In this document: piece by piece, positions 1-64,000 of the stretch
How positions within the stretch are numbered: position 1 is the first letter of the stretch
Layout: each line of letters opens with the position of its first letter
Program-made: the position numbers and the translations under genes
Notes under the pieces: model-generated
What the model saw: only the letters and a program-made list of their open reading frames with translations
What the model was told of the DNA's origin: nothing
Database searches by the model: none
Origin: Maridesulfovibrio salexigens DSM 2638
GTDB lineage: Bacteria; Desulfobacterota; Desulfovibrionia; Desulfovibrionales; Desulfovibrionaceae
Assembly (NCBI RefSeq): GCF_000023445.1
Contig: NC_012881.1
Location: 997,501-1,061,500 of the forward strand
Direction: 5' to 3'
DNA length: 64,000 nucleotides

Positions 1-1914
1 GTAGGGGCTTCAGAGTCGTACCGCACCGGCAGCAAAGAGGGCTTTGCTGCCAGAAGCTGGGGGGAATTCAGAACTTATGCCGATCCTATCGGTTCTGATC
101 CTACTTCTGACAAGCCATACGGTGTTGCCGCTTTTTCCAGTCGAGGTCCCACCATTGACGGCCGCTACAAGCCGGAGGTTATTGCGCCGGGCACAAATCT
201 CCTTTCCACCCGTTCTTCAGCGCAGTATGGTAACGGGTGGGGGGCTTTTAATGATGACTATTATTGGTCCGGCGGGACCAGTATGGCTACCCCTCTGGTT
301 TCGGGTACAGCGGCAATTTTGCGTGAGTATCTGATTAAGGAGGAGGGGATAGCCAAGCCAAGTGCCGCTCTGCTTAAGACAGGCCTTATTCACGGGGCGG
401 TTTCGCTTGCTCCGGGGCAGTATGGATCAGGGGCAGCACAGGAAGTTCATGACACTCCTGATGATGCTCAAGGCTGGGGACGGGTTAATCTTGAAGCTTC
501 TGTCAACTCTGATGCCCGATACAAGGTTGAGTATCATGACGTAAAGGATTCTCCTCCCTCAGATAATACCTATTTGCAAAATTTCTCTTTTGAAGTTGTA
601 AATGACGGAAAGCCTTTTAAAGCGACACTTGGGTGGACGGATTATCCGGGATCGACAGCTGCTTCCGGAGGTTTGGTTAACGATCTTGACTTAAGGGTCA
701 AGCAGCCTGACGGATCATGGGTATATCCTGATAATGCGGTCAGTCTCAGCCCTTTGACTAAGTACCTGTATGTAACCAGTGTTAGCGGTATGTATAAAGG
801 CAAGGCAATAGGTGTCCGGGTCACACCCCCGTCTTACCCCTGTACTCTCGAATCTGTGGTTCTTGCCTTTTCAAATAGTGAAAGTGTGGCCGAAGAGGTT
901 TCCATTGTCGTTTATCGTTATGACGGTGGTGTCGGAGATGAAATATTCAGGAAGTCGTTCGCATATATTCCGTCAGGAGAATATGCCTTACCGGTTGGAC
1001 TTACCATTGCTGATGGTAGCGTGGTGGTAGCTGTAGAAAAGAGCGGAAGTTCATCCGGAGTTTATTGTCAGATTGGAAATCCGACAACACGCGGTTTGGT
1101 TAAGGTCGGCGGTCTTTGGCAGCAGGCATCTATCACGCCTGGTATTGGAGTTACTTTCAGGACAAAAGTTGCAGCAACAAGTTTTGATCGTTTGAATAAT
1201 ACTGTTTCTGTTACTATCGATAAACCGCAGAAGGGTACATATACTGCGGAAGTTACGGCCTATAATATTCCTGTAGGGCCACAGCCTTATGCATTGGTGA
1301 TGAGCGCAATGACCGGCGACACTCCGACATCAGGAGAGATTGAACTTAATACCGATCAGCCTGACGCTCCCACATCTACATTTTTGAGTAAGAGCCGTGA
1401 AACACCAACAGTTCAAAATGTAAATACCGTATATGGAACAGCTTTTGAAAATGTTTACAGTGATCAATCTGCATTTTGTGTCCAGACTCAAGCAGGCAGG
1501 GTGGTCAGTATTCGGTATGCTGCAACCGGACTACCTGAAGTTAAAGCAAATGAATTAACTCTCGCAAAGCTTTTTAATAACGGCACTAATACACAGTTCA
1601 AATATGCCAATTTTGAGGATTATACAGATGGAAATTGGTGGCTTACAGACGTGTCCGGGAAATATGTTGATCCTGTCCGGGCGTTAAATGCCACGGCGCC
1701 ATATTATATCGTCTCAGTGGTAAAGGACGGCGGCCCTTATGATGAAAACCCGGACCCCGGCGTGATAGACGATCCTCAGATCCTTGGTATGAACAGGGCA
1801 GGGGGCAGCGGAACGGGATGCACCGTTGGGGTGAATGATGAATATAGTCCGCTTTTATTGATATTGATCGCATGTATATCCTTTGCCTTACGCCTGCGCC
1901 GGAAAAACGAGTAA
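1..1914 (+). CDS. Secreted subtilisin-like (S8) serine protease, 5' end outside window
   Basis: The reading frame is open from the first base, so only the C-terminal 637 residues are seen; the catalytic Asp and His lie upstream. The catalytic Ser motif GTSMATPLVSG sits at fragment residues 92-102 (Ser at 94), preceded by SSRGPT and KPEVIAPG, both typical of subtilases. After the protease domain comes a GWTDYPG...LVNDLDL region that matches the beta-barrel domain following KP-43-type subtilisins, then more beta-rich sequence. The protein ends in a Gly-rich stretch with GTGCTVG, a hydrophobic segment (PLLLILIACISFAL) and a basic tail RLRRKNE. That layout is a C-terminal sorting signal of the GlyGly/JDVT-CTERM kind, so the protein is probably exported and processed at the envelope. 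Protease identity is secure; the sorting class is inferred. Confidence 0.9.
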   Translation, partial: VGASESYRTGSKEGFAARSWGEFRTYADPIGSDPTSDKPYGVAAFSSRGPTIDGRYKPEVIAPGTNLLSTRSSAQYGNGWGAFNDDYYWSGGTSMATPLVSGTAAILREYLIKEEGIAKPSAALLKTGLIHGAVSLAPGQYGSGAAQEVHDTPDDAQGWGRVNLEASVNSDARYKVEYHDVKDSPPSDNTYLQNFSFEVVNDGKPFKATLGWTDYPGSTAASGGLVNDLDLRVKQPDGSWVYPDNAVSLSPLTKYLYVTSVSGMYKGKAIGVRVTPPSYPCTLESVVLAFSNSESVAEEVSIVVYRYDGGVGDEIFRKSFAYIPSGEYALPVGLTIADGSVVVAVEKSGSSSGVYCQIGNPTTRGLVKVGGLWQQASITPGIGVTFRTKVAATSFDRLNNTVSVTIDKPQKGTYTAEVTAYNIPVGPQPYALVMSAMTGDTPTSGEIELNTDQPDAPTSTFLSKSRETPTVQNVNTVYGTAFENVYSDQSAFCVQTQAGRVVSIRYAATGLPEVKANELTLAKLFNNGTNTQFKYANFEDYTDGNWWLTDVSGKYVDPVRALNATAPYYIVSVVKDGGPYDENPDPGVIDDPQILGMNRAGGSGTGCTVGVNDEYSPLLLILIACISFALRLRRKNE

Positions 1915-1974
1915 AAACTTCCGTTGGACATGAATCTTTTCCCAGTGCTATTTTGATGAGAACAGGAGAGAGAC

Positions 1975-2178
1975 ATGTCTAAAATGATTATTTACGGTAA
2001 ACCCACATGCCCGCATACCAGAAGAGCGTTGGAAGCGTATCCTGATGCTGAATTTGTGGATGTGCTCATGTCTGCGGAAGATCTTAACAAGATGCTGGAG
2101 CTTTCCGGCGGTAAAAGAAGGATTCCGGTGATTGTAGAGGATGGTAATGTAACCATCGGGTACAATCGCGGATCATGA
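1975..2178 (+). CDS. Small glutaredoxin-like protein of the UXX-star family, Cys form
   Basis: A 67-residue protein with a glutaredoxin-like start (IIYGKPTCPHTRRA) and an IPVIVEDG segment that would hold the cis-Pro of the fold. The redox motif is CPHT at residues 11-14, so a single active Cys. From memory, this very short family is often found with selenocysteine at that Cys position (the UXX-star group); here the codon is TGC. An AGGAGAG ribosome-binding site precedes the ATG. It is followed by a hairpin and then an intrinsic terminator, so it is probably transcribed alone or with the protease upstream. Substrate is unknown. Confidence 0.75.
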   Translation: MSKMIIYGKPTCPHTRRALEAYPDAEFVDVLMSAEDLNKMLELSGGKRRIPVIVEDGNVTIGYNRGS

Positions 2179-2190
2179 AATGTATAATTC

Positions 2191-2205
2191 CCGGCAGTTT
2201 GCCGG
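2191..2205. repeat. Short perfect hairpin between gene and terminator
   Basis: CCGGCA and TGCCGG flank a 3-nt loop, 13 nt after the stop of the small glutaredoxin-like gene and before the real terminator. It has no T-run. It may protect the 3' end of the mRNA. Confidence 0.4.
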
Positions 2206-2220
2206 AGTAGGAAATGTTAA

Positions 2221-2250
2221 AGACCCTCATTTATGGAGGGTCTTTTTTTT
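2221..2250 (+). terminator. Intrinsic terminator after the glutaredoxin-like gene
   Basis: AGACCCTC and GAGGGTCT form an 8-bp stem around a 7-nt loop, followed by a run of seven T. Confidence 0.9.
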
Positions 2251-2375
2251 GTAGTTCTGATCAGCATGTTCAAGGAAAGAAGTATCGCTTATGGGGGATG
2301 TTATATTTTTGTTTTAATATCCTTTGCAGTTGGGTAAAGATGGTTTGAAAGGCAGGTTGGAAAAGGAGAATTCTT

Positions 2376-3851
2376 GTGCAGAAAAGGAACCGTCCGACAA
2401 TATTTATTGTAGATAGAATTAAGCCCGAAATGGATGTTTTCGCGGAAATTCTTCGTGATGACTATGCTTTGCTGATGGCTATGAGTGGAGCTCATCTGTT
2501 TGAAATAGCTGCTAAAGAACAGCCGGATTTAATCCTTTTAGACGCTGATTTACCTGAAGTGGATTGCCGTGAGCTGGGTAGAAGACTCAAGCTTAGCGAG
2601 CCGACTCGCAATATTCCTCTTATTTTGATTTCAGGCGAAACGCGTCCTGAGGAAGAATACAGTTATTTTGAGTCCGGTGTTTTTGATTTTATATACCGCC
2701 CATTGAGTCCGCCAATGGTTTTGCGGCGTGTTGCTTCCGCATTGATCCAGAAAGAACAGGGAGACAGGCTGGCCGAGTTATCTGATAAACTGGGAAGGTA
2801 TCTTTCCCCGCAGGTTTACGAATCTATCTTTGAAGGCACTCAGGATACTCTCATCGGTGCCAAGCGCAAAAAGCTGACTATCTTTTTCTCTGATATCGTA
2901 GGTTTTACTTCCACCACAGAGCGCATGGAACCAGAGGATATGACCGCTCTGCTGAATAACTACCTTGACCGTATGGCATCCATCGCATTGAAGCATGGTG
3001 GGACTATCGATAAATATATCGGCGACGCGGTGCTGATATTTTTCGGCGATCCTGTGTCACAAGGATACAAAGAGGATGCTGTAGCATGTTTGAATATGGC
3101 CATTGAGATGCGCGATGCCATCAAGGAAATGCAGCAGGAGTGGTTTGAGCTTGGTATTTCCAGTCCGTTCAAAATCCGAATGGGAATTAATACGGGGTTT
3201 TGTACAGTGGGTAACTTCGGTTCCAAGCAGCTTATGGATTATACCATTATCGGAGGTCAGGTTAACGTGGCTGCCCGCTTGGAGCAGAATGCGCCGCCGG
3301 ATCAGATTTTGATTTCTCATGAAACATGGGCGTTGGTGAAAGAAGATTTTCGTTGTCTGGGACGAGAGGCTATTTCTGTAAAAGGTATTCAGCATTCCAT
3401 CCGCACCTATCAGGTTATAGGCAAGGCCGATGCCATAGAGCAGGATTTGGAAGGTTCGCTGGGAGAAATGGTTTGGCCCGCGCAGACTATTGCAATTGAT
3501 AGTAAGGTTTCCGATGCTCTTTTAAAATTGCGTGATAGCGGAGAATGGTCCTGTCTGATTGTTCTTGACGGCCTTTCTCCGGTGGGCATGATCACTAAAG
3601 GGCGTATGGATGAAATCGTGCGCAAGGAAACAGATAAGGCTCTTTTTCTGGACCGTCCGGTGTCCGTGGTTATGGATAAGGAATTATTGGTTCTTCCTGC
3701 CGAGTCAGGTTTGGAAGAAGTCGCCCGCAATGCCCTTTCCCGTGAAGGCAGTTATACATTTGATCCAATTGCCGTGACTAACAGGGGGGAATTTTCCGGA
3801 TTGGTTTCAGTTCGCTGTTTAATGCAGAGAATGCTTAGCTCTACTCCTTAA
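2376..3851 (+). CDS. REC - class III adenylate/guanylate cyclase - CBS protein
   Basis: 491 residues starting at a GTG with AAGGAG seven bases before it. Residues 7-120 look like a response-regulator receiver with candidate phospho-acceptor Asp56 (LILLDADLP), but the acidic pocket is reduced (IVDR) and the usual KP near residue 109 is RP, so phosphorylation is doubtful. Residues 165-345 are a class III nucleotide cyclase: metal-binding Asp173 in FFSDIVGFTS and Asp217 in YIGDAVLIFFGDP, with Lys213 and the DYT motif that favour ATP over GTP. The last 140 residues resemble a CBS pair (GMITKGRMDEIV, FSGLVSVRCLM), a domain that usually binds adenine nucleotides. It probably makes cAMP in the cytoplasm under control of both ends. 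It stands alone between unrelated genes. Confidence 0.85.
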   Translation: MQKRNRPTIFIVDRIKPEMDVFAEILRDDYALLMAMSGAHLFEIAAKEQPDLILLDADLPEVDCRELGRRLKLSEPTRNIPLILISGETRPEEEYSYFESGVFDFIYRPLSPPMVLRRVASALIQKEQGDRLAELSDKLGRYLSPQVYESIFEGTQDTLIGAKRKKLTIFFSDIVGFTSTTERMEPEDMTALLNNYLDRMASIALKHGGTIDKYIGDAVLIFFGDPVSQGYKEDAVACLNMAIEMRDAIKEMQQEWFELGISSPFKIRMGINTGFCTVGNFGSKQLMDYTIIGGQVNVAARLEQNAPPDQILISHETWALVKEDFRCLGREAISVKGIQHSIRTYQVIGKADAIEQDLEGSLGEMVWPAQTIAIDSKVSDALLKLRDSGEWSCLIVLDGLSPVGMITKGRMDEIVRKETDKALFLDRPVSVVMDKELLVLPAESGLEEVARNALSREGSYTFDPIAVTNRGEFSGLVSVRCLMQRMLSSTP

Positions 3852-4014
3852 TTTTGTTTTCTCTGATAAAATGAACTTTCAGCTAAAAGTATGATGTGTA
3901 ACGCTGCCATATGAGTATGAATAAGCAATCTTGATTTTAAGGCTTTATGTTACATTAAGATGAGGCCGTATTTGGGCCGGTTTATTTACAAAGAACATAT
4001 ACATGGAGAGTGTT

Positions 4015-4635
4015 ATGTACGTACTTGTAATTAATGGTAGTCCCCGCAAGGGTGGTAATACTGAAAGCATGCTGCAAAAAGTTCTGGAGCCACTTGAAAG
4101 TGCAGGATGGGAAACTGAGTTGTATCAACTTGGTGGCAAAAAGATACGGGGTTGCATGGCCTGTATGAAATGCTGGGAAAATAAGGACAGCAAGTGCGTT
4201 GTTGATAACGACAAGCTTAATGAAGTCTATGAGAAAATGATCCGTGCTGATGCTATTGTTATTGGCTCCCCCACATATTTTGCTGACGTGTCGGCCGAAA
4301 TCAAGGCTCTGATTGACCGTGCAGGTATGGTTGCCCTTGCCAACGACCGTCAGTTTGAAGGAAAAATCGGCGGGGCAGCAGTTGCCGTACGCCGTGGTGG
4401 AGCGACTCATGTCTTTGACAGTATCAACCACCTCTACCAGATCAACGGTATGGTCATGCCGGGTTCCACTTATTGGAACATGGGGTACGGGTTGAACAAG
4501 GGTGAGGTTCTTAACGATGATGAAGGCATTGCAAACATGGTTCATCTCGGACGCACCATTGACTGGTTGGGTAAAGCTATTAAACCGCATCTGGGCTCTT
4601 TCCCTAAGGCGGGGAGTGAGTACGGAGAGGGTTAG
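4015..4635 (+). CDS. Iron-sulfur flavoprotein / NADPH-dependent FMN reductase family
   Basis: 206 residues. INGSPRKGGNT at residues 6-16 is the FMN phosphate loop of the flavodoxin-like reductases, and IGSPTYFADVS fits the second flavin loop. Cys47, Cys50, Cys53 and Cys61 (CMACMKCWENKDSKC) match the CX2CX2CX4-7C pattern of the Isf iron-sulfur flavoproteins, so a [4Fe-4S] cluster beside FMN is likely. These proteins move electrons from ferredoxin or NADPH to small acceptors, often under oxidative stress. The ATG at 4015 has GGAGAG four bases before it; the earlier in-frame ATG at 4003 has no ribosome-binding site. Confidence 0.85.
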   Translation: MYVLVINGSPRKGGNTESMLQKVLEPLESAGWETELYQLGGKKIRGCMACMKCWENKDSKCVVDNDKLNEVYEKMIRADAIVIGSPTYFADVSAEIKALIDRAGMVALANDRQFEGKIGGAAVAVRRGGATHVFDSINHLYQINGMVMPGSTYWNMGYGLNKGEVLNDDEGIANMVHLGRTIDWLGKAIKPHLGSFPKAGSEYGEG

Positions 4636-4667
4636 TTCTTTCGAATTAATAATAGGACAACGTCTTT

Positions 4668-4704
4668 AAGGTCGGCTGCATTTTTATCAGTCGGCCTTTT
4701 TTTT
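4668..4704 (+). terminator. Intrinsic terminator after the flavoprotein
   Basis: AAGGTCGGCTG pairs with CAGTCGGCCTT (two G-U pairs) across a 9-nt loop, followed by a long T-run. Confidence 0.8.
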
Positions 4705-4884
4705 ATTGTTTTTTTGTGAGTAAGTGCTTGTTGTATAAAGATTTGTTATTTGCCTTCTGAATTAGTTTAAAAAAATATTCATTTCTCTTTTAAATAAACT
4801 GGAATTTGAGGTATTATTAATTTTCATAGTTGTTGTTTTATGCCTTGTTTAGAAGATTCACTCAGTTTTTTTCGGGGGGATAAA

Positions 4885-6888
4885 ATGAAATTGTCGGCGA
4901 AACTAATGTTAGGTTTTGGTTCTGTCCTTGGCTTGCTTCTTATTTTGGCAGGAATCTCATTTTGGGCACTTGAAAATTCCAGTGAAGGTTTTAACCAATA
5001 TCGTGGGCTGGCAAGGGATACCAATCTGAGTGGGCGGCTACAGGCAAATATGCTGATGGTCCGCATGAATGTTAAGGATTTTATCCTTACCGGCAGTGAA
5101 AAGGACCTCAAGGAATATGACGATTACTATGCAAAGATGCGTGGGTTCATGGATGAGGCCGTCAGTGATATCAAGAAGCCGGAAAGGGCTTCTCTGATTG
5201 CCGAGGCTGATTCGGAAGTTAGGGAGTATGGTGAGTATTTTGAAAAAATTAAAAAATTCAGGGTAGAGCGCAATCATTATGTAAATGACGTGCTGAACGT
5301 GAACGGTCCTTTGATGGAGCAGAAATTAACCCGCATATTACAAACAGCAGAACGCGATAATGATATGAGTGCAGCAGTATTAAGCGGTCATGCCATGCGT
5401 AACCTGTTGCTTGCCAGATTATATGAGCTTAAATTTTTGGATGACAACGCACCGGTTTCAGCTGATAGGGTTAAAAGTGAGGCTAAAGATTTCAATAAGC
5501 TGCTGGAAGATCTGGATCGAAGTCTGCAAAATCCTGAGCGCCGTCGTCTCTTAGGTGAGCTTGTTGATTTGAAAGAAAAATACATGGCGGCTTTTGTGAG
5601 TTTGACCAAGGTTATTTTTGACCGCAATGATGTGATCGTAAATCATCTTGATAAAATTGGACCGGAAATCGCTAAGAATGTTGAAGATGTGAAGCTGTCA
5701 GTCATGGCTGATCAGGATGTGTTGGGACCTAAACTTCAAGCTGCCAATAATCAAGCTATTATGCTGGCGGTCGGCATCAGTCTTATTGCCCTTGCAATAG
5801 GTGTTGCCACTGCCGGCTTTATCATTAGAACTGTTAATCGTCAGCTTGGCAGTGATCCGGCTGAAATAGCAAATGTTGCTCAAAGCATTGCCGGTGGCGA
5901 TCTTGATCTCAAGTTTGCAGAGCCTGCAATCGGTGTTTACGGAAATATGCGCAATATGGCAGCACAGCTCACGCAGGTTGTTTCTGATGTCCGGGCCGGT
6001 GCAAGCAATGTGGCTTCCGGCAGCACAGAACTCTCAGCTTCCGCTGAAGGACTTTCACAGGGAGCCACGGAACAGGCTGCATCAATTGAGGAAGTTTCCG
6101 CCTCAATTGAGGAAATGGCCAGTAATATCAAGCAGAATACCCTGAACGCCCAGACAACCGAAGAGATTGCCCTCAAGTCTGCTTCGGATGCCCAGGAAAG
6201 TGGCGGGGCCGTTTCCGAGGCTGTTTCAGCAATGAAGAATATTGCTGAGAAGATTTCCATTATTGAAGAAATTGCCCGCCAGACCAATCTGCTTGCACTT
6301 AATGCCGCCATTGAAGCTGCCCGTGCCGGGGAGCATGGTAAAGGTTTTGCCGTTGTTGCTGCAGAAGTGCGTAAGCTGGCAGAGCGAAGCGGTAACGCTG
6401 CCGGAGAGATCAGCGAGCTTTCCACCACTACGGTAAGCGTAGCCGAAAAAGCCGGAGAGATGCTCGATAATCTTGTCCCTAATATCCAGAAAACCGCAGA
6501 ATTGGTTCAGGAAATAGCATCCGCCAGTACGGAACAGAATTCCGGTGCAGAACAGATCAGCAAGGCCATTACCCAGCTTGATTCCGTTATCCAGCAGAAT
6601 GCTTCAGCCTCGGAAGAAATGGCTTCCACCAGTGAGGAACTTTCATCTCAGAGTGCTTTGCTGGAAAACACCATGTCTTTCTTCAAGGTCAGCGGTTATG
6701 GCAGTTCCAGATATTCTCAGCCCAGAGCATTGCCGGTCAGTCATAACCCTGTTGATCAGTCTGTGAAAGAAGCTTCGGTTGCCCCTACCACTCCTGCTCC
6801 TAAACCTGTTACTGCAACCCATACTTCGGATATGGGAGGTTTGAGTCTGGATATGGAAGCTGACGATAGTGATTTTGAAAAGTTCTAA
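4885..6888 (+). CDS. Methyl-accepting chemotaxis protein with helical bimodular (HBM) sensor
   Basis: 667 residues. One membrane helix at about 7-28, a long helical periplasmic domain that resembles the HBM sensors (starts [23 protein letters not shown]), a second membrane helix at about 290-312, a short HAMP-like region, then the cytoplasmic signalling bundle with its hairpin tip at about 459-500 ([17 protein letters not shown]). The tail is a flexible Pro/Thr/Ala stretch ending in acidic residues, without a CheR-docking pentapeptide. HBM sensors usually bind organic acids or polyamines; the ligand here is unknown. Start chosen at the ATG five bases after GGGGGGA. The receptor at 24078-26513 shares the same N-terminal plan. 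Confidence 0.9.
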
Positions 6889-6914
6889 AGCAGGGCTCAG
6901 TTAATATTAAAGTA

Positions 6915-6947
6915 AAGGTCTCCGGAGTTTTCTCCGGAGACCTTTTT
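6915..6947. terminator. Terminator between chemoreceptor and convergent glycosyltransferase
   Basis: A perfect 13-bp stem (AAGGTCTCCGGAG with its complement, loop TTTT) followed by TTTTT on the + strand. It touches the stop codon of the minus-strand gene at 6946. Confidence 0.9.
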
Positions 6948-8592
6948 AATTTCGCACTATCTTTTCTTTTCTCAGAACATCTGCAAGGGTCGCATTGAAG
7001 TCTGCTTCACTTATGTTGCTGGCTTCAACTGATGAATATTTCATGTCCAGCCGGGATTGATTTCCGATCTGGATGGCAGCAGCTTTTTTGCTGGTTGCTC
7101 CGGCAACCCCGGTCCTTTTCAAATGTCTGACTCGCAGGTGACCTTGGTATACGGGAGCCTTCTTTTGCAGGCAGAGTCGTAAGTCCCGGTCGAGATCATC
7201 GAATTGTGAGGGGGAGAAACGGATGTCGAATCCGCCTGACGTTGCAAGATCATCCATCCGTATGATGTGGCAGCATCCGGTGACTGAACCGCAGGGCCGC
7301 ATATAATCAAACTGACCATAATCCATGGTTTGGAGCTGAATGTCGGTTGTACGCAGTTGCGGACTGCCTGCTCCTTGATCAAGTTTAATGTGCAGGTCTA
7401 CGCTTTGAAGCTTGCGCGGATTGGGAGCATCCACAACTTTGCAGCCCCAGACTCCCGCATCGGGATAATTCTTTATTGCAGCCCCAAGCTTGAGTAACCA
7501 GTCCTGCGGTGGCAGGGCGTCATCGTCAACAAAAGCAGCAAAGTCCGCCTTTGCAATTTGGGGATGAAAGAGCAGCCAGTTGCGGGCAGCTGGTGCACCT
7601 ATGTTCACATGTAAGTCAAAGCGGATCATGGGCAGATCATCCCTTGCCTCGGATTCAGCTTCCCATTTGTCTATGACTGCTGCGGTTCCGTCATCACTGC
7701 CGTTATCCAGCACGGCTAGAAAAGTATTTTCATATTTTGCCGCGAATACGGCTGCAAGGGTGGCGTCCAGTTCTTCGGCCTTGTTGTAACTGTATATCAG
7801 AATCGCGACTTTGCCCGGAGGGGGACAGCTTAAGAGATCGGTTTCACTGATCAGATCCGCAGTGCGCAGCAGGGTATTAATCCGCCACGGGCGTGCTTCT
7901 GTGTCCTGCTTATAAAGTCTGATGGCATCAGCACGGTTACCCATGCGCAGCAGGCATTCTCCCAGACGGGGCAGGGCTTCAGGGAATGACCCGGTGTTGT
8001 AGGCATTTTCGTAATTAACAGCAGCCTGCGTGTATTTCCCCTGTGCGAAATCCAGATTAGCGGAAAGAAAATCGTGCAGCGGTTCCATTGAGCTGAAATC
8101 TATATTTTTTAACAAGTGCAAGGAGGCATTGAGGAACGGCTTTTCGTCAGTAGCTTCATAGAGTTCTTTAGAAAGTTTCAGCAGGGCAAGTGAAGCGGGA
8201 AATTCATCGAGCAATTGGCTCAACACTTCTGCCGCCTGCTCATATCGCTCACGGCTGATCAGGTTGCGCAAACGTTTCTCTTGTGCACCTAAATCGTCTT
8301 TGCGGGATTCTTCCACAATGCGGGACAGCATTTTGCCCATTGGGGAGTTCGGTCCTTCCTGCCCCATAAGGTTTTGCTGGAGCTGCGCGCTTTGTAGATT
8401 CAAGGGATCATGGCACCATGCAGAAATCAGGGTTTCAAAGGCCAGCTTGATGAATAATTCGCTGTTGGCGGGATCGTTTTTACTGAGTTCTATGCATTTG
8501 TAGCCGATGGATGTTAAATGAGTGCGTCCAACGCCCCCGGCCAGAAATTTCTCTGCAAGTTCTCGTGGGAGCCTGTTCCAGAATGTGTCCAT
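6946..8592 (-). CDS. TPR-family protein with C-terminal glycosyltransferase family 2 domain
   Basis: 548 residues. The first 240 or so are helical and TPR-like (paired alpha-helices such as YEQAAEVLSQLLDEFP and GKYTQAAVNYENAYNTG). From about 262 a GT-A glycosyltransferase begins with VAILIYSYNKAEEL, has LDNGSDDGT, then the metal-binding DDD in FAAFVDDDALPPQDWL. It would transfer a sugar from a nucleotide-sugar donor to a protein or glycan. The neighbouring divergent gene at 8675 is also a GT2 enzyme, so the two may act on one acceptor; flagellin is a possible one (inference only). Confidence 0.85.
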   Translation of the reverse strand: MDTFWNRLPRELAEKFLAGGVGRTHLTSIGYKCIELSKNDPANSELFIKLAFETLISAWCHDPLNLQSAQLQQNLMGQEGPNSPMGKMLSRIVEESRKDDLGAQEKRLRNLISRERYEQAAEVLSQLLDEFPASLALLKLSKELYEATDEKPFLNASLHLLKNIDFSSMEPLHDFLSANLDFAQGKYTQAAVNYENAYNTGSFPEALPRLGECLLRMGNRADAIRLYKQDTEARPWRINTLLRTADLISETDLLSCPPPGKVAILIYSYNKAEELDATLAAVFAAKYENTFLAVLDNGSDDGTAAVIDKWEAESEARDDLPMIRFDLHVNIGAPAARNWLLFHPQIAKADFAAFVDDDALPPQDWLLKLGAAIKNYPDAGVWGCKVVDAPNPRKLQSVDLHIKLDQGAGSPQLRTTDIQLQTMDYGQFDYMRPCGSVTGCCHIIRMDDLATSGGFDIRFSPSQFDDLDRDLRLCLQKKAPVYQGHLRVRHLKRTGVAGATSKKAAAIQIGNQSRLDMKYSSVEASNISEADFNATLADVLRKEKIVRN

Positions 8593-8674
8593 GATACTGC
8601 CCTTGATGGAATTGTTAATAACTTCTAGAGTATTTCTTTACTAGTTAATCCTTATTCATTGCAAGGAGTTTGCT

Positions 8675-9415
8675 GTGGCAGACAGACGGTTGGCGCTTGT
8701 TATCCTGCATTATGGTGATCCGGCCCTTACTACAAGGGTTAAAGAGCAGCTTGAGCAGTCCGATCCCAAGTGGGCGGAACATCTTTACGTGCTTGATAAC
8801 CATGCACCCGAACCTTTTTCCGGAGCATGGCGCAGGCTGGACGAAAATTTATATTGGGCGGGTGCACTGGATTATTGCCTCAAAGAATTTCAAAGCAGGG
8901 GCTACACCCATCTCTGGTTTTTGAATAATGATATCTGGTTCGGCTCAAAGCCTCCGCACATCCTTAAGGCATGGAAGCGTCTGGAACAGCTGGATGCTAA
9001 GATAGGACCTGTGGGAGTGTATTCTCCAGCCACCCATCGCAGCCCGTACCATCCGCAAATGATAGAAAAACCGGGGATGCAATATTCCATTGTTCCGTAC
9101 ATTGATGGAATTTCGCCGCTGTTCAACTTTGAATGCCTGAATAAAATCGGCGGGCTTGATTACGAAGGTAATATCTATGGCTACGGGGTGGATGTCTGGA
9201 ATTCTATGGCTCTCCACCGAGCGGGTTTTCCGGTAGTGGTCGATCATCAGGTTACAATACGCCATATTTACCATAGCACTGCCAAGAAAGTGGAAGGCTT
9301 CTTAGCTACAGCTGCCGAGGCCCAGCACAATTATATGGCAGTCCGGCTTGGGGATAACTATGAAGAGGTGCTTAAGCGGGAACTTGCTTCCTGTCGTGAT
9401 TTTCGGTCTTTTTAA
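8675..9415 (+). CDS. Glycosyltransferase family 2 protein
   Basis: 246 residues with a GT-A start (RLALVILHYGDPALT), VLDNHAPE, and FLNNDIWFG where the family carries its DxD-like motif (here NND). It has IGPVGVYSP and GGLDYEGNIYGYGVDVWNSMALHRAG, the acceptor-side block of rhamnosyltransferase-like GT2 enzymes. GTG start with AAGGAG eight bases upstream. It is divergent from the TPR-glycosyltransferase, with 82 bases between them. Confidence 0.8.
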   Translation: MADRRLALVILHYGDPALTTRVKEQLEQSDPKWAEHLYVLDNHAPEPFSGAWRRLDENLYWAGALDYCLKEFQSRGYTHLWFLNNDIWFGSKPPHILKAWKRLEQLDAKIGPVGVYSPATHRSPYHPQMIEKPGMQYSIVPYIDGISPLFNFECLNKIGGLDYEGNIYGYGVDVWNSMALHRAGFPVVVDHQVTIRHIYHSTAKKVEGFLATAAEAQHNYMAVRLGDNYEEVLKRELASCRDFRSF

Positions 9416-9508
9416 GTTTTATCTATAATTGTAGCCGTTATTCATCTGTGTTATGAATGGGTTTGGTAATAAGAATTGCCCGCAACCATCAGACGGAGAT
9501 GATATATC

Positions 9509-9856
9509 ATGATTTTAGTACATTACCCCAGTTGAACCTCTTCCCGCAAAGCCAAGGCTTGGCTTGAGGAAAAAGGTATTGATTTCACCATCCGCCATAT
9601 AGTTAAAGAGACCCCGACCAAAGATGAATTTCTTGCATGGCAGAAGATTGCCGGGGTGGATAAGAAAAAGTTCGTAAATACCAATGGTAAGAAATATAAG
9701 GAAATGGGGTTGAAAGAGACCATTGATGCCATGAGCGATGCTGATCTTTTTGAGCTGATTTCCGCTGACGGCATGCTGGTTAAGCGTCCCATTCTTGTGA
9801 ACGATGATTTTATTCTCATCGGTTTCAAGATTAAGGAATGGGAAGAACGGTTCTAG
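9509..9856 (+). CDS. ArsC/Spx-like selenoprotein (in-frame UGA = Sec9)
   Basis: An ATG at 9509 follows CGGAGAT. The frame reads MILVHYPS, then TGA at 9533-9535, then TSSRKAKAWLEEKGIDF without further stops to 9856, giving 115 residues if UGA is read as selenocysteine. Cys homologues have YPxCTTCRKAKxWLEE, so the UGA falls exactly on the catalytic Cys and the motif becomes UTSS. The rest (PTKDEFLAWQ, KKFVNTNGKKY, MLVKRPILVNDD) matches the ArsC/Spx/YffB family along its whole length. A hairpin with a GG-containing loop lies 13 nt behind the UGA. The protein is probably a glutaredoxin- or glutathione-linked reductase; arsenate as substrate is not shown. Confidence 0.88.
9549..9565 (+). promoter_or_regulatory. 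SECIS-like hairpin of the ArsC-like selenoprotein
   Basis: AAGCCA and TGGCTT pair around AGGCT, 13 nt after the UGA. The position and the GG in the loop resemble bacterial SECIS elements recognised by SelB. It lies inside the coding sequence. Confidence 0.65.
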
Positions 9857-9876
9857 CAAGCTTCACAAACAAGGCT

Positions 9877-9910
9877 AAAAAGGCTGCTGAAATTTCAGCA
9901 GCCTTTTTTA
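9877..9910 (+). terminator. Intrinsic terminator after the ArsC-like selenoprotein
   Basis: AGGCTGCTGAAA pairs with TTTCAGCAGCCT, followed by TTTTT and preceded by AAAA. Confidence 0.9.
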
Positions 9911-10016
9911 TGACACCTTTCTTTTCCCATTCTCAACACTGCTGCAGTGACTTTTCCTGTTTGCTATGTCATAGTGCTTGTAAATAAATACCTTTAAATT
10001 TAGTAGGATGAATTCC

Positions 10017-10490
10017 ATGAGTAAGGTAAAGAATATAGCTGTGGTTGCCCATGACAACTGCAAGAAAGAGCTGCTTGATTTTGTTGACTGTAACCATAAT
10101 ATCCTTTCCCGGCACAACCTTGTTGCCACCGGCACCACCGGGGGATTGGTCGAGAAAATGATCATGGAAAGGGTGGAGCAGAAGGCAGACGAAGGTTATG
10201 AATTTAAGCCTGTTAACAGGATGAAATCCGGTCCTCTGGGCGGAGACCAGCAGCTTGGTGCTATGATTTCCGAAGGTAAGATTGATGTGCTGATCTTTTT
10301 CTGGGATCCTATGCAGCCGCAGCCACACGATGTTGATGTTAAGGCGCTTCTGCGTCTGGCTGTTCTTTACAATATTCCCACCGCCAGTAACCGATCCACT
10401 GCGGAATTTTTGATCTCATCTCCTTTTTTTGAAGGGGAGTTCCAGCGTAAGGAAACTGATTTCAGCTCTTACACCCAACGAAAATTGTAA
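10017..10490 (+). CDS. mgsA: Methylglyoxal synthase
   Basis: 157 residues. It converts dihydroxyacetone phosphate to methylglyoxal and phosphate in the cytoplasm, a bypass used when phosphate is short or sugar phosphates build up. Seen: VAHDNCKKELLDF at the start, TGTTGGLVE (phosphate binding), SGPLGGDQQLGAMI, FFWDPMQPQPHDVDVKALLRLA and IPTASNRSTAEFL, all hallmarks of the family, including the catalytic Asp in GGDQQ and the His in PHDVD. Start set at the ATG eight bases after TAGGA; an ATG nine bases earlier overlaps that site. It lies between the two selenoprotein genes. Confidence 0.95.
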   Translation: MSKVKNIAVVAHDNCKKELLDFVDCNHNILSRHNLVATGTTGGLVEKMIMERVEQKADEGYEFKPVNRMKSGPLGGDQQLGAMISEGKIDVLIFFWDPMQPQPHDVDVKALLRLAVLYNIPTASNRSTAEFLISSPFFEGEFQRKETDFSSYTQRKL

Positions 10491-10558
10491 ACAGTTGTGC
10501 GCCAGTCTCATTTGATTTATGACCACCTGAATTTAATGAGATCAAGCGTGAGGTGTTT

Positions 10559-10834
10559 ATGAGTAAGACTGAAGTGAAGAAGGTTACCTTCAAAGAATAT
10601 GATATCCGCTACTATGTGGTCGGCAATGTGGCCTATGTCTGCCCTGAAGATCTGGTTCCCATCATGGCGCTAGATTCCAAGAAAATTGATGTCACCGGCG
10701 AAAAGGCTTTGGACAAGGTTGAGGCCGGTCGTAAGATTTTTCCATACTTCGAATTTTTCGACTGGTTTTCGGAGCAGTTTGACCAGTATGATTACTCCGA
10801 TGATGTGATCCTGCCTGATCCCATGCCGTGGTAG
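10559..10834 (+). CDS. Small acidic protein of unknown function
   Basis: 91 residues, rich in Asp, Tyr and Phe toward the end (KIFPYFEFFDWFSEQFDQYDYSDD). I do not recognise a family. There is a single Cys (YVCPEDLV). The ATG follows GTGAGG at five bases. It comes 68 bases after methylglyoxal synthase with no terminator between, so it may share that transcript, and ends at a strong terminator. Confidence 0.75.
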   Translation: MSKTEVKKVTFKEYDIRYYVVGNVAYVCPEDLVPIMALDSKKIDVTGEKALDKVEAGRKIFPYFEFFDWFSEQFDQYDYSDDVILPDPMPW

Positions 10835-10856
10835 AAAAGTAACTAAGCTTTATATC

Positions 10857-10889
10857 AAGGGATGTCCTGAATAGGACATCCCTTTTTTT
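10857..10889 (+). terminator. Intrinsic terminator after the small acidic protein
   Basis: AAGGGATGTCCT pairs with AGGACATCCCTT around GAAT, then a T-run. Confidence 0.92.
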
Positions 10890-10986
10890 GTGCTCGAAAT
10901 ATGTATCGACTTTTTTGATAAAAGTACTTTCTACTAATAAGTATTCTTGATATAAAGACTCCAATACCAAATTGGAGGAATTAAAA

Positions 10987-11709
10987 ATGAGTAAAGTTCA
11001 AGCGGGTTGCTCGAAACCTGTCGGCAATAATGCCGAAGAAGTGCAGCCTGAAGTTGAAAATGTCACCTCCGAAACAACCAAAGGAGCAGGAAAAATGATT
11101 AAAGCTGGACAAAAAGCCCCTGATTTTTCTGCAATGGCCTATCAGGATGGCGGGTTCAAAGAAGTCAAACTCTCTGACTACGCAGGAAAGTGGGTAGTGC
11201 TTTGCTTCTATCCCGGTGATTTTACCTTTGTCTGAGCAACTGAGATTTCGGCGGTCGCCGAAAAACATGCTGAGTTTGCAGCTCTCGGAGTTCAGGTTCT
11301 TTCCATGAGCACAGACAGCGTTTTTGTTCATAAGATTTGGGAATATGATGAACTTTCCAAAATGATCACAGCTGGCAAGGTTCCTTTTCCCATGCTTTCA
11401 GACGGTGGCGGTAAGGTCGGTGAAATGTACGGCGTTTACGATGAAAATTCCGGTGTTGATATTCGTGGACGTTTCCTTATTGATCCTGACGGCGTTATTG
11501 TCGGGTATGAAGTCCTGACTCCGCCTGTCGGACGTAATGTGTCTGAAACTCTGCGCCAGATTCAGGCTTATCAGCATGTAAGGGCAACTGGAGCAGCCGA
11601 GGTTTGCCCCTCAGGTTGGAAACCGGGAAAAACAGTTCTTAGCCCCGGTCCGGAACTCGTAGGTAAGGTTTGGGAGGCTTGGAAAGTCTCAATGGCCTTT
11701 GAAGATTAA
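10987..11709 (+). CDS. prxU: Selenocysteine peroxiredoxin (in-frame UGA = Sec83)
   Basis: 240 residues when the TGA at 11233-11235 is read as selenocysteine. The frame before it ends FYPGDFTFV and continues [14 protein letters not shown], so Sec replaces the peroxidatic Cys of the FTFVCPTE motif. The resolving Cys is present late (AEVCPSGW), so this is a typical 2-Cys plan with a Sec-Cys couple. It reduces H2O2 and organic peroxides using thioredoxin-like partners. A hairpin with loop GGTC starts 11 nt after the UGA. GGAGGA precedes the ATG at 10987. A second in-frame ATG at 11095 also has a good site (AAGGAG) and would remove a 36-residue extension, giving the usual family length of about 204. 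Confidence 0.93.
11246..11263 (+). promoter_or_regulatory. SECIS element of the selenocysteine peroxiredoxin
   Basis: TTTCGGC and GCCGAAA form a perfect 7-bp stem with loop GGTC, beginning 11 nt downstream of the UGA. The GGUC loop and the spacing are those of the E. coli formate dehydrogenase SECIS bound by SelB. Confidence 0.85.
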
Positions 11710-11735
11710 GCTGTAAATAGCATTCATCTATATTG

Positions 11736-11768
11736 CTCCCGGTCGGTTCTTGCTGATCGGGAGTTTTT
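11736..11768 (+). terminator. Intrinsic terminator after the peroxiredoxin
   Basis: CTCCCGGTC pairs with GATCGGGAG (one G-U) across a 10-nt loop, followed by TTTTTTT. Confidence 0.85.
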
Positions 11769-11796
11769 TTGTGTAAAAATGTAATTATGTCTGGGC

Positions 11797-11858
11797 TGTC
11801 AGCTTTTAAAATCGTTGTGAATTTATTACATAATACAGTAGTAGTTAAACAGCTGACA
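11797..11858. promoter_or_regulatory. Inverted repeat in the leader of the molybdate transporter gene
   Basis: TGTCAGCT at 11797-11804 and its exact complement AGCTGACA at 11851-11858 bracket an AT-rich stretch that should hold the promoter (for example TAATAC near 11832). The right arm ends five bases before the ribosome-binding site. It could be an operator pair or an mRNA stem. Confidence 0.4.
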
Positions 11859-11873
11859 TAAATAGGAGTTGCC

Positions 11874-13067
11874 GTGCGTATAAGTTTCAACAGGATGGAG
11901 TGGGCCGGAGCGGTTGGTGATCTCGGTGCTTTGCTGCCATTAGCCTTTGCCATGATTATGGTTAATGGCCTTTCGGCAACCGGGGTCTTGTTATCGGTTG
12001 GCCTGTTCTACATCATCGGCGGAATATACTATCGGGTTCCCATTGCGGTACAGCCGATGAAGGTGGTTTCGGCTTATGCAATTGCCCAGTCACTCAGCCC
12101 TACAGTGATTACCGGGGCAGGGTTTATCATTGCTGCTTTAATGCTGTTCCTCGGTACCAGCGGTTTGGTTAAGAAAGCGGCAAAGATGATCCCGCTGCCT
12201 GTTATCCGCGGTGTTCAGGTTTCAACCGGGATATTGCTGCTGCTGAAAGGTGTTTCCCTCGCGGCCGGAACAAGTGCATTACAGGCTGCACAGGGAAAGG
12301 TTGAGCCGTTTCTGGCTGTTCAATCTTTCGGACCTGTACCTCTTAGCGTGTTTTTCGGAATTCTATTCGGAATCGTCACTATGCTTTTAATCAATAGCAA
12401 AAGACTTCCCGCCGGACTTGTCGTTGTGGGCTGTGGTGCGGTTCTGGGTGGATTGCTCGGGTCATGGCAGGGATTGGCTGACCTTAGTTTAGGTTTTCAT
12501 CTGCCGCAATTCATGCCTTTCGGTTTTCCCACAGCGGATGATTTTTCTTTTGCCCTGCTGGCGCTGGTCTTACCCCAGATTCCCATGACGCTGGGTAATG
12601 CGGTTATTGCCAACCGTGATTTGAGTCATGAATATTTCGGTTCGGAAAGTAGGCGGGTAACTGATCGTGCCTTGTGCATAAGCATGGGCATTGCCAACGG
12701 CTTTGCTGCGCTGATAGGTGGAATGCCGCTTTGTCACGGAGCAGGGGGGCTTGCAGCCCATTATCGCTTCGGTGCGAGGACATGCGGTTCCAACCTGATT
12801 ATCGGTGCTTTGTTCGTTCTGCTGGCAATAGGTTTCGGATCGGGATCAGTAAAGGTTCTGCAACTTATCCCCATGGGTGTGCTCGGGGTATTGCTGGTTT
12901 TTGCCGGGGTTCAGCTGGTACTGGCTATGCGTGATATGACCGCGAGGTCAGCGCAGGCTGTGATTGCAGTCATGCTTGGCATTACCCTTCTTTCGAATCT
13001 TGCTTGGGCTTTTGGAGCCGGTATTCTGCTGAGTATTATTTTTTCAAGGTTTAAGGTGTCACAATAG
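11874..13067 (+). CDS. MOT1-type molybdate (sulfate-like) transporter
   Basis: 397 residues with about ten to eleven hydrophobic segments. WAGAVGDLGALLPLAFAM near the N-terminus and the VQPMKVVSAYAIA block are the signature motifs of the MOT1 family, which is related to the SulP sulfate carriers but lacks their STAS domain; a second motif NAVIANRDLS and GMPLCHGAGGLAAHYRFGAR also fit. It sits in the inner membrane and probably imports molybdate. GTG start with TAGGAG five bases upstream. The next gene, 70 bases on, is a molybdenum-storage homologue, which supports molybdate over sulfate. Confidence 0.85.
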   Translation: MRISFNRMEWAGAVGDLGALLPLAFAMIMVNGLSATGVLLSVGLFYIIGGIYYRVPIAVQPMKVVSAYAIAQSLSPTVITGAGFIIAALMLFLGTSGLVKKAAKMIPLPVIRGVQVSTGILLLLKGVSLAAGTSALQAAQGKVEPFLAVQSFGPVPLSVFFGILFGIVTMLLINSKRLPAGLVVVGCGAVLGGLLGSWQGLADLSLGFHLPQFMPFGFPTADDFSFALLALVLPQIPMTLGNAVIANRDLSHEYFGSESRRVTDRALCISMGIANGFAALIGGMPLCHGAGGLAAHYRFGARTCGSNLIIGALFVLLAIGFGSGSVKVLQLIPMGVLGVLLVFAGVQLVLAMRDMTARSAQAVIAVMLGITLLSNLAWAFGAGILLSIIFSRFKVSQ

Positions 13068-13088
13068 CTGTGAATGGTTTACACTTAA

Positions 13089-13112
13089 TCATCCCGCAGT
13101 CCTCAGGGATGA
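13089..13112. repeat. Hairpin between transporter and storage-protein genes
   Basis: TCATCCC and GGGATGA pair perfectly around a 10-nt loop, without a T-run. It may set the ratio of the two products by blocking 3' decay. Confidence 0.4.
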
Positions 13113-13137
13113 CAATACTGCTAAAACGGAGGTTCTT

Positions 13138-13989
13138 ATGGGTAAATTGATTAAGGAAGAAGGCGAAAAAGGCCGTCTGCATATAGAAACCAAGCTGCTG
13201 GGTGAATCTCTTGTCGGTAAAGAGTGTCTGCGTAATACCGAAGCGGATAATTATTTCCACATGCAGCCAGAGGTTAATGTTCTTAAGATCGGTGGTCAGT
13301 CCATCATGGACCGCGGAGCAAATGCTCTGCTGCCTATCCTTGATGAATTGGTCAAAGCCAAGGAAGAACACAAAATCCTGCTCATGACCGGGGGCGGTAC
13401 CCGTGCCCGTCACGTATATAATATCGGCGTTGATCTGGGCATGCCCACCGGTGTTCTTTCCAAGCTGGGTGATAAGGTTTCATGGCAGAACGCAGAGATG
13501 CTCTCTGTACTGCTGGCTAAACGCGGCGGTGTAAAAATCGGTCATGGTGAGCATCTTGAGCAGCTGAACATGTATTGCCAGCTCGGTTATCTGCCCATCA
13601 CCACAGGTATTCCGCCTTACGGATTCTTCGAGCATCCGGCAGAAGTAGGTTCTATTCCGCCGCACCGCACTGACTCCGGTGCATTCCTGCTGGCGGAAAA
13701 CATAGGTGCTAAGTCTGTTATTTATCTTAAGGATGAAAAAGGACTTTATGAGGATGACCCTAAGAAGGCCAAGGACCGTGAAACCCTCAAGTTCTATGAC
13801 CGTATCCATGTAGACGAGTTGATTGAGATGGATCTTGATGACCTCATCGTCGAGCGTGCTGTTCTGACCTTCCTCAAGAACGCTAAGACTCTTAAGCAGT
13901 TCCAGATTATCGATGTTCTGCGTGATCCGGAATGCGTACATGCCGCATTGCGCGGAGAGCACGTTGGAACCATTGTTTATAAAGATTAA
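13138..13989 (+). CDS. Molybdenum storage protein subunit homologue (amino-acid-kinase fold)
   Basis: 283 residues of the amino-acid-kinase superfamily. Relative to UMP kinase it has the blocks I remember from Azotobacter MosA/MosB: LKIGGQSIMDRG (49-60), GGGTRARHVYNIG (85-97), GVLSKLG, the proline-rich TGIPPYGFFEHPAEVGSIPPHRTDSGAF (156-183, motif pieces GIPPY, HPAE, IPPHRTD), LKDEKGLYEDDPKKAKD and LRGEHVGTIV at the end. Those storage proteins stack polymolybdate clusters in an ATP-dependent cage. A longer N-terminus (about 45 residues before the fold) is unusual. Only one subunit gene is seen, so the cage would be homomeric or have a partner elsewhere. Often mislabelled uridylate kinase. Confidence 0.8.
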   Translation: MGKLIKEEGEKGRLHIETKLLGESLVGKECLRNTEADNYFHMQPEVNVLKIGGQSIMDRGANALLPILDELVKAKEEHKILLMTGGGTRARHVYNIGVDLGMPTGVLSKLGDKVSWQNAEMLSVLLAKRGGVKIGHGEHLEQLNMYCQLGYLPITTGIPPYGFFEHPAEVGSIPPHRTDSGAFLLAENIGAKSVIYLKDEKGLYEDDPKKAKDRETLKFYDRIHVDELIEMDLDDLIVERAVLTFLKNAKTLKQFQIIDVLRDPECVHAALRGEHVGTIVYKD

Positions 13990-14002
13990 ATTCTGAACAA
14001 TT

Positions 14003-14042
14003 AAAAACGGGGAACAGTTTCATTACTGTTTCCCGTTTTTTT
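14003..14042. terminator. Bidirectional terminator
   Basis: AAAACGGGGAACAG pairs with CTGTTTCCCGTTTT (one G-U) with T-runs on both strands; serves the storage-protein gene and the convergent small gene. Confidence 0.88.
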
Positions 14043-14043
14043 A

Positions 14044-14250
14044 TTAGTCTCTCTTGCCTTCTTTACCCTTGCCGTCACGTTCCAGATAAACGATCTCAGC
14101 CCCGGTGTGCTTGGCAATTTCCCTCAGTTCGCACTTACGGATGCGCTTGACCTTCAGGGTCAGACCTTCACCCTGTACACCGACTACGCGGTAACGGGGT
14201 CTCTTGTCGCCATCTGTGGCCTTAACTCTTTCCCTTACGAAAATTTTCAT
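14044..14250 (-). CDS. Small basic protein of unknown function
   Basis: 68 residues, highly charged, with a beta-rich start (MKIFVRERVK, YRVVGVQGEGLTLKVK) and a lysine-rich end. AGGAGG stands five bases before the ATG, so it is very likely translated. No cysteine cluster beyond one Cys. I do not recognise a family. It is divergent from the PadR regulator, sharing a 97-base promoter region. Confidence 0.75.
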   Translation of the reverse strand: MKIFVRERVKATDGDKRPRYRVVGVQGEGLTLKVKRIRKCELREIAKHTGAEIVYLERDGKGKEGKRD

Positions 14251-14347
14251 AAAGCCCTCCTCTGCGGTTTATTGTGTCTTTATGGATATTCGTCTATACT
14301 AGATATATATCCTCTAAGAACATATAGTCAAGAAGAACAGGTGAAAA

Positions 14348-14695
14348 ATGTCGAAGAAAGCAGGCGGGGGCAAGCCCCAAAGGTATGTGCAGCCATCGTT
14401 GTTGCTGGCCTTAAAATCAGGATCTTCATATGGTTATGAGTTGATTCAGACCATTAGCGGGTATGGTTTTTTGCGGGCAGAAGCGCCTCCCGGTATGATC
14501 TATCGTCATTTGCGGCAGATGGATGAAGAAGGTCTGGTCGAATCAAAGTGGGATGCTGAGGGGGACGGTCCGGCTAAGCGTGTGTATGCCATTACCCCTG
14601 AAGGTCTCGAGATTCTTGAAGCGTGGATAATACATATGGAACGCCAGCGCGATGCACTGGACAGTTTTATTGCCCGCTACCGGGAAGGCCAATAG
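14348..14695 (+). CDS. PadR-family transcriptional regulator
   Basis: 115 residues: an N-terminal winged helix (LLLALKSGSSYGYELIQTI, then PPGMIYRHLRQMDEEGLV, the recognition helix and wing) followed by a short dimerising helix ending YREGQ. PadR repressors usually control detoxification or efflux genes and often their own promoter. The upstream region holds the palindrome GATATATATC (14302-14311) and CTATA/TATAG arms that could be its operator. Its stop is seven bases from that of the convergent TiaS-like gene. Confidence 0.88.
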   Translation: MSKKAGGGKPQRYVQPSLLLALKSGSSYGYELIQTISGYGFLRAEAPPGMIYRHLRQMDEEGLVESKWDAEGDGPAKRVYAITPEGLEILEAWIIHMERQRDALDSFIARYREGQ

Positions 14696-14702
14696 CTTTA
14701 AT

Positions 14703-15479
14703 TTACATCGGAGAAGTGGAGGGGACAACTGTAGCCCGGTTTTTAGAACCGGCCTGCGTGTTGCGTCCCTTCTTGCGCTTGCCGTGGGCCGGTTCCCAAA
14801 TACCGTAGTCTATGCGTTTAACTTGTAATACCGGGCGTCCTCCCCAGAGAGAGGGTCTGATCCATGAACTGTTGCGGAGTTCATCTCCGGGCAGTGGCAC
14901 CAGCGGGTCGCGGTCGGTAGAGATAACATCAATTCCGGCTTCAAGCAGATCCTGCACATGCAGGTCTGTGCCCAGTTCACGCAGGCGTCCGTATTCAATG
15001 AATCTTCCGCACCATCCGTAAACAGTAAGTCCCACGGCGGCAGTGGCTCCAATGATACCGTCATTTGTTCCTCCCAGTCCGTAGAGCTCAATGGAACGGG
15101 CGGCATGCATGGCATCCTTTTGGGTTTGCCTGCGTCCGGTAACTTGTTTGGAAAAGTCGATAATTTCGCTGTTTACTTCATTTTCGCGGGCAATGCACAG
15201 CCCCGGATCACTGCCGGGAGCACAGCATTTGTTCAGATGCTCAGTAGCCTGTTCCCGCAGGTAATCAAGATTGCTGTCCGGCGAAATTTGAATGATTGCA
15301 CAGGCTGAGCTGTTATTGGAGGTGTACGGAATGCTATCCAGCCTGGGCAGCTGGTGGCGGACTACGCCTACTACGTGGCAATCGTTGTCCAGTCCGTAAA
15401 CGAATTCACGTACCAGTCGTCCGGTTCCCATGGTGGCATCTTTGTCATCAGTATCATCAAATCCCATATAAATGCGCAT
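14703..15479 (-). CDS. TiaS-like (tRNA-Ile2 agmatinylcytidine synthase-like) protein
   Basis: 258 residues starting MRIYMGFDDTDD, with GGAGAA five bases before the ATG (an in-frame upstream start has none). IYMGFDDTD, LPRLDSIPYTSNNSSACAI and GTNDGIIGATAAVGLTVYGWCGRFIEYGRLRELG resemble the N-terminal half of archaeal TiaS, which modifies the wobble C of tRNA-Ile. The OB-fold and zinc ribbon of true TiaS are missing, so tRNA modification is unlikely to be identical. The C-terminus is basic. Cys-rich stretch CCAPGSDPGLC near the middle. Function in bacteria is unknown to me; bacteria normally use TilS for this job. Confidence 0.6.
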   Translation of the reverse strand: MRIYMGFDDTDDKDATMGTGRLVREFVYGLDNDCHVVGVVRHQLPRLDSIPYTSNNSSACAIIQISPDSNLDYLREQATEHLNKCCAPGSDPGLCIARENEVNSEIIDFSKQVTGRRQTQKDAMHAARSIELYGLGGTNDGIIGATAAVGLTVYGWCGRFIEYGRLRELGTDLHVQDLLEAGIDVISTDRDPLVPLPGDELRNSSWIRPSLWGGRPVLQVKRIDYGIWEPAHGKRKKGRNTQAGSKNRATVVPSTSPM

Positions 15480-15615
15480 TCCGTTCTCCTTTGAATAGAA
15501 GCCACACTTCGCACCCATGTCTGTGTAAGTCAATATGGTTCACTGTGCAGTTGAAACGGCACAAAGTGATGGTTTGGGGGATAAGCACGTAATGTTATGC
15601 CGATCTGAACGGCCA

Positions 15616-16380
15616 TCATTGAACGGTCTGATATTTAGCTAGAAAACGGTCGATAATATCTTGGACTTCTCCAGTTTCAACCATTGTCTTCAGGGCTGCA
15701 TTGAGTTCCGGAACTCTCTGCGCCAAGGGAGATCTTTTTGAGACAGCGAAGTATACAGCAAGGGGCTTCCTGTACACGTAATCCGCTTTTTCCACTGTGT
15801 CCTGATAACCTAGTTTGTAGCGTAGATAGTCACCGACTGTTTCAGTCAGAATCAGGGTATCTATTCGTCCTACTTCCAGCTTCCTAAAATTGTTTGTTGC
15901 ATCTTTCCCCATATCTTTTTTCAGGGCGTTGTCATGATCAAATTTAGGAAAGAATTTTGTTCCGAGGGTGACCCCGATTCTATACTTGTATAGGTCATCG
16001 TACGATGTAAGCTTAATAGATCTGTCTTTTAAGACATAAAAAGCCTTAGAGCTGTGCGTCTTATATGGGGGCTCGAGAAAGACCATGTATTGTTCGCGAT
16101 CCTCATGTTTGAGCAGCCCACTCATGAGGTCGGCTGTGCCTTTCTTCATCATTCTTTGGGCCCGCTTCCATGGGCGAATTATATAGGTGGCTTCCAGATC
16201 CAATTTTTGCAGCAGGGCATTTGTTATGTCGATATTGATACCATTGATATCATTGCTGTTATTTACAATTCTCCATGGAGGATAATGTGACACAGGAACA
16301 ATTACTTTTTGCGCAAGGCTTGAAGCTGCAGTCGCGATTAAGAGTAGTATAGTTAGTATGATAGTAAGGAGTTGCTTCAT
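15616..16380 (-). CDS. Periplasmic solute-binding protein, family 3 (amino-acid-type)
   Basis: 254 residues: signal peptide (MKQLLTIILTILLLIATAASSLAQ), then a type II binding fold with INGINIDITNALLQKL, RPWKRAQRMMKKGTADLMSGL and AVYFAVSKRSPLAQRVPELN. This subgroup (YPPWR near the start, RPWKRA) is common in Desulfovibrio without transporter genes beside it, as here. Neither possible start has a clear ribosome-binding site; the ATG giving the cleanest signal peptide was taken. Substrate unknown. Confidence 0.82.
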   Translation of the reverse strand: MKQLLTIILTILLLIATAASSLAQKVIVPVSHYPPWRIVNNSNDINGINIDITNALLQKLDLEATYIIRPWKRAQRMMKKGTADLMSGLLKHEDREQYMVFLEPPYKTHSSKAFYVLKDRSIKLTSYDDLYKYRIGVTLGTKFFPKFDHDNALKKDMGKDATNNFRKLEVGRIDTLILTETVGDYLRYKLGYQDTVEKADYVYRKPLAVYFAVSKRSPLAQRVPELNAALKTMVETGEVQDIIDRFLAKYQTVQ

Positions 16381-16589
16381 TGTGAACTGATACATAATTT
16401 ATTTTAGAAAATCCAGCAGGGCTTTTAAAATACAGGAGTCTTAAACATGTCAAAACCTCCTGCGTTTATATAAATGTCCCATTAAATTAGGTGTTTTTAA
16501 TAAGATAATTACTAATGCCATCCCGTGTTTGCACTGCCGGACGCTCTGATGTAAATGGATACCCATCAAAATAAGCAAGGAGTCTTTTT

Positions 16590-17246
16590 ATGGATAATAT
16601 TGTTGCTGAAGCTCTTACAGCTATGCCCGTTGAACGCAAAGACGGAACCTACGCTCTGCGTATTCCTCTGGCTCAGGGGCAGTGTACCCCCGGTATGATG
16701 AAAACTGTCATGGAAACTATGGCTAAGTTCAGTCTTACTTCTGTTCGTGTGACTACCGGTCAGCGTTTGAATCTGGAAGGCATTCCCAAGGATAAAGTGG
16801 ACGAGGTTATTGCCAGCCTTGGAACCAAGGTTGATAAAGTTCCTCCGACCGTAGGTGTTTGCACCGGTGCGGGCGTATGTAAATACGGTGTTCAGGATAG
16901 CCGAGGCATGGGTAAAAAGCTGCTTGAAGTCATCAAGGCAAACGGTCCTTACCCCTTCAAGATTAAAAGTGGTGTTTCAGGCTGTAAAATGGTCTGTGCA
17001 TTCAGCAATGTGCGCGATATCGGCCTTGTCGGTACTCCCAAAGGATGGGATGTTCTCTTCGGCGGCGGCGCAGCACGTAATGTTCGTGCAGGTGTAAAAA
17101 TCGGTACCAAACTCGGTGACGATGAAGCCCTCGCACTGATCGAAAAGGCCCTTGATTTCTACAAAGAAAACGGTCGCAAGCGCGAACGCATCAGCGGTCT
17201 TGTTGACCGTCTCGGTGAAGAAGCTCTGCTCGAAGCAACCAAGTAA
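16590..17246 (+). CDS. Assimilatory-type low-molecular-weight sulfite reductase
   Basis: 218 residues, the size of the small monomeric low-spin sirohaem sulfite reductase described from Desulfovibrio vulgaris. The sirohaem/[4Fe-4S] ligands are visible: VCTGAGVC (Cys-X5-Cys at about 92-98) and SGCKMVCAF (Cys-X3-Cys at about 132-136). VTTGQRLNLEGI is the sulfite/nitrite reductase half-domain motif. It reduces sulfite to sulfide in the cytoplasm with six electrons; its true role in the cell is debated. AAGGAG precedes the ATG. Single-gene unit closed by a strong terminator. Confidence 0.92.
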   Translation: MDNIVAEALTAMPVERKDGTYALRIPLAQGQCTPGMMKTVMETMAKFSLTSVRVTTGQRLNLEGIPKDKVDEVIASLGTKVDKVPPTVGVCTGAGVCKYGVQDSRGMGKKLLEVIKANGPYPFKIKSGVSGCKMVCAFSNVRDIGLVGTPKGWDVLFGGGAARNVRAGVKIGTKLGDDEALALIEKALDFYKENGRKRERISGLVDRLGEEALLEATK

Positions 17247-17270
17247 GTTTATTTAGTTTTAATATTTGAA

Positions 17271-17303
17271 AGGCGGACTCCCTTAAGGGAGTCCGCCTTT
17301 TTT
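17271..17303. terminator. Bidirectional terminator between sulfite reductase and HxlR gene
   Basis: A perfect 28-nt palindrome (14-bp stem AGGCGGACTCCCTT and its complement) followed by TTTTTT. Confidence 0.9.
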
Positions 17304-17308
17304 ATTTC

Positions 17309-17662
17309 TTATGATTCTTCCCGCTTCTCCAGATACTCCACAGCCCATCCATTAACATTTTCAAAGATAGGGATCAGTTTCAGGCCCATTTCGGTGAGTG
17401 AGTATTCTACTGCCGGGGGTACCTCCTGATATACCTTCCGGCTGACCAGTCCGTGCTTTTCGAGAGCCCGCAGTTGCTGGGTCAGCATTTTCTGGGTCAC
17501 CTTGGGCATCAGTCTGCGCATTTCTCCGAATCTTTTCGGTTCTCCGTCTGCTAGGTGCCAGATAATTAGTGGCACCCATTTTCCGGACAGGATTTCAAAG
17601 GCCACTTCCAATTCATATGTAAAGCTGCTGCAGCTCACTTTGTGAGTTCTGTCTTCAGGCAT
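17309..17662 (-). CDS. HxlR-family transcriptional regulator
   Basis: 117 residues with the HxlR winged helix: FEILSGKWVPLIIWHLADGEPKRFGEMRRLMPKVTQKMLTQQL (motif pieces GKWVPLII, RFGEMRR, VTQKMLT) and VSRKVYQEVPPAVEYSLTEMG. One Cys near the N-terminus (KVSCSSF), as in thiol- or electrophile-sensing members such as HypR and QorR. GGAGAGA sits four bases before the chosen ATG. It is divergent from the iron alcohol dehydrogenase; direct repeats between them are candidate operators. Confidence 0.9.
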   Translation of the reverse strand: MPEDRTHKVSCSSFTYELEVAFEILSGKWVPLIIWHLADGEPKRFGEMRRLMPKVTQKMLTQQLRALEKHGLVSRKVYQEVPPAVEYSLTEMGLKLIPIFENVNGWAVEYLEKREES

Positions 17663-17674
17663 GATTCTCTCCAT

Positions 17675-18082
17675 TTCTTGCGGCGAAATTGGGCCGTAAT
17701 CAAAAAAAATAAAAAAATTTTGGATGGATTTTGCTGTTTTTAGGGAAATCTAAAAAATATTTTCAATTCAGCAGGACTTCCAACGTACCAGATTTAAACT
17801 CTTTTGTGTAGTTTTCTAATGATTCTAAAAGGTAGTTACTAAATGGGAACTACGTACCAGTTGTAAACTACGATACTGAAAGGTGCGTACTTTACATAAG
17901 ATATTTTTTTGTGTTTATAGCTTTTCAACCGATATAGAGAAACGTTTCTGGTTTTAAAAATGGTTTTGTTTGGTCTGATTTAAAAATATCAAAATTAAAA
18001 ACTAAACAATTTTTGTTTATTTTAAAATAAAAGCATCTTCATAAAAATGAATTTGCTTTAAAAGTTAATGGAGAAAATAGAA
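17675..18082. promoter_or_regulatory. AT-rich divergent promoter region with operator-like repeats
   Basis: No gene seen. ACGTACCAG opens two 18-nt direct repeats at 17783-17800 and 17852-17869 (16 of 18 alike, both ending AAACT). Between them GTAGTT (17832-17837) and AACTAC (17848-17853) form an inverted repeat. The remainder up to the alcohol dehydrogenase is A/T-rich. The arrangement suits regulation of both genes by the HxlR protein. Confidence 0.5.
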
Positions 18083-19237
18083 ATGGCAAGATTTACCATT
18101 CCCCGTGAAGTGTACTTTGGTGCAGGCACCATTGAAGAACTTAAAAATATCAAAGGCAGTAAAGCTGTTATCGTCATCAGTGGCGGTTCTGTAAAAAGAA
18201 ACGGTGCTCTTAATAAGATTGAAGGCTTTCTGAAAGAAGCAGGTATCGAAACCACCCTGTTCGAAGGTGTTGAGGCTGATCCCTCTGTTGCAACCGTTCG
18301 CCGCGGCGTTGAACTAATGAATGATTTTCAGCCTGACTGGATCATCGGCGTGGGCGGCGGTTCCCCCATTGATGCAGCTAAGGCAATGTGGATTTTTTAC
18401 GAACATCCCGAATTTACTTTTGAAGAAGCAGCCAAGCCGTTCAATCTGCCTGAACTGCGTAAGAAAGCTCGTTTTGCAGCTGTCCCCACCACAAGTGGCA
18501 CCGGAACAGAGGTAACTGCGTTCTCTATTATCACCGACAATGATACAGAGTTGAAGTTCCCCATCGCTGACTTCAACATTACTCCTGATCTGGCGATTGT
18601 TGATAGCGATCTGGCTCAGTCAATGCCTGCATCTCTCGTGGCTCATACCGGTATGGATGCTTTGACCCATGCTCTTGAAGCTTACGTTTCCATTATGGCT
18701 AATGAGCTTACCGATTGCCTCGCTATGAAATCCATGGAGATGATTCAGGACGAGCTTGTTAAATCCTACAAGGGCGACAAGGAATCCAGAGACAAGATGC
18801 ATGTTTCCCAGTGCTTGGCTGGTATGTCCTTCTCCAACGCAATTCTCGGTATTGTTCACAGTATGGCCCACAAGACTGGACACCTTTTCGGTATTCCTCA
18901 CGGCTGTGCAAACGCTATCTACCTTCCTGCTGCAATCCGTTTCAATGCGGAAAAAGCCGGTGAAAAATATGCTGATGCCGCAAAGAGGCTGGGGCTTGCC
19001 GGTTCCAACACTAAAGAACTGGTGGAATCCCTGATCAACTTCGTTAAAGAACTAAACGTGGATATGCAGATTCCTGCTACCCTCAAAGAGTTCGGTGTTA
19101 ATGAAAATGACTTCCTTGCCAACCTCGACAAGATTGCCGAAGGCGCATGTGAAGATCCCTGCACCAGCACCAATCCTCGTGAGATCAGCGTTGAGCAGAT
19201 GAAAGAACTGTTCAAGCTGTCCTACTACGGTAATTAA
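18083..19237 (+). CDS. Iron-containing alcohol dehydrogenase
   Basis: 384 residues. GVGGGSPIDAAKA binds the NAD(P) pyrophosphate; PTTSGTGTEVT is a family signature. Iron ligands are visible as Asp and His in GMDALTHALEA and the two His in HSMAHKTGHLFGIPHG. It oxidises primary alcohols to aldehydes or the reverse in the cytoplasm; ethanol metabolism is likely in a sulfate reducer. The ATG at 18083 has GGAG nine bases upstream; the in-frame ATG at 18068 has none. Divergent HxlR gene suggests aldehyde- or redox-responsive control. Confidence 0.93.
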   Translation: MARFTIPREVYFGAGTIEELKNIKGSKAVIVISGGSVKRNGALNKIEGFLKEAGIETTLFEGVEADPSVATVRRGVELMNDFQPDWIIGVGGGSPIDAAKAMWIFYEHPEFTFEEAAKPFNLPELRKKARFAAVPTTSGTGTEVTAFSIITDNDTELKFPIADFNITPDLAIVDSDLAQSMPASLVAHTGMDALTHALEAYVSIMANELTDCLAMKSMEMIQDELVKSYKGDKESRDKMHVSQCLAGMSFSNAILGIVHSMAHKTGHLFGIPHGCANAIYLPAAIRFNAEKAGEKYADAAKRLGLAGSNTKELVESLINFVKELNVDMQIPATLKEFGVNENDFLANLDKIAEGACEDPCTSTNPREISVEQMKELFKLSYYGN

Positions 19238-19266
19238 AGACCACAGGCTGCGGATTGTTGAAACAG

Positions 19267-19422
19267 CCGTCATGCTGGAAATAAAGCACCATCTGCGGCG
19301 TCGCTGCGCAAAAGCCTGAAGCTCACGTATGTCTATATACGCATCGCTCCAGCCTTTTGCTTGCTCCTTGCGTCTGGCACTTTTTTGCCAACATGATGGG
19401 GGTGGACCTTCGGGGCCACCCC
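19267..19422. repeat. Large imperfect palindromic intergenic element plus hairpin
   Basis: Outer arms CCGTCATGCTGG (19267-19278) and CCAACATGATGG (19388-19399), inner arms GCAAAAGCCTGAAGC (19308-19322) and GCTCCAGCCTTTTGC (19346-19360) pair almost fully, so about 130 bp can fold into one long cruciform. A second perfect hairpin follows: GGGGTGG (19399-19405) with CCACCCC (19416-19422). No coding potential. It looks like a dispersed palindromic repeat of the REP/MITE kind; TTTTTT inside could also end transcription of the alcohol dehydrogenase. Confidence 0.6.
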
Positions 19423-19512
19423 TGCTATTAGCACATCTCCACGCACTACTTTCTTATCCTTTTCAAGATAATCAGGCCCCATCATCCAAGGGCCAAACCA
19501 CACATCATTCAT

Positions 19513-20736
19513 ATGGGAAAACATATCATTGAAGAGGCGACCCGCTGCCTGCAATGTAAGAAACCGCTTTGCAGCAAGGGCTGTCCCCTTGGAACACCTA
19601 TCAATAAAATGATCGAACTCCTGCTGGACGGCAAAATGCAGGAGGCCGGGGCTATGCTTTTCGAGAACAACCCGCTTTCCGTGGTCTGTTCACTTATCTG
19701 CCCCCATGAAAATTTCTGTGAAGGCCATTGCATTCTGGGGCGTAAGAGCTCTCCGGTGCAGTGCAGTGACATTGAGAACTATATCTCACGCTATTACCTT
19801 GCTCAGTTCCAGCCGCAGAAAAAGGAAAAACGCAAGTCCCGCATTGCCGTTGTCGGTTCCGGTCCGGCCGGGATCACTGTTGCTTTTATCCTTGCTCTGA
19901 AAGGGTATGAGGTTACAATTTTTGAATCCGAAGAAAAGATCGGCGGGGTTCTGCAATACGGTATCCCTGAATTCCGTTTGCCCAAGGATATTCTTGAGAA
20001 ACTGCGTGAAGTTCTTGTGCAGCTCGGTGTGAAAATCCGTCCCAACATGCTTATCGGTCCGGTTATCAGTCTTGATGACCTGCTGCGCGATGGCTACAAG
20101 GCGATTTTCATCGGAACCGGGGTCTGGAATCCTCGTCCGCTGCGGCTCAAGGGTGAAACCCTCGGCCATGTGCATTACGCCATCAACTATCTTAAGAATC
20201 CCGATGTCTACCAACTGGGCAAGAAGGTTGCGGTCATTGGTGCCGGTAACGTGGCTATGGATGTGGCTCGTACTGCATTGCGTAAAGGCGCAGAGGAAGT
20301 GACCGTTCTTTACCGCCGTGGTCAGGAAGATATGTCCGCCACCAAATATGAGTACGATTATGCCAAGCTGGACGGCGTGCACTTCAAGTTTTTCCATTCT
20401 CCGCTGGAACTTTCCGAGGAAGGTGTGCTTTGCGTGCGTACTGAAAAAGAAACCGATGAAGATGGCAATACCAAGCTGGTTACCATTGAAGGTTCTGAAA
20501 AGATGGAGCAGGCCGATTCTATTTTTATCGCAGTAAGTCAGGCCCCGCGTAATAACCTGACCGGAATCGAAATCGGCAAGACCGGACTGGTCATTACCGA
20601 TGAAGAAGGTCGTACCACTCGTGACGGCGTATTCGCTTCCGGGGATGTTGTCACCGGAGCCAGAACCGTAGCCGAAGCCGTGCGTTGTTCCAAGAATTCC
20701 GCGCAGGCAATTATGGATTACGTTGAAGGTTTGTAG
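19513..20736 (+). CDS. GltD-like NAD(P)H-dependent FAD/iron-sulfur oxidoreductase
   Basis: 407 residues. N-terminal Fer4_20 domain with two cysteine groups (CLQCKKPLCSKGCP and CSLICPHENFCEGHC) for [4Fe-4S] clusters, then an FAD loop (VVGSGPAGITVAF, about 114), GGVLQYGIPEFRLP, and an NADPH loop (VIGAGNVAMDVARTA, about 239), ending in SGDVVTGARTVAEAV. This is the glutamate-synthase small-subunit fold, shared with NfnB and SudA-type enzymes. No large subunit lies beside it, so it is more likely an independent transhydrogenase-like or diaphorase unit. No clear ribosome-binding site before the ATG. Confidence 0.85.
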   Translation: MGKHIIEEATRCLQCKKPLCSKGCPLGTPINKMIELLLDGKMQEAGAMLFENNPLSVVCSLICPHENFCEGHCILGRKSSPVQCSDIENYISRYYLAQFQPQKKEKRKSRIAVVGSGPAGITVAFILALKGYEVTIFESEEKIGGVLQYGIPEFRLPKDILEKLREVLVQLGVKIRPNMLIGPVISLDDLLRDGYKAIFIGTGVWNPRPLRLKGETLGHVHYAINYLKNPDVYQLGKKVAVIGAGNVAMDVARTALRKGAEEVTVLYRRGQEDMSATKYEYDYAKLDGVHFKFFHSPLELSEEGVLCVRTEKETDEDGNTKLVTIEGSEKMEQADSIFIAVSQAPRNNLTGIEIGKTGLVITDEEGRTTRDGVFASGDVVTGARTVAEAVRCSKNSAQAIMDYVEGL

Positions 20737-20767
20737 GAAGTTTGGAATTCCTGTTAGTCAAAATAAA

Positions 20768-20806
20768 AACATCCCGGAATTGTGTTTAATTCCGGGATGT
20801 TTTTTA
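20768..20806. terminator. Bidirectional terminator
   Basis: AACATCCCGGAATT pairs perfectly with AATTCCGGGATGTT, with T-runs on both strands; shared with the convergent DUF1566 gene. Confidence 0.9.
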
Positions 20807-20807
20807 T

Positions 20808-22346
20808 TTACTGCATCTGTTTGCCGCGCATTCCTCCGGGACCGTGTCCTTCGGGAACACAGAATATTTGATCTCCCCGGTTCATGCATAACCCGGAAAG
20901 CTTACCGCGCGGGGTTACTACTGTGCACTCATCTCCATGAGATTTACCTTCGCAGGCAGTGAAAGCTTCTTTGGGCGGCCCTTGGCGGTTACCGGGACCA
21001 CGTCCCTGCCCCATTCCGCCTTGCATCATTCCTTGACCCATGCCTTGCCCCATGCCGGAGCTCCGGCCTTGATTTCTTCCCATTCCCTGTCTGTTCCCAC
21101 CCATAGGGCTCATTCCATCAGAGAATGAATTTGGGGAACCGCCTTTCCAAGTAGGGATTTTGGTGTAGGGCGGATCATATGGTTGAACTCCGCCGCCAGC
21201 TACACAACGTGCGTAATTATAGATGCGAATGTCATCCCCTTGCGGGCCGCGTCCATTAGGGAAGGCATCCGGAGTGCCTGATTTCGGGTCACTGCGTTGT
21301 GATCCTGCTCCGTGAACGTCCATCCATTTTTTATTGTTGCTGCGTGGGGGCGCGAAGTAGCCCAAGGCCCGTCCAAAGGCAACGTAGGATGCGTGGGAAG
21401 GTTTAGGACCGTCCATATGTGTGGTTGAGGACCAGTAGTAGGACTCATTGTCCGTGACCTTGAAGATGGAGTTGATAGCAGCGGAGTTGCTGGTTTTGGG
21501 GCTGCGTGAGTAATCTACTATGGATTGCAGTTCCTTAACGCTTGGCAATCGCCAGTCACTGCGTCCGGCATGATTCAGGTTTTCGCAATAGCTTAAGGCT
21601 TCTTCCCAATTCAGCTTTTTGCTGCTGTCGGTTTGCTGCCAGATCAGTCCGGTAGCTTTGTCTTCAATGGTTCCGTCTTTGCGGTCTACAAATATGTTTT
21701 TCCCATACTGAGGATTGCCTCGGACATAGCGGATATATTTACTGCATTTACCGCGCGGATTTCTTTTGCCATATCCTTTGATGCGACCGTCAGCGAAGTT
21801 CACCCCGAATGCGGTGGGATTGCCGTCCATGGTTTTGTCCACGTAAGTAGTTGAGGACCAGTCCTGACAGTCTATGATGCGTTCCCCTTTTGAGGTGTCG
21901 CCGTATTTGAAATCAAAATAGTCGGTATCAATAAAAGGTACAGATGCTTTTTCTGATCCTTGCACCCAGCCGTTGAAGTCTATGAGTGAGTAAAGTTCTT
22001 TAATGTTCGGGGCACGCCAGTCCGTGTAGCCTCCAACGCGACAGTCATCCGCTCCGTCCATGGCTTGTTGCCATGAGACTGCGGGTCCGCGTTCTTTGAC
22101 CCACATCAGTCCCGTCACGAGATCTGATATAGTGCCGTCCCCATTGTCTTTGTAGCGAGGTTGGTTGCCTTTGTATTGTGCATCCTGCCCGTAGAAATCT
22201 TTTCCTTTAATTGGGCAAGTTATTTGGCGGGAGTTGTCGAAGCAGGCTTGCTGTCCACTATCTACTATCGGGTAATTTCCAGCCCATGCGGATGTTGAGC
22301 AGATAAAACAAAATGTAACTATGATCAAAAAAGGATTCTTTTTCAT
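20808..22346 (-). CDS. Exported protein with two DUF1566 domains and Gly/Met-rich linker
   Basis: 512 residues with a signal peptide (MKKNPFLIIVTFCFICSTSAWA). Two DUF1566 repeats are seen at about 60-210 and 220-390, each with DGTI, ATGLIWQQ-type motif, DWRLPSVKEL-type motif and YWSSTT. Between about 405 and 460 is a low-complexity stretch of Gly, Met, Gln and Arg (repeats of GMGQ), followed by a small Cys-containing C-terminal module (CEGKSHGDECTVVTPRG ... CMNRGDQIFC). Function of DUF1566 is not known; it is linked to lectin-like folds on the cell surface. Met/His-poor enough that metal binding is only a guess. Confidence 0.82.
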   Translation of the reverse strand: MKKNPFLIIVTFCFICSTSAWAGNYPIVDSGQQACFDNSRQITCPIKGKDFYGQDAQYKGNQPRYKDNGDGTISDLVTGLMWVKERGPAVSWQQAMDGADDCRVGGYTDWRAPNIKELYSLIDFNGWVQGSEKASVPFIDTDYFDFKYGDTSKGERIIDCQDWSSTTYVDKTMDGNPTAFGVNFADGRIKGYGKRNPRGKCSKYIRYVRGNPQYGKNIFVDRKDGTIEDKATGLIWQQTDSSKKLNWEEALSYCENLNHAGRSDWRLPSVKELQSIVDYSRSPKTSNSAAINSIFKVTDNESYYWSSTTHMDGPKPSHASYVAFGRALGYFAPPRSNNKKWMDVHGAGSQRSDPKSGTPDAFPNGRGPQGDDIRIYNYARCVAGGGVQPYDPPYTKIPTWKGGSPNSFSDGMSPMGGNRQGMGRNQGRSSGMGQGMGQGMMQGGMGQGRGPGNRQGPPKEAFTACEGKSHGDECTVVTPRGKLSGLCMNRGDQIFCVPEGHGPGGMRGKQMQ

Positions 22347-22429
22347 AAACGCTCCTATTGCTTTGAATTAAAGCATGAACCGAGCTTTTCATCCAGAGTA
22401 TAGGTAAGTTCTTAATAAATCTTAAATGA

Positions 22430-22460
22430 AAAGCCCGTCTGCAAATGCAAACGGGCTTTG
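22430..22460 (-). terminator. Terminator of the dicarboxylate carrier gene
   Basis: AAAGCCCGT and ACGGGCTTT form a 9-bp stem; on the minus strand it is followed by TTTTC. It lies 14 nt beyond the stop. Confidence 0.7.
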
Positions 22461-22474
22461 TTTATAAGGTCTTG

Positions 22475-23878
22475 CTAAGCATATAAGATTGTCGCGGCGA
22501 TCATACATAACAGGTAAAGACCGCCGAAGATGGCTCCAAGTGCCCACCAGCGGGCCTGACTGATAAAACCGGAACCATACCAGATTGGTGCAGGGCCTGT
22601 GGCATAAGGGGTGATGATACCCATTACACCGAGACTGCCTGCCAGCATAAGGACTACTGTCGGCATCATTTCCGGCGGAAGCAGAGGTTGGGCAATGGCT
22701 AAAAACAGGGGCATCAAAGCCGTGGTGTGTGCTGTTGTGCTGGCAAAGAAATAGTGCAGTACGAAGAACAGGATAACCAGCATGATTGCGACAGTTTCCG
22801 GCGGCATTCCCTGAAGGTTGGCTGAAACAAGGTCGCCGATCCATTTGAGCACTCCGGCCTTTTTTAAACCACTGGCCATTGCTACAAGAGTGGCGAACCA
22901 GACCAGCACATTCCATGCGCCTTTGTTGGTGATAACATCCTGCCAGTTGATGACGTCTGTTAAGACCATCAGCGATAATACAAACATGGCGGCTACCGTG
23001 CCGTTTACACCAAGCTCCTTGCCGAAAATCCAGAAGATGAGGGCTGTTATGGCATAGCCGAGCATCATGAGTTCCTTGGTGCTGATTTTACCCATCTTGT
23101 TAAGTTCTTCAGAAGCCCATGCCGGGGCTTCCGGAGAGTGTTTCTGTGTTGGCGGGTAGATAACGTAGGCCAGCCAAGGAGTCAGCAGAAAGAGGGGAAG
23201 CATGACCGGAATCATTGTTTTAGCCCACTGCCCCCATTGGATGGTTATGCCGGTTCCCTGACTTATCAGGTCAACGGCCAGAAGGTTGGGTGCAAGTGCA
23301 GTAAGAAACATGGAGCTGGTCACACAGGTTGCTGCAAAGGCTACCCATGTAAGATAGGAACCGATTTTGCGCGGTTCATTCTCAGGGGTAGAGTTGAACA
23401 TGGGCGGTATATTGCTGGCGATAGGGTAGATGGTACCGGCGCTTCGGGCAGTGTTGGACGGCATGAACGGGGATAGGACCAGATCTGAAAAGGCAATGGC
23501 ATAACCCAGACCGAGAGTGTTTTTGCCCAGATATTTGATCAGGATAAGGCTGATCCGTTTTCCCAGCCCGGTTTTCTTGTAGCCCATGGCAAACATGAAG
23601 GCGGAAAAAATAAGCCAGATTACACCATTTGAAAAACCGGACAAGGCCCAGTTTCGGCTGGCTTTGGCACTGGGATCAACCAGCCCCAGCATGGCCACCA
23701 CAGTTACTCCCACAAGGCCGACCAGGGCGGCGGGAACCGGTTCCACAATCAGTCCCACTACAACACCGACGAAAATACTTAGAAAGTACCATGCTTCGGG
23801 GTGCAGTCCCTCGGGAGTAGGGAAGAGAGCCATAACAATTGCAACAATGACAGGGGAAAACTTTTTGAGTTTATCCAT
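22475..23878 (-). CDS. DASS/SLC13-family anion permease (di-/tricarboxylate symporter)
   Basis: 467 residues with about 12 membrane segments. Motifs fit the divalent-anion:sodium symporters: MPSNTARSAGTIYPI (SNT motif, substrate and Na+ binding), WNVLVWFATLVAMASGLKKAG, and near the end SLGVMGIITPYATGPAPIWYGSGF. It probably takes up dicarboxylates such as fumarate, malate or succinate across the inner membrane. Sequence type resembles SodiT/CitT carriers. It is transcribed on the minus strand alone. Confidence 0.88.
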   Translation of the reverse strand: MDKLKKFSPVIVAIVMALFPTPEGLHPEAWYFLSIFVGVVVGLIVEPVPAALVGLVGVTVVAMLGLVDPSAKASRNWALSGFSNGVIWLIFSAFMFAMGYKKTGLGKRISLILIKYLGKNTLGLGYAIAFSDLVLSPFMPSNTARSAGTIYPIASNIPPMFNSTPENEPRKIGSYLTWVAFAATCVTSSMFLTALAPNLLAVDLISQGTGITIQWGQWAKTMIPVMLPLFLLTPWLAYVIYPPTQKHSPEAPAWASEELNKMGKISTKELMMLGYAITALIFWIFGKELGVNGTVAAMFVLSLMVLTDVINWQDVITNKGAWNVLVWFATLVAMASGLKKAGVLKWIGDLVSANLQGMPPETVAIMLVILFFVLHYFFASTTAHTTALMPLFLAIAQPLLPPEMMPTVVLMLAGSLGVMGIITPYATGPAPIWYGSGFISQARWWALGAIFGGLYLLCMIAATILYA

Positions 23879-24013
23879 GTGACCTCACTGTAATCTAGGG
23901 TTCGCAGGAATATGTTTTCAGAAGCCTGTACCGAGCAAAAAATGCAGCCCCCTTCTACAAAGAGGGGTAGTTGTGCTTATTAATGACATAATTTTGAGGT
24001 TTGGGTCAATAAG

Positions 24014-24055
24014 ACCAAAAAAAATCCCGGCAGACCGATGTGGGCTGCCGGGATT
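24014..24055 (-). terminator. Terminator of the PAS chemoreceptor gene
   Basis: AATCCCGGCAG and CTGCCGGGATT form an 11-bp stem; on the minus strand a run of eight T follows. Confidence 0.9.
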
Positions 24056-24077
24056 ATATTGCTGAATTAAGGCTGAG

Positions 24078-26513
24078 TTAAGCGGAGCGAAGTTCACTGA
24101 TCAGATCGGTCAGTTCACTGGACATGACGGCCAGTTCCTGAACTGCTTTTGCCGATTGCTGAATGCCTTCGGTTGTTTCGCGGGTGATGTTGTTGATTTC
24201 GCTGATGGCACTGTTAATTTGTTCGGATGCACTGGACTGTTCTTCTGATGCTGTCGCGATTCCTTCCACCTGACTTGCACTGTATTCGACTGTGCTTACA
24301 ATGGCCTCAAGGGAAGAACCGGATTTTGCGGCAAGCTCAGTGGTTTGTTCAACTGCGTTTACTGCACTCTCCACAGCTTGCATGTTTGTGCGCATGGCCT
24401 GCTGAATGCTTTCCACGTTGCTGCCCACTTCATGGGTCGCCGTCATGGTTTTTTCAGCAAGTTTGCGAACTTCATCAGCAACGACCGCAAAGCCTCGCCC
24501 GGCTTCGCCTGCGCGGGCCGCTTCAATAGCCGCGTTCAAGGCCAGCAGGTTGGTCTGGTCGGCAATGTCTGAAATAACATCCATGACCGTGCCGATTGAT
24601 TCGGTCTGTTTGCCGAGATTCTCCATATTGGTGCGCAGGTCGTCGGCAATAGTGCTTACTTCGGTTATTGAACGAACAGACTGGGAGACAATAGCTGCTC
24701 CTTCCTCGGCCTGATGTTTGGCTTCCATGCTTTTTCCGGATGCGCTGGAAGCATTACGGGCAACTTCCATAATTGTGCTGTTCATCTGCTCCATAGCGGT
24801 AGCAGTTTCAGTGATTCGTTCATGTTGTATCTCAGAGCCGTTGCTAATTTGTTCCACCTGTGCTGCCAGTTCCTCACTGGCGGATGAAAGTTGTTCGGAA
24901 ATGGCTTGAGTACGTTCAGCAACGTCCTGCATTTTGCGCTGGGCTTCACGGATAGCTGTCTGGTCCAGTATAACTTCAATGGCACCGACAACTTCGCCGC
25001 CCTTTTCAATAGGTACGCCGAAGTAGTCCATATCCAGCCTGCCATTAGAGGTGGTTATTGAGGTTGAACCGTTTTCAGGTTTACGGGAAATGAATGATTT
25101 AGCGCAGCCGCATTTGTCGGTGCCGCAGTCTGTTGTATTTAGTGCTGTGGAACATTTGTCTTTTTTGAGATCTTCAAGAGACCTGCCCAGCAGTTTTGTG
25201 CCGGGTTTGTTCATAAAGAGAATGTTCATTTTACGGTCTATGGTCATTACCGGCATAGGCACGGAATCAATGAAGGAGCGCATGACATTCATAGCCAGAT
25301 TTGTGCGGTTGATGAGTTCTGCAAAACTGCCTTTCAATCCGCTGCTGTCGGCCTGACTGTCAATACGGCCTTCTTCTATTCCGGTTATGGCCGTGTCAAT
25401 TTCAGTCATTACTTTGTTCAGGGTGCTGCCGACTTGCGCCATGTCTTTACAGATCATGCCGACTTCATCTCTTTGGTTTACAGCTATTTCGGCGTCAAGG
25501 TTTCCTTGAGCCAGTTCCTGCACATAAATACGTGCTTTTGACAGCGGTCGAGTTATGCTGCGGGCAATAAAGAAAGCCAGCACTGCGCCTACCAGTAAAG
25601 TCAGGCCGGACATGAGTGTCATGTTATCTACTGCAAAAGCTATTGCAGTCTGCATTTTCGGGCCCAGATCATCTTGCGCTTCCATTATGGATAGCTTCAG
25701 ATCTTCGATATGTTCTGCTGTGATGGGGCCAAGGGTGTCGAGTTTCTGTTTTGCTGCAACCTGTTCTATGTTTGCTTCGATGATTTTTTGGGTGTGCAGG
25801 ACGTATTGTTTATTGTTTTCGGTAAGTTCATTGATGAGGCCCAGATCGGCAGGGGAGTAGAGTACGTTCTGAATTTCTCCGATGCTTTTTGCAAATTCAC
25901 CGAGAAGATTGATTGCTTTCTCTGCATCGTCTTTATGCTGGCTTTTGAAAATATATACGGAGTTTGCAAGTCTTGCTTCAAATAGCGCCGCCCTGCTTTT
26001 TTGTACCATAGCAATAAGGAAACTGTCTTCGCGCTCATTGGCATTTTGAAGCAGTGTTTCAAGTCCTTTTACTAATACTTCACCGTTTTCATTTGCCTGA
26101 TTGATAGAAGCTTTTTCTTTCTTTTTTGCTGAAAGAAACTGGTTGAATGTCTTTTTATAAGTAGCAACTTCATGCTCTATTTCTTTAACCAGTTTTATTC
26201 GCTCAGGGGAACTCATCTCGTTTTCAGCTTCTTGGATGAATTTCTGGAGTATGGATATCTTATCGTAGTACTGTTTTAGAGATTTATCTGAACTTGAATG
26301 CATGTAGGTGATTGCATTCATGTCAGTCTGCAGCATGTTTGCTTGTATTCTGCCGGTCAGGTTGGTTTGACGAGCCAATGCCCGGTATTCCGTAAAGCCG
26401 TCTGAACTTTCAGTCAGCTTAAAAACACCTTGTCCTGCAGTAATCGCCAGCAGAATAAGGATAAGCCCGAATCCTGTTGCAATTTTAGTAGTTACTTTAA
26501 GATTTTTGAGCAT
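24078..26513 (-). CDS. Methyl-accepting chemotaxis protein with HBM-like sensor, HAMP and PAS
   Basis: 811 residues. Membrane helix at about 9-30, helical periplasmic sensor starting [23 protein letters not shown] (the same plan as the receptor at 4885), second membrane helix at about 291-322, HAMP, then a PAS domain (about 408-528; [19 protein letters not shown]) with a cysteine cluster [17 protein letters not shown]. The signalling bundle follows with hairpin tip near 648-685. The Cys-rich PAS resembles haem- or metal-linked PAS domains of sulfate reducers, so this receptor may sense both an outside ligand and an inside redox cue. GGGGAG lies eight bases before the chosen ATG at 26513. Confidence 0.9.
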
Positions 26514-26660
26514 CGGACCCACTCCCCTTTGACTGTTTTGCTATTTATCTATGTGAATTGATAGTGATAACTAGAGTAAAGGGTTTTGATTGTCAATTGG
26601 GTTTAACTTTTCAGCATACCTTTTGTTGTTTTAAAAGTGTAGTATTATTGTTGTGAGAGA

Positions 26661-26690
26661 TAAAAAAAATCCCGGAACGTTGTCCGGGAT
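26661..26690 (-). terminator. Terminator of the M48 protease/solute-binding operon
   Basis: ATCCCGGA and TCCGGGAT form an 8-bp stem with a T-run on the minus strand. Confidence 0.88.
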
Positions 26691-26718
26691 ATCTCATGTG
26701 AGTGTAAGGTTTATTGTG

Positions 26719-27444
26719 TCAGTCGTATTTACTGAATTCTTGCTTGAGAATCTTTTTCCTGATCTCTTTGAATCTTCCTTTTTCACTCATTCTTTTTAAG
26801 ACTTTTGTTAATTTAGGGACCAGAGCAGAGTGCTTAATGTTAAGGTAATGATATAAATTTGTTGTTGCGATAGGTTGCTGCAGCATTCTTACATTATCAG
26901 AATGAGTCTTTTTCAAAGTAACGATCCCGGCAATACGGGCAATCAGTCCTGCATCCAGCCTTTTAAGGTTGATCATCTTTACGAGCTGTTCGTTGGTCTC
27001 AAGACTTTTTGCACTGCGAAGGTTCTCGGTTGAAATCTTATTCTCAATGAAAACTATACCTCTGAAGTAACCTACTCTTAAGGGTCGCAAGCTTTTCCAG
27101 GTTGCATTTATTTTTGAGTCTTTGCGGGTCAGCACCATTAAATTCACATGGTCTATCGGTACTGGGACTTTTATCAAATTAGGGTATTGTTCCTCTATCC
27201 CACTGATTTTGAAAAGCTCACCGTCCACTGCACCGGAATGGGCTGAATGCGTTGAGCGTAACAGCGGTAATGCCTTGAATTCTATTTCAACCCCCAAGGA
27301 TGAATATGCTTCTCGCAATATCTCATATACGATCTTTGATCTGGGTGATTTGATGCCTGACAACACCAGTTTTTCTCCTGCAATGCAGGGAGTGGCTGTA
27401 AGTATTATCAGCAAGATGCATATGAGTTTAGCTACATATTTCAT
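26719..27444 (-). CDS. Periplasmic solute-binding protein, family 3
   Basis: 241 residues with signal peptide (MKYVAKLICILLIILTATPCIAG) and a type II binding fold: SKIVYEILREAYSSLGVEIEF, RSTHSAHSGAVDGELF, VPIDHVNLMVLTRKD. It belongs to the transporter-orphan group frequent in Desulfovibrio. The gene begins 16 bases after the M48 protease stop, so the two are probably co-transcribed, and it ends the unit. Confidence 0.82.
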   Translation of the reverse strand: MKYVAKLICILLIILTATPCIAGEKLVLSGIKSPRSKIVYEILREAYSSLGVEIEFKALPLLRSTHSAHSGAVDGELFKISGIEEQYPNLIKVPVPIDHVNLMVLTRKDSKINATWKSLRPLRVGYFRGIVFIENKISTENLRSAKSLETNEQLVKMINLKRLDAGLIARIAGIVTLKKTHSDNVRMLQQPIATTNLYHYLNIKHSALVPKLTKVLKRMSEKGRFKEIRKKILKQEFSKYD

Positions 27445-27460
27445 TTTGGTTCCCGGTTGG

Positions 27461-28783
27461 CTATTGCAGGTAGCCCCATCCTACAAGTCGGTCATATGCG
27501 TGCTTAGCATAATCCCCTTGGTTATTGACCTTGATGAAACGGTAGTACTCATTAGCTGCCATCTCCCGGTTCCCAAGAGCTTCATATGAAACGCCTTTAT
27601 AAAATGTAGTCATGGGGTTTCCGGGTAGCCTTTTTTCGTATGCATCAAAGTTGGAAAGAGCCTGTTTAAATTGGCGGTTTTCAAGACTGAGCATACCGGT
27701 CAAATGCAGAGCCTGTGCTTCCTGTGGATATCTGTTTTTTGCCTGCTGAGCGTAGTGCAATCCTTCTTTGGCTTTTCCTTGTGCCAGCTGACATTTGGAC
27801 ATGAGCAGTAAGCCTGCATAATCGTTGGGTGCTATGCGCAAAGCTTTTGAAAAGTGTTCTTCAGCTTCATTGTAGCTTTTTTTGCGCATGGCTCCTTCGC
27901 CTTTTTGCATTTCCTCAATGGCAGGTTTGATCTTGCGTATGGATGCGATGTTGTCCATGTATCTTTCGCGCAGAAGTTTGCCGTGACTGTTGGCGTATAC
28001 GGTATCCCGTTTCTTAACAGCGGTTGCGTAGCGCTCTGAACTCATAGGGTGGGAAGCAAACATCTGTTGAACGAATGAAGGTTTGCTTTTGTGCAGCTTC
28101 TCCAGTTCTTCCATGAGTCCGACCATTCCTTCCGGGTCGTAGCCTGCGTTATCCATGTATTCCATGCCGAGGCTGTCGGCCTGTCTTTCATCAGAACGAG
28201 AGTAGCTCGCAAGGAGCATTCCGGCACCGATGCCGCCCAGACCTGCTGCCAGTGGCACGAGTCGGCTGTCTTGAGTGGCGGCAACACCTACCCCGACAGC
28301 AACGATTCCCTGTACGGCAATGGCGGAGCTCATGCGTGATGCTGTGTGCCGGGCATTCACATGTCCGATTTCATGACCCAGAAGTGCGGCAAGTTCAGCT
28401 TCGTTCTCAAGGGTGACCAGAATGCCTCGGGTGCAGGCTATACTGCCGCCGGGAAAGGCATAAGCGTTAACGTAGTTAGCATTAACACACCGGAAAGAGT
28501 AGGGCATGTTCGGTCTATGGCTGCTGGAGGAAAGGGAAACCCCGACTTTCGTGATGTAGTTGCTGACCCGACTGTCCTGAACCTCGCCATAGTCCGCGGA
28601 AAATTGGTGCGGGGAGTTCTGGCGGTCCATCTGGATTTCCTGTTGTTCCGAAACCAGCATCAATTGCTGTTGTCCGGTCACAGGATTAATGGCACATCCG
28701 CTCAGGATGCCGAGAGTTCCGCCTGCGGCCAGTTTCAAGGCCTGTCGTCTGGAAATTGTTTCTGATTTTATATTTTTGTCCAT
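27461..28783 (-). CDS. M48-family periplasmic metalloprotease with TPR tail (BepA-like)
   Basis: 440 residues from an ATG preceded by GGAGGA (the longer open frame has no such site). Twin-Arg signal SRRQALKLAAGG ending in the lipobox LSGC (Cys30), so probably a Tat-exported lipoprotein. Zinc site HEIGH at 137-141 and the third ligand Glu199 in SDERQADSLG. The last 140 residues are TPR-like (SYNEAEEHFSKALRIAPND, AKEGLHYAQQAKNRYP). BepA/LoiP relatives degrade or mature misfolded outer-membrane proteins. The following co-transcribed gene is a solute-binding protein. Confidence 0.9.
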   Translation of the reverse strand: MDKNIKSETISRRQALKLAAGGTLGILSGCAINPVTGQQQLMLVSEQQEIQMDRQNSPHQFSADYGEVQDSRVSNYITKVGVSLSSSSHRPNMPYSFRCVNANYVNAYAFPGGSIACTRGILVTLENEAELAALLGHEIGHVNARHTASRMSSAIAVQGIVAVGVGVAATQDSRLVPLAAGLGGIGAGMLLASYSRSDERQADSLGMEYMDNAGYDPEGMVGLMEELEKLHKSKPSFVQQMFASHPMSSERYATAVKKRDTVYANSHGKLLRERYMDNIASIRKIKPAIEEMQKGEGAMRKKSYNEAEEHFSKALRIAPNDYAGLLLMSKCQLAQGKAKEGLHYAQQAKNRYPQEAQALHLTGMLSLENRQFKQALSNFDAYEKRLPGNPMTTFYKGVSYEALGNREMAANEYYRFIKVNNQGDYAKHAYDRLVGWGYLQ

Positions 28784-29084
28784 GTGTCCTCCGAACTCTT
28801 CGTTATCTATAAAGATATATATGCGTGGGGGCTTTGGCAATAGTTTCTATTTTTCCTGAATAATGAAAACATTGCCGTGGAGGTATGGAATATAATATCA
28901 ATGTAAATGAAATCATGCTTCAATGATTGTTGGTAGAATGTAGAGTTAAAAAAACTGCGGGCAAATACCACTGACTGAATTTGTAGCTGAGACATTGATT
29001 TGAAGATTGCCGTTAGCCCTGTAATTGACCAAAGATCAGTATCTGATTTTGGTCGCAACTGCTAATGCATTAGGGAGCTGCAAA
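28784..29084. other. Divergent intergenic region without a gene
   Basis: AT-rich, between the M48 protease and fetA. It should contain both promoters; I see no strong palindrome or Fur-box match. Confidence 0.5.
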
Positions 29085-29777
29085 GTGAATATACCCCTTA
29101 AAGTGGAGTCCGCCGGTGAGACTCCTGTTCTTGAATTTAAGAATGTTTCATTCAACTGGCCGAAAGGCAAAGGTTTGCACAATGTTTCCTTTGCCGTACC
29201 TTCTGGGCAGTTTGTTCATATTTCCGGACCTTCAGGTGCTGGAAAATCTACCTTGCTGCGGTTAATTGTCCGTCTGGAAGAAGCCGGGCAGGGGGATATC
29301 CTCTTAAATGATGAATCCATACAATCCATCTATCCCCCGGAATTACGGTCCAAGATCGGCTTTGTGCAGCAGACTCCTGTTGTGCTGTCGGGGACAGTTC
29401 GCGAAAACCTGCTGCTACCTTTCACTCTCAATATCAGAAAGGGCTTTGATGCCCCATTAGATGATGACCTGCGCGAATGGCTGGAACGAGTCGGCCTTGG
29501 TGAAATCTCATTAGATAGCGAAGCTTCGGATCTTTCCGTGGGCCAGCGCCAGCGACTTTGCCTGATTCGTTCAGTGTTGCCCAAACCTATGGCAATCTGC
29601 TTTGACGAACCCACCAGTGCTCTTGACCGGGAAAGCCGGGAGCGTGTTGAGAAGATAGCGGAAGAGCTGGCGGCAGAAGGCATTTCTGTACTCATGGTTA
29701 ATCATACCAGTTATCACCCCAGCTGTCCTCACATGCATCTGACCGTTTCAGACGGTAAAGTGGAGGTTGTCGCATGA
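29085..29777 (+). CDS. fetA: FetA/YbbL-like ABC transporter ATP-binding protein
   Basis: 230 residues. Walker A SGPSGAGKST at 48-57, Q-loop in IGFVQQTP, signature LSVGQRQRLCL, Walker B AICFDEPTSALD and the switch His in MVNHTS. The GTG start follows AGGGAG; a longer in-frame start at 29025 has none. Its stop overlaps the start of the permease gene by four bases, so translation is coupled. In E. coli FetAB exports iron and protects against peroxide. Confidence 0.88.
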   Translation: MNIPLKVESAGETPVLEFKNVSFNWPKGKGLHNVSFAVPSGQFVHISGPSGAGKSTLLRLIVRLEEAGQGDILLNDESIQSIYPPELRSKIGFVQQTPVVLSGTVRENLLLPFTLNIRKGFDAPLDDDLREWLERVGLGEISLDSEASDLSVGQRQRLCLIRSVLPKPMAICFDEPTSALDRESRERVEKIAEELAAEGISVLMVNHTSYHPSCPHMHLTVSDGKVEVVA

Positions 29778-30571
29778 ACAGTAGCTTAATTTCCATAACA
29801 TGGGTGCAGTTATTGATAGCTTTAGGGCTTGTTTCCATTTCCGGGGTTCTTTCTATTTATTACAAGCTAAAACTGGAGAAGGATCTGGCTGTCGGCGTAT
29901 TGCGCTCCTTCGTGCAGCTTTTGACTATGGGCTATCTGCTCAAGATTCTGTTTGGTTTGAATAGTGCGTTGCTTGTTTTAGCTCTCTATCTGGTTATGAC
30001 CTTCTTCTCTGTTCATATTATTCATGGTCGGGTAAAAGAGAAGAATGTCTCGTATCTCATGCCCACCGGACTGGCAGTCATGTTCAGTTATTCGTTGGTT
30101 ACTATTCTGGTCACCAAGGTTGTTATCGGAGCTGAGCCGTGGTGGAACCCGCAGTATTTTATTCCCATCGGAGGTATGATTGCCGGGAATTCCATGAATT
30201 CTCTGGCCTTATCTCTGGAAAGGTTTTTTTCTGAGCTCAGGAATAGACGTGACGAAGTTGAAATGCTGCTATGTCATGGTGCGGACTATAAGGAGGCTAC
30301 AGCGGATATATTTCGCGATGCTTTGCGTGCGGGCATGATTCCGGCCATCAACTCACTTATGGGTGTGGGCTTGGTATTTCTTCCCGGTATGATGACTGGT
30401 CAGATTCTGGCCGGTGCTGATCCTGAAGAAGCCGTCCGTTATCAGATCGTAGTAATGTTTATGCTGGTTGCATCAACTGCTCTTTCTTCAATTATTGTTC
30501 TGTTGCTAGTCCGCAAGCGTTGTTTTTCATCGGCTATGAATCTGCTCACCGGGGGGGGAGCAGGGGCTTAG
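29774..30571 (+). CDS. fetB: FetB/YbbM-like permease (UPF0014 family)
   Basis: 265 residues, about seven membrane segments. Family motifs are visible: LRSFVQLLTMGYLL, FIPIGGMIAGNSMNSLALSLERF, ALRAGMIPAINSLMGVGLVFLPGMMTGQILAGADP. Partner of the ATPase just upstream; together they probably export iron or a related metal. It ends in a Gly/Ala tail. No terminator is seen behind it. Confidence 0.9.
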   Translation: MNSSLISITWVQLLIALGLVSISGVLSIYYKLKLEKDLAVGVLRSFVQLLTMGYLLKILFGLNSALLVLALYLVMTFFSVHIIHGRVKEKNVSYLMPTGLAVMFSYSLVTILVTKVVIGAEPWWNPQYFIPIGGMIAGNSMNSLALSLERFFSELRNRRDEVEMLLCHGADYKEATADIFRDALRAGMIPAINSLMGVGLVFLPGMMTGQILAGADPEEAVRYQIVVMFMLVASTALSSIIVLLLVRKRCFSSAMNLLTGGGAGA

Positions 30572-30643
30572 TTTAAATATGGTAATAAGTTTAGTGGGGT
30601 GCATGCTTATAGCTGCATTTAATGCGAATCGAAGGGGGGGACG

Positions 30644-32551
30644 TTGTTTTATTTGAATAATTTGTTTCAGGATTTGTTTGCCAAAAACAGTCTGTGCAGG
30701 AAATTTATTGCATCTTCTCCTGATGTTATTGTTATTACAAATGAGGAAGGAATCGTCTTGGCTGGCAATTCCCGTGCAGCTGAAATGTTCGGTTATGTAG
30801 ATGAAGCTACAATCCCTTTAAGTGTTAATGATAATTATAAATATCCCGAAGATAGGGAGCGGTTGATGAACCTGCTTTCCTCTGGCGAAGTAGTCAAGGA
30901 TTTCGAAGCAGAGGTCTTGGATCGGGACGGCAATTCTATTTTTACCAGCATCAGTGTTTCCGCTATGGATGTGGGAGGGATGCGGGTCTTTGTTGCGATA
31001 GTCAGGGATATTTCGGAGCGTAAGAAAACCCAGTTGAATGAGATTCGGTTTGAAACTCTTGCCACGTTATCCGGTATGGCTGACGCGGATTATAACCAGA
31101 TATATGATTTTGCTTTGGAAGCAGCAGTAAGGATTACAAGAAGTGAGATCGGATATATTTATTTTGTAAACGAAGATGAATCAGAACTCAGGCTTTATGC
31201 GTGGTCTCGAAAAGTTATGCCCCAATGTTCTGTGGAATTAATCCCTGATATCTATCATGTGAAAGATGTCGGGATCTGGGGAGAGGCTATCAGGCAAAGA
31301 CGCCCCATGATTCTTAATGACTATGCTGCATGTGGAGCAAAGAAAGGGCTTCCCAAAGGGCATGTGCCAATCAAGAGGCATATGAATGTTCCTCTTTTTG
31401 ATGACGGGAAAATCGTGCTTCTTGTCGGTGTTGGAAATAAGGAAGATGAATATGATGACGAGGATGTGCGTCAGTTGACCCTGATGATGGATGGCATGTG
31501 GAATATTGTACGTCGCAAACAGGCTGATGAGGCGTTGCGGCAGGCTTACGCAGAAATGGAAGGAAAAGTTGAAGAACGAACCAAGGAATTACGGCGTGCT
31601 CTTGGTGATTTGAGACAGGTTAACTCAGCAATGGCAAACGAAGTTGGGCAGCGCAGATTAGCAGAGCAAAGGTTACGTCAATTTGAGAGGCTTGTTGAGC
31701 TTAGTCCGGATATGGTTTCTCTGCTTGATTCAGACTATCGGTATGTAATGGTTAATGATTCGTATGTGAGATTTTTCGATAAACCCAAAGAATATTTTCT
31801 TGGCCGTCCCGTATATGAAGTTACCGGAAAGGATGTTTTTGATGATCGTTCTAAAAAGTTAATTGATTCGGCATTCGCGGGCCAGACTACAGGCTTTGAA
31901 GCATGGGTCGATTTGCCTTTGGTTGGGAAGCGGTTTTTTTCAGTAACCTACCATCCTGTTGATTCGGTGGTTGGTGACGGTAGACTGGTAAGTATTACGG
32001 CACATGATATTACTGAGCAAAAAGAAATGCTTGAAGAAGTTAAGCGGCTGGCCAGCACTGATTATCTTACCGGTGCCCATAACAGGCGTCATTTTATGAG
32101 CCGTGCGGAAACCGAGCTTGATAGGTTGACTCGTTATGGCGGAGAACTGTATCTCATGATGCTGGATATTGATCACTTCAAGAATATAAACGATACCTAT
32201 GGTCACAGCGTGGGTGATGTGGTTCTTAAGGAGATGGTCAAGTGTTGTATAGAGACCCTGAGAACTTCAGACGTCTTTGGAAGACTTGGCGGAGAGGAAT
32301 TTGCAGCTTTATTGGTTCACGGCAGTATAGATTCGGCCATTCAGGTGGCAGAAAGATTGCGTGAGGCAATTGAAGATATGGAAGTCCGTATAGGTAGACA
32401 TGTTGTGAAACTTACGGTGAGCATCGGGCTTACAATGGTATGTGCTGACGAAGACATAGAGATCGCCCTTAAACATGCTGACAAATGTTTGTATCAAGCT
32501 AAGGAGCAGGGCAGGAACCGGGTAGTTTCTTACTGTAAGAAGGGAAGTTAA
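30644..32551 (+). CDS. PAS-GAF-PAS diguanylate cyclase
   Basis: 635 residues, cytoplasmic. PAS at about 20-130 (SSPDVIVITNEEGIVLAGN), GAF at about 145-290, a coiled coil (about 295-350), second PAS (LVELSPDMVSLLDSDYRYVMVN, about 350-465), then GGDEF with active-site GGEEF at about 549-553 and the inhibitory RxxD site as RTSD nine residues earlier. It should make c-di-GMP in response to small-molecule or redox cues. TTG start with a G-rich ribosome-binding site (GGGGGG) four to ten bases upstream; the start is the uncertain part. Confidence 0.9.
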   Translation: MFYLNNLFQDLFAKNSLCRKFIASSPDVIVITNEEGIVLAGNSRAAEMFGYVDEATIPLSVNDNYKYPEDRERLMNLLSSGEVVKDFEAEVLDRDGNSIFTSISVSAMDVGGMRVFVAIVRDISERKKTQLNEIRFETLATLSGMADADYNQIYDFALEAAVRITRSEIGYIYFVNEDESELRLYAWSRKVMPQCSVELIPDIYHVKDVGIWGEAIRQRRPMILNDYAACGAKKGLPKGHVPIKRHMNVPLFDDGKIVLLVGVGNKEDEYDDEDVRQLTLMMDGMWNIVRRKQADEALRQAYAEMEGKVEERTKELRRALGDLRQVNSAMANEVGQRRLAEQRLRQFERLVELSPDMVSLLDSDYRYVMVNDSYVRFFDKPKEYFLGRPVYEVTGKDVFDDRSKKLIDSAFAGQTTGFEAWVDLPLVGKRFFSVTYHPVDSVVGDGRLVSITAHDITEQKEMLEEVKRLASTDYLTGAHNRRHFMSRAETELDRLTRYGGELYLMMLDIDHFKNINDTYGHSVGDVVLKEMVKCCIETLRTSDVFGRLGGEEFAALLVHGSIDSAIQVAERLREAIEDMEVRIGRHVVKLTVSIGLTMVCADEDIEIALKHADKCLYQAKEQGRNRVVSYCKKGS

Positions 32552-32586
32552 AAGGCCGGTGCGTTTTTACGCACCGGCCTTATTTT
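32552..32586. terminator. Bidirectional terminator
   Basis: AAGGCCGGTGCG pairs perfectly with CGCACCGGCCTT around TTTTTA, followed by ATTTTT; closes the diguanylate cyclase gene and the convergent chemoreceptor gene. Confidence 0.92.
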
Positions 32587-34613
32587 TATGCTGATTTCAT
32601 ATTGTCGATAATGGATTTGAGTTGGTGTGCCTGAGCTGCGAGGTCGGAAACAGCTTCCGCCGACTGGCGCATGGCACTGTTTGTCTCGGTTGAGATATTG
32701 TTGATCTCGTCTACAGCCCGGTTAATTTGTTCTGAAGTTGCGGACTGCTCCTCACATGCTGCGGCGATACCTTGAATCTGTTCGGAAACCGCATCATTAA
32801 GCGAGAGGATTTCACTGAGTGATTTACCTGCATCTTCTGCCATTTCTGAAACTGTTCCGATTTCTTTTACTGTGTATGCACACTGGCTGATGCTTTCTTT
32901 TGTTCCACGTTGAATTTCCGAAATGGCAGATTCAACTTCATTGGTTGCGGTCATGGTTTTTTCTGCAAGTTTGCGGACTTCGTCAGCTACAACTGCGAAT
33001 CCTCGGCCTGCTTCACCTGCTCGGGCAGCTTCAATTGCTGCGTTGAGGGCCAGCAGGTTTGTCTGGTCGGCAATGTCCGAAATTACATCGATGATCTGAC
33101 CGATTTTGCCTGCACTGTCGCCCAGTTCTTCCATCTCTTTTTCAAGGGCTTCAGAGTAATTCTGGACAACTCCGATACCTTCAACCATTTCTTTAACGAC
33201 GTTTGCCCCGTTGGTAGCGGTTGTGCTTGCGTCTCCGGCAGTTGTTGAAGCTTCGCCTGAGTTGCGAGCGACTTCAAGAACAGAGGCGTTCATCTGTTCC
33301 ATGGCTGTGGCTGTCTCCGCTGTTCTCTGGCTTTGCATGTCTGAACCGGTTGCGGATTGTTCAATCTGGGCGGAAAGTTCTTCGGAAGCTGTTGATATGA
33401 TAGCAACAACATCTTCGAGCTCCCGTGCAGCCTGATGCATACCGTCGCGTCGGGCATTTTCAGCTTCTTTACGCGCTTCTTCTGCTTCGAGCGTGGCCTG
33501 CTGCGCTTTTTCTGTTTCTTCTGCTGCGTGGCGGGTCTGCTCCTGCGCTTCGCTGATTTTTTCTTTTAAAGTAACGACCATTGCATTCAGGTCATTAGCC
33601 AGTATTCCTACTTCATCACGGGTCTTGATCTCAAGAACGTGGTCAAGGTCACCTGCTGCAACACGGGTGGCATATTTAGTGGCTTCAATGATGGGGCGGG
33701 CCATTGTTCTGGCGTAAAGCCATGCTGCGAGCATTATAATGGGCAGGATCACGGCGATTACCAGCAGGGAAGATGTTTTTACATTATTCTGGGCTTTGAT
33801 CATGGTTTGGATGGGCATTCCAATAAACCACATCCCTATATTCTTGCCGTTGACTGATTTGATCGGCCAGTATGCTGTCTGGTAGTCGATGCCAAGAATA
33901 TTGTTGCGGGCAAGGAAAGTTTCGCCACGATCAATTACGGTAGCTGTAACTTCGGGGTTGGTCATTTTTGTGCCGACCGCCCGACGACCATTTTTGATGA
34001 TAGTCGTCATTTCACGGGTATCACCATTAAATACGGTTACCTCAAGGTCGGAGAATTGTTTTACATCATCAACGAAGTCTTTGTCGGAGAGTGAGGTTCC
34101 AAGGGATATCGTACCGATTATCTGACCATTCACTTTTATAGGTGCTGCCGCCCGCAGGGAAAAGGTGATTTCCTTGCCCTTTACGATACCTGAAGTGACT
34201 GTTCCACTCAGTGCCTTGTTTACGGTTTCCTGTCCTTTGGCATTGTCACCTAAGCTACTGGCGTGCGCACGCCCAAGCACCACTCCGTTTGCATCAGTCA
34301 GGGTCAAGAATTCAGATTCTGTTTCTACCATCAAAGAGCGAAGTTTTTTCTGAAGCGTTTCAGACTCTCCCTGCTTTATGGCAGTTATTAGGTCAATATC
34401 CCGTGCTAACAACTCGGCTTTCTCTCGAAATCCTTGGGATAGGCTGTCAATATGGCGGTCGACAACTTTTTTCATGGTGGAAATGTTGCGTATTGATTCA
34501 TCGGAGAATCCTTCGGCAACATAGTGGTTCACTGTCAGGAAAATTGATGTGGCGGTCACTAAAGCAATCACCACTGCCATCAACACGATTTTGTTTCGAA
34601 TTGAAAAAGTCAT
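32586..34613 (-). CDS. Methyl-accepting chemotaxis protein with Cache sensor
   Basis: 675 residues from an ATG preceded by AAGGG. Membrane helix at about 7-28, a periplasmic Cache region of the Cache_3-Cache_2 type ([45 protein letters not shown]), second helix at about 271-303, HAMP, an Ala/Glu-rich coiled coil, then the signalling bundle with tip at about 511-545. The Cache type commonly binds small carboxylates or amines. The promoter region carries a perfect 8-bp inverted repeat at 34701-34723. Confidence 0.9.
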
Positions 34614-34700
34614 GACACCCTTTTGATTATAAATTGCAGTTCTCCCTTCAGCTAAAAGCACTCCCTCCCCAGAGATGTTTTTAAGCTTTCTCCAACCTTT

Positions 34701-34723
34701 ATTATGTCTTATAGTGACATAAT
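34701..34723. promoter_or_regulatory. Operator-like palindrome upstream of the Cache chemoreceptor
   Basis: ATTATGTC and GACATAAT face each other across seven bases, 88 bases upstream of the chemoreceptor start. The spacing and symmetry suit a dimeric repressor or activator. Confidence 0.4.
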
Positions 34724-34824
34724 TATAGTCCTAATAAAGGATTGTAGTCTTTTTAGGAATAGAATCAATTATAAAATGTAGGCATGCTTTGACACTCAAT
34801 TAATACAAAAATGACAATACAGGA

Positions 34825-35172
34825 TTAGGACGAAAGGTACTCCGTTGAGTCTTTGGGGGCTTGCTTTCGTGTATTGTCAGTATAATCCCGTGTGATTTTG
34901 CCAACCCTTATCCTGTAAGATTTAAACAGTTTTTCTTTCCCTGACTGTTGTGCTTCGCGATGATCAAGGAGATTTCGCCAAATTTCTATTGCTTCTTCAT
35001 TTTCCCAGAAAGAAAGACTCAGAATTTTACCCTCATCCGCAAGGCTTTGAAATCTTTCAATAGAAATGAATCCTTCGCGGTTCTCAAGGAAAGATTTAAC
35101 TTTGGTTGCAATCTTGAGGTATTCCTGCTTTCCGTCTTCCTTAGGGTAAACTTCAAATATTACTGCATACAT
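34825..35172 (-). CDS. Antibiotic-biosynthesis-monooxygenase-type (ABM) small protein
   Basis: 115 residues. Starts MYAVIFEVYPKEDGKQEYL, has REGFISIERFQSL and LSFWENEEAIEIWRN, the pattern of the dimeric ABM/EthD-like ferredoxin-fold proteins, which include haem-degrading and quinone-related enzymes as well as many of unknown role. GGAAGGAA precedes the chosen ATG. The last 25 residues are basic/acidic and not part of the fold. No operon partner. Confidence 0.82.
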   Translation of the reverse strand: MYAVIFEVYPKEDGKQEYLKIATKVKSFLENREGFISIERFQSLADEGKILSLSFWENEEAIEIWRNLLDHREAQQSGKEKLFKSYRIRVGKITRDYTDNTRKQAPKDSTEYLSS

Positions 35173-35334
35173 ATGTTCCTTCCTTATCAAAGTTAATGTG
35201 TTTTATTTAAAAAAGATCTGATTTTGCACTGCTCCGTATTTTCAGACAAGTAATTTTCAGAAGATTTACTAAGACAAGTTATGCCATTGAAATTGTGTAA
35301 TAATACTAGAATAGATTATCTTTTGTATAGCTGG

Positions 35335-35438
35335 GAGTCCTGAAAAAAAGACCCTTTTATAGAATCAGTTTACAATGTTAAATAGCATATTTTCAATGGT
35401 TTATAAAAGAGTGTCTTATATTTAGGACTCTTCTTTTT
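35335..35438. repeat. Long three-segment hairpin in gene-free region
   Basis: GAGTCCT, AAGAC and CTTTTATA (35335-35361) are matched in reverse order by TATAAAAG, GTCTT and AGGACTC (35402-35430), with unpaired bases between segments and a 40-nt loop; TTCTTTTT follows. It may be a terminator-like or regulatory RNA structure, or a relict element. Confidence 0.5.
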
Positions 35439-35573
35439 CAGACTTTGTGCAAAAAAGCACAAAATAAATTTAAGATTCAGTTGTAAAGAAATTATAATAT
35501 TTTTTTCACAAGAAAAGAGTTTTTCATATAAAATGCAATATTTCAGTATGTTGAGTACCTAAAATAATTATCC

Positions 35574-35603
35574 AGACATGGATTTATAAAATCGTGGTAT
35601 AGT
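35574..35603 (+). promoter_or_regulatory. Candidate sigma-70 promoter of the structured RNA / rnf leader
   Basis: CAGACA (35574-35579) and TATAGT (35598-35603) are separated by 18 bases and would start transcription near 35610, just before the first hairpin of the structured region. Confidence 0.4.
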
Positions 35604-35609
35604 ACTTGC

Positions 35610-35925
35610 TTACTTTGCTATGCTGAACGAATAATCAATTGTCTTCGGCACTTGCTGGTCAGGTGACGGTGGTTTCAGATAATTGTTTATCGGCTCTGGT
35701 CGTAGGTTAAGGGGGTATTCCCTACTTGACCGAAACGGTATTTTTTGGAAAAGGGTTACTCCGAAATAGATACTGAATGATTGACCAATCACTAACCGTC
35801 CTCGCGGTTCTTCTTTCACTGCGTGCCTTTCCCAAAAGGTTACGGAAGGAAGAATCGCGGGGGCGGACGAATCTTTCTTAAAGGCTGTGGGTTGAGGGTT
35901 CCATACACTTTTTAAAGATTTACCG
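35610..35925 (+). ncRNA. Candidate structured RNA or long 5' leader of the Rnf operon
   Basis: No credible protein. Stems read by eye: 35636-35644 with 35677-35685 (9 bp, one G-U); inside it 35649-35654 with 35660-35665 (one U-G); 35705-35711 with 35725-35731 (one U-G) capped by GGG/CCC; a 22-bp helix 35796-35817 with 35845-35866 (four wobbles) whose loop refolds as CCTTT/AAAGG; and 35870-35876 with 35914-35920 (7 bp). Every imperfect pair, seven in all, is a G-U pair on the + strand and would be A-C on the minus strand, which indicates selection on a + strand RNA. I could not match it to RNase P, tmRNA, 6S, SRP RNA or a known riboswitch. Confidence 0.5.
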
Positions 35926-36026
35926 GAGGATGAAACTGCAAATTGATGCATAGGGTTTGCTTCTAATCGGTAGTTTCCGGCTTTAGTGCCTTAATCTTGA
36001 ATCTTTTTAAATTAAGGATTGATCCG

Positions 36027-36503
36027 TTGAAGAACAGATATATCCCAATAACATTAATTGTTGCTGTCTTGTCCGTTGCGGCAATCGCCGGGTTTCTTTT
36101 CCCGCCGGCTGTGCAGGAAAATCCGGCCCGTGTTGTAATGGACAACAGTGGCGGCAGGGTGATTTTTACTCATTTTGTTCATGCTGATGAGTATGGCTAT
36201 GAATGCTCAGACTGCCACCATGACGATATCGGTCAGGAAAGGCCGATTTCTTGCGGAAGCTGTCATCCGGTTGCTTTCGATGCCAAATTCAGGGCTGAAC
36301 ACCAGAAGAGTTTTCCCAGTGAGGAAGCATGCTTGCGCTGTCACGATGATGTCCCTACCGGTCCTCTCGCTGAAGAAGACAAGCCTGATACCGAGAGCAT
36401 CCCTCTGCGCGCTGAAGCTTTTCACGCCCAGTGTATGGACTGTCACGAGAGTGATGGAGGCCCCTACGGTGAAGATTCCTGTTACGATTGCCATGCGAGG
36501 TAG
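36027..36503 (+). CDS. Multihaem c-type cytochrome of the Rnf operon
   Basis: 158 residues. An N-terminal membrane anchor/signal (YIPITLIVAVLSVAAIAGFLF) and five CxxCH haem sites: CSDCH, CGSCH, CLRCH, CMDCH and CYDCH, with further His for axial ligation (class III-like). It sits in the periplasm, anchored in the membrane, and would hand electrons between the periplasmic cytochrome c3 pool and Rnf. TTG start with AAGGA eight bases before; the longer frame from 35997 has no site. It ends five bases before rnfC. Confidence 0.88.
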   Translation: MKNRYIPITLIVAVLSVAAIAGFLFPPAVQENPARVVMDNSGGRVIFTHFVHADEYGYECSDCHHDDIGQERPISCGSCHPVAFDAKFRAEHQKSFPSEEACLRCHDDVPTGPLAEEDKPDTESIPLRAEAFHAQCMDCHESDGGPYGEDSCYDCHAR

Positions 36504-36508
36504 GTCTC

Positions 36509-37654
36509 ATGCTTAGAATACATTATTCCCTTGAATCCGATGTTCAGAAGACCATTTCCGACATCACTGCGCCTGCGGAACTTAATATTTCCATGCGCAA
36601 CAAGATTCTGAAAATCAAGAAAGGCCAGAAGCTTGCAGCTGGTGAACTGCTTGCCGAGCGTCCTTCGAAATACGGTGCGGCCTGTAGTGCGGCGCTTTCC
36701 GGTAAGGCTACCAAGGTCAACTACCACCACCTGACCATCAAATCTGACGGCGGTGAAGAAAGTGTTGCACCCATTGATGTAAAGTCCATGGGACCGGGCA
36801 AAGATCTGCTGCGTACTCTTCAGGAACTCGGTTTGAACGTTGCCGCGCTTTCTTCCCATGCGGATAAGCTGGTCATCAACGGCCTGAACCCGGAGCCGGG
36901 TATTTCCGTTGCCGAACAGTTGCTCAAAGATGAGAAAGAGACCATTGAAGCTGGCCTGCGCCTTGCCGAGTCTCTGATCACTCCGGTGCATACCACGCTG
37001 GCTGTTGCTGCCGGTTCTTCATATGAGCTTGCAGGGGCAGAGCGTGTTTTTGTTAAGCCCAAATACCCCAACTCCCTCGATGCTCTTGTTGTTAAGAAAG
37101 TCACCGGAAAGGAATTTCCTGATGACACCAAAGTGATCAGCGTCATGGACCTTTATAACCTCGGCAGAGTTTATGAAACCGGTATGCCTATCACCGATAC
37201 GATCATGACCATCGGTGAAAAGAACTACCGCGTTCTTTTCGGAACTCCCGTAGCTCATATCTGCAATGAACTGGATATTGAAGTGAAGTCCGGTGACAAG
37301 GTCGTTCTTGACGGTCCTTTCCGAGGTGAAGCTGTTTACAGCCTTGATGAAGGTGTAAAGAAGGGCGATTACGGTTTGTTCGTAATTCCTGCCGGCACAT
37401 TCCCTTCAATTGAAGACGCAACCTGCATCAACTGCGGTGAGTGCGTGCTCAGCTGTCCGGCAAGAATCCAGCCGAACATGCTCAGCCGTTACGCCGAGTA
37501 TGAGATGTTTGAAATGGCTGAAAAGCATAATCTGCACAGCTGTTTCGAATGCGGCCTTTGCTCGTTCAACTGTACGGTTAGACGCCCCATTCTGCAGTAC
37601 ATCCGTTTTGCCAAGGATCAGCTTCTGGCGAGCGGGCAGGGTGAGAAGGCTTAG
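36509..37654 (+). CDS. rnfC: Electron transport complex subunit RnfC
   Basis: 381 residues. N-terminal barrel-sandwich region (ILKIKKGQKLAAGELLAE), Rossmann-like NADH/FMN-binding middle with GLNPEPG, SLBB-like part (KNYRVLFGTP), and two [4Fe-4S] sites at the end: CINCGECVLSCP and CFECGLCSFNC. RnfC is the peripheral subunit that exchanges electrons with NAD(H). Shorter than long RnfC proteins because it lacks the Ala/Lys-rich tail. Start at the ATG just after GAGGTAGG. Confidence 0.93.
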   Translation: MLRIHYSLESDVQKTISDITAPAELNISMRNKILKIKKGQKLAAGELLAERPSKYGAACSAALSGKATKVNYHHLTIKSDGGEESVAPIDVKSMGPGKDLLRTLQELGLNVAALSSHADKLVINGLNPEPGISVAEQLLKDEKETIEAGLRLAESLITPVHTTLAVAAGSSYELAGAERVFVKPKYPNSLDALVVKKVTGKEFPDDTKVISVMDLYNLGRVYETGMPITDTIMTIGEKNYRVLFGTPVAHICNELDIEVKSGDKVVLDGPFRGEAVYSLDEGVKKGDYGLFVIPAGTFPSIEDATCINCGECVLSCPARIQPNMLSRYAEYEMFEMAEKHNLHSCFECGLCSFNCTVRRPILQYIRFAKDQLLASGQGEKA

Positions 37655-37808
37655 CAGTTATAGGTGTTGCGCTTCGCGCTAAAATGATTTGATTTCGCTT
37701 CCGGTAGCACAATTAATCCCGGGATCATCAGATTCTAAATATTGATTGAATAATCATACAGGGAACAGCCGGATTGCGGTTAAACATACAAGTTTCAAGG
37801 GTTAAAAT

Positions 37809-38780
37809 ATGACTCCTCCAGTAATTAAAGCAATGTCCGACATTGCGGTCAGACTTACGGTTTCGCCTGCTCCTCACTGGCGCAGCAAGCGCACCGTGGA
37901 GAAGATGATGCAGTCTCATCTTCTGGCTCTGGTTCCCGCATTGCTCATGGCTTTCAATATGTTCGGCCTGCCCGCTCTCGCAACTGTGGGTATCGCCGGA
38001 ACCGCTGCCGTTCTTGCTGAGGTTCTCTGCCTCAAGATGCAGAACCGTGACGTAAACGTAGATAACTACACCGCACTTTACGAAGGTCTTCTTTTCGTTT
38101 TCCTGTTGCCGGCCGGTGCTCCCTGGTGGCTGGTAGCCAGCGGTGCTGTGCTGACTATCGTTTTGGGCCGCACCGTTTTCGGCGGATTCGGTTCCAACCC
38201 CATTTGTGCGCCTCTGGTTGCTTGGGCATTCTGTCGCCTTTCCTGGCCTGCTGCCATGGATATTGACGCAAACCTTGCTCACTTCATGATCAACGCGCCT
38301 CTGGACCAGCTTAAGTTTTTCGGTCTCGATACTCTTGAGCAGTTCAATTACACCGACCTTTTCCTCGGTAAGCAACTCGGCGGCCTGGGTGCTTCCCAGA
38401 TTCTCGCAGTGCTGGCTGGCGGTATATTCCTCATCGCTACCGGCTGGGTGCGTGTATTCATTCCTGCTGCATTCCTCGTAGGTGTGACCGTTACCGCTTC
38501 CATCTTCTGGATGATTGATCCTGAGGTTTACGCCAATCCGCTTTTCCACCTGCTGACCGGATCTGTAATGTTCGGAGCTTTTTTTCTCGCTCCCGATGTT
38601 GCTTCCAGCCCGGTGGGTATGATCCCGCAGATTCTCTTCGGACTTATTGCCGGGACCATGGTCATCATTATCCGGGTTTACGGCATCTATCCTGACGGCG
38701 TGCCCTTTGCCATCATGGTGGCAAACCTGCTTACCCCCCTGCTGGACCGCGTACGTCCCAAACCTTTCGGAGGCAAGTAA
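37809..38780 (+). CDS. rnfD: Membrane subunit RnfD
   Basis: 323 residues, about nine membrane segments. Starts DIAVRLTVSPAPHWRS, like RnfD proteins that begin with a short cytoplasmic stretch; LGRTVFGGFGSNPICAPLVAWAF and GSVMFGAFFLAPDVASSPVG are family blocks. The SGAT-type motif in which RnfD/NqrB carry covalent FMN is not seen: the aligned place reads INAPLDQLK, without Thr or Ser. A 154-base gap separates it from rnfC; AAGGG precedes the ATG. Confidence 0.93.
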   Translation: MTPPVIKAMSDIAVRLTVSPAPHWRSKRTVEKMMQSHLLALVPALLMAFNMFGLPALATVGIAGTAAVLAEVLCLKMQNRDVNVDNYTALYEGLLFVFLLPAGAPWWLVASGAVLTIVLGRTVFGGFGSNPICAPLVAWAFCRLSWPAAMDIDANLAHFMINAPLDQLKFFGLDTLEQFNYTDLFLGKQLGGLGASQILAVLAGGIFLIATGWVRVFIPAAFLVGVTVTASIFWMIDPEVYANPLFHLLTGSVMFGAFFLAPDVASSPVGMIPQILFGLIAGTMVIIIRVYGIYPDGVPFAIMVANLLTPLLDRVRPKPFGGK

Positions 38781-38783
38781 GTC

Positions 38784-39353
38784 ATGCGCGAAATACTTCA
38801 CATGCTCGTGGTCCTCTCCATCATCTGTGCCACTTCCGGTGCGGTGCTGGTTAACCTTAAGCAGGCCACTAAAACTCAGATTGAACAGCAGGTTCTTACC
38901 TACGTACAGGGTCCTGCATTGCTCTCCGTACTTGAAAATCGTGATAACGATCCCATCAAGGAACGTGTGAAAATAAAAGATGTGACTGTCTTCCCGGCCA
39001 TGAAGGACGGCAAGCTGGTCGGTATCGCTCTTGAAGCCTTTGCTCCCGGTTATTCCGGTGACATCGGCGTTATGGTCGGATTTGATGTGGATAATGACGA
39101 ATTGCTCGGCATCGGCATCACCACCCAGACTGAAACTCCCGGTCTTGGCGACAAGATCATGAAACCGTCCTTTACTGATAAGTTTAAAGGTCACGGCCTT
39201 GATTCCATGCAGGTTTCTGCCAAGGGCGGCGATATCGATTCCATCGCCGGAGCGACTTACTCTTCCGTGGGTACTGTCGATGCAGTTCGCAAGGCCATTG
39301 AGGTTTATCAGTCTATCAAGCCTGAGATCACCAACATCTGGAAGAACTCTTAA
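38784..39353 (+). CDS. rnfG: Electron transport complex subunit RnfG
   Basis: 189 residues: one N-terminal membrane helix and a periplasmic FMN-binding domain. GLGDKI and the flavinylation motif IAGATYSS (Thr receives FMN from ApbE) are present at about 155-162. The ApbE needed for this is the last gene of the operon. Three bases separate it from rnfD. Confidence 0.93.
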   Translation: MREILHMLVVLSIICATSGAVLVNLKQATKTQIEQQVLTYVQGPALLSVLENRDNDPIKERVKIKDVTVFPAMKDGKLVGIALEAFAPGYSGDIGVMVGFDVDNDELLGIGITTQTETPGLGDKIMKPSFTDKFKGHGLDSMQVSAKGGDIDSIAGATYSSVGTVDAVRKAIEVYQSIKPEITNIWKNS

Positions 39354-39362
39354 GGAGACACC

Positions 39363-40049
39363 ATGAGCCGTTTAGTAAAAGAATTTGCAAAAGGACTCTG
39401 GGACGAGCTTCCTCCGTTCAGGGTGCTGCTGGGACTTTGTCCCGTACTGGCTGTTACCTCCTCTGCCGAGAACGGTCTCGGTATGGGAATGGCGGTCATC
39501 TTTGTATTGACCATGTCCAACCTGATCATTTCCAGCATCAGGAAGATTATCCCGACTAAAGTACGTATCGCCTGCTTTATCGTTATCACCGCTTCACTTG
39601 TTGTTACGGTTGAGCTGCTTATGCAGGCTTATGCATATCCGCTTTATCAGAAGCTGGGTATCTTCGTTCCGCTTATTGTTGTTAACTGCCTGATCCTCGG
39701 TCGAGCCGAAGCATTTGCTTCGAAGAACGGTGTGATCCTCTCCATTGCCGATGCTCTTGGCATGGGGATAGGTTTTGCCGTCTCCCTGACTTTCCTCGGT
39801 GCCATCCGTGAAATTATCGGTGCCGGAACCGTGTTCGGCGTTCCGGTCATGTGGGAAAGCTTCAAGCCTGCTGAATTCATGATCATGGCTCCCGGTGCTT
39901 TTGTCGGCCTCGGTGTCATCCTCGCGGGCATGAACGCTTTCAACAGGTACCAGAGCCGCAAGAAGGGCGAGACTGTGCCTGATGTAATGAACTCCGGTTG
40001 TGCGCACTGCGGTGCCTGCGGCGGCATTCAAGACCTTAAGGATAAATAG
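39363..40049 (+). CDS. rnfE: Membrane subunit RnfE
   Basis: 228 residues with six membrane helices; PPFRVLLGLCPVLAVTSSAENGLGMG and the NCLILGRAEAFASKN block are diagnostic (Cys residues thought to hold a membrane [2Fe-2S] cluster with RnfA). The end carries an extra cysteine-containing tail CAHCGACGG, which resembles a metal or cluster site and is not usual. Confidence 0.93.
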   Translation: MSRLVKEFAKGLWDELPPFRVLLGLCPVLAVTSSAENGLGMGMAVIFVLTMSNLIISSIRKIIPTKVRIACFIVITASLVVTVELLMQAYAYPLYQKLGIFVPLIVVNCLILGRAEAFASKNGVILSIADALGMGIGFAVSLTFLGAIREIIGAGTVFGVPVMWESFKPAEFMIMAPGAFVGLGVILAGMNAFNRYQSRKKGETVPDVMNSGCAHCGACGGIQDLKDK

Positions 40050-40063
40050 GGGAGAGCGTTAAA

Positions 40064-40639
40064 ATGGAATACTTTCTGCTTTTTATCTCCGCCATTTTCA
40101 TCAACAACATCGTACTGGTTCAGTACCTTGGCGCATGTCCCTTCATGGGAACCTCCAAGTCCTCTGATGTTGCACTCGGAATGGGTGGAGCGGTTATATT
40201 TGTTACTCTGATGGCGACTGCCATTACCTGGCCCCTGCATCAGTATGTACTCATTCCTCACGGACTTGAGTACCTGCAGACCATTGTCTTTATTCTGGTC
40301 ATTGCATCGCTGGTACAGTTTGTTGAGATGTTCCTCAAAAAGGTCATCCCGCCCCTGTACAAGTCTCTGGGCCTCTTCCTTCCGCTGATCACCACCAACT
40401 GTGCTGTTCTCGGTGTTGCGATCATGGTTCAGCGTAACGGTTACTCTTTTATCAAGTCCATGGCCTACGGTCTGGCTTCGGGTATCGGTTTCCTCATTGC
40501 GCTGGTTATCATTTCGTCCATTCGTGAGCGTCTTGACGTTGCTCCGGTTCCCCATGTTTTCAGAGGCGTACCTATCGCCCTGATTACCGCCGGAATCATG
40601 TCCATGATCTTTTTCGCCTTTAAGGGCATGGTTGCCTAA
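40064..40639 (+). CDS. rnfA: Membrane subunit RnfA
   Basis: 191 residues, six membrane helices. LFISAIFINNIVLVQYLGACPFMGTS and FLPLITTNCAVLGVAIM are the conserved Cys-bearing loops matching RnfE in inverted topology. Start 14 bases after rnfE, with GGGGAGAG before it. Confidence 0.95.
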   Translation: MEYFLLFISAIFINNIVLVQYLGACPFMGTSKSSDVALGMGGAVIFVTLMATAITWPLHQYVLIPHGLEYLQTIVFILVIASLVQFVEMFLKKVIPPLYKSLGLFLPLITTNCAVLGVAIMVQRNGYSFIKSMAYGLASGIGFLIALVIISSIRERLDVAPVPHVFRGVPIALITAGIMSMIFFAFKGMVA

Positions 40640-40666
40640 CAGGTTAAGTAAGGAGAATATTTAGTT

Positions 40667-42781
40667 ATGGTTACTTCTTCTATACTGGTCCTATTCCTGC
40701 TCGGACTTACTGCCGCAGCTGTTCTGGCTGCCGCATCCAAGGTTCTGCATGTTGAGGAAGATCCCCGCATTGCTGAAGTCGAAGGATGTTTCCCCGGCGC
40801 CAACTGCGGTGGTTGCGGATACCCAGGTTGCAACGCAGCTGCAGGTGCAATTGTAAAAGGTGAAGCCGCTCCCGAGATCTGCGTTGCCGGTGGCCCTGAG
40901 ATTGCAGAAAACATTGCTGCTATCATGGGGCTTGAAGCTTCTTTCAAAGAGCCCAAGGTTGCCAACAACATCTGCACCGGTGGTTCCCGTGCAAATTTGC
41001 TCTTCGATTACGAAGGCGTTGAAGACTGCCGCGCTGAAGCACTGCTCTACGGTGGTGAAAAGTCCTGCGGTCTTGGTTGTCTCGGTCTCGGTTCCTGCGT
41101 AAAAGTCTGCGGCTTTGATGCTATCCGCCTTAACGAAGACGGCGTACCTGTTGTAGACATGAACGCCTGCGTTTCCTGCGGTAAATGCGCAGAAGTATGC
41201 CCCACCGGAGCTATCCGCGTGAGTGGTATGACCATGGACCTGCTCCATCTCAACAAAATCGACGATTGTCTGGCTCCCTGCATGCAGAAATGTCCGGCTC
41301 AGATCGACGTTCGTACCTATATCAACCAGATGAAAAACGGCGACATGCGCGGCGCTCTGCTGACCATGAAGGAACGCAACCCGCTGCCGCTGGCTGTGGG
41401 CCGTCTTTGTCCCGCACCCTGTGAAACCATCTGCCGTCGTAATATCGCTGATGATGGTGTGGCTATCCACACCCTGCACCGTTTCGTAGCTGACTGGGAA
41501 ATGAACTCCGGTTCGCGCGTAAACCTGAACTGCAACCCGCCGTCCGGTCACAAGGTTGCAATCATCGGTGCCGGTCCCGCAGGTCTTTCCGCAGCTTACT
41601 TCCTGCGCCGTATCGGTCACGAGCCTGTGATCTTTGAAAAGCGCGAGCAGACCGGTGGTATGATGAAGGGTGTTATCCCTGAATACCGTCTGCCTTCCAA
41701 AGTTGTAGACTGGGAAGTTCAGACCATCCTCGACCTCGGCGTTGAAGTTAAAAACGGCGTTGAGTTCGGTAAAGATATTACTTTTGAAACCCTTGAACGT
41801 GACGGCTTTGAAGCTGTGTTCATCGCAACCGGTGCTTGGAAAGTCCCTGCTCTCGAGCTTGAAAACTCTAAGGCTGAAGGCGTTATGGACGCTGTTACTT
41901 TCCTTGAGGAAGTCGGCAAGTCCATCACTGACCTCAAAGGCAAGAAGGTTGTTGTCATCGGCGACACCAACACCGCTATGGACGTTGTGCGCAGTGCAGC
42001 ACGTCTGGACTGCAATGTGACTTCTCTGGTCGGTTGCATCCAGCGTAAGATGTCCGCAAACAAGAATGAAGTTAAACGCGCTACTGAGCTGGGAAGTGAG
42101 CTTCTCTTTCTAACCAAGCCTACCCGTTTCATTGCTGAAAACGGCAAGGTCAGCGGCGTTGAATATATTGAAGTTCAGTACAAGGACCCCAAGAAGGCCC
42201 TTGGCGACCCCCTGCCTGTTGAAGGTACTGAGCAGACCATTGATGCCGATCTGGTTGTCATCGCCACAGACCGTGTGCCCGATATGACCCCGTTCACTGA
42301 TGCTGAAGGAAATATTCCCTTCAAAATCAACAAGAAAACCGGCGGTATCGATTGCGATAAGACCTCCATGCAGACCAGCATGCCTAACGTTTTCGTTGGT
42401 GGTGAGCTGCATACCGGTCGCTCTATCATTATTCAGGCAGTTGCTGACGGACGTATGGCAGCCCGCGGAATCCACCACTTTGTTACCGAAGGGGAGATTC
42501 CTGAGCCCAAGAACCCGCAGCTTCGTGTCATCCCTGAATCCATCCTCAAGAATATGGATGTTACCTACACCATCCCGAGAATCAAGGTTCCCGAGATCAC
42601 TGTTGAAGAGCGTAAGTCCACATTCAAGGAAGAAGTTAAAGGCTCCATCGTTTATGAAGCAGCCCGTAAGGAAGGCAGTCGTTGCCTCCGTTGCGGCCTG
42701 ACCTGCTACGATGCGGAAGCCGGTGCGGAATACGCACAGGATTCCGACGTGCAGAAGTTCAGCGAATTGGGCAAGGAGTAG
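40667..42781 (+). CDS. rnfB: RnfB fused to a GltD-like FAD/NAD(P) oxidoreductase
   Basis: 704 residues, over twice the usual RnfB size. Residues 1-25 are a membrane helix; CFPGANCGGCGYPGC (41-55) is the RnfB [4Fe-4S] domain; a ferredoxin pair follows at about 125-185 (CGLGCLGLGSCVKVC and CVSCGKCAEVCP). From about 200 a GltD-like unit starts: cysteine-rich Fer4_20 part (CLAPCMQKCP, CPAPCETICRR), FAD loop IIGAGPAGLSAAYF (about 300) and NAD(P) loop VIGDTNTAMDVVRSA (about 428), ending with CLRCGLTC. The fused protein could take electrons from ferredoxin and NAD(P)H at one site. Confidence 0.93.
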   Translation: MVTSSILVLFLLGLTAAAVLAAASKVLHVEEDPRIAEVEGCFPGANCGGCGYPGCNAAAGAIVKGEAAPEICVAGGPEIAENIAAIMGLEASFKEPKVANNICTGGSRANLLFDYEGVEDCRAEALLYGGEKSCGLGCLGLGSCVKVCGFDAIRLNEDGVPVVDMNACVSCGKCAEVCPTGAIRVSGMTMDLLHLNKIDDCLAPCMQKCPAQIDVRTYINQMKNGDMRGALLTMKERNPLPLAVGRLCPAPCETICRRNIADDGVAIHTLHRFVADWEMNSGSRVNLNCNPPSGHKVAIIGAGPAGLSAAYFLRRIGHEPVIFEKREQTGGMMKGVIPEYRLPSKVVDWEVQTILDLGVEVKNGVEFGKDITFETLERDGFEAVFIATGAWKVPALELENSKAEGVMDAVTFLEEVGKSITDLKGKKVVVIGDTNTAMDVVRSAARLDCNVTSLVGCIQRKMSANKNEVKRATELGSELLFLTKPTRFIAENGKVSGVEYIEVQYKDPKKALGDPLPVEGTEQTIDADLVVIATDRVPDMTPFTDAEGNIPFKINKKTGGIDCDKTSMQTSMPNVFVGGELHTGRSIIIQAVADGRMAARGIHHFVTEGEIPEPKNPQLRVIPESILKNMDVTYTIPRIKVPEITVEERKSTFKEEVKGSIVYEAARKEGSRCLRCGLTCYDAEAGAEYAQDSDVQKFSELGKE

Positions 42782-42793
42782 GGGACTTAGGTC

Positions 42794-43840
42794 ATGGAAA
42801 ATGCGGTTAGGCGTTCATTCGTCAAATCATTTGGTGACATCGGCTCCAAGGCGGCACTCATAGCCCACCCTCTCGGTGCGGCAATGAAACTGGCCGATAC
42901 CTTGCGAATCGGTGACAGGCGGCACAAGTATACTGCGACCCGTTTTCTTATGGGGACGGAAGTCAGCATTGCCGCTTTACATCTGTCCAAGGATGCGGCT
43001 CAGCATGCCGTTGAGCTGGCTTTTCTCGAAATAGAGCGTCTTTCCGCTATCTTTGACCGCCATCGTCCGGGTACTCCGGTTTCCCAACTTAATGAAACCG
43101 GAAAGCTGAGCGACGTTTCACCAGAACTCTATGAAGTAATGGGTAAAGCTCAGGCTTACTATCACCTCTCCAATGGGACATTTGATGTAACTGTACTTCC
43201 TGTTTTGGAAATGTTGCAAAAGAATAGAGATCTCGAGGGCCGGTTGAAACTTAGCCAGAGTGATTTTGATGATGCACTGGGACTTGTGGGAGCTAATTCC
43301 GTTAATGTTTGCAAAAACGGGATCAGTTTCAGCAAAAGCTCCATGGCTGTGACCTTGGATGGTATCGGCAGGGGCTACATTGTAGACAAGGCTTCGGATG
43401 TACTGGCAGCAAACGGAGTGGAGAATCATCTGATCATCGCAGGCGGGGATATCCGCGCCGGTGGTGAACGTTCTCCGGGACAGCCTTGGATTGTCGCTAT
43501 TGAGGACCTTTCCGGCAAGGGAGGCTCTACTGCGGTAATCAGGCTTAAGAATGCTGCTGTATCAACTTCTGGGGGCTGTGAGTTCTATTTTGATTCCGAA
43601 CGTGCTCATTATCACGTACCAAACTTCAGAAATGCGATTTCATCGTGTCAGGGTGTCAGCCTTTCGGTTGTGGCCCCCACGGTGATGGAAGCTGATGCTC
43701 TTTCCACTGCGGCATTTGTAATGAATCCCAAGGAAGCGATCAGTTTTATCAACTCGCAGAAACATAAAGAATGCCTGATCTCCCGTTCATCCGGTGCAAA
43801 ATTGCATTCCTGTAATTGGGAAGCGAAGGTCGGGATTTAA
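42794..43840 (+). CDS. apbE: ApbE family FAD:protein FMN transferase
   Basis: 348 residues. MGTEVSIAAL, DVTVLPVL, LDGIGRGYIVDKASD, IAGGDIRAGGE and a late VVAPTVMEADALST (Mg-binding Asp) mark ApbE, which attaches FMN to Thr in RnfG/RnfD-type subunits in the periplasm. An N-terminal VRRSFVKSF could be a twin-Arg export signal, though the following hydrophobic stretch is weak. It overlaps the operon end, 12 bases after rnfB. Confidence 0.92.
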   Translation: MENAVRRSFVKSFGDIGSKAALIAHPLGAAMKLADTLRIGDRRHKYTATRFLMGTEVSIAALHLSKDAAQHAVELAFLEIERLSAIFDRHRPGTPVSQLNETGKLSDVSPELYEVMGKAQAYYHLSNGTFDVTVLPVLEMLQKNRDLEGRLKLSQSDFDDALGLVGANSVNVCKNGISFSKSSMAVTLDGIGRGYIVDKASDVLAANGVENHLIIAGGDIRAGGERSPGQPWIVAIEDLSGKGGSTAVIRLKNAAVSTSGGCEFYFDSERAHYHVPNFRNAISSCQGVSLSVVAPTVMEADALSTAAFVMNPKEAISFINSQKHKECLISRSSGAKLHSCNWEAKVGI

Positions 43841-44088
43841 TTCAATATAAAGTCTGTTCCGGATGTCGGGGACTTAAAACCTCCTAAATGAAGGTTCCCG
43901 GCACACTGTAGGGACGGTGTGGCACATATATCAAACTCCTCTGTCTGAATTTGATATGAAAAAATTAGTTTCCCCAAAATAAGTAGAGCATATTTTGGGA
44001 TGTGATTAACTGCCGTTCAGGGCAACAACGCAGTAGTTCGGAATACGACGTCCTCATACATGGGATACACCTCGTCCCCATGAAAGCC
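43841..44088 (+). other. Stem-loop-rich 3' region of the Rnf operon
   Basis: No gene seen. Tandem hairpins: AACCT/AGGTT near 43880, CACAC/GTGTG near 43903-43922, ATATCAAA/TTTGATAT near 43928-43957 and CCCAAAATA/TATTTTGGG near 43975-44000, then ACTGC/GCAGT around a small GCC/GGC loop. They precede the true terminator. Confidence 0.45.
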
Positions 44089-44130
44089 AAACGGACCGGA
44101 AGCTCACTCTTCCGGTCCGTTTATTTTTTT
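44089..44130 (+). terminator. Terminator of the Rnf operon
   Basis: AAACGGACCGGAAG pairs perfectly with CTTCCGGTCCGTTT around CTCACT, then ATTTTTTT. The convergent GGDEF-EAL stop codon lies inside the loop. Confidence 0.9.
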
Positions 44131-45777
44131 ATAATCTGAAATAAGTTTTTGTGCTTCTTCCTTTGGCATCGGTCTGCCCAGATAAAAGCCTTGCACGGTG
44201 TCGCAGTTCAGTTCTCTTAATATTTCCAGTTGCTGTTCAGTCTCAACACCTTCTGCAACAGCTTCCATATTCAACCCGTGAGCCAGTTTGATGATTGATT
44301 CAAGTAGTTTGGCGCAGTCATTTCCGGGTTTGATCCCCATGATGAAACTGCGGTCAATTTTGACGCTCCGGGCAGGGAAGTTGTTCAGGTAAGCCAGTGA
44401 TGAATAGCCGGTTCCGAAGTCATCAATTGCACAGTGAACACCCAGCTTATTAAGAGTCTTGAGGCGTGCTGCTGCCAGTTCAGGGTCATTCACAAATGCG
44501 GATTCAGTCAGCTCCAGATAAAGAGACTGTAAAGGAATATTATATTTATCGATGGTCTCTTCAATATAGCGCATCATGGAGGATTCTGTGATGTGCTTGG
44601 CGCTGAGGTTTATGGAAATATGCAGGTTTTCACAGGCACCGGAAACCTTAAGACAGTCAGACCACATAGAGCATGCTTTTCTCATTACCAAGCGGTCAAG
44701 TTCGACTATAAGCCCTGTCTCTTCTGCCAGAGGGATAAATTCAGCCGGGCTGACCATTCCCCGGTCAGGGTGGTGCCATCGAACCAGAGCTTCAAAACCT
44801 GAAAGTTCTATTCCATTCTGAATTCTGAATTGTGGTTGGAATACCAACTTGAACTGATCTTCCTGCAATGCGGTTCGGAAACTATTCTCGAACTTTAAAA
44901 TATCGTGCGTCTGGTTGAGCATTGTTTTGGTAAAAATGCTTACGACATTGTTACCGCGCTGTTTTGAGCGGCGCATAGCAATATTTGCGCGATTTAAGAT
45001 ATCATCCGCAGTGACTTTATCCTGAATGTTATATGCATAAATGCCGAAGCTTATATCAAGGCTGAAGTGCAGGCCGTCTATTTCAAAGGGATGCAGTATT
45101 TTTTCACGTAACTTTCGTAATTTAAGTATGCTTTTATTGGCTGAGACATTCTTTTCGAGTATGATGAAATCATCGCCTCCAAGTCTGCAAACAAGGGCTT
45201 CCGGGCCAACAGCTTCGATGAGTCTTTCTGCAAATTGAATGAGAATTTGATCACCGATGTGATGTCCGAAGCTGTCGTTCACTTTTTTGAAATTTAGAAG
45301 ATCGAGAAAAAAGACGCTGAATTGAAGGTCAGAATTTCTACTCTGCACAAGATATGCATTCAATTGGTTGGTAAGCATTCTCCGGTTTGGCAGTTTTGTC
45401 ATGTAGTCGTGGTATGCCTGACTCTTTAATGCATTTCTCGACTTCAAAAGTTTTTTGAACATGTTCAGTGTCAAGTAAGCTGTAGCCAGAACAAATAATG
45501 AACCGAGAAATAATATCGGGCCGAAAATTGAATTGAAATCAATTTCGTAATGGAAAGTAATGGCAACAATAACGGCAGAATATCCCGCGAGAAAAGAGCC
45601 TATAAGTCCAATGAGAACAAGGAAGCTCTTACGCGTTTGCCTGTACAGTGACGGTTCCTGTTTGCGCAGGGAGAGAAGCTGCCTGAAATAAAAAGAAATA
45701 CCGAATAGAAGTATTGTCAGTCCTGAAAGAATACAGGCGAAAAAGAAGGATGATTCGGGGTCTTTTAATATATGCAT
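44104..45777 (-). CDS. Membrane GGDEF-EAL protein (c-di-GMP phosphodiesterase likely)
   Basis: 557 residues. Three hydrophobic segments in the first 110 residues, then GGDEF (about 125-285) with LGGDDF, a variant site, and no RxxD inhibitory site. The EAL domain (about 310-550) is complete: FEALVRWHHP, NLSAKHI, LELTES, DDFGTGYSSL, KIDRSF, AEGVET and GFYLGRP. The most likely activity is c-di-GMP hydrolysis, with the GGDEF part regulatory. No ribosome-binding site is clear before the ATG. Confidence 0.9.
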   Translation of the reverse strand: MHILKDPESSFFFACILSGLTILLFGISFYFRQLLSLRKQEPSLYRQTRKSFLVLIGLIGSFLAGYSAVIVAITFHYEIDFNSIFGPILFLGSLFVLATAYLTLNMFKKLLKSRNALKSQAYHDYMTKLPNRRMLTNQLNAYLVQSRNSDLQFSVFFLDLLNFKKVNDSFGHHIGDQILIQFAERLIEAVGPEALVCRLGGDDFIILEKNVSANKSILKLRKLREKILHPFEIDGLHFSLDISFGIYAYNIQDKVTADDILNRANIAMRRSKQRGNNVVSIFTKTMLNQTHDILKFENSFRTALQEDQFKLVFQPQFRIQNGIELSGFEALVRWHHPDRGMVSPAEFIPLAEETGLIVELDRLVMRKACSMWSDCLKVSGACENLHISINLSAKHITESSMMRYIEETIDKYNIPLQSLYLELTESAFVNDPELAAARLKTLNKLGVHCAIDDFGTGYSSLAYLNNFPARSVKIDRSFIMGIKPGNDCAKLLESIIKLAHGLNMEAVAEGVETEQQLEILRELNCDTVQGFYLGRPMPKEEAQKLISDYKKINGPEE

Positions 45778-45884
45778 GCGTTAATTTAAAATTAGTACAT
45801 ATTTGTGTCAATTAGAGCTTTTATGTCTTGTTCCTGACTTAATTTAAATAGGCCAGCAACAGTTTGGTCAACTGCCATTAATGG

Positions 45885-47213
45885 TTAAGTCATAGTAACT
45901 TTGTTTCGGCCTTGCTCTTTTGAACTGTATAGTGCTGTGTCACATCTCGCAAATAGGCTCATAAAATCATCTTGTTGGTTTATTTCTGTTATACCGAAGC
46001 TTGCCGTGCAATTGTTTATAGTCGGGAAACGTGTTTCTGCGATCCGTTGCCGTAGTTTTTCAGCGATGATCATGCCTTCACCGGATGTAGTTTCAGGACA
46101 GACTACAATAAACTCTTCTCCACCCCAACGTCCGATTCGGTCCGTTTTGCGGGTGTTGGAAATAAGAATTTCAGCGAAGCGTACAAGAACGTTGTCTCCG
46201 ACTGCATGTCCATATGTGTCATTAATTGTTTTAAAATTATCTATATCAATCAGGATGAATGTTATGGGTGTATTATATCTTTTGAAACGGTCGAATTCAT
46301 GATGCATGATTTCGTCCATTTTTCTGCGGTTGTATAATCCGGTAAGCATATCAGTCTGAGACATCTGGCGAAGTTCTTCTGTTCTGGATGCTACCTGTCG
46401 TTTCAATGTAAAGATGTAAAGAAATATGAATCCACCGGCCATTATGCCAAAACCTGCTATAGCGGTAGGCAGGAACCAGTCTGGAGTTACGCTGACAGCC
46501 TGAATCCATTTTTGGGTGATACGGTTTATTTCCTGATCAGGAATATTTTGCATTCCTTCTTCAATAAATTTCCGCAGATTTTTATTTCCCTTGCTGACTG
46601 CGGCATGAAGTTGTTTCGTGTAAAGTGTTTCTGCTACATAGAATTTGTCATGAATCCCCATTTTGTGCAGATGGTACATTGCTGCCGGATAATCCGTAAC
46701 AAATGCAAGTCTTGAGTCTGAGATTACGTTTTCATTGGGGTAAGAAACCAGTTTAATTTCCGGGTATTTTTCACGGATATAAGATTCAGCATAACCGTCC
46801 TTGGTTACAGCTAGTGGGAAGTCCCCGAGTTCTGATAATTTGTTGATGTTCAGTTTTGTGGAGACGAAGAGCCTTGTATTGAGAGGAAGCTTCAGTGATT
46901 TTGTAAAATCCATATACTTGCTGCGTTCAATTGACTTGTACAGCCCGCCGTGGATTATCTCTTTATTGCTTTTGAGCAGCTCTAATGATTTGCTCCAATC
47001 TGTGAGTATGAACTTAATCTGCTTGTTGTTTCTTTTTCCGAATTCCCGCCATAGATCGATCAAAAGTCCTCTTGGTTCTCCATTTTCGCCTGTGAATGAA
47101 TATGGAGGCCATGCATTTGAGTTCGTAATGGTCAGGGTTTGCGGGATTTCTTCTGCGTATGCAGGAACCGTCAATATTAAAAGAAGAAGTATCTTCAGAA
47201 GATATATGCGCAT
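45885..47213 (-). CDS. Solute-binding-domain diguanylate cyclase (SBP_bac_3-GGDEF)
   Basis: 442 residues. Signal peptide (MRIYLLKILLLLILTVPAYAEE), one family-3 binding domain (about 28-240; AWPPYSFTGENGEPRGLLIDL), one membrane helix (about 244-265), then GGDEF with GGEEF at about 364 and RKTD nine residues before. Binding of an amino-acid-like ligand in the periplasm would set c-di-GMP synthesis directly. GGAG lies before the ATG. Confidence 0.9.
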   Translation of the reverse strand: MRIYLLKILLLLILTVPAYAEEIPQTLTITNSNAWPPYSFTGENGEPRGLLIDLWREFGKRNNKQIKFILTDWSKSLELLKSNKEIIHGGLYKSIERSKYMDFTKSLKLPLNTRLFVSTKLNINKLSELGDFPLAVTKDGYAESYIREKYPEIKLVSYPNENVISDSRLAFVTDYPAAMYHLHKMGIHDKFYVAETLYTKQLHAAVSKGNKNLRKFIEEGMQNIPDQEINRITQKWIQAVSVTPDWFLPTAIAGFGIMAGGFIFLYIFTLKRQVASRTEELRQMSQTDMLTGLYNRRKMDEIMHHEFDRFKRYNTPITFILIDIDNFKTINDTYGHAVGDNVLVRFAEILISNTRKTDRIGRWGGEEFIVVCPETTSGEGMIIAEKLRQRIAETRFPTINNCTASFGITEINQQDDFMSLFARCDTALYSSKEQGRNKVTMT

Positions 47214-47448
47214 CAATTCTCCATCTAATCAGAAATATTATATTAAGTTAGTCTTAAACATAGAACTATGGCAAGTATACCAGCGTTAGAAGAATGAATC
47301 TAAAATTAAAGTAAAAATGGTAGCTTTGCTTTTAATGAGAAAAGTATTATTTTTAAAATTCTGATATTAGTTAATAGTTTAAGACAGGTATCTTATTAAG
47401 TATTAAAATGTTTACTGTGAATTGGTTTTGATTTTCTAAAGGTGCTTG

Positions 47449-48459
47449 ATGAAAAAAATGTTTAAAATAATGATGCTGATGGCATCTTTCATTCTACTCT
47501 CAGTTAGTTCCCATGCTGATGAATTTAAACCGATCATTGTTTATCAGGGAAAGATTGAAGAGAATTCATTCAGTGTGGCGATTCATAAAGGAGTAGAAAG
47601 ATTCGAGGCTAAGACAGGTGAAAAGTGTGCAGAAGTCGAAGTCGGAATGACCTTCAAAGAATACATTGATACGGTTACTGAATATGCTGACAAGGGCTAT
47701 TCTCCGATATTTCTCCTGTACGGCAACCATTTTCCGGATATGGTTTCTTTCGTAAGAAAGTATCCTGCAACCAGATTTATTGTCCTTGATACTGTCCGCG
47801 ATGAGCCGAATGTTTACTCATTTGTGCTGGCCGATCATGAAGGTTCATTTCTTGCCGGAGCTTTGGCGGCAATGTCTTCAAAAAGCAATAAGCTTGGATT
47901 TATTTCAATTGTCGATACAGATTTCCAGCGTCGTTTTTTGTGCGGATACTCTCAAGGAGCCAAGTACATAAACCCGGACATTGAGGTGCTCGAAGGGTTT
48001 ACAGGGAGCTATCCTGGGGCATGGTTTGACGGTAATGCAACCGCACGTATGGCTGACAAAATGATGGATCAGGGGGCTGATGTTATTTTTCAGGCCGCAG
48101 GCGGAGCCGGACCAGCTGTTCTTAAAGCCTGTGCTGAGCGCGGCAGGCTTGGCATCGGTGTGGATATTAACCAGAACTCCCTGCATCCCGGAACTGTGCT
48201 CACATCTATGGTCAAACATACTGATAAGGCGATTTATGCTGCTTTGATGTTGGCCAGACGAGGAATATGGCGTGATAATTATAAGCGTTTAGGACTGGAG
48301 CAGGAAGCAGTTGGTATTGTATTTGATGAACATAATAAAAATTTGGTGACTGAAGAGATGCGTAATCGAATTGAAAATATCCGCAAAAAGATAGTACTCG
48401 GAGAAATCATAGTTCACGAATACACAGAAAAACCGGTCTGTCCAAATCATGACAAGTAA
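47449..48459 (+). CDS. BMP-family periplasmic (nucleoside-type) binding protein
   Basis: 336 residues with a signal peptide (MKKMFKIMMLMASFILLSVSSHADE). The middle holds DHEGSFLAGALAAM, LGFISI, YSQGAKYINPD and GADVIFQAAGGAGPAVLKAC, the hallmark blocks of basic-membrane-protein/PnrA-like binding proteins, which bind purine nucleosides or related ligands. No lipobox Cys. No transporter gene follows; instead the stop overlaps a GGDEF gene by 11 bases, so it is likely the sensor part of that enzyme. Confidence 0.88.
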   Translation: MKKMFKIMMLMASFILLSVSSHADEFKPIIVYQGKIEENSFSVAIHKGVERFEAKTGEKCAEVEVGMTFKEYIDTVTEYADKGYSPIFLLYGNHFPDMVSFVRKYPATRFIVLDTVRDEPNVYSFVLADHEGSFLAGALAAMSSKSNKLGFISIVDTDFQRRFLCGYSQGAKYINPDIEVLEGFTGSYPGAWFDGNATARMADKMMDQGADVIFQAAGGAGPAVLKACAERGRLGIGVDINQNSLHPGTVLTSMVKHTDKAIYAALMLARRGIWRDNYKRLGLEQEAVGIVFDEHNKNLVTEEMRNRIENIRKKIVLGEIIVHEYTEKPVCPNHDK

Positions 48460-49633
48460 CAATGTTTTACGATTTCACAGTATCTCACTGTTCCTGCTGA
48501 AGGTCTTGTTGATAGGACTGGTTGTTCCGCTTGCAGCAGGTATGACGGTTTTGTTTGCGATGGAGGAAAAGGAGCTGAAGTCTCAGCTTAACGAATTTCA
48601 TCAGAACTCGCTGGCAACCTTGGTTAACAGTGCCGAGGATTCAATGCTTTCCTTCTCACCGGAAGAAGCTCGAAACATTGTGAGCATTCTTTTACAGGAT
48701 GAACGTATTGTAAGAATAGAAATATTTTCATCTATTTATGACCTCTACCTCCTGCGCGTTTCCAAGGAAACACCTGAACATCAGTACAATGTGTATGAAC
48801 TGAAGCAGAACGTAACGAAGAACAATGAAGAGTTGGGATACGTGTTGGTGGCAGTTGACAAAGATTGGGTTGTACCGAGGCTTCAAGCTGAACGTAACCG
48901 CACTATAGTTCTGTTTGTAACGATGTTTATGGGAGGGCTGCTGCTGATAATTCCGGCTATTTATTTCAAAGTCTTCAAGCCCTTGAGTCGTTTGATGAAG
49001 CAGGTGAGAGTTATTTCAAAGGGAGAACTGGGTGTTCCGTTTTCGTGGCAGGGTAATGATGAGTTTTCCATGCTGGGTAGAACTCTTGATGATATGCGTA
49101 CCAAACTGGATAAGAACTTCAGCTTAATGCGTGAAATGGCAGTAACTGATGAACTAACGGGACTGCCCAACCGCCGTGGGTTTCATAGCGAAGTTGAAAA
49201 ATTGCTCTGGTTGAGTGATCGTTACAACCATCCGCTTATTATTGCTCTTTTTGATATTGATTATTTTAAAACTATCAATGATAGTTTTGGCCATGCTGTA
49301 GGAGATGAAGTTTTAAAAAACTTTGCCGAGTTTATTTCAGGACGGATACGCAAGACAGACCTTTTTGCCCGGGTTGGTGGGGAGGAATTTGTCTTGGTTA
49401 TGCCCGAAACCTCCCGTGACGATGGCCATAAACTGCTTGATCTGCTTAGACATGAAGTTTCGGTTCATGAGTTCCCGCATGGTAATACCGTTACCGTAAG
49501 TGTCGGATATACAGATAATTCCGGTTCCGACACGTTGGAAGAGTTGATGGATATAGCTGATAAGGCTCTGTATAAAGCGAAGCAGGACGGGCGTGACAGG
49601 ATTATTTTCGGTTCCATAAATGAATCATCATAA
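48449..49633 (+). CDS. HAMP-GGDEF diguanylate cyclase, partner of the BMP protein
   Basis: 394 residues. Membrane helices at about 14-36 and 151-175 with a periplasmic domain of about 115 residues between, HAMP at about 176-230, and GGDEF with GGEEF near 310 and RKTD nine residues before. ATG within the 3' end of the BMP gene, so translation is coupled. The periplasmic part is short and would be the docking surface for the ligand-loaded BMP protein (inference). Confidence 0.9.
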   Translation: MTSNNVLRFHSISLFLLKVLLIGLVVPLAAGMTVLFAMEEKELKSQLNEFHQNSLATLVNSAEDSMLSFSPEEARNIVSILLQDERIVRIEIFSSIYDLYLLRVSKETPEHQYNVYELKQNVTKNNEELGYVLVAVDKDWVVPRLQAERNRTIVLFVTMFMGGLLLIIPAIYFKVFKPLSRLMKQVRVISKGELGVPFSWQGNDEFSMLGRTLDDMRTKLDKNFSLMREMAVTDELTGLPNRRGFHSEVEKLLWLSDRYNHPLIIALFDIDYFKTINDSFGHAVGDEVLKNFAEFISGRIRKTDLFARVGGEEFVLVMPETSRDDGHKLLDLLRHEVSVHEFPHGNTVTVSVGYTDNSGSDTLEELMDIADKALYKAKQDGRDRIIFGSINESS

Positions 49634-49664
49634 ATGTGGGTATTAATTTAAATTTAGGTAATAA

Positions 49665-49991
49665 ATGCAATATTGGATCATACTTGCATGTGCAATCGTA
49701 CTGGAGGTTTGCGGTACTATTGCCATGAAATTTTCTGAAGGTTTTACCAGAATAGTCCCTTCCGTATTAATGTTTGTCCTCTATGGGGCTTCTTTCACCG
49801 CTTTGGCCTTTGCTCTTAAGAAAATCGATGTCAGCGTGGCCTATGCTATCTGGTCCGGGCTCGGAACAGCAATCATTTTCACTATAGGGATTTTCTTTTT
49901 CAAAGAGTCTGTCTCGGTTCTTAAGGTAGTCAGTTTGCTGCTAATTATTACCGGAGTGGTAGGGCTTAAATTGAGCGGTGCCAGCCATTAA
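49665..49991 (+). CDS. SMR-family small multidrug/compound exporter
   Basis: 108 residues, four membrane helices, with the essential Glu14 in CAIVLEVCGTIAMK and the helix-3 motif AYAIWSGLGTA. These dimers exchange protons for cationic or guanidinium-type compounds across the inner membrane. I cannot tell EmrE-type from Gdx-type here. It stands 31 bases after the diguanylate cyclase gene and may be read through with it. Confidence 0.9.
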   Translation: MQYWIILACAIVLEVCGTIAMKFSEGFTRIVPSVLMFVLYGASFTALAFALKKIDVSVAYAIWSGLGTAIIFTIGIFFFKESVSVLKVVSLLLIITGVVGLKLSGASH

Positions 49992-50196
49992 GATTATTAT
50001 TCATGAATTTCTAGAAGTGATTGCTGACTCTTATTTTTAAATACATCTAGACTTAAATGGTAACCATTCCTATTAAGCTTCTGTTTAGCATTGAATCAAA
50101 AAGGTTTGTCACAGAAAATAATTTTATTTTTTAATACGTCAGTGTTATTCCACACATACTTAACTGAATGAATATGTAAATAAAAGGTTGCAATTT

Positions 50197-51930
50197 ATGA
50201 ATATTTCTACTCGCTTGAAACTTTCAGCTTTTGTTCTTGGTTTTATCCCGGCAATTATCGCCATAATTCTTTTTGCTTTCAGTCCCGAGTTTGTTTTTGG
50301 CTCTGTGTCTTCGACTGTAGTGTTGTGCGGTATTGCTGCAAGTCTGTTGCTCACAATTTTTATCGTGTACAGCATCAGCCGCAATGTGATTTCACCCATT
50401 GAAAATCTGCGCGATTTTGCAGTTGATGTGCAAAAAGGAAAGGCTAACGATGAGTGCTCCGGTTTTTACATGCATGAACTGGAGGAACTTAAAGTGGCTG
50501 TTTGCGCAATGGTCGCCAGTCTTGAAGATGCTAACAAGAGAGCCGAGTCCTTGAGCGAGGAAGCGCGCCTGAAAAATATAGAAATCGAGACAGCATTGCA
50601 AAGCAGCCGTGATAAGGAAGAGCAGACTCAAAAGCTTATTGCTTCCATGAGAAAGGCTGCTGACAAAGCCGGTAATTCATCTGAACGTATTTTCTCAGGC
50701 ATCAATGATCTGAGTGAGCGTATTGAAAAGGTAGGTGAAGGTGTCGAGGTTCAGCGTGACCGCATGACTGAAACCGCCACCGCCATGGAGGAGATGAATT
50801 CCACTGTAGCTGAAGTCGCCCGCAATGCCTCGCTTGCCGCAGGGAATGCTGATCAGTCACGTGAAAATGCAGCAACCGGGGCTCGTGGAGTTAATGATGC
50901 CGTTGATGCGATTAAAAAGGTTGAGGACGAAGTCCTTTCCCTTAAGCAGACCATGAGCCAGCTTGGGGAGCGTGCAGAAAATATTGACCGGGTCATTAAC
51001 GTAATTAACGACATTGCTGATCAGACCAACCTGCTGGCCCTGAATGCTGCTATTGAAGCGGCTAGGGCAGGCGAGGCCGGACGCGGTTTTGCCGTTGTTG
51101 CCGATGAAGTTCGCAAATTGGCTGAAAAAACAATGGAAGCCACAAAAGAAGTCGGTGACGCTATTACCGATATTCAGGAACATGCCAAAACCAACGTGGC
51201 TTCTGTAGATCGTGCTGCAGCCGATATTGTCGCCGGTACTGAAACCGCAGTGGAATCCGGTAAGTACATGCAGGAAATCGTAACCATCATCGAGTCCACT
51301 TCCGAGCAGGTTGAATCTATTGCTACTGCTTCCGAAGAGCAGTCAGCCACCAGTGAAGAAATCAATAATGCTGTTTCCGATGTTACACAGGTTGCACAGG
51401 AAACCGCAGAGGAAATGGGCGAGGCACGTAATATCCTTATTGAGGTCTCAAGCCTTGTTCAGGAGCTGGACACCTTGATCAACGGAATGGCTCAGGGAGA
51501 CCTTGCCTCTGCATCCGGTAATGAGCTTGTTACATGGAGTGACACTGCTTATTCGGTCGGAATCAAGGCCATTGATGTGCAGCACAAGAAGCTCGTCGGC
51601 ATGATCAACGGATTGCACAAGGCCATGCGTGACCGTGCATCGGATACCGTCATGAAAAAACTGGTGGAAGAACTTAAAAACTATACCGTGGACCATTTCA
51701 GTACTGAAGAAAAACTTTTTGACCGTTATGGCTATCCCCAGACTCCGGCACATAAGGAGTTGCATGAGAAGTTCGTCAATCAGGTCCTTGAATTCGAAGC
51801 CGCATTGCTCAGCGGTAAGGCCAAGGTCACGATGGATGTAATGCAGTTCCTCAAGGACTGGCTGATTCAGCATATTCAGGGTGAAGACCGTAAGTATACC
51901 TCATTCCTGAACAGTCACGGAATCCGCTAA
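50197..51930 (+). CDS. Chemoreceptor with C-terminal hemerythrin domain (DcrH-like)
   Basis: 577 residues. Two membrane helices close together at about 10-30 and 38-62 with almost no periplasmic loop, a HAMP-like linker, the signalling bundle with tip at about 269-308, and a bacteriohemerythrin domain from about 446. The di-iron ligands are seen: [23 protein letters not shown] and IQHIQGED. It senses cytoplasmic oxygen like DcrH of Desulfovibrio vulgaris and would drive aerotaxis away from O2. AAAGG precedes the ATG at 50197. Confidence 0.93.
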
Positions 51931-51972
51931 CTGAAAGATCGGTTCTGCTGACCTTTTTCCCGGATTATAGTT

Positions 51973-52005
51973 TCCGCACATGGATCAATTCATGTGCGGA
52001 TTTTT
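51973..52005 (+). terminator. Terminator of the hemerythrin chemoreceptor gene
   Basis: TCCGCACATG pairs with CATGTGCGGA around an 8-nt loop, followed by TTTTT. Confidence 0.88.
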
Positions 52006-52054
52006 CATATCCGACATTATTGTTATGTGCCCTTTAAAATGCTAAAAATCAGGC

Positions 52055-53107
52055 ATGAAAAAGGGTACTTACTTTTTTTGGGCGGCACTGCTGGGGTATC
52101 TTGCCACTATCCTGCTCATCTATCATTTTGAATCAGCCTGTGAGAATTCCAATATTAGAACCATCTTTGATGCTTTCTGGTATTCGCTGGTGACCCTGAC
52201 TACTATCGGTTATGGGGATCATTATCCCACGTCCGTGGTGGGGAAGATGGTTTCCATGGTTATGGTGCTGGGCAGTGTCGGCATACTCGGCTATTTCATT
52301 GGAAGGCTTACCGAACATATTCAGGCTTTGGCGGAGAGACGTAAAATGGGTTTTGACGGAACTGGTTTTAGCAACCATGTGATAATTGTCGGCTGGAATG
52401 AATTTTCGGAAGATGTGGTAACCCAGCTTGTTCATGCCGGTAAAAAAGTATGTATTGTTACGGATAACAAAGATCATATTGATTTTATCTACGAGAGCTT
52501 TTCACGGAAGCAGGTTTTTGTGATTTTTTCGGATATGAATTGCCGCGAGTGTTTGAAAAAAGCCAATGCAGCTGAAGCCGTCTCACTTATGCCTAATCTT
52601 GGCGATGACACCAAGAATCTTGTATTCGTGCTTAACGCCAAAAAATACCATCCCCATCTCTCTTTTGTGGCAACCATTGATAATTCCGAGTTGAAGGAAA
52701 CTTTTACCAGCGCGGGGGTTAATTTCACCATCTGCCGCAATGATATTTCATCCAAGATTGTAGCCAGTTATATATTTGAACCCAGCGTTGCCCTGTTCAA
52801 TGAGGATCTTCTCTCTTCGGCTTCAGGTAATCAGGATTATGATGTCCAGCAGTATTTTATCAAGGAAGGCAGCAGGTTTGACGGTCAGAATTACGGAGAC
52901 ATCTTTGAAGAACTGCGCGAATCATTCAATGTTTTGGCCATCGGCGTCAGTCAGGATCGAGGACAGGGGCATGAGTTGAACAAGCTGCCGCCGTCTTCCT
53001 TAAGGGTCGGTTCCGGTGATTATCTTATCGTGTTGACTTCAGGGCGCAGTATAGAACGCTTGAATGATGCTTTTGGTTGTTCCGAGGGACTTTATTACGC
53101 AGAGTAG
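52055..53107 (+). CDS. Two-helix potassium channel with RCK domain
   Basis: 350 residues. First membrane helix about 6-24, pore helix and selectivity filter TTIGYGD at about 49-55, second helix about 62-84, then a TrkA-N (RCK) fold from VIIVGWNEFSED (about 109) and a TrkA-C-like end. Resembles MthK-type K+ channels gated by a cytoplasmic ligand such as Ca2+ or nucleotide. The convergent histidine-kinase gene ends 16 bases later. Confidence 0.9.
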   Translation: MKKGTYFFWAALLGYLATILLIYHFESACENSNIRTIFDAFWYSLVTLTTIGYGDHYPTSVVGKMVSMVMVLGSVGILGYFIGRLTEHIQALAERRKMGFDGTGFSNHVIIVGWNEFSEDVVTQLVHAGKKVCIVTDNKDHIDFIYESFSRKQVFVIFSDMNCRECLKKANAAEAVSLMPNLGDDTKNLVFVLNAKKYHPHLSFVATIDNSELKETFTSAGVNFTICRNDISSKIVASYIFEPSVALFNEDLLSSASGNQDYDVQQYFIKEGSRFDGQNYGDIFEELRESFNVLAIGVSQDRGQGHELNKLPPSSLRVGSGDYLIVLTSGRSIERLNDAFGCSEGLYYAE

Positions 53108-53122
53108 TTCTGTGTGGGCAGG

Positions 53123-54634
53123 CTAAGCCGCGCTGCTTTCGTCTACAAAACATGCTGTCACTTCAGTTCCCGTGGTCTCTGCGGAGTGTACTGAGATTGT
53201 AGCCTTGTGTGTTTCGGCAATAAGTTTGGCGGAATATGTTCCCAGCCCGGTTCCGTCTTCTTTTCCAAGGGTAACGTATTTATCGAAAAATCTTTCCCTG
53301 ATTTCTTCGGGAACAGCCAAGGTGTTCTTGACTGTCACAGATATTGGCGGTCCGCTGTTAATGGCTATAGTGACGGTATCTCCTTCATTGGAAGCTTCCA
53401 CCGCATTTTTGATCAGGTTACGGAACATTGTTCTCAGGAGCATCCCTTCCCCGGTGAGGAAGATTTCTTCCACTCCTTCTATCTCTTTGCCGTCCAGCAT
53501 GATGGAAAGATTTACCTTTGACTGGTTCAGCAGCAGGGCCATCTCCTCTTCCAGCGAAGTCATCAGGTCCACCAGATCAACGTTCATGGTTTTCAGACGG
53601 TAGATTCCCTGCTCCATTTTAAACATATCCAGATGGAACTGAATCATGTCCAACATACGGTAGCCAGCGGAGGCGATGCGTTTAATGTATTTACGCTGAT
53701 CTGGACTTAGCGGTTCTTCGTTGTTGAGCAGCAGCTCCGGGTAGCCGATAACAAGGTTGAGTGATGATTTAAGGTCGTGCCTGTTGATGCGTTCAACCTC
53801 ATCGCGGATCATTTCCGCTGTGCGTCTTTCATGAATCTGTTGCACCAGAAGTTTATTTTTCTTTTCCAGTTCAGCCTGTTTGGAACGTAACTGGCGGGTT
53901 CGTTGCGAAACAATATTCTCCAGCATCTCGCGGTGGCTGTTAAGCCACTGGTCACGCTTATCTATTTTGGCCAGCATGGAGTTGAATTCCGTGACCAGAT
54001 AGCCGATTTCATCATCACTGCGATAGGATACACGGCGCGTGTAGTCTTTGCTTTCAGAAATATCACGTACAGTGTCCGTTAACTGACCTATCGGTTTAGT
54101 CAGTTTTCTGCGCAGATATCCAGTAGTCAGAAAGCATGTGGTCAGAACTGTAACCAGAATAAGGCCGGAAGTAGCCAGGTTCTGAAAGAACCAGTCGAGC
54201 TGTTCAGTAAAGCAACCATCCAGCACAATGTAGCCCAAGACGTCCTCGCCGGAACGGATTTCTTTTACAATGCGGTAGCGGTTGAAATCTTGGATTGTTT
54301 CAGAAGAATCAGTAGGAAGTTCTTTGGCTGATGTTCCGAATTCAGCGAAAATTTTTCCGTCCGGGGTAAATATCGTTGCTCCCATGGAATTACCCACAAG
54401 AGTTAGCGACTCCAGCACTTCGGTTGCAGACTCACGGTCATCAAAATCAAGGGCAGGAGCAACTGAAGTGCTCAGGACTTGCGTCAATGAGGTCGCTTTT
54501 TTCAGGGTTGCCTGCCTGAAAGAGTGAAAAAATGAGGCAATATTCAACGTCAGGGAGATCACAACCGCGGCAATGGTCGTACCCAGAATCGCGAGGCCTA
54601 CTTTGCGCCCGATACTGTTCCGGTATTTCTTCAT
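53123..54634 (-). CDS. Sensor histidine kinase with CHASE8-like periplasmic domain
   Basis: 503 residues. Membrane helix at about 11-34, periplasmic domain whose start (LSTSVAPALDFDDRESATEVLESL) reads like CHASE8, helix at about 155-172, HAMP (175-228), coiled coil, HisKA-like helix with phospho-acceptor His286 (INRHDLKSSLN) and a HATPase region (RNLIKNAVEAS, TGLGTYSAKL). CHASE8 is the sensor domain of YfiN, where YfiR docks; the yfiR-like gene upstream overlaps this start by four bases. So the domain is here joined to a kinase in place of a cyclase. Confidence 0.9.
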   Translation of the reverse strand: MKKYRNSIGRKVGLAILGTTIAAVVISLTLNIASFFHSFRQATLKKATSLTQVLSTSVAPALDFDDRESATEVLESLTLVGNSMGATIFTPDGKIFAEFGTSAKELPTDSSETIQDFNRYRIVKEIRSGEDVLGYIVLDGCFTEQLDWFFQNLATSGLILVTVLTTCFLTTGYLRRKLTKPIGQLTDTVRDISESKDYTRRVSYRSDDEIGYLVTEFNSMLAKIDKRDQWLNSHREMLENIVSQRTRQLRSKQAELEKKNKLLVQQIHERRTAEMIRDEVERINRHDLKSSLNLVIGYPELLLNNEEPLSPDQRKYIKRIASAGYRMLDMIQFHLDMFKMEQGIYRLKTMNVDLVDLMTSLEEEMALLLNQSKVNLSIMLDGKEIEGVEEIFLTGEGMLLRTMFRNLIKNAVEASNEGDTVTIAINSGPPISVTVKNTLAVPEEIRERFFDKYVTLGKEDGTGLGTYSAKLIAETHKATISVHSAETTGTEVTACFVDESSAA

Positions 54635-55191
54635 TGGGGTGTGTCTCCACAGTATATTTCAGATAAATTCAGCAGCTTGGAACTAATGGTCAGCCCCGCT
54701 TTACGCGCAGCACAGATGTTGACTTGCAGCTTGAAGCGTGAACCTGATTCCACAAGGTTGATCATGCCGCCCATGCGCAGGAATTCAGGACTTTGTCCGA
54801 TAGTCAGAATCGGCTTGCCGCTGACTTTGTTGAGCACTGCAGCAATAATGCGCGGGTTGTCCACATCGATGAACAAAACTCTGAAATCTTCATCCGGCCA
54901 GCGGACCAGTTTAAACTTGTCCGGGTTCTTGAAGAAACGTGAAAGCTTTTTCGGGGCGACAGCAGCAATGGTTACCGGGCGTTGTGCTACTATTCTGCGT
55001 TTATCTGGTCCTAGTACATATTTTGTGATTTTCTTTATGAATAAGGCCTGCAATTGCGGCTGAGTAACCTTGATATGGCGTTGTATTCCTGCTTTTGGGC
55101 CGGCATGTGCAGTCTGCTCAGGTATGGAACATACCATAAAAAGAGTGGCGATTGTAATTGCCAGTATTTTATGGATATTTAGAAGTCCCAT
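54631..55191 (-). CDS. YfiR-like periplasmic protein (DUF4154)
   Basis: 186 residues with signal peptide (LLNIHKILAITIATLFMVCSIPEQTAHA). AALFIKKITKYV-type helix, VAVVAP-type strand, GKPILTIGQSPEFLRMGGMINLVESGSRFKLQVN and AARKAGLTISSKLLNLSEI are the family blocks, including the GMI and NxxAAxxAGLxISSxLL motif. YfiR represses the YfiN cyclase in the periplasm. GAGG stands before this ATG; the start overlaps the receptor stop by 13 bases. Confidence 0.88.
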   Translation of the reverse strand: MGLLNIHKILAITIATLFMVCSIPEQTAHAGPKAGIQRHIKVTQPQLQALFIKKITKYVLGPDKRRIVAQRPVTIAAVAPKKLSRFFKNPDKFKLVRWPDEDFRVLFIDVDNPRIIAAVLNKVSGKPILTIGQSPEFLRMGGMINLVESGSRFKLQVNICAARKAGLTISSKLLNLSEIYCGDTPQ

Positions 55192-57110
55192 GTCAGCCTC
55201 ACCGAGCACGATGGTTCTGAAGGAGAATAGTTGCCTTGGTAAACATTGGTCAGCAGATTGTTGCCGATAAGTTCAAGCAAAAGGTCTTGGCGGGCCTGCC
55301 ATGCCAACCTCACATCAAAGCCGAATCCGGTGGAAAGATCCTTGCTATCCATGGAGTTAAGATAGGATGTAAACAGGTCCAATTCCCAGTCTTCGGCCAG
55401 ATCTATCAAAGCCTGCAACTTGATATTGTATAGCGCTGAGTTAAGCGGCGGTGAAAAGCCGGGAATTCCTGCCGGGACATCCTGAAAGTCCTGATTGGAA
55501 ATATCCACAGAAGGTCGCAGAGTCAGGAAAGAATATGGTTGCCAGTCCAGAGCGATCTCTGTTCCGTATGAAACTCCGCTTAATCCACTGTAAGGTGTCG
55601 CTGTGTTGGTGCTGTCATCAAAATTAAAAGTGACCATCTGGTCATAGCTGTTCAGATACAGTGAGACATCCAGTTTCAGGGTTTCACTGAAGAGTTTGCG
55701 GTATCCGGCTTCAAAGGAGTTCAGCTTTTCATTATCAAGGTCATCGGTGAAATCCATTGTGTATTCTCTTTCCCTGACCCTGACCCTGTAATTACCGTCC
55801 CGCAGCCAGAATCCCGGCTTACGGTTGGCGTAGGAATAAGCCAGCCAGTATTCCTCATCGTCTTCCATGTACAGAAGGCGCGCTGTGGGCTGCGGGGCAA
55901 GGTCTGAGCCACCGGAATAATCGAGTTTCAGGCCGATGGTCAGGAAGAGCTTTTCATCAATTAAAGTGATGCGGTCTTTAGCAAATGCACTAAAGTCTAG
56001 GCGATAGATGCTGTCGTTTGTGACCTGTACATTTTCACCCTGATTGAATTGATCCCAGAAATATTTACCGCCGATTCCGAACGTTAGGAAATGATCATCC
56101 AACTGTTCATTGGAGTAGATAAACTCCGAATCGATGGTGTTGGACATGTTTTCCATATCCGTAACTGTGATGGAGCTGCGGGTGTAGGAAGAGCGGAACT
56201 GCATGCCGGAACGTGCACCGGTCTTGCGGTCCCAGAGAATCTGGACATAGCCGTTGTAATCACTTTTGTCCTTGTTGGCGGAAAACGGGTTTCCCGGAGG
56301 GGAGTTTTCAGTGATTGTGGATCCGGCTATCTGTCCTTGCAGTGAAAACTGGTCGGTATAGGCATTGAGCCAGTCAGCGCGGAAGCCTCCGCTTCCTGTG
56401 ATCCAATCAGTAGAGCCTTTTTCGGTACGTCCCCGGATATGATAGTTTTTGCCCGGTTCATATTCGCCCTTGGCATATACTGCCATAGTTGCGTTTTCAG
56501 ATATATGTCCGCCCTTACGGATAAATTGGCTTATACCTTCGGTTCCGGCAGTGGTTACACTTTGTGTCCCCTGCATTTCCGCAGCGGATTTGGTGATGAT
56601 GTTGATGACGCCGTTGAATGATTCCGAACCCCAGAGACTGGTCCATGGACCTCGTATAACTTCGATCCGCTTAACTGCTTGAATAGGCAGATTCTGGCTG
56701 GACCAGATTACCCCGTGGAAGTAGGGCGATGTAATGGGTCTGTTATCTACCAGAATGAGTTGTTTGCTGTTGAATGTGCCTGAGAATCCCCTTACTCCGA
56801 TGGCCCATTTGTCTGTGTCTGTGCGGGTTACAACTATTCCGGGAACAGTACGCAGAGCTTCGGGAACTGTTTTGGCTCCGCTGCGCTTGATGTCATCTTC
56901 GGTGAGGATAGTGTATGAACCGGCTATGTTTTCAAGGGATTGCTTGCGTTCGGAAGGGGATATCATTTCGACCTGTAGCAGGTCTTCAAGATCAAGTTTT
57001 TCCAGTTCTGCAGAGACATCCTTGTCTTCTGCAAAACTTGGTGCGGTACCGGCCACCATAGCCAGAAGAATGAGAGAGAGGGCAACAACTGCCAACCGCA
57101 ACCGGATCAT
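55179..57110 (-). CDS. TonB-dependent outer-membrane receptor
   Basis: 643 residues: signal peptide (about 1-27), plug domain at about 60-180 (SYTILTEDDIKRSG, VPEALRTVPGIVV, RIEVIRGPWTSLWGSESFNGVINI), beta-barrel to the end with C-terminal Phe, as in outer-membrane proteins. Substrate class cannot be read; siderophores, corrinoids, nickel or sugars are possible. It starts two bases after the response-regulator stop and overlaps the yfiR-like gene. No TonB-box-like signalling extension of the FpvA type is seen. Confidence 0.9.
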   Translation of the reverse strand: MIRLRLAVVALSLILLAMVAGTAPSFAEDKDVSAELEKLDLEDLLQVEMISPSERKQSLENIAGSYTILTEDDIKRSGAKTVPEALRTVPGIVVTRTDTDKWAIGVRGFSGTFNSKQLILVDNRPITSPYFHGVIWSSQNLPIQAVKRIEVIRGPWTSLWGSESFNGVINIITKSAAEMQGTQSVTTAGTEGISQFIRKGGHISENATMAVYAKGEYEPGKNYHIRGRTEKGSTDWITGSGGFRADWLNAYTDQFSLQGQIAGSTITENSPPGNPFSANKDKSDYNGYVQILWDRKTGARSGMQFRSSYTRSSITVTDMENMSNTIDSEFIYSNEQLDDHFLTFGIGGKYFWDQFNQGENVQVTNDSIYRLDFSAFAKDRITLIDEKLFLTIGLKLDYSGGSDLAPQPTARLLYMEDDEEYWLAYSYANRKPGFWLRDGNYRVRVREREYTMDFTDDLDNEKLNSFEAGYRKLFSETLKLDVSLYLNSYDQMVTFNFDDSTNTATPYSGLSGVSYGTEIALDWQPYSFLTLRPSVDISNQDFQDVPAGIPGFSPPLNSALYNIKLQALIDLAEDWELDLFTSYLNSMDSKDLSTGFGFDVRLAWQARQDLLLELIGNNLLTNVYQGNYSPSEPSCSVRLTWDF

Positions 57111-57112
57111 GC

Positions 57113-57811
57113 TTAGGCCTGAGTCCTCGAAGTCATCATATATCCGCGGCCGCGGATGGTTTTGATTGAGACGGAATCTCCGATTTTGCGGCGCAGGTTG
57201 CTCATATGCACGTTGAGTACATAGTCATCAAAGTCGGCGCTCCTGCCGAGGGCGATTTCCATGAGTTCGTCACGCTCAATAAGCTTTCCGCAACTGGCGG
57301 CAAGATGTTCAACTATGCTGAATTCAGCAGCGGTGAAGTGGGTTTCGATTCCTTTGACCATAATGGCGTGGGAATCAAGGTTGATATCAAGTTCCCCGAC
57401 TTTGAGTTTGCCCCGAGAACTGGGGGTGATACTATGGGATTGCGGGGTCATGGAGCAGCGGCGCAGGGAGGCGCGCATGCGGGCCAGCAGTTCACGCAAG
57501 GGAAAGGGTTTGCATATGTAGTCGTCAGCACCCATTTCGAGGCCAACAACTCTGTCTACTTCGTCTCCCTTACCGGTAAGCATGATTACCGGGACTGTTG
57601 AGTCCAGCCGGATTTTTTCCAGCACATTCAGCCCGCTGATGTCGGGTAGGACAATATCCAGCAGGATGAGATCGTATTCATCGCTGCCGAATGCTTTAAG
57701 TCCTTCCTTGGCTGTACATTTGTGATGCAGGCTGTACCCTTCGCCGTCCAGATAGGTGGATAAAAGCTCCCCCATCTCCGGGTCGTCGTCGATAAGAAGT
57801 ATCTTGTTCAT
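57113..57811 (-). CDS. OmpR-family response regulator
   Basis: 232 residues from an ATG preceded by AGGAG. Receiver with Asp8-Asp10 pocket, phospho-acceptor Asp52 (LILLDIVLPD) and Lys100 (DDYICKPF), then a winged-helix DNA-binding domain (FTAAEFSIVEHLA, YVLNVHMSNLRRKIG, IKTIRGRGYMM). First gene of the four-gene unit that ends with the kinase. Three related 9-mers lie upstream and could be its own operator. Confidence 0.92.
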   Translation of the reverse strand: MNKILLIDDDPEMGELLSTYLDGEGYSLHHKCTAKEGLKAFGSDEYDLILLDIVLPDISGLNVLEKIRLDSTVPVIMLTGKGDEVDRVVGLEMGADDYICKPFPLRELLARMRASLRRCSMTPQSHSITPSSRGKLKVGELDINLDSHAIMVKGIETHFTAAEFSIVEHLAASCGKLIERDELMEIALGRSADFDDYVLNVHMSNLRRKIGDSVSIKTIRGRGYMMTSRTQA

Positions 57812-57867
57812 AATTTTCTCCTGCATCGCATACTATGTGTTTAGAAGGGATAAGCAAATAAGTTTAG

Positions 57868-57905
57868 TGTAAATAAGTGTTAATAAGATTAAGAAATGTT
57901 AAGAA
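57868..57905. promoter_or_regulatory. Direct repeats upstream of the response-regulator operon
   Basis: TGTAAATAA (57868), TGTTAATAA (57878) and TGTTAAGAA (57897) are spaced 10 and 19 bases apart, as expected for tandem OmpR-type binding on one DNA face. Confidence 0.4.
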
Positions 57906-58033
57906 AGGCTGAGTCTGTCTATAGTGTCCGCAATTTGAACGGGGTATGAAAATAATTCCGCCATAAACGTTCTTTACCTCCGCTACGTATAAGCAAGTAA
58001 AGGCAGGTGAATCGGTCTCTGCTGATAGTGCAA

Positions 58034-58058
58034 GGATGTACGATAAAACACGGAGGTT
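58034..58058 (+). promoter_or_regulatory. CsrA-type binding motifs in the flagellin leader
   Basis: AAGGA near 58034 and the ribosome-binding site ACGGAGG near 58050 both fit the A(N)GGA pattern; flagellin translation is held by CsrA/FliW in many bacteria. Confidence 0.35.
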
Positions 58059-58061
58059 TTT

Positions 58062-58919
58062 ATGTCATTAGTAATCAATAACAATACCGTTGCAAATGCT
58101 ACCGCTCGTCATCTTAATGATGCATACAGCGCTCTCAGTTCTTCTACTGAAAAGATGTCTTCCGGTTTGCGCATCAACTCTGCGGCAGATGATGCAGCGG
58201 GTCTTGCTGTCCGCGAACTCATGCGTTCGGATATCTCAACTCTGCAGCAGGGTGTGCGAAATGCCAATGACGGTATTTCAATGATCCAGACTGCAGACGG
58301 TGCGCTCGGCGTTGTGGATGAAAAGCTTATCCGCATGAAGGAATTGGCGGAACAGGCTGCAACCGGTACTTACACCTCGGACCAGCGGGCTCTGATTGAT
58401 CAGGAATATCAGGCAATGGCATCGGAAATCACCCGAATCGCCAGTGCTACTGACTTTAACGGTATTCACCTGCTCAATGGTAATGTCTCCGGCGACAATG
58501 CTGTAACCATCCACTTTGGAACCGGTAACGACAGCGCCGAAGATAAGTATGATATTGAGATCGGAACCTGCACCGCCTCAGCTCTCGGTATCGGTAACCA
58601 GAGTGCTGAAAATGCCGGCTACACCGTATCCACTCAGGAAGCCGCTCAGGCTTCACTTGAAGCCCTTGATAACGCGATTATCTCCAAGGATAAGATCAGG
58701 GCAAACCTCGGTGCTCTCGAAAACAGGCTTGAGGCAACTATTTCCAACCTTGAGATTCAGGGTGAAAACCTGCAGGCCGCAGAATCCCAGATTTCAGACG
58801 TGGATGTCGCAACCGAGATGACCAACTATTCCAAGCAGCAGATCATCACCCAGTCTGCGGTTTCAATGCTTGCACAGGCAAACTCCCTGCCTCAGATGGC
58901 TCTGTCACTCATCGGCTAG
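58062..58919 (+). CDS. fliC: Flagellin
   Basis: 285 residues, a short flagellin. Conserved N-terminal helix (SLVINNNTVANATARHLND, SSGLRINSAADDAAGLAV, RNANDGISMIQTADGAL) and C-terminal helix (LGALENRLEATISNL, AAESQISDVDVATEMTNYSKQQI, QANSLPQMALSLI). The central variable part is small. ACGGAGG six bases before the ATG. It forms the filament; a terminator follows, so it is monocistronic. Confidence 0.95.
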   Translation: MSLVINNNTVANATARHLNDAYSALSSSTEKMSSGLRINSAADDAAGLAVRELMRSDISTLQQGVRNANDGISMIQTADGALGVVDEKLIRMKELAEQAATGTYTSDQRALIDQEYQAMASEITRIASATDFNGIHLLNGNVSGDNAVTIHFGTGNDSAEDKYDIEIGTCTASALGIGNQSAENAGYTVSTQEAAQASLEALDNAIISKDKIRANLGALENRLEATISNLEIQGENLQAAESQISDVDVATEMTNYSKQQIITQSAVSMLAQANSLPQMALSLIG

Positions 58920-59260
58920 TTCGTCAACTTCTAAAATTTAACCAAGGCCCGGTTTACCGGGCCTTTTTTTGTGATTGTGCATGAGGCTGTTGTCCTGACT
59001 TACCGGGATAACGGCCTTTTTTCGTTTTGTGGCGGTTAAATGTTCCGGCAAAAAGTTCCCCTCTGCCGATTTTGCCCCCTCGCAGCCGGAAATGAGCTTC
59101 TTCTGACTTAAGAATCCTTAATTTCAGCCTTTTTTCATTAGCTGAGCTAAATCTATTTAACAAATCCTGAATTCAATCTGTTTTATTCTAAATTCAATTT
59201 CATTGTAAATTAACATTTGTAGGAATGTAAGTTGCTCCATTCTAGGCAGTAGGAGGAATT
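58920..59260. other. Intergenic region, flagellin to sigma-factor gene
   Basis: After the flagellin terminator no supported gene is seen; the part before 59261 is AT-rich and should contain the promoter of the sigma-flgD-flgE-flgK unit. GTAGGAGGAATT precedes the next start. Confidence 0.5.
58944..58970 (+). terminator. Flagellin terminator
   Basis: AAGGCCCGG pairs with CCGGGCCTT around TTTA, followed by TTTTT. Confidence 0.93.
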
Positions 59261-59806
59261 ATGAATACTTACATTGAACAAAAATACGAATATATTTCTG
59301 AAAAAGAAATGAGTTGTTTTTTTAATGAGAATATTAATTTTATTAAAAACGTAGTCAGTAAATTTATATTCTCAAAGTATGTAGGTGCTAATAAAAATGA
59401 TGTTGATGAAGTATGTCAGGAAGTAGCAGTTAAGATAATAAAAAATGATTACATAGCTAAATATTCATCTGAAAAAAGCTCCATAAATACTTGGTTGTAT
59501 ATCATAAGTCGCTCCGTTGCAGTTGATTATATGAGAAAAAATAATCGTATATATATTAATGTAGATGATCTTGATCAAATTTCAGAACCTGAAAATGAAA
59601 AAATAGATTTCAATTTTCCCGAAGATATTTTGTCCAAGAGACAAAAAGAGGTCGTAAGGATGATTTTCTGGGGAGATTTAAAGGCTGTGGAAGTAGCGGA
59701 ACAGTTGGGCATTACTTCCCGTACAGTCCGCTGCATCAAGCATCAGGCAATTCAGAAACTTCGCCGCCACTTTTCAGCGGCCAGCGAGAGGAGGGTCGTA
59801 TCATGA
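59261..59806 (+). CDS. ECF-like sigma-70 family sigma factor in the flagellar unit
   Basis: 181 residues. Region 2 at about 25-95 (VDEVCQEVAVKIIKN, SSINTWLYIISRSVAVDYMRKNNR) and region 4 at about 128-172 (LSKRQKEVVRMIFWGDLKAVEVAEQLGITSRTVRCIKHQAIQKLRRH). Regions 1 and 3 are absent. It is not FliA (no FliA-type region 3). The first 120 codons are much richer in A/T than the neighbours. Its end overlaps flgD by four bases (ATGA), so it is translated with the hook genes; no anti-sigma gene is seen. Confidence 0.85.
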   Translation: MNTYIEQKYEYISEKEMSCFFNENINFIKNVVSKFIFSKYVGANKNDVDEVCQEVAVKIIKNDYIAKYSSEKSSINTWLYIISRSVAVDYMRKNNRIYINVDDLDQISEPENEKIDFNFPEDILSKRQKEVVRMIFWGDLKAVEVAEQLGITSRTVRCIKHQAIQKLRRHFSAASERRVVS

Positions 59807-60483
59807 GTATCGACGCTGCCAGCTATTACAGCAGTTTTACCGGGTCAAATTCGACCAGCTCTACAACCACGGGCAGCGATAATTCATCGCTTGATCAGGT
59901 TGATTTCCTGACCCTGCTGACAACCCAGCTCCAGTATCAGGATCCCACAAATCCTACAGATAACACGGCAATGATCAATCAAATGACCAATTACGCCATG
60001 CTTGATGAGGATGTTGCGCAGAATGAAAATCTGGAGGCCATCATTAATCAGCTTGATGCCCTCGCCAGTTTAAGTACTGCCGGATTGATCGGAGAAGAAG
60101 TAATGGCACCTGGTGGTTCATTTTCTGTGGAAGGCGGGGAAGCTACCGGTGTGACAATAGATCTGCAGGATGATGCTTCAGAAGTAGGCATAAATATTTA
60201 CGATTCCGAAGGTGAGCTCGTAGACACAATCTATTTTGACAATTTGGAAGAGGGTGAAATTGAGATCACCGGTGCGCAAATCATGGCTGAAGCAAATCTT
60301 GAAAATGATGGAGAGTATACCGCCCTTGTTTTCGCCACAGATTCTGATGGTGCTTCCGTTGAAGCATACATCAAATCAACAGGAACTATCAGTTCGATTG
60401 GGAGGGATGACTCAAACAATATAACCCTGACTTTAGATGATGGTCGGGAAGTTTCGATTGGTGACGTTTCGTTTATTTCCTAA
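59803..60483 (+). CDS. flgD: Flagellar hook-capping protein FlgD
   Basis: 226 residues. LDQVDFLTLLTTQLQYQDPTNPTDNTAMINQMTNYAML is the FlgD N-terminal scaffold motif; the remainder is acidic and beta-rich (FlgD Ig/Tudor-like part). FlgD caps the growing hook and guides FlgE assembly. Coupled to the sigma factor gene by overlap and followed at 24 bases by flgE. Confidence 0.9.
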   Translation: MSIDAASYYSSFTGSNSTSSTTTGSDNSSLDQVDFLTLLTTQLQYQDPTNPTDNTAMINQMTNYAMLDEDVAQNENLEAIINQLDALASLSTAGLIGEEVMAPGGSFSVEGGEATGVTIDLQDDASEVGINIYDSEGELVDTIYFDNLEEGEIEITGAQIMAEANLENDGEYTALVFATDSDGASVEAYIKSTGTISSIGRDDSNNITLTLDDGREVSIGDVSFIS

Positions 60484-60506
60484 CCTCATAACACAGGAGT
60501 GTTCAG

Positions 60507-62048
60507 ATGAGTCTTACCAGTTCTTTGTATACCGGAATTTCAGGTCTTTATGTCAACTCTTTTGCCACAAGTGTGGTTTCCAACAACCTCGCCAACTCAT
60601 CCACTGTGGGTTTTAAAAGTTCGGATGCTATCTTTGAGGATGTCTTCTATTCCACCCTTACTACCGGAGGCGGATTGGCTCAGGTGGGGAACGGCGCAGG
60701 GGTTTCAACGATTAATACTGACTACTCCCAAGGTACTTACCAGAACTCAAGCATTTCAACCAATGTCGCCATAAATGGGGACGGATACTATATGGTAGTA
60801 GATCCGGATACCAGCACTACATACTATACCCGTGCCGGTAATTTCGATTTCGATAAAGATGGTTTCCTTGTTGATGCCTATGGTAATCAGGTTCAGGGGT
60901 GGGAGATGGAAAATGGTTCCGCATCCGGATCATTGACCACTATTCAGCTGGATCAGTCCCAGTCTCCGCCTAAAGCGACATCTGAGATAGCATTAACCAT
61001 GAACCTTGATTCCCAGAGTGTCGATGAGGCCATCACCGCCAATCCCTATACTTCATTGTTCGAACTTTATGACGGTACCCAGAATCCCCCTCTTGATGAT
61101 TCTCAGTACAGTTATTCTACCACCATGACCGTTTACGATGAAAACGGTTCCGCTCACGACATGACATATTACATGGATCCTGTGGATGTGGATGCTGATG
61201 GCAACATAGTCTGGGAATATGTTGCGGCTTATGAAGCGGAAGATGACATGCGCTCAGGCTCCGATGGTTTGGATCTTAACACTACCAGTGGGGCTGGTTT
61301 GGCAATGACCGGTACTTTGACCTTCAATTCCGAAGGCCAGATGACTTCAATGACAGCGTTTACTCTTAATGATTCCGCTGCTTCAACTGCAACCAAGGAT
61401 CCTGCAAACTGGGAATTGGCTTCACTCAGTCCGGCTGGATATCCTGAAGCGAATCTCAACTTTACCGGAAGCGCAGAAGGGCAGAACGTAAGCTTCAACT
61501 TCGGTATGTCCAGCGATAATGCCACTTGGGATACCTCCGGCGGTATTACTTCTCTCGCAGATATTACCGCTGCCACAGACTATTCTGATCTGCCGTCATT
61601 TAGCGACTACACGCTTGAGACTGGAGCAACCACCAGCTACAGCGACAGCTCATCAGCCACATATGATATTGCGCAGGATGGATATCCCACAGGGTCACTT
61701 GTTTCTGTAGAAGTAGACGAGAACGGGATTCTTATCGGGAACTATACCAACAGCCAGTCTATTGAGCTTTTTCAGCTTGGTCTTGCCAGCTTTACCAACG
61801 AGAGCGGACTGAAAGCTGAAGGTGGAACCCTCTTTCGTGCAACTACTGATTCCGGTGAAGCAATTATCGGTACAGCCGGTTCCTCCGGTTTTGGTTCAGT
61901 TGTTTCCAATGCGCTTGAGGGGTCCAATGTAGATCTTGCCTCCCAGATGACCGAACTGATCATTATCCAGTCTTCGTATCAGGCTAATAGTAAAGTGGTG
62001 ACTACCGCTGACACACTGCTGCAAACGGCAATCTCTTTGAAAAAGTAG
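60507..62048 (+). CDS. flgE: Flagellar hook protein FlgE
   Basis: 513 residues. N-terminal TGISGLYVNSFATSVVSNNLANSSTVGFKSS and AINGDGYYMV, and the C-terminal DLASQMTELIIIQSSYQANSKVVTTAD flank a long acidic, Asp/Ser/Thr-rich middle. It builds the hook outside the cell. ACAGGAG precedes the ATG. Confidence 0.95.
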   Translation: MSLTSSLYTGISGLYVNSFATSVVSNNLANSSTVGFKSSDAIFEDVFYSTLTTGGGLAQVGNGAGVSTINTDYSQGTYQNSSISTNVAINGDGYYMVVDPDTSTTYYTRAGNFDFDKDGFLVDAYGNQVQGWEMENGSASGSLTTIQLDQSQSPPKATSEIALTMNLDSQSVDEAITANPYTSLFELYDGTQNPPLDDSQYSYSTTMTVYDENGSAHDMTYYMDPVDVDADGNIVWEYVAAYEAEDDMRSGSDGLDLNTTSGAGLAMTGTLTFNSEGQMTSMTAFTLNDSAASTATKDPANWELASLSPAGYPEANLNFTGSAEGQNVSFNFGMSSDNATWDTSGGITSLADITAATDYSDLPSFSDYTLETGATTSYSDSSSATYDIAQDGYPTGSLVSVEVDENGILIGNYTNSQSIELFQLGLASFTNESGLKAEGGTLFRATTDSGEAIIGTAGSSGFGSVVSNALEGSNVDLASQMTELIIIQSSYQANSKVVTTADTLLQTAISLKK

Positions 62049-62078
62049 TTTAAGTTTGCATGCTTGCAGGGGGTAGCT

Positions 62079-63830
62079 ATGAGTTTAACAAATACGTTGT
62101 CTATAGGTCAGAGGGCTCTTGCGAATGCTCAGGTTTCAATAAACACCACCAGTAACAATATAGCCAATTCCGAAACTGAAGGTTATCAGCGTGCCGATGC
62201 TGTCTATGATAGTTTAGGTAATATAAATTCTTATGGGAACAGTTTAGGAACCGGTGCTGATATTGTGGCGATACGGGCGAACTGGGACCGCTTTATCGAA
62301 AAGCAGTTCCTAATTGCCCTTGGTTCTTTGTCCTGTAGCGAAGCACAGTTGGGATACCTTTCTCAGATGGATTCTGTCTTCAATCAGAGCGAAGAACAGG
62401 GGCTTGCCGCAGCGCAGGATGAATTCTTGAGTGCTTGGAACGGCCTTTCCACCTACCCGGATTCCCTTGCAGAACGTGAAGACCTGCTCGGGGAAGCCGA
62501 ATCTCTTCTGTATGGTCTAAATTCATCTTATTCCGAACTTCGAGATATGTCTGCCAGCGTGGAGTCTGAGATTGTCGATCAGGTTAATACTGCTAATGAA
62601 TTGATAGATTCTATCGGGTTACTCAACGAGCAGATTTCAGCCAATCCGGATAACTACGAACTTGTAGCCAGCCGGGATCAGGCCATCCGTGAACTGGATG
62701 AACTGATCGGGGTGGAAGTGCTCAGTTATGAAGACGGATCTACCAAGATTTATACTGAGACCGGACACCCGCTGGTAGAGGGGGAGGAAACCCATCACCT
62801 TGCAGTTGCATACGATGATGATACTTCCAAGACCGGATTGTTCTGGGAAAACGGTTCCGGCGGTCTGGTGGATATAACACCCATGAGTGACGAGAGCGGA
62901 GACGCTGTTTCCGGGCGTATCACCGGAGGCTCAATTGCCGGATTGTTTATTACCCGTGATGAACATATCCAGCCTACTCTGGATAGACTCGATGAGTATG
63001 CCGCAGCACTAATATGGGAAACAAACCGTGCTCATTCTCAGGGCGCAGGACTGGAGCCGCATACAGCTGTGGAAGGTACTTACGGTGTTGAAGACCAGAC
63101 TGCAGCACTTTCCGACAGCGGGCTGGACTTCGAAGATCGAATCACTTCCGGAGAATTCACAATCCATACTTATGATGCGGACGGCAATCCTGAAGCAAGC
63201 ATAACAATCAGTATTGATCCTTCAACTGATTCTCTAGACGATATTGTCAGTAATATTAATGCTTCGCTAGGAGGGAGTCTTACTGCTTCCGTGAATGCAG
63301 ATGGTGAATTGGCAATTGAAGCAGTGGGCGATTCATCTTTTGAATTTGGTGAGGATAGCTCCGGTTTTCTGGCTGCTGCGGGGATCAATACTTTTTTCGA
63401 GGGCAGCTCAGCCGGAGATATTGCGGTTAATAATTATGTTGCCTCCAACCCCTCGCACCTCAATGCCGGAGAAGTCGGTTCTGACGGAACAGTCGCTTCG
63501 GGAAGTAATTCCACAGCCCAGTCCATAAACGATTTGCTCAGCAGAGACGTATCAATAGGTGAGGGGGCGAATGCAACATCGGCTACGTTGACGGAATATC
63601 TGTCAGCTATTGTCTCTGATGTGGGAGCGGCTGCTTCCACCATGGAAACTCGGGTAACATGTGATACCGCGGCAGCCCAGATTTATGCCGAACAGCAGGA
63701 ATCGGTCAGTGGCGTAAATGTCGATGAAGAGCTTGTTAATTTAACTAGACACCAGCAGCAATACGAGGCTGCCTGCCAGATTATTTCAGTTACTCGCGAC
63801 ATGATCGATACCGTTTTGGGTATTGTTTAG
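62079..63830 (+). CDS. flgK: Flagellar hook-filament junction protein FlgK
   Basis: 583 residues. LSIGQRALANAQVSINTTSNNIANSETEGYQR at the start and VNVDEELVNLTRHQQQYEAACQIISVTRDMIDTVLGI at the end are FlgK signatures; the FDNQ-like middle is acidic. It joins hook and filament. Start taken at the ATG five bases after AGGGGG; the earlier TTG at 62064 overlaps that site. Confidence 0.93.
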   Translation: MSLTNTLSIGQRALANAQVSINTTSNNIANSETEGYQRADAVYDSLGNINSYGNSLGTGADIVAIRANWDRFIEKQFLIALGSLSCSEAQLGYLSQMDSVFNQSEEQGLAAAQDEFLSAWNGLSTYPDSLAEREDLLGEAESLLYGLNSSYSELRDMSASVESEIVDQVNTANELIDSIGLLNEQISANPDNYELVASRDQAIRELDELIGVEVLSYEDGSTKIYTETGHPLVEGEETHHLAVAYDDDTSKTGLFWENGSGGLVDITPMSDESGDAVSGRITGGSIAGLFITRDEHIQPTLDRLDEYAAALIWETNRAHSQGAGLEPHTAVEGTYGVEDQTAALSDSGLDFEDRITSGEFTIHTYDADGNPEASITISIDPSTDSLDDIVSNINASLGGSLTASVNADGELAIEAVGDSSFEFGEDSSGFLAAAGINTFFEGSSAGDIAVNNYVASNPSHLNAGEVGSDGTVASGSNSTAQSINDLLSRDVSIGEGANATSATLTEYLSAIVSDVGAAASTMETRVTCDTAAAQIYAEQQESVSGVNVDEELVNLTRHQQQYEAACQIISVTRDMIDTVLGIV

Positions 63831-63909
63831 TTCAAAAAATAAAGAGTTATCTTGTTTTTCCTCAAAGCAAACCGAGTTTTATTTGAGGTCATTCTTTACG
63901 GAGGCAGCA

Positions 63910-64000
63910 ATGAGAGTCAGCACATCACAGATATATGATCAGAGCATAACCAATGTCAGTAGGTCATTGGCTGATTACATGAATGTTTCCAATCAGGTCG
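63910..64000 (+). CDS. flgL: FlgL hook-filament junction protein, 3' end outside window
   Basis: Thirty residues seen: MRVSTSQIYDQSITNVSRSL and DYMNVSNQV fit FlgL, which follows FlgK in this operon order. GGAGG precedes the ATG. Confidence 0.85.
   Translation, partial: MRVSTSQIYDQSITNVSRSLADYMNVSNQV

Follow-up and report, generated by a model that had tools for sequence, protein, structure and literature searches.

Among the ion pumps of anaerobes, Rnf holds a central place. In Clostridium ljungdahlii, its synthesis is controlled at the level of translation (PMC6203783); this organism is, however, distant from the one considered here, and the portion of that paper used here describes no leader element of the kind reported below. 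According to the relevant extract of PMC4215793 on Desulfovibrio alaskensis (citing Ravcheev 2012), rnf is subject to co-regulation by Rex. In Eubacterium limosum, by contrast, rnf has a short 5' UTR, in a range of 41-64 nt given for several clusters (PMC5651825, in extract). For Desulfovibrio-type bacteria, the open-access literature searched here yielded no description of an rnf leader RNA or of a sigma-54 promoter before rnf, and the term "rnf" is absent from the main text, as far as it was available in extract, of the paper on sigma-54 in Desulfovibrio (PMC4641369).

The rnf locus of Maridesulfovibrio salexigens DSM 2638 shares with the sigma-54-dependent metabolic operons of Desulfovibrio, as they appear in the extract of PMC4641369, a -24/-12 box, upstream inverted repeats and a place in energy metabolism, but it has two more palindromes downstream of the start. 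With the Rex-regulated rnf of Desulfovibrio (PMC4215793, in extract) it has in common an upstream Rex-like TTGTG...CACAA repeat, which is putative and present at four of 19 loci. Furthermore, it resembles structured 5' UTRs that mask a ribosome-binding site, as it combines a long leader, conserved stems and a predicted hairpin over the Shine-Dalgarno sequence (SD) and start codon with a fixed place before one operon; unlike in those, the long hairpin is limited to one clade of one genus, and the upstream GGAGG together with a TTG start is unusual. The leader is a new, genus-restricted case of a general kind, the structured 5' UTR. On balance we consider it probable, though far from certain, that the stretch described here represents the 5' two thirds of a structured rnf 5' UTR of ~405 nt that limits translation.

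The rnf locus

The window, i.e. the whole stretch of 64,000 nucleotides that was analyzed (contig NC_012881.1, positions 997,501 to 1,061,500; all positions below are those of the window), contains an rnf operon consisting of a cytochrome gene followed by rnfC, D, G, E, A, B and apbE and ending at 43840. The first gene (36027-36503, + strand) encodes a multihaem cytochrome of 158 aa (Cytochrom_CIII, PF02085) and starts with TTG. The same start codon is found in all 14 orthologues of the genus and at all five loci from other genera (19/19). The genes rnfC, rnfD, rnfG, rnfE, rnfA, rnfB and apbE (36488-43840, + strand) were recognized by Pfam and NCBIfam scans, the start at 36488 being the putative one of the longest ORF. 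A small ABM-domain ORF (34825-35190, - strand) diverges from the operon, and the 836 bases between it and the cytochrome gene contain the structured stretch. RnfB (40667-42781, 704 aa) is a fusion with a GltD-like pyridine nucleotide oxidoreductase part (FeS, Fer4_20, Pyr_redox_2). The regions flanking rnf (24078-34661 and 44104-51930) harbor several ORFs that were judged from sequence to be chemoreceptor-like and GGDEF/EAL-like.

A structured RNA upstream of the cytochrome gene

A sequence-only reading had proposed that 35610-35925 is a structured RNA upstream of rnf that cannot be assigned to a known class, and both parts of this proposal were supported. The + strand of this stretch folds with -111.8 kcal/mol (z -4.74, 0/100 shuffles as low), the - strand with a z of -1.72 (5/100 shuffles as low); when the whole predicted leader is folded, beginning at 35621 and reaching the start codon, the corresponding z values are -6.82 and -1.92 (40 shuffles). 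A search of the window with Rfam 15 at the curated gathering score gave no match, and eight related loci had no Rfam match with E up to 1. A lax scan of 35300-36100 returned six weak matches to eukaryotic microRNAs, snoRNAs and lncRNAs, all of them far below threshold. A known RNA family is ruled out by these scans. A conserved minus-strand protein, which the sequence-only reading had named as a finding that would refute its proposal, was rejected as well: the ORF at 35610-35951 spans 113 aa here, whereas its length in the five relatives is 91, 23, 23, 12 and 60 aa, and all five carry single-base indels that break it.

The consensus fold of six leaders contains stem P2 (35705-35731, + strand) and stem P3 (35736-35775, + strand), the loop of which includes AAAGGGUUACU, invariant in the six genomes. 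The long hairpin (35796-35866, + strand) is built of a 22-bp helix, an asymmetric bulge, an apical stem and a C-rich loop region UUUCCCAAAA. Its helix had been noticed from the single sequence and is indeed present on the + strand, where 35796-35817 pairs with 35845-35866 without interruption (four G-U pairs, no mismatches). Each of the six close genomes can form this hairpin despite differing letters, its outer part being poor in L013, and its C-rich loop is kept, as judged by eye, in these six genomes (clade A, see below) as well as in L017 and L019. Stem P6 (35869-35921, + strand) has a loop containing GAGGGU, which is invariant in the six genomes. Pairing of the CCC in the long hairpin loop with GGG loops was rejected; it would involve three pairs at most, and no covariation was seen by eye.

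The stems had also been reported to contain seven non-Watson-Crick pairs, all of them G-U. The figure of seven depends on the stems that are counted: folded at minimum energy, the stretch as a whole forms 106 pairs, of which 18 are G-U. That all such pairs are G-U is partly circular, as folding permits only G-U; the wobble cells over six genomes, 50 G-U vs four A-C, are more telling, although they too refer to a structure derived on the + strand.

Covariation and distribution of the long hairpin

The stretch is present as a single copy in its genome, which rules out a repeated or mobile element. Of 58 genomes searched, seven, counting its own, show DNA similarity, and all seven belong to the same genus. 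Among the 17 genus genomes, 14 carry the first gene as a full-length orthologue (≥71% identity), giving 14 upstream regions; G007, G010 and G013 possess no full-length close cytochrome orthologue, G010 having only a piece at a contig end. The six genomes with the long hairpin (own genome and L010-L014) are referred to as clade A, and their sequences of 35774-35921 were used to build a covariance model, R1.

Covariation, for which the sequence-only reading had suggested looking, is present. In the R1 alignment, which was fitted to the model and leans towards it, standard pairs make up 96.1% of the 279 cells, and double-sided changes are seen in 18 of the 47 pairs, vs a mean of 8.3 in shuffles (0/500 as high); sliding the partner by one to three columns lowers pairing to 42-52%, although neither control amounts to a probability. 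Of the 18 double-changed pairs, the long hairpin with its three helices accounts for 17 (17/26 pairs in helices 2-4). P6 shows no double change in 15 of its 16 pairs and is therefore uninformative on covariation, as is the palindrome-2 hairpin, which barely varies. For the long hairpin plus P6, the alifold z is -5.09 on the + strand (0/100 column-shuffled alignments) and -1.63 on the - strand (6/100); for the whole leader it is -5.75 and -3.19, and for the columns from palindrome 1 to palindrome 2 it is -2.98 and -2.43, respectively. The region 35774-35921 is thus a conserved structured RNA, with covarying pairs in excess of both the shuffled and the slid controls, and the long hairpin at 35796-35866 is maintained by compensatory changes.

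R1 matches six of the 17 genus genomes, each once and always before rnf. These are exactly the sequences from which it was built, so no new member was added. Seven of 297 genomes of the order gave a match, the seventh (G140, E 3.9e-4) being taken as chance, with no rnf gene recognized among the ORFs listed there. Eight of the 14 genus leaders have no significant R1 match, and seven of these eight have + strand folds with z of only -0.16 to -1.89; in L015, L016, L020 and L021, the - strand fold is the stronger one (lower z). The long hairpin is therefore a clade feature that is dispensable for some leaders. The 472-nt leader of L022 (L022:1029-1500) has z values of -4.92 (+) and -4.51 (-) and lacks palindrome 2; it perhaps carries a different insertion. 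In other genera, upstream DNA was inspected for seven of 45 loci, and four were used. The leaders of L039, L040, L041 and L106 fold with z of -1.93 to -2.81 and that of L042 with +1.36, and an alignment of these five with the clade-A hairpin was not achieved.

This distribution bears on the possibility that part of the leader is a riboswitch that binds a small ligand (e.g., flavin, NADH or an ion signal tied to Rnf) and thereby switches the start hairpin described below. A long conserved leader before a metabolic operon would fit such a function, as would the loops AAAGGGUUACU and GAGGGU, invariant in six genomes, and the mostly paired SD of clade A. However, there is no Rfam match, and the R1 element occurs in six of 17 genomes of one genus, with no credible match outside it when 297 genomes of the order were searched, the seventh of the seven matches there not being credible. 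Aptamers of known riboswitches usually have a far wider distribution. Since the 5' part is restricted to one clade, a classical riboswitch becomes less likely, and we regard a riboswitch of any such kind as unlikely.

Promoters and upstream DNA sites

Directly upstream of the RNA lies a sigma-54-like promoter TGGTATAGTACTTGC (-24/-12; 35595-35609, + strand), the usual spacing of which would place the transcription start at about 35621. All 14 genus genomes that have the cytochrome gene carry the box upstream of it, 317-498 nt before the start codon (with the pattern widened by one base to include L016, which has one altered base), and so do five of five loci from other genera, where the patterns were widened after the sites had been seen. 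Its fixed place argues for a sigma-54 transcription unit. The sequence-only reading had put a sigma-70-like promoter just before the RNA, which was not confirmed in this form: a sigma-70-like site (TTAAGA-17-TATAAT, 10/12 consensus; 35470-35498, + strand) does exist, but it is more than 100 nt before 35610. Its -10 box, TATAA(T/G), is aligned in six of six close genomes, and a scan of the region gave five promoter-like sites vs 2.8 in shuffles. The sigma-70-like site may be a second promoter.

Further upstream, there are two inverted repeats of the form GTC-N10-GAC. Candidate enhancer site 1 (35337-35352) is 258 bp before the -24 box, and its offset is -256 to -258 in six of six close genomes, a repeat near -257 being present at five further loci; candidate enhancer site 2 (35413-35428) is 182 bp before the box, with an offset of -181 to -182 in six of six close genomes. 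In total, 19 loci contain 25 GTC-N10-GAC sites, where base shuffles would lead one to expect 0.54; two of the sites (in L020 and L021) look like a terminator hairpin. The repeat is thus present at 15 of the 19 loci, or at 13 after dropping the two terminator-like cases; none was found in L015, L016, L017 and L042. The conservation and spacing of these repeats make them candidate activator sites of the putative sigma-54 unit.

A motif search of 114 sequences, many of them only ~3 kb long, revealed no GAFTGA-type activator beside rnf, and an activator gene adjoining rnf is not supported for this reason. Elsewhere in the same genome, TGTCTTAAAAATCGGACA (L120:6440-6461, G000:C1 about 2823440) resembles the rnf upstream repeats; it is located before a pyruvate:ferredoxin oxidoreductase gene and adjoins genes for an NtrC-type regulator and a histidine kinase. 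A common activator for rnf and the pyruvate:ferredoxin oxidoreductase gene is therefore possible, if rather doubtful, and the link between rnf and this particular regulator is weak. The strict repeat pattern occurs at five places genome-wide (reversed control, one), but neither of the two rnf sites fits it. Among the GTC-N10-GAC copies near the pyruvate:ferredoxin oxidoreductase gene, at least one (L120:6567) appears to belong to a terminator hairpin and others are inside coding regions, and the one in L121 is next to a hairpin that resembles a terminator. The pyruvate:ferredoxin oxidoreductase frame itself is apparently interrupted (L120:5842-6231), with a stop near 5843 and the remainder open in another frame, which is either a sequencing error or real.

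Between the candidate enhancer sites and the sigma-70-like site is TTTGTGCAAAAAAGCACAAA (35444-35463), a putative, Rex-like operator with the form TTGTG-N-CACAA. With the strict pattern, TTGTG-N-CACAA was found at about -150 in four of 19 loci (L009, L010, L011 and L019). The sequence TTGTGCNNNNNNGCACAA occurs at one place only in the genome, namely in this Rex-like site.

Palindromes downstream of the start

Two palindromes follow the predicted start. Palindrome 1 (TGAACGAATAATCAATTG; 35624-35641, about +3 to +20) is imperfect here and is a poorer copy of palindrome 2 (TGAATGATTGACCAATCA; 35774-35791, about +150). A regular expression matched palindrome 2 in 13 of the 14 genus leaders; the same expression found palindrome 1 in four of 14, the rest being recognized by eye. 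In L039, L040, L041 and L106, palindrome 1 is perfect or near-perfect, and it is absent in L042, i.e. a palindrome stands just after the start at four of the five loci from other genera, where it could form a 5'-terminal hairpin. The form TGATTGA..TCAATCA recurs at 35774-35791 and, close to the sigma-54 start or immediately behind it, in L039, L040, L041 and L106.

These palindromes could be operators at +3 and ~+150 that bind a dedicated regulator as DNA, RNA folding being secondary. In accordance with this, palindrome 2 is kept in 13 of 14 genus leaders and its GATTGNNCAATCA is found at one place only in the genome; the two palindromes are 131-149 nt apart in those 13, the leader length being 291-408; and palindrome 1 extends to four loci of other genera. 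Yet the covariation, the G-U excess and the strand bias of the hairpin downstream of both sites would be left unexplained, and as the main explanation DNA operators appear very unlikely. A DNA-operator role of the palindromes may exist in addition to the RNA leader.

The 3' module and the start codon

The coordinates proposed from the single sequence do enclose a folded RNA, but their end is too early, as conservation in the six genomes peaks from ~35921 to the start codon. In clade A, four of 30 positions are invariant at 35801-35830, whereas the four successive 30-nt blocks of 35921-36040 have 30, 26, 27 and 28 invariant positions (111/120). The most conserved part of the leader is thus its 3' module (35921-36050, + strand), beyond 35925, which comprises an SD-like GGAGG, a two-part hairpin, a small hairpin and a start-codon hairpin.

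A second model, R2, was built for this module from 12 sequences with a hand-drawn structure that includes 24 coding bases; L018 and L022 were excluded. R2 matches 14 of the 17 genus genomes and one genome of another genus (15/297 in the order). As 12 of these 15 matches are building sequences, only G012, G002 and G250 are new, the last being that of the other genus (E 0.0038, before its rnf cytochrome). When applied to loci of other genera, R2 matched L106 (E 9e-5), with weaker matches to L040 (0.0015) and L041 (0.079). Double changes are present in six of the 31 R2 pairs (shuffle mean 2.1, 1/500 as high), which supports the structure of the 3' module moderately; 87.6% of the cells are paired vs 84.9% in shuffles, and covariation is weaker than in 35774-35921. 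The alifold z of the module, -2.19 on the + and -2.60 on the - strand, is not strand-specific, and an automatic consensus fold of 14 sequences gave only 13 pairs.

The SD-like GGAGG (35925-35929, + strand) lies 102 nt before the start codon and is found in 12 of the 14 genus leaders at a distance of 100-105 nt; L018 and L022, which fit R2 weakly, are without it. In all 12 leaders having it, GGAGG is predicted to be 64-93% paired, which makes a freely open loading site there not favored. We also considered a leader peptide or attenuator, in which GGAGG would drive translation of a short ORF upstream of the gene (MKLQ...). GGAGG and the subsequent ATGAAACTG are strongly conserved and most leaders contain short ORFs; nevertheless, GGAGG abuts the ATG without spacing, L019 has ACG in place of ATG, and frame-changing indels in close relatives result in products of 7, 12 or 14 aa within clade A. 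This makes a leader peptide highly improbable.

At the end of the module, a 10-bp hairpin (36016-36045, + strand) covers the GGA of the SD (36014-36018) and the TTG (36027-36029). In the 12 sequences, 95.8% of its cells are paired, with no double changes. Its predicted stability is -8.8 kcal/mol in clade A and -3.3 to -8.8 in the other members of the genus. The pairing probability of the SD (AAGGA) is 0.71-0.95 in clade A and 0.60-0.95 in six others, the SD being mostly unpaired in L020 (0.22) and L021 (0.34); that of the start codon in clade A is only 0.37-0.82. Eight of nine among codons 1-9 of the cytochrome gene are synonymously invariant in clade A vs 28 of 92 for codons 41-158, and over all 14 genus genes the values are three of five vs four of 63. 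As the right arm of the start hairpin is coding, protein constraint could conserve it as well.

Leader or free RNA

The sequence-only reading had left undecided whether the RNA is free or a leader. The element is single-copy and always located before rnf, its conservation reaches the start codon, and no intrinsic terminator was flagged in between, which favors a leader and disfavors a free RNA. In fact, the only site flagged by the terminator scan is inside the long hairpin. The constant place before the same gene, with no flagged terminator on the way to it, identifies the element on sequence grounds as a probable cis-acting leader.

A free or processed regulatory RNA acting in trans would extend from 35621 to ~35911-35925; either processing or termination downstream of P6 would release it from the leader. 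The hairpin near 35885-35905 (P6) is followed by a T run near 35909-35913 that the scan did not flag; the sequence after P6 is CTTTTT in L009, L010, L011 and L014, i.e. in four of the six clade-A genomes, three T in L012 and CTATTT in L013. CTTTTT could be a weak terminator, at which partial termination would yield an RNA with nearly the coordinates of the sequence-only reading. The stable fold and the C-rich hairpin loop kept in clade A, L017 and L019 would also suit a free RNA, for which there is a precedent in D. vulgaris with four ncRNAs under sigma-54 (PMC4641369, in extract). But the conserved block continues to the start codon, and no site between the long hairpin and the gene was flagged, so that we consider release as a free RNA distinctly unlikely.

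Discussion

We thus prefer to read the element as a cis-acting 5' UTR that limits translation. Transcription would start near 35621 from the sigma-54 promoter and be driven from the upstream enhancer sites, as conserved sequence and spacing suggest. The nascent RNA would fold into a series of stems, and the weak SD and the TTG of the first gene would be sequestered in the hairpin at the 3' end of the leader. The strong SD-like GGAGG stands 100-105 nt upstream of the start codon, and its role may be linked to this hairpin: translation of the cytochrome-rnf mRNA would be limited until the start hairpin is opened, either by a protein, by a small RNA or by ribosomes loading at GGAGG. In this way, the costly membrane ion pump would be made only when needed. 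Translational control of rnf by the leader is our inference from these predicted structures.

A more specific version, which we put forward tentatively and think rather unlikely as a whole, is that a new cis-acting RNA family, confined to a single group of marine sulfate reducers, gates Rnf translation, with a hairpin-locked start, GGAGG as loading or standby site and the long hairpin receiving the signal, on top of sigma-54, an activator of the lactate/pyruvate type and Rex. In such a family, the C-rich loop of the long hairpin would possibly contact the GGG loop of P6.

If the leader does act in this way, rnf would be a compact and testable case of layered control, by an activator, a redox repressor and an RNA, over one energy-conserving complex. 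Furthermore, the leader might explain why the TTG start of the first gene has been retained.
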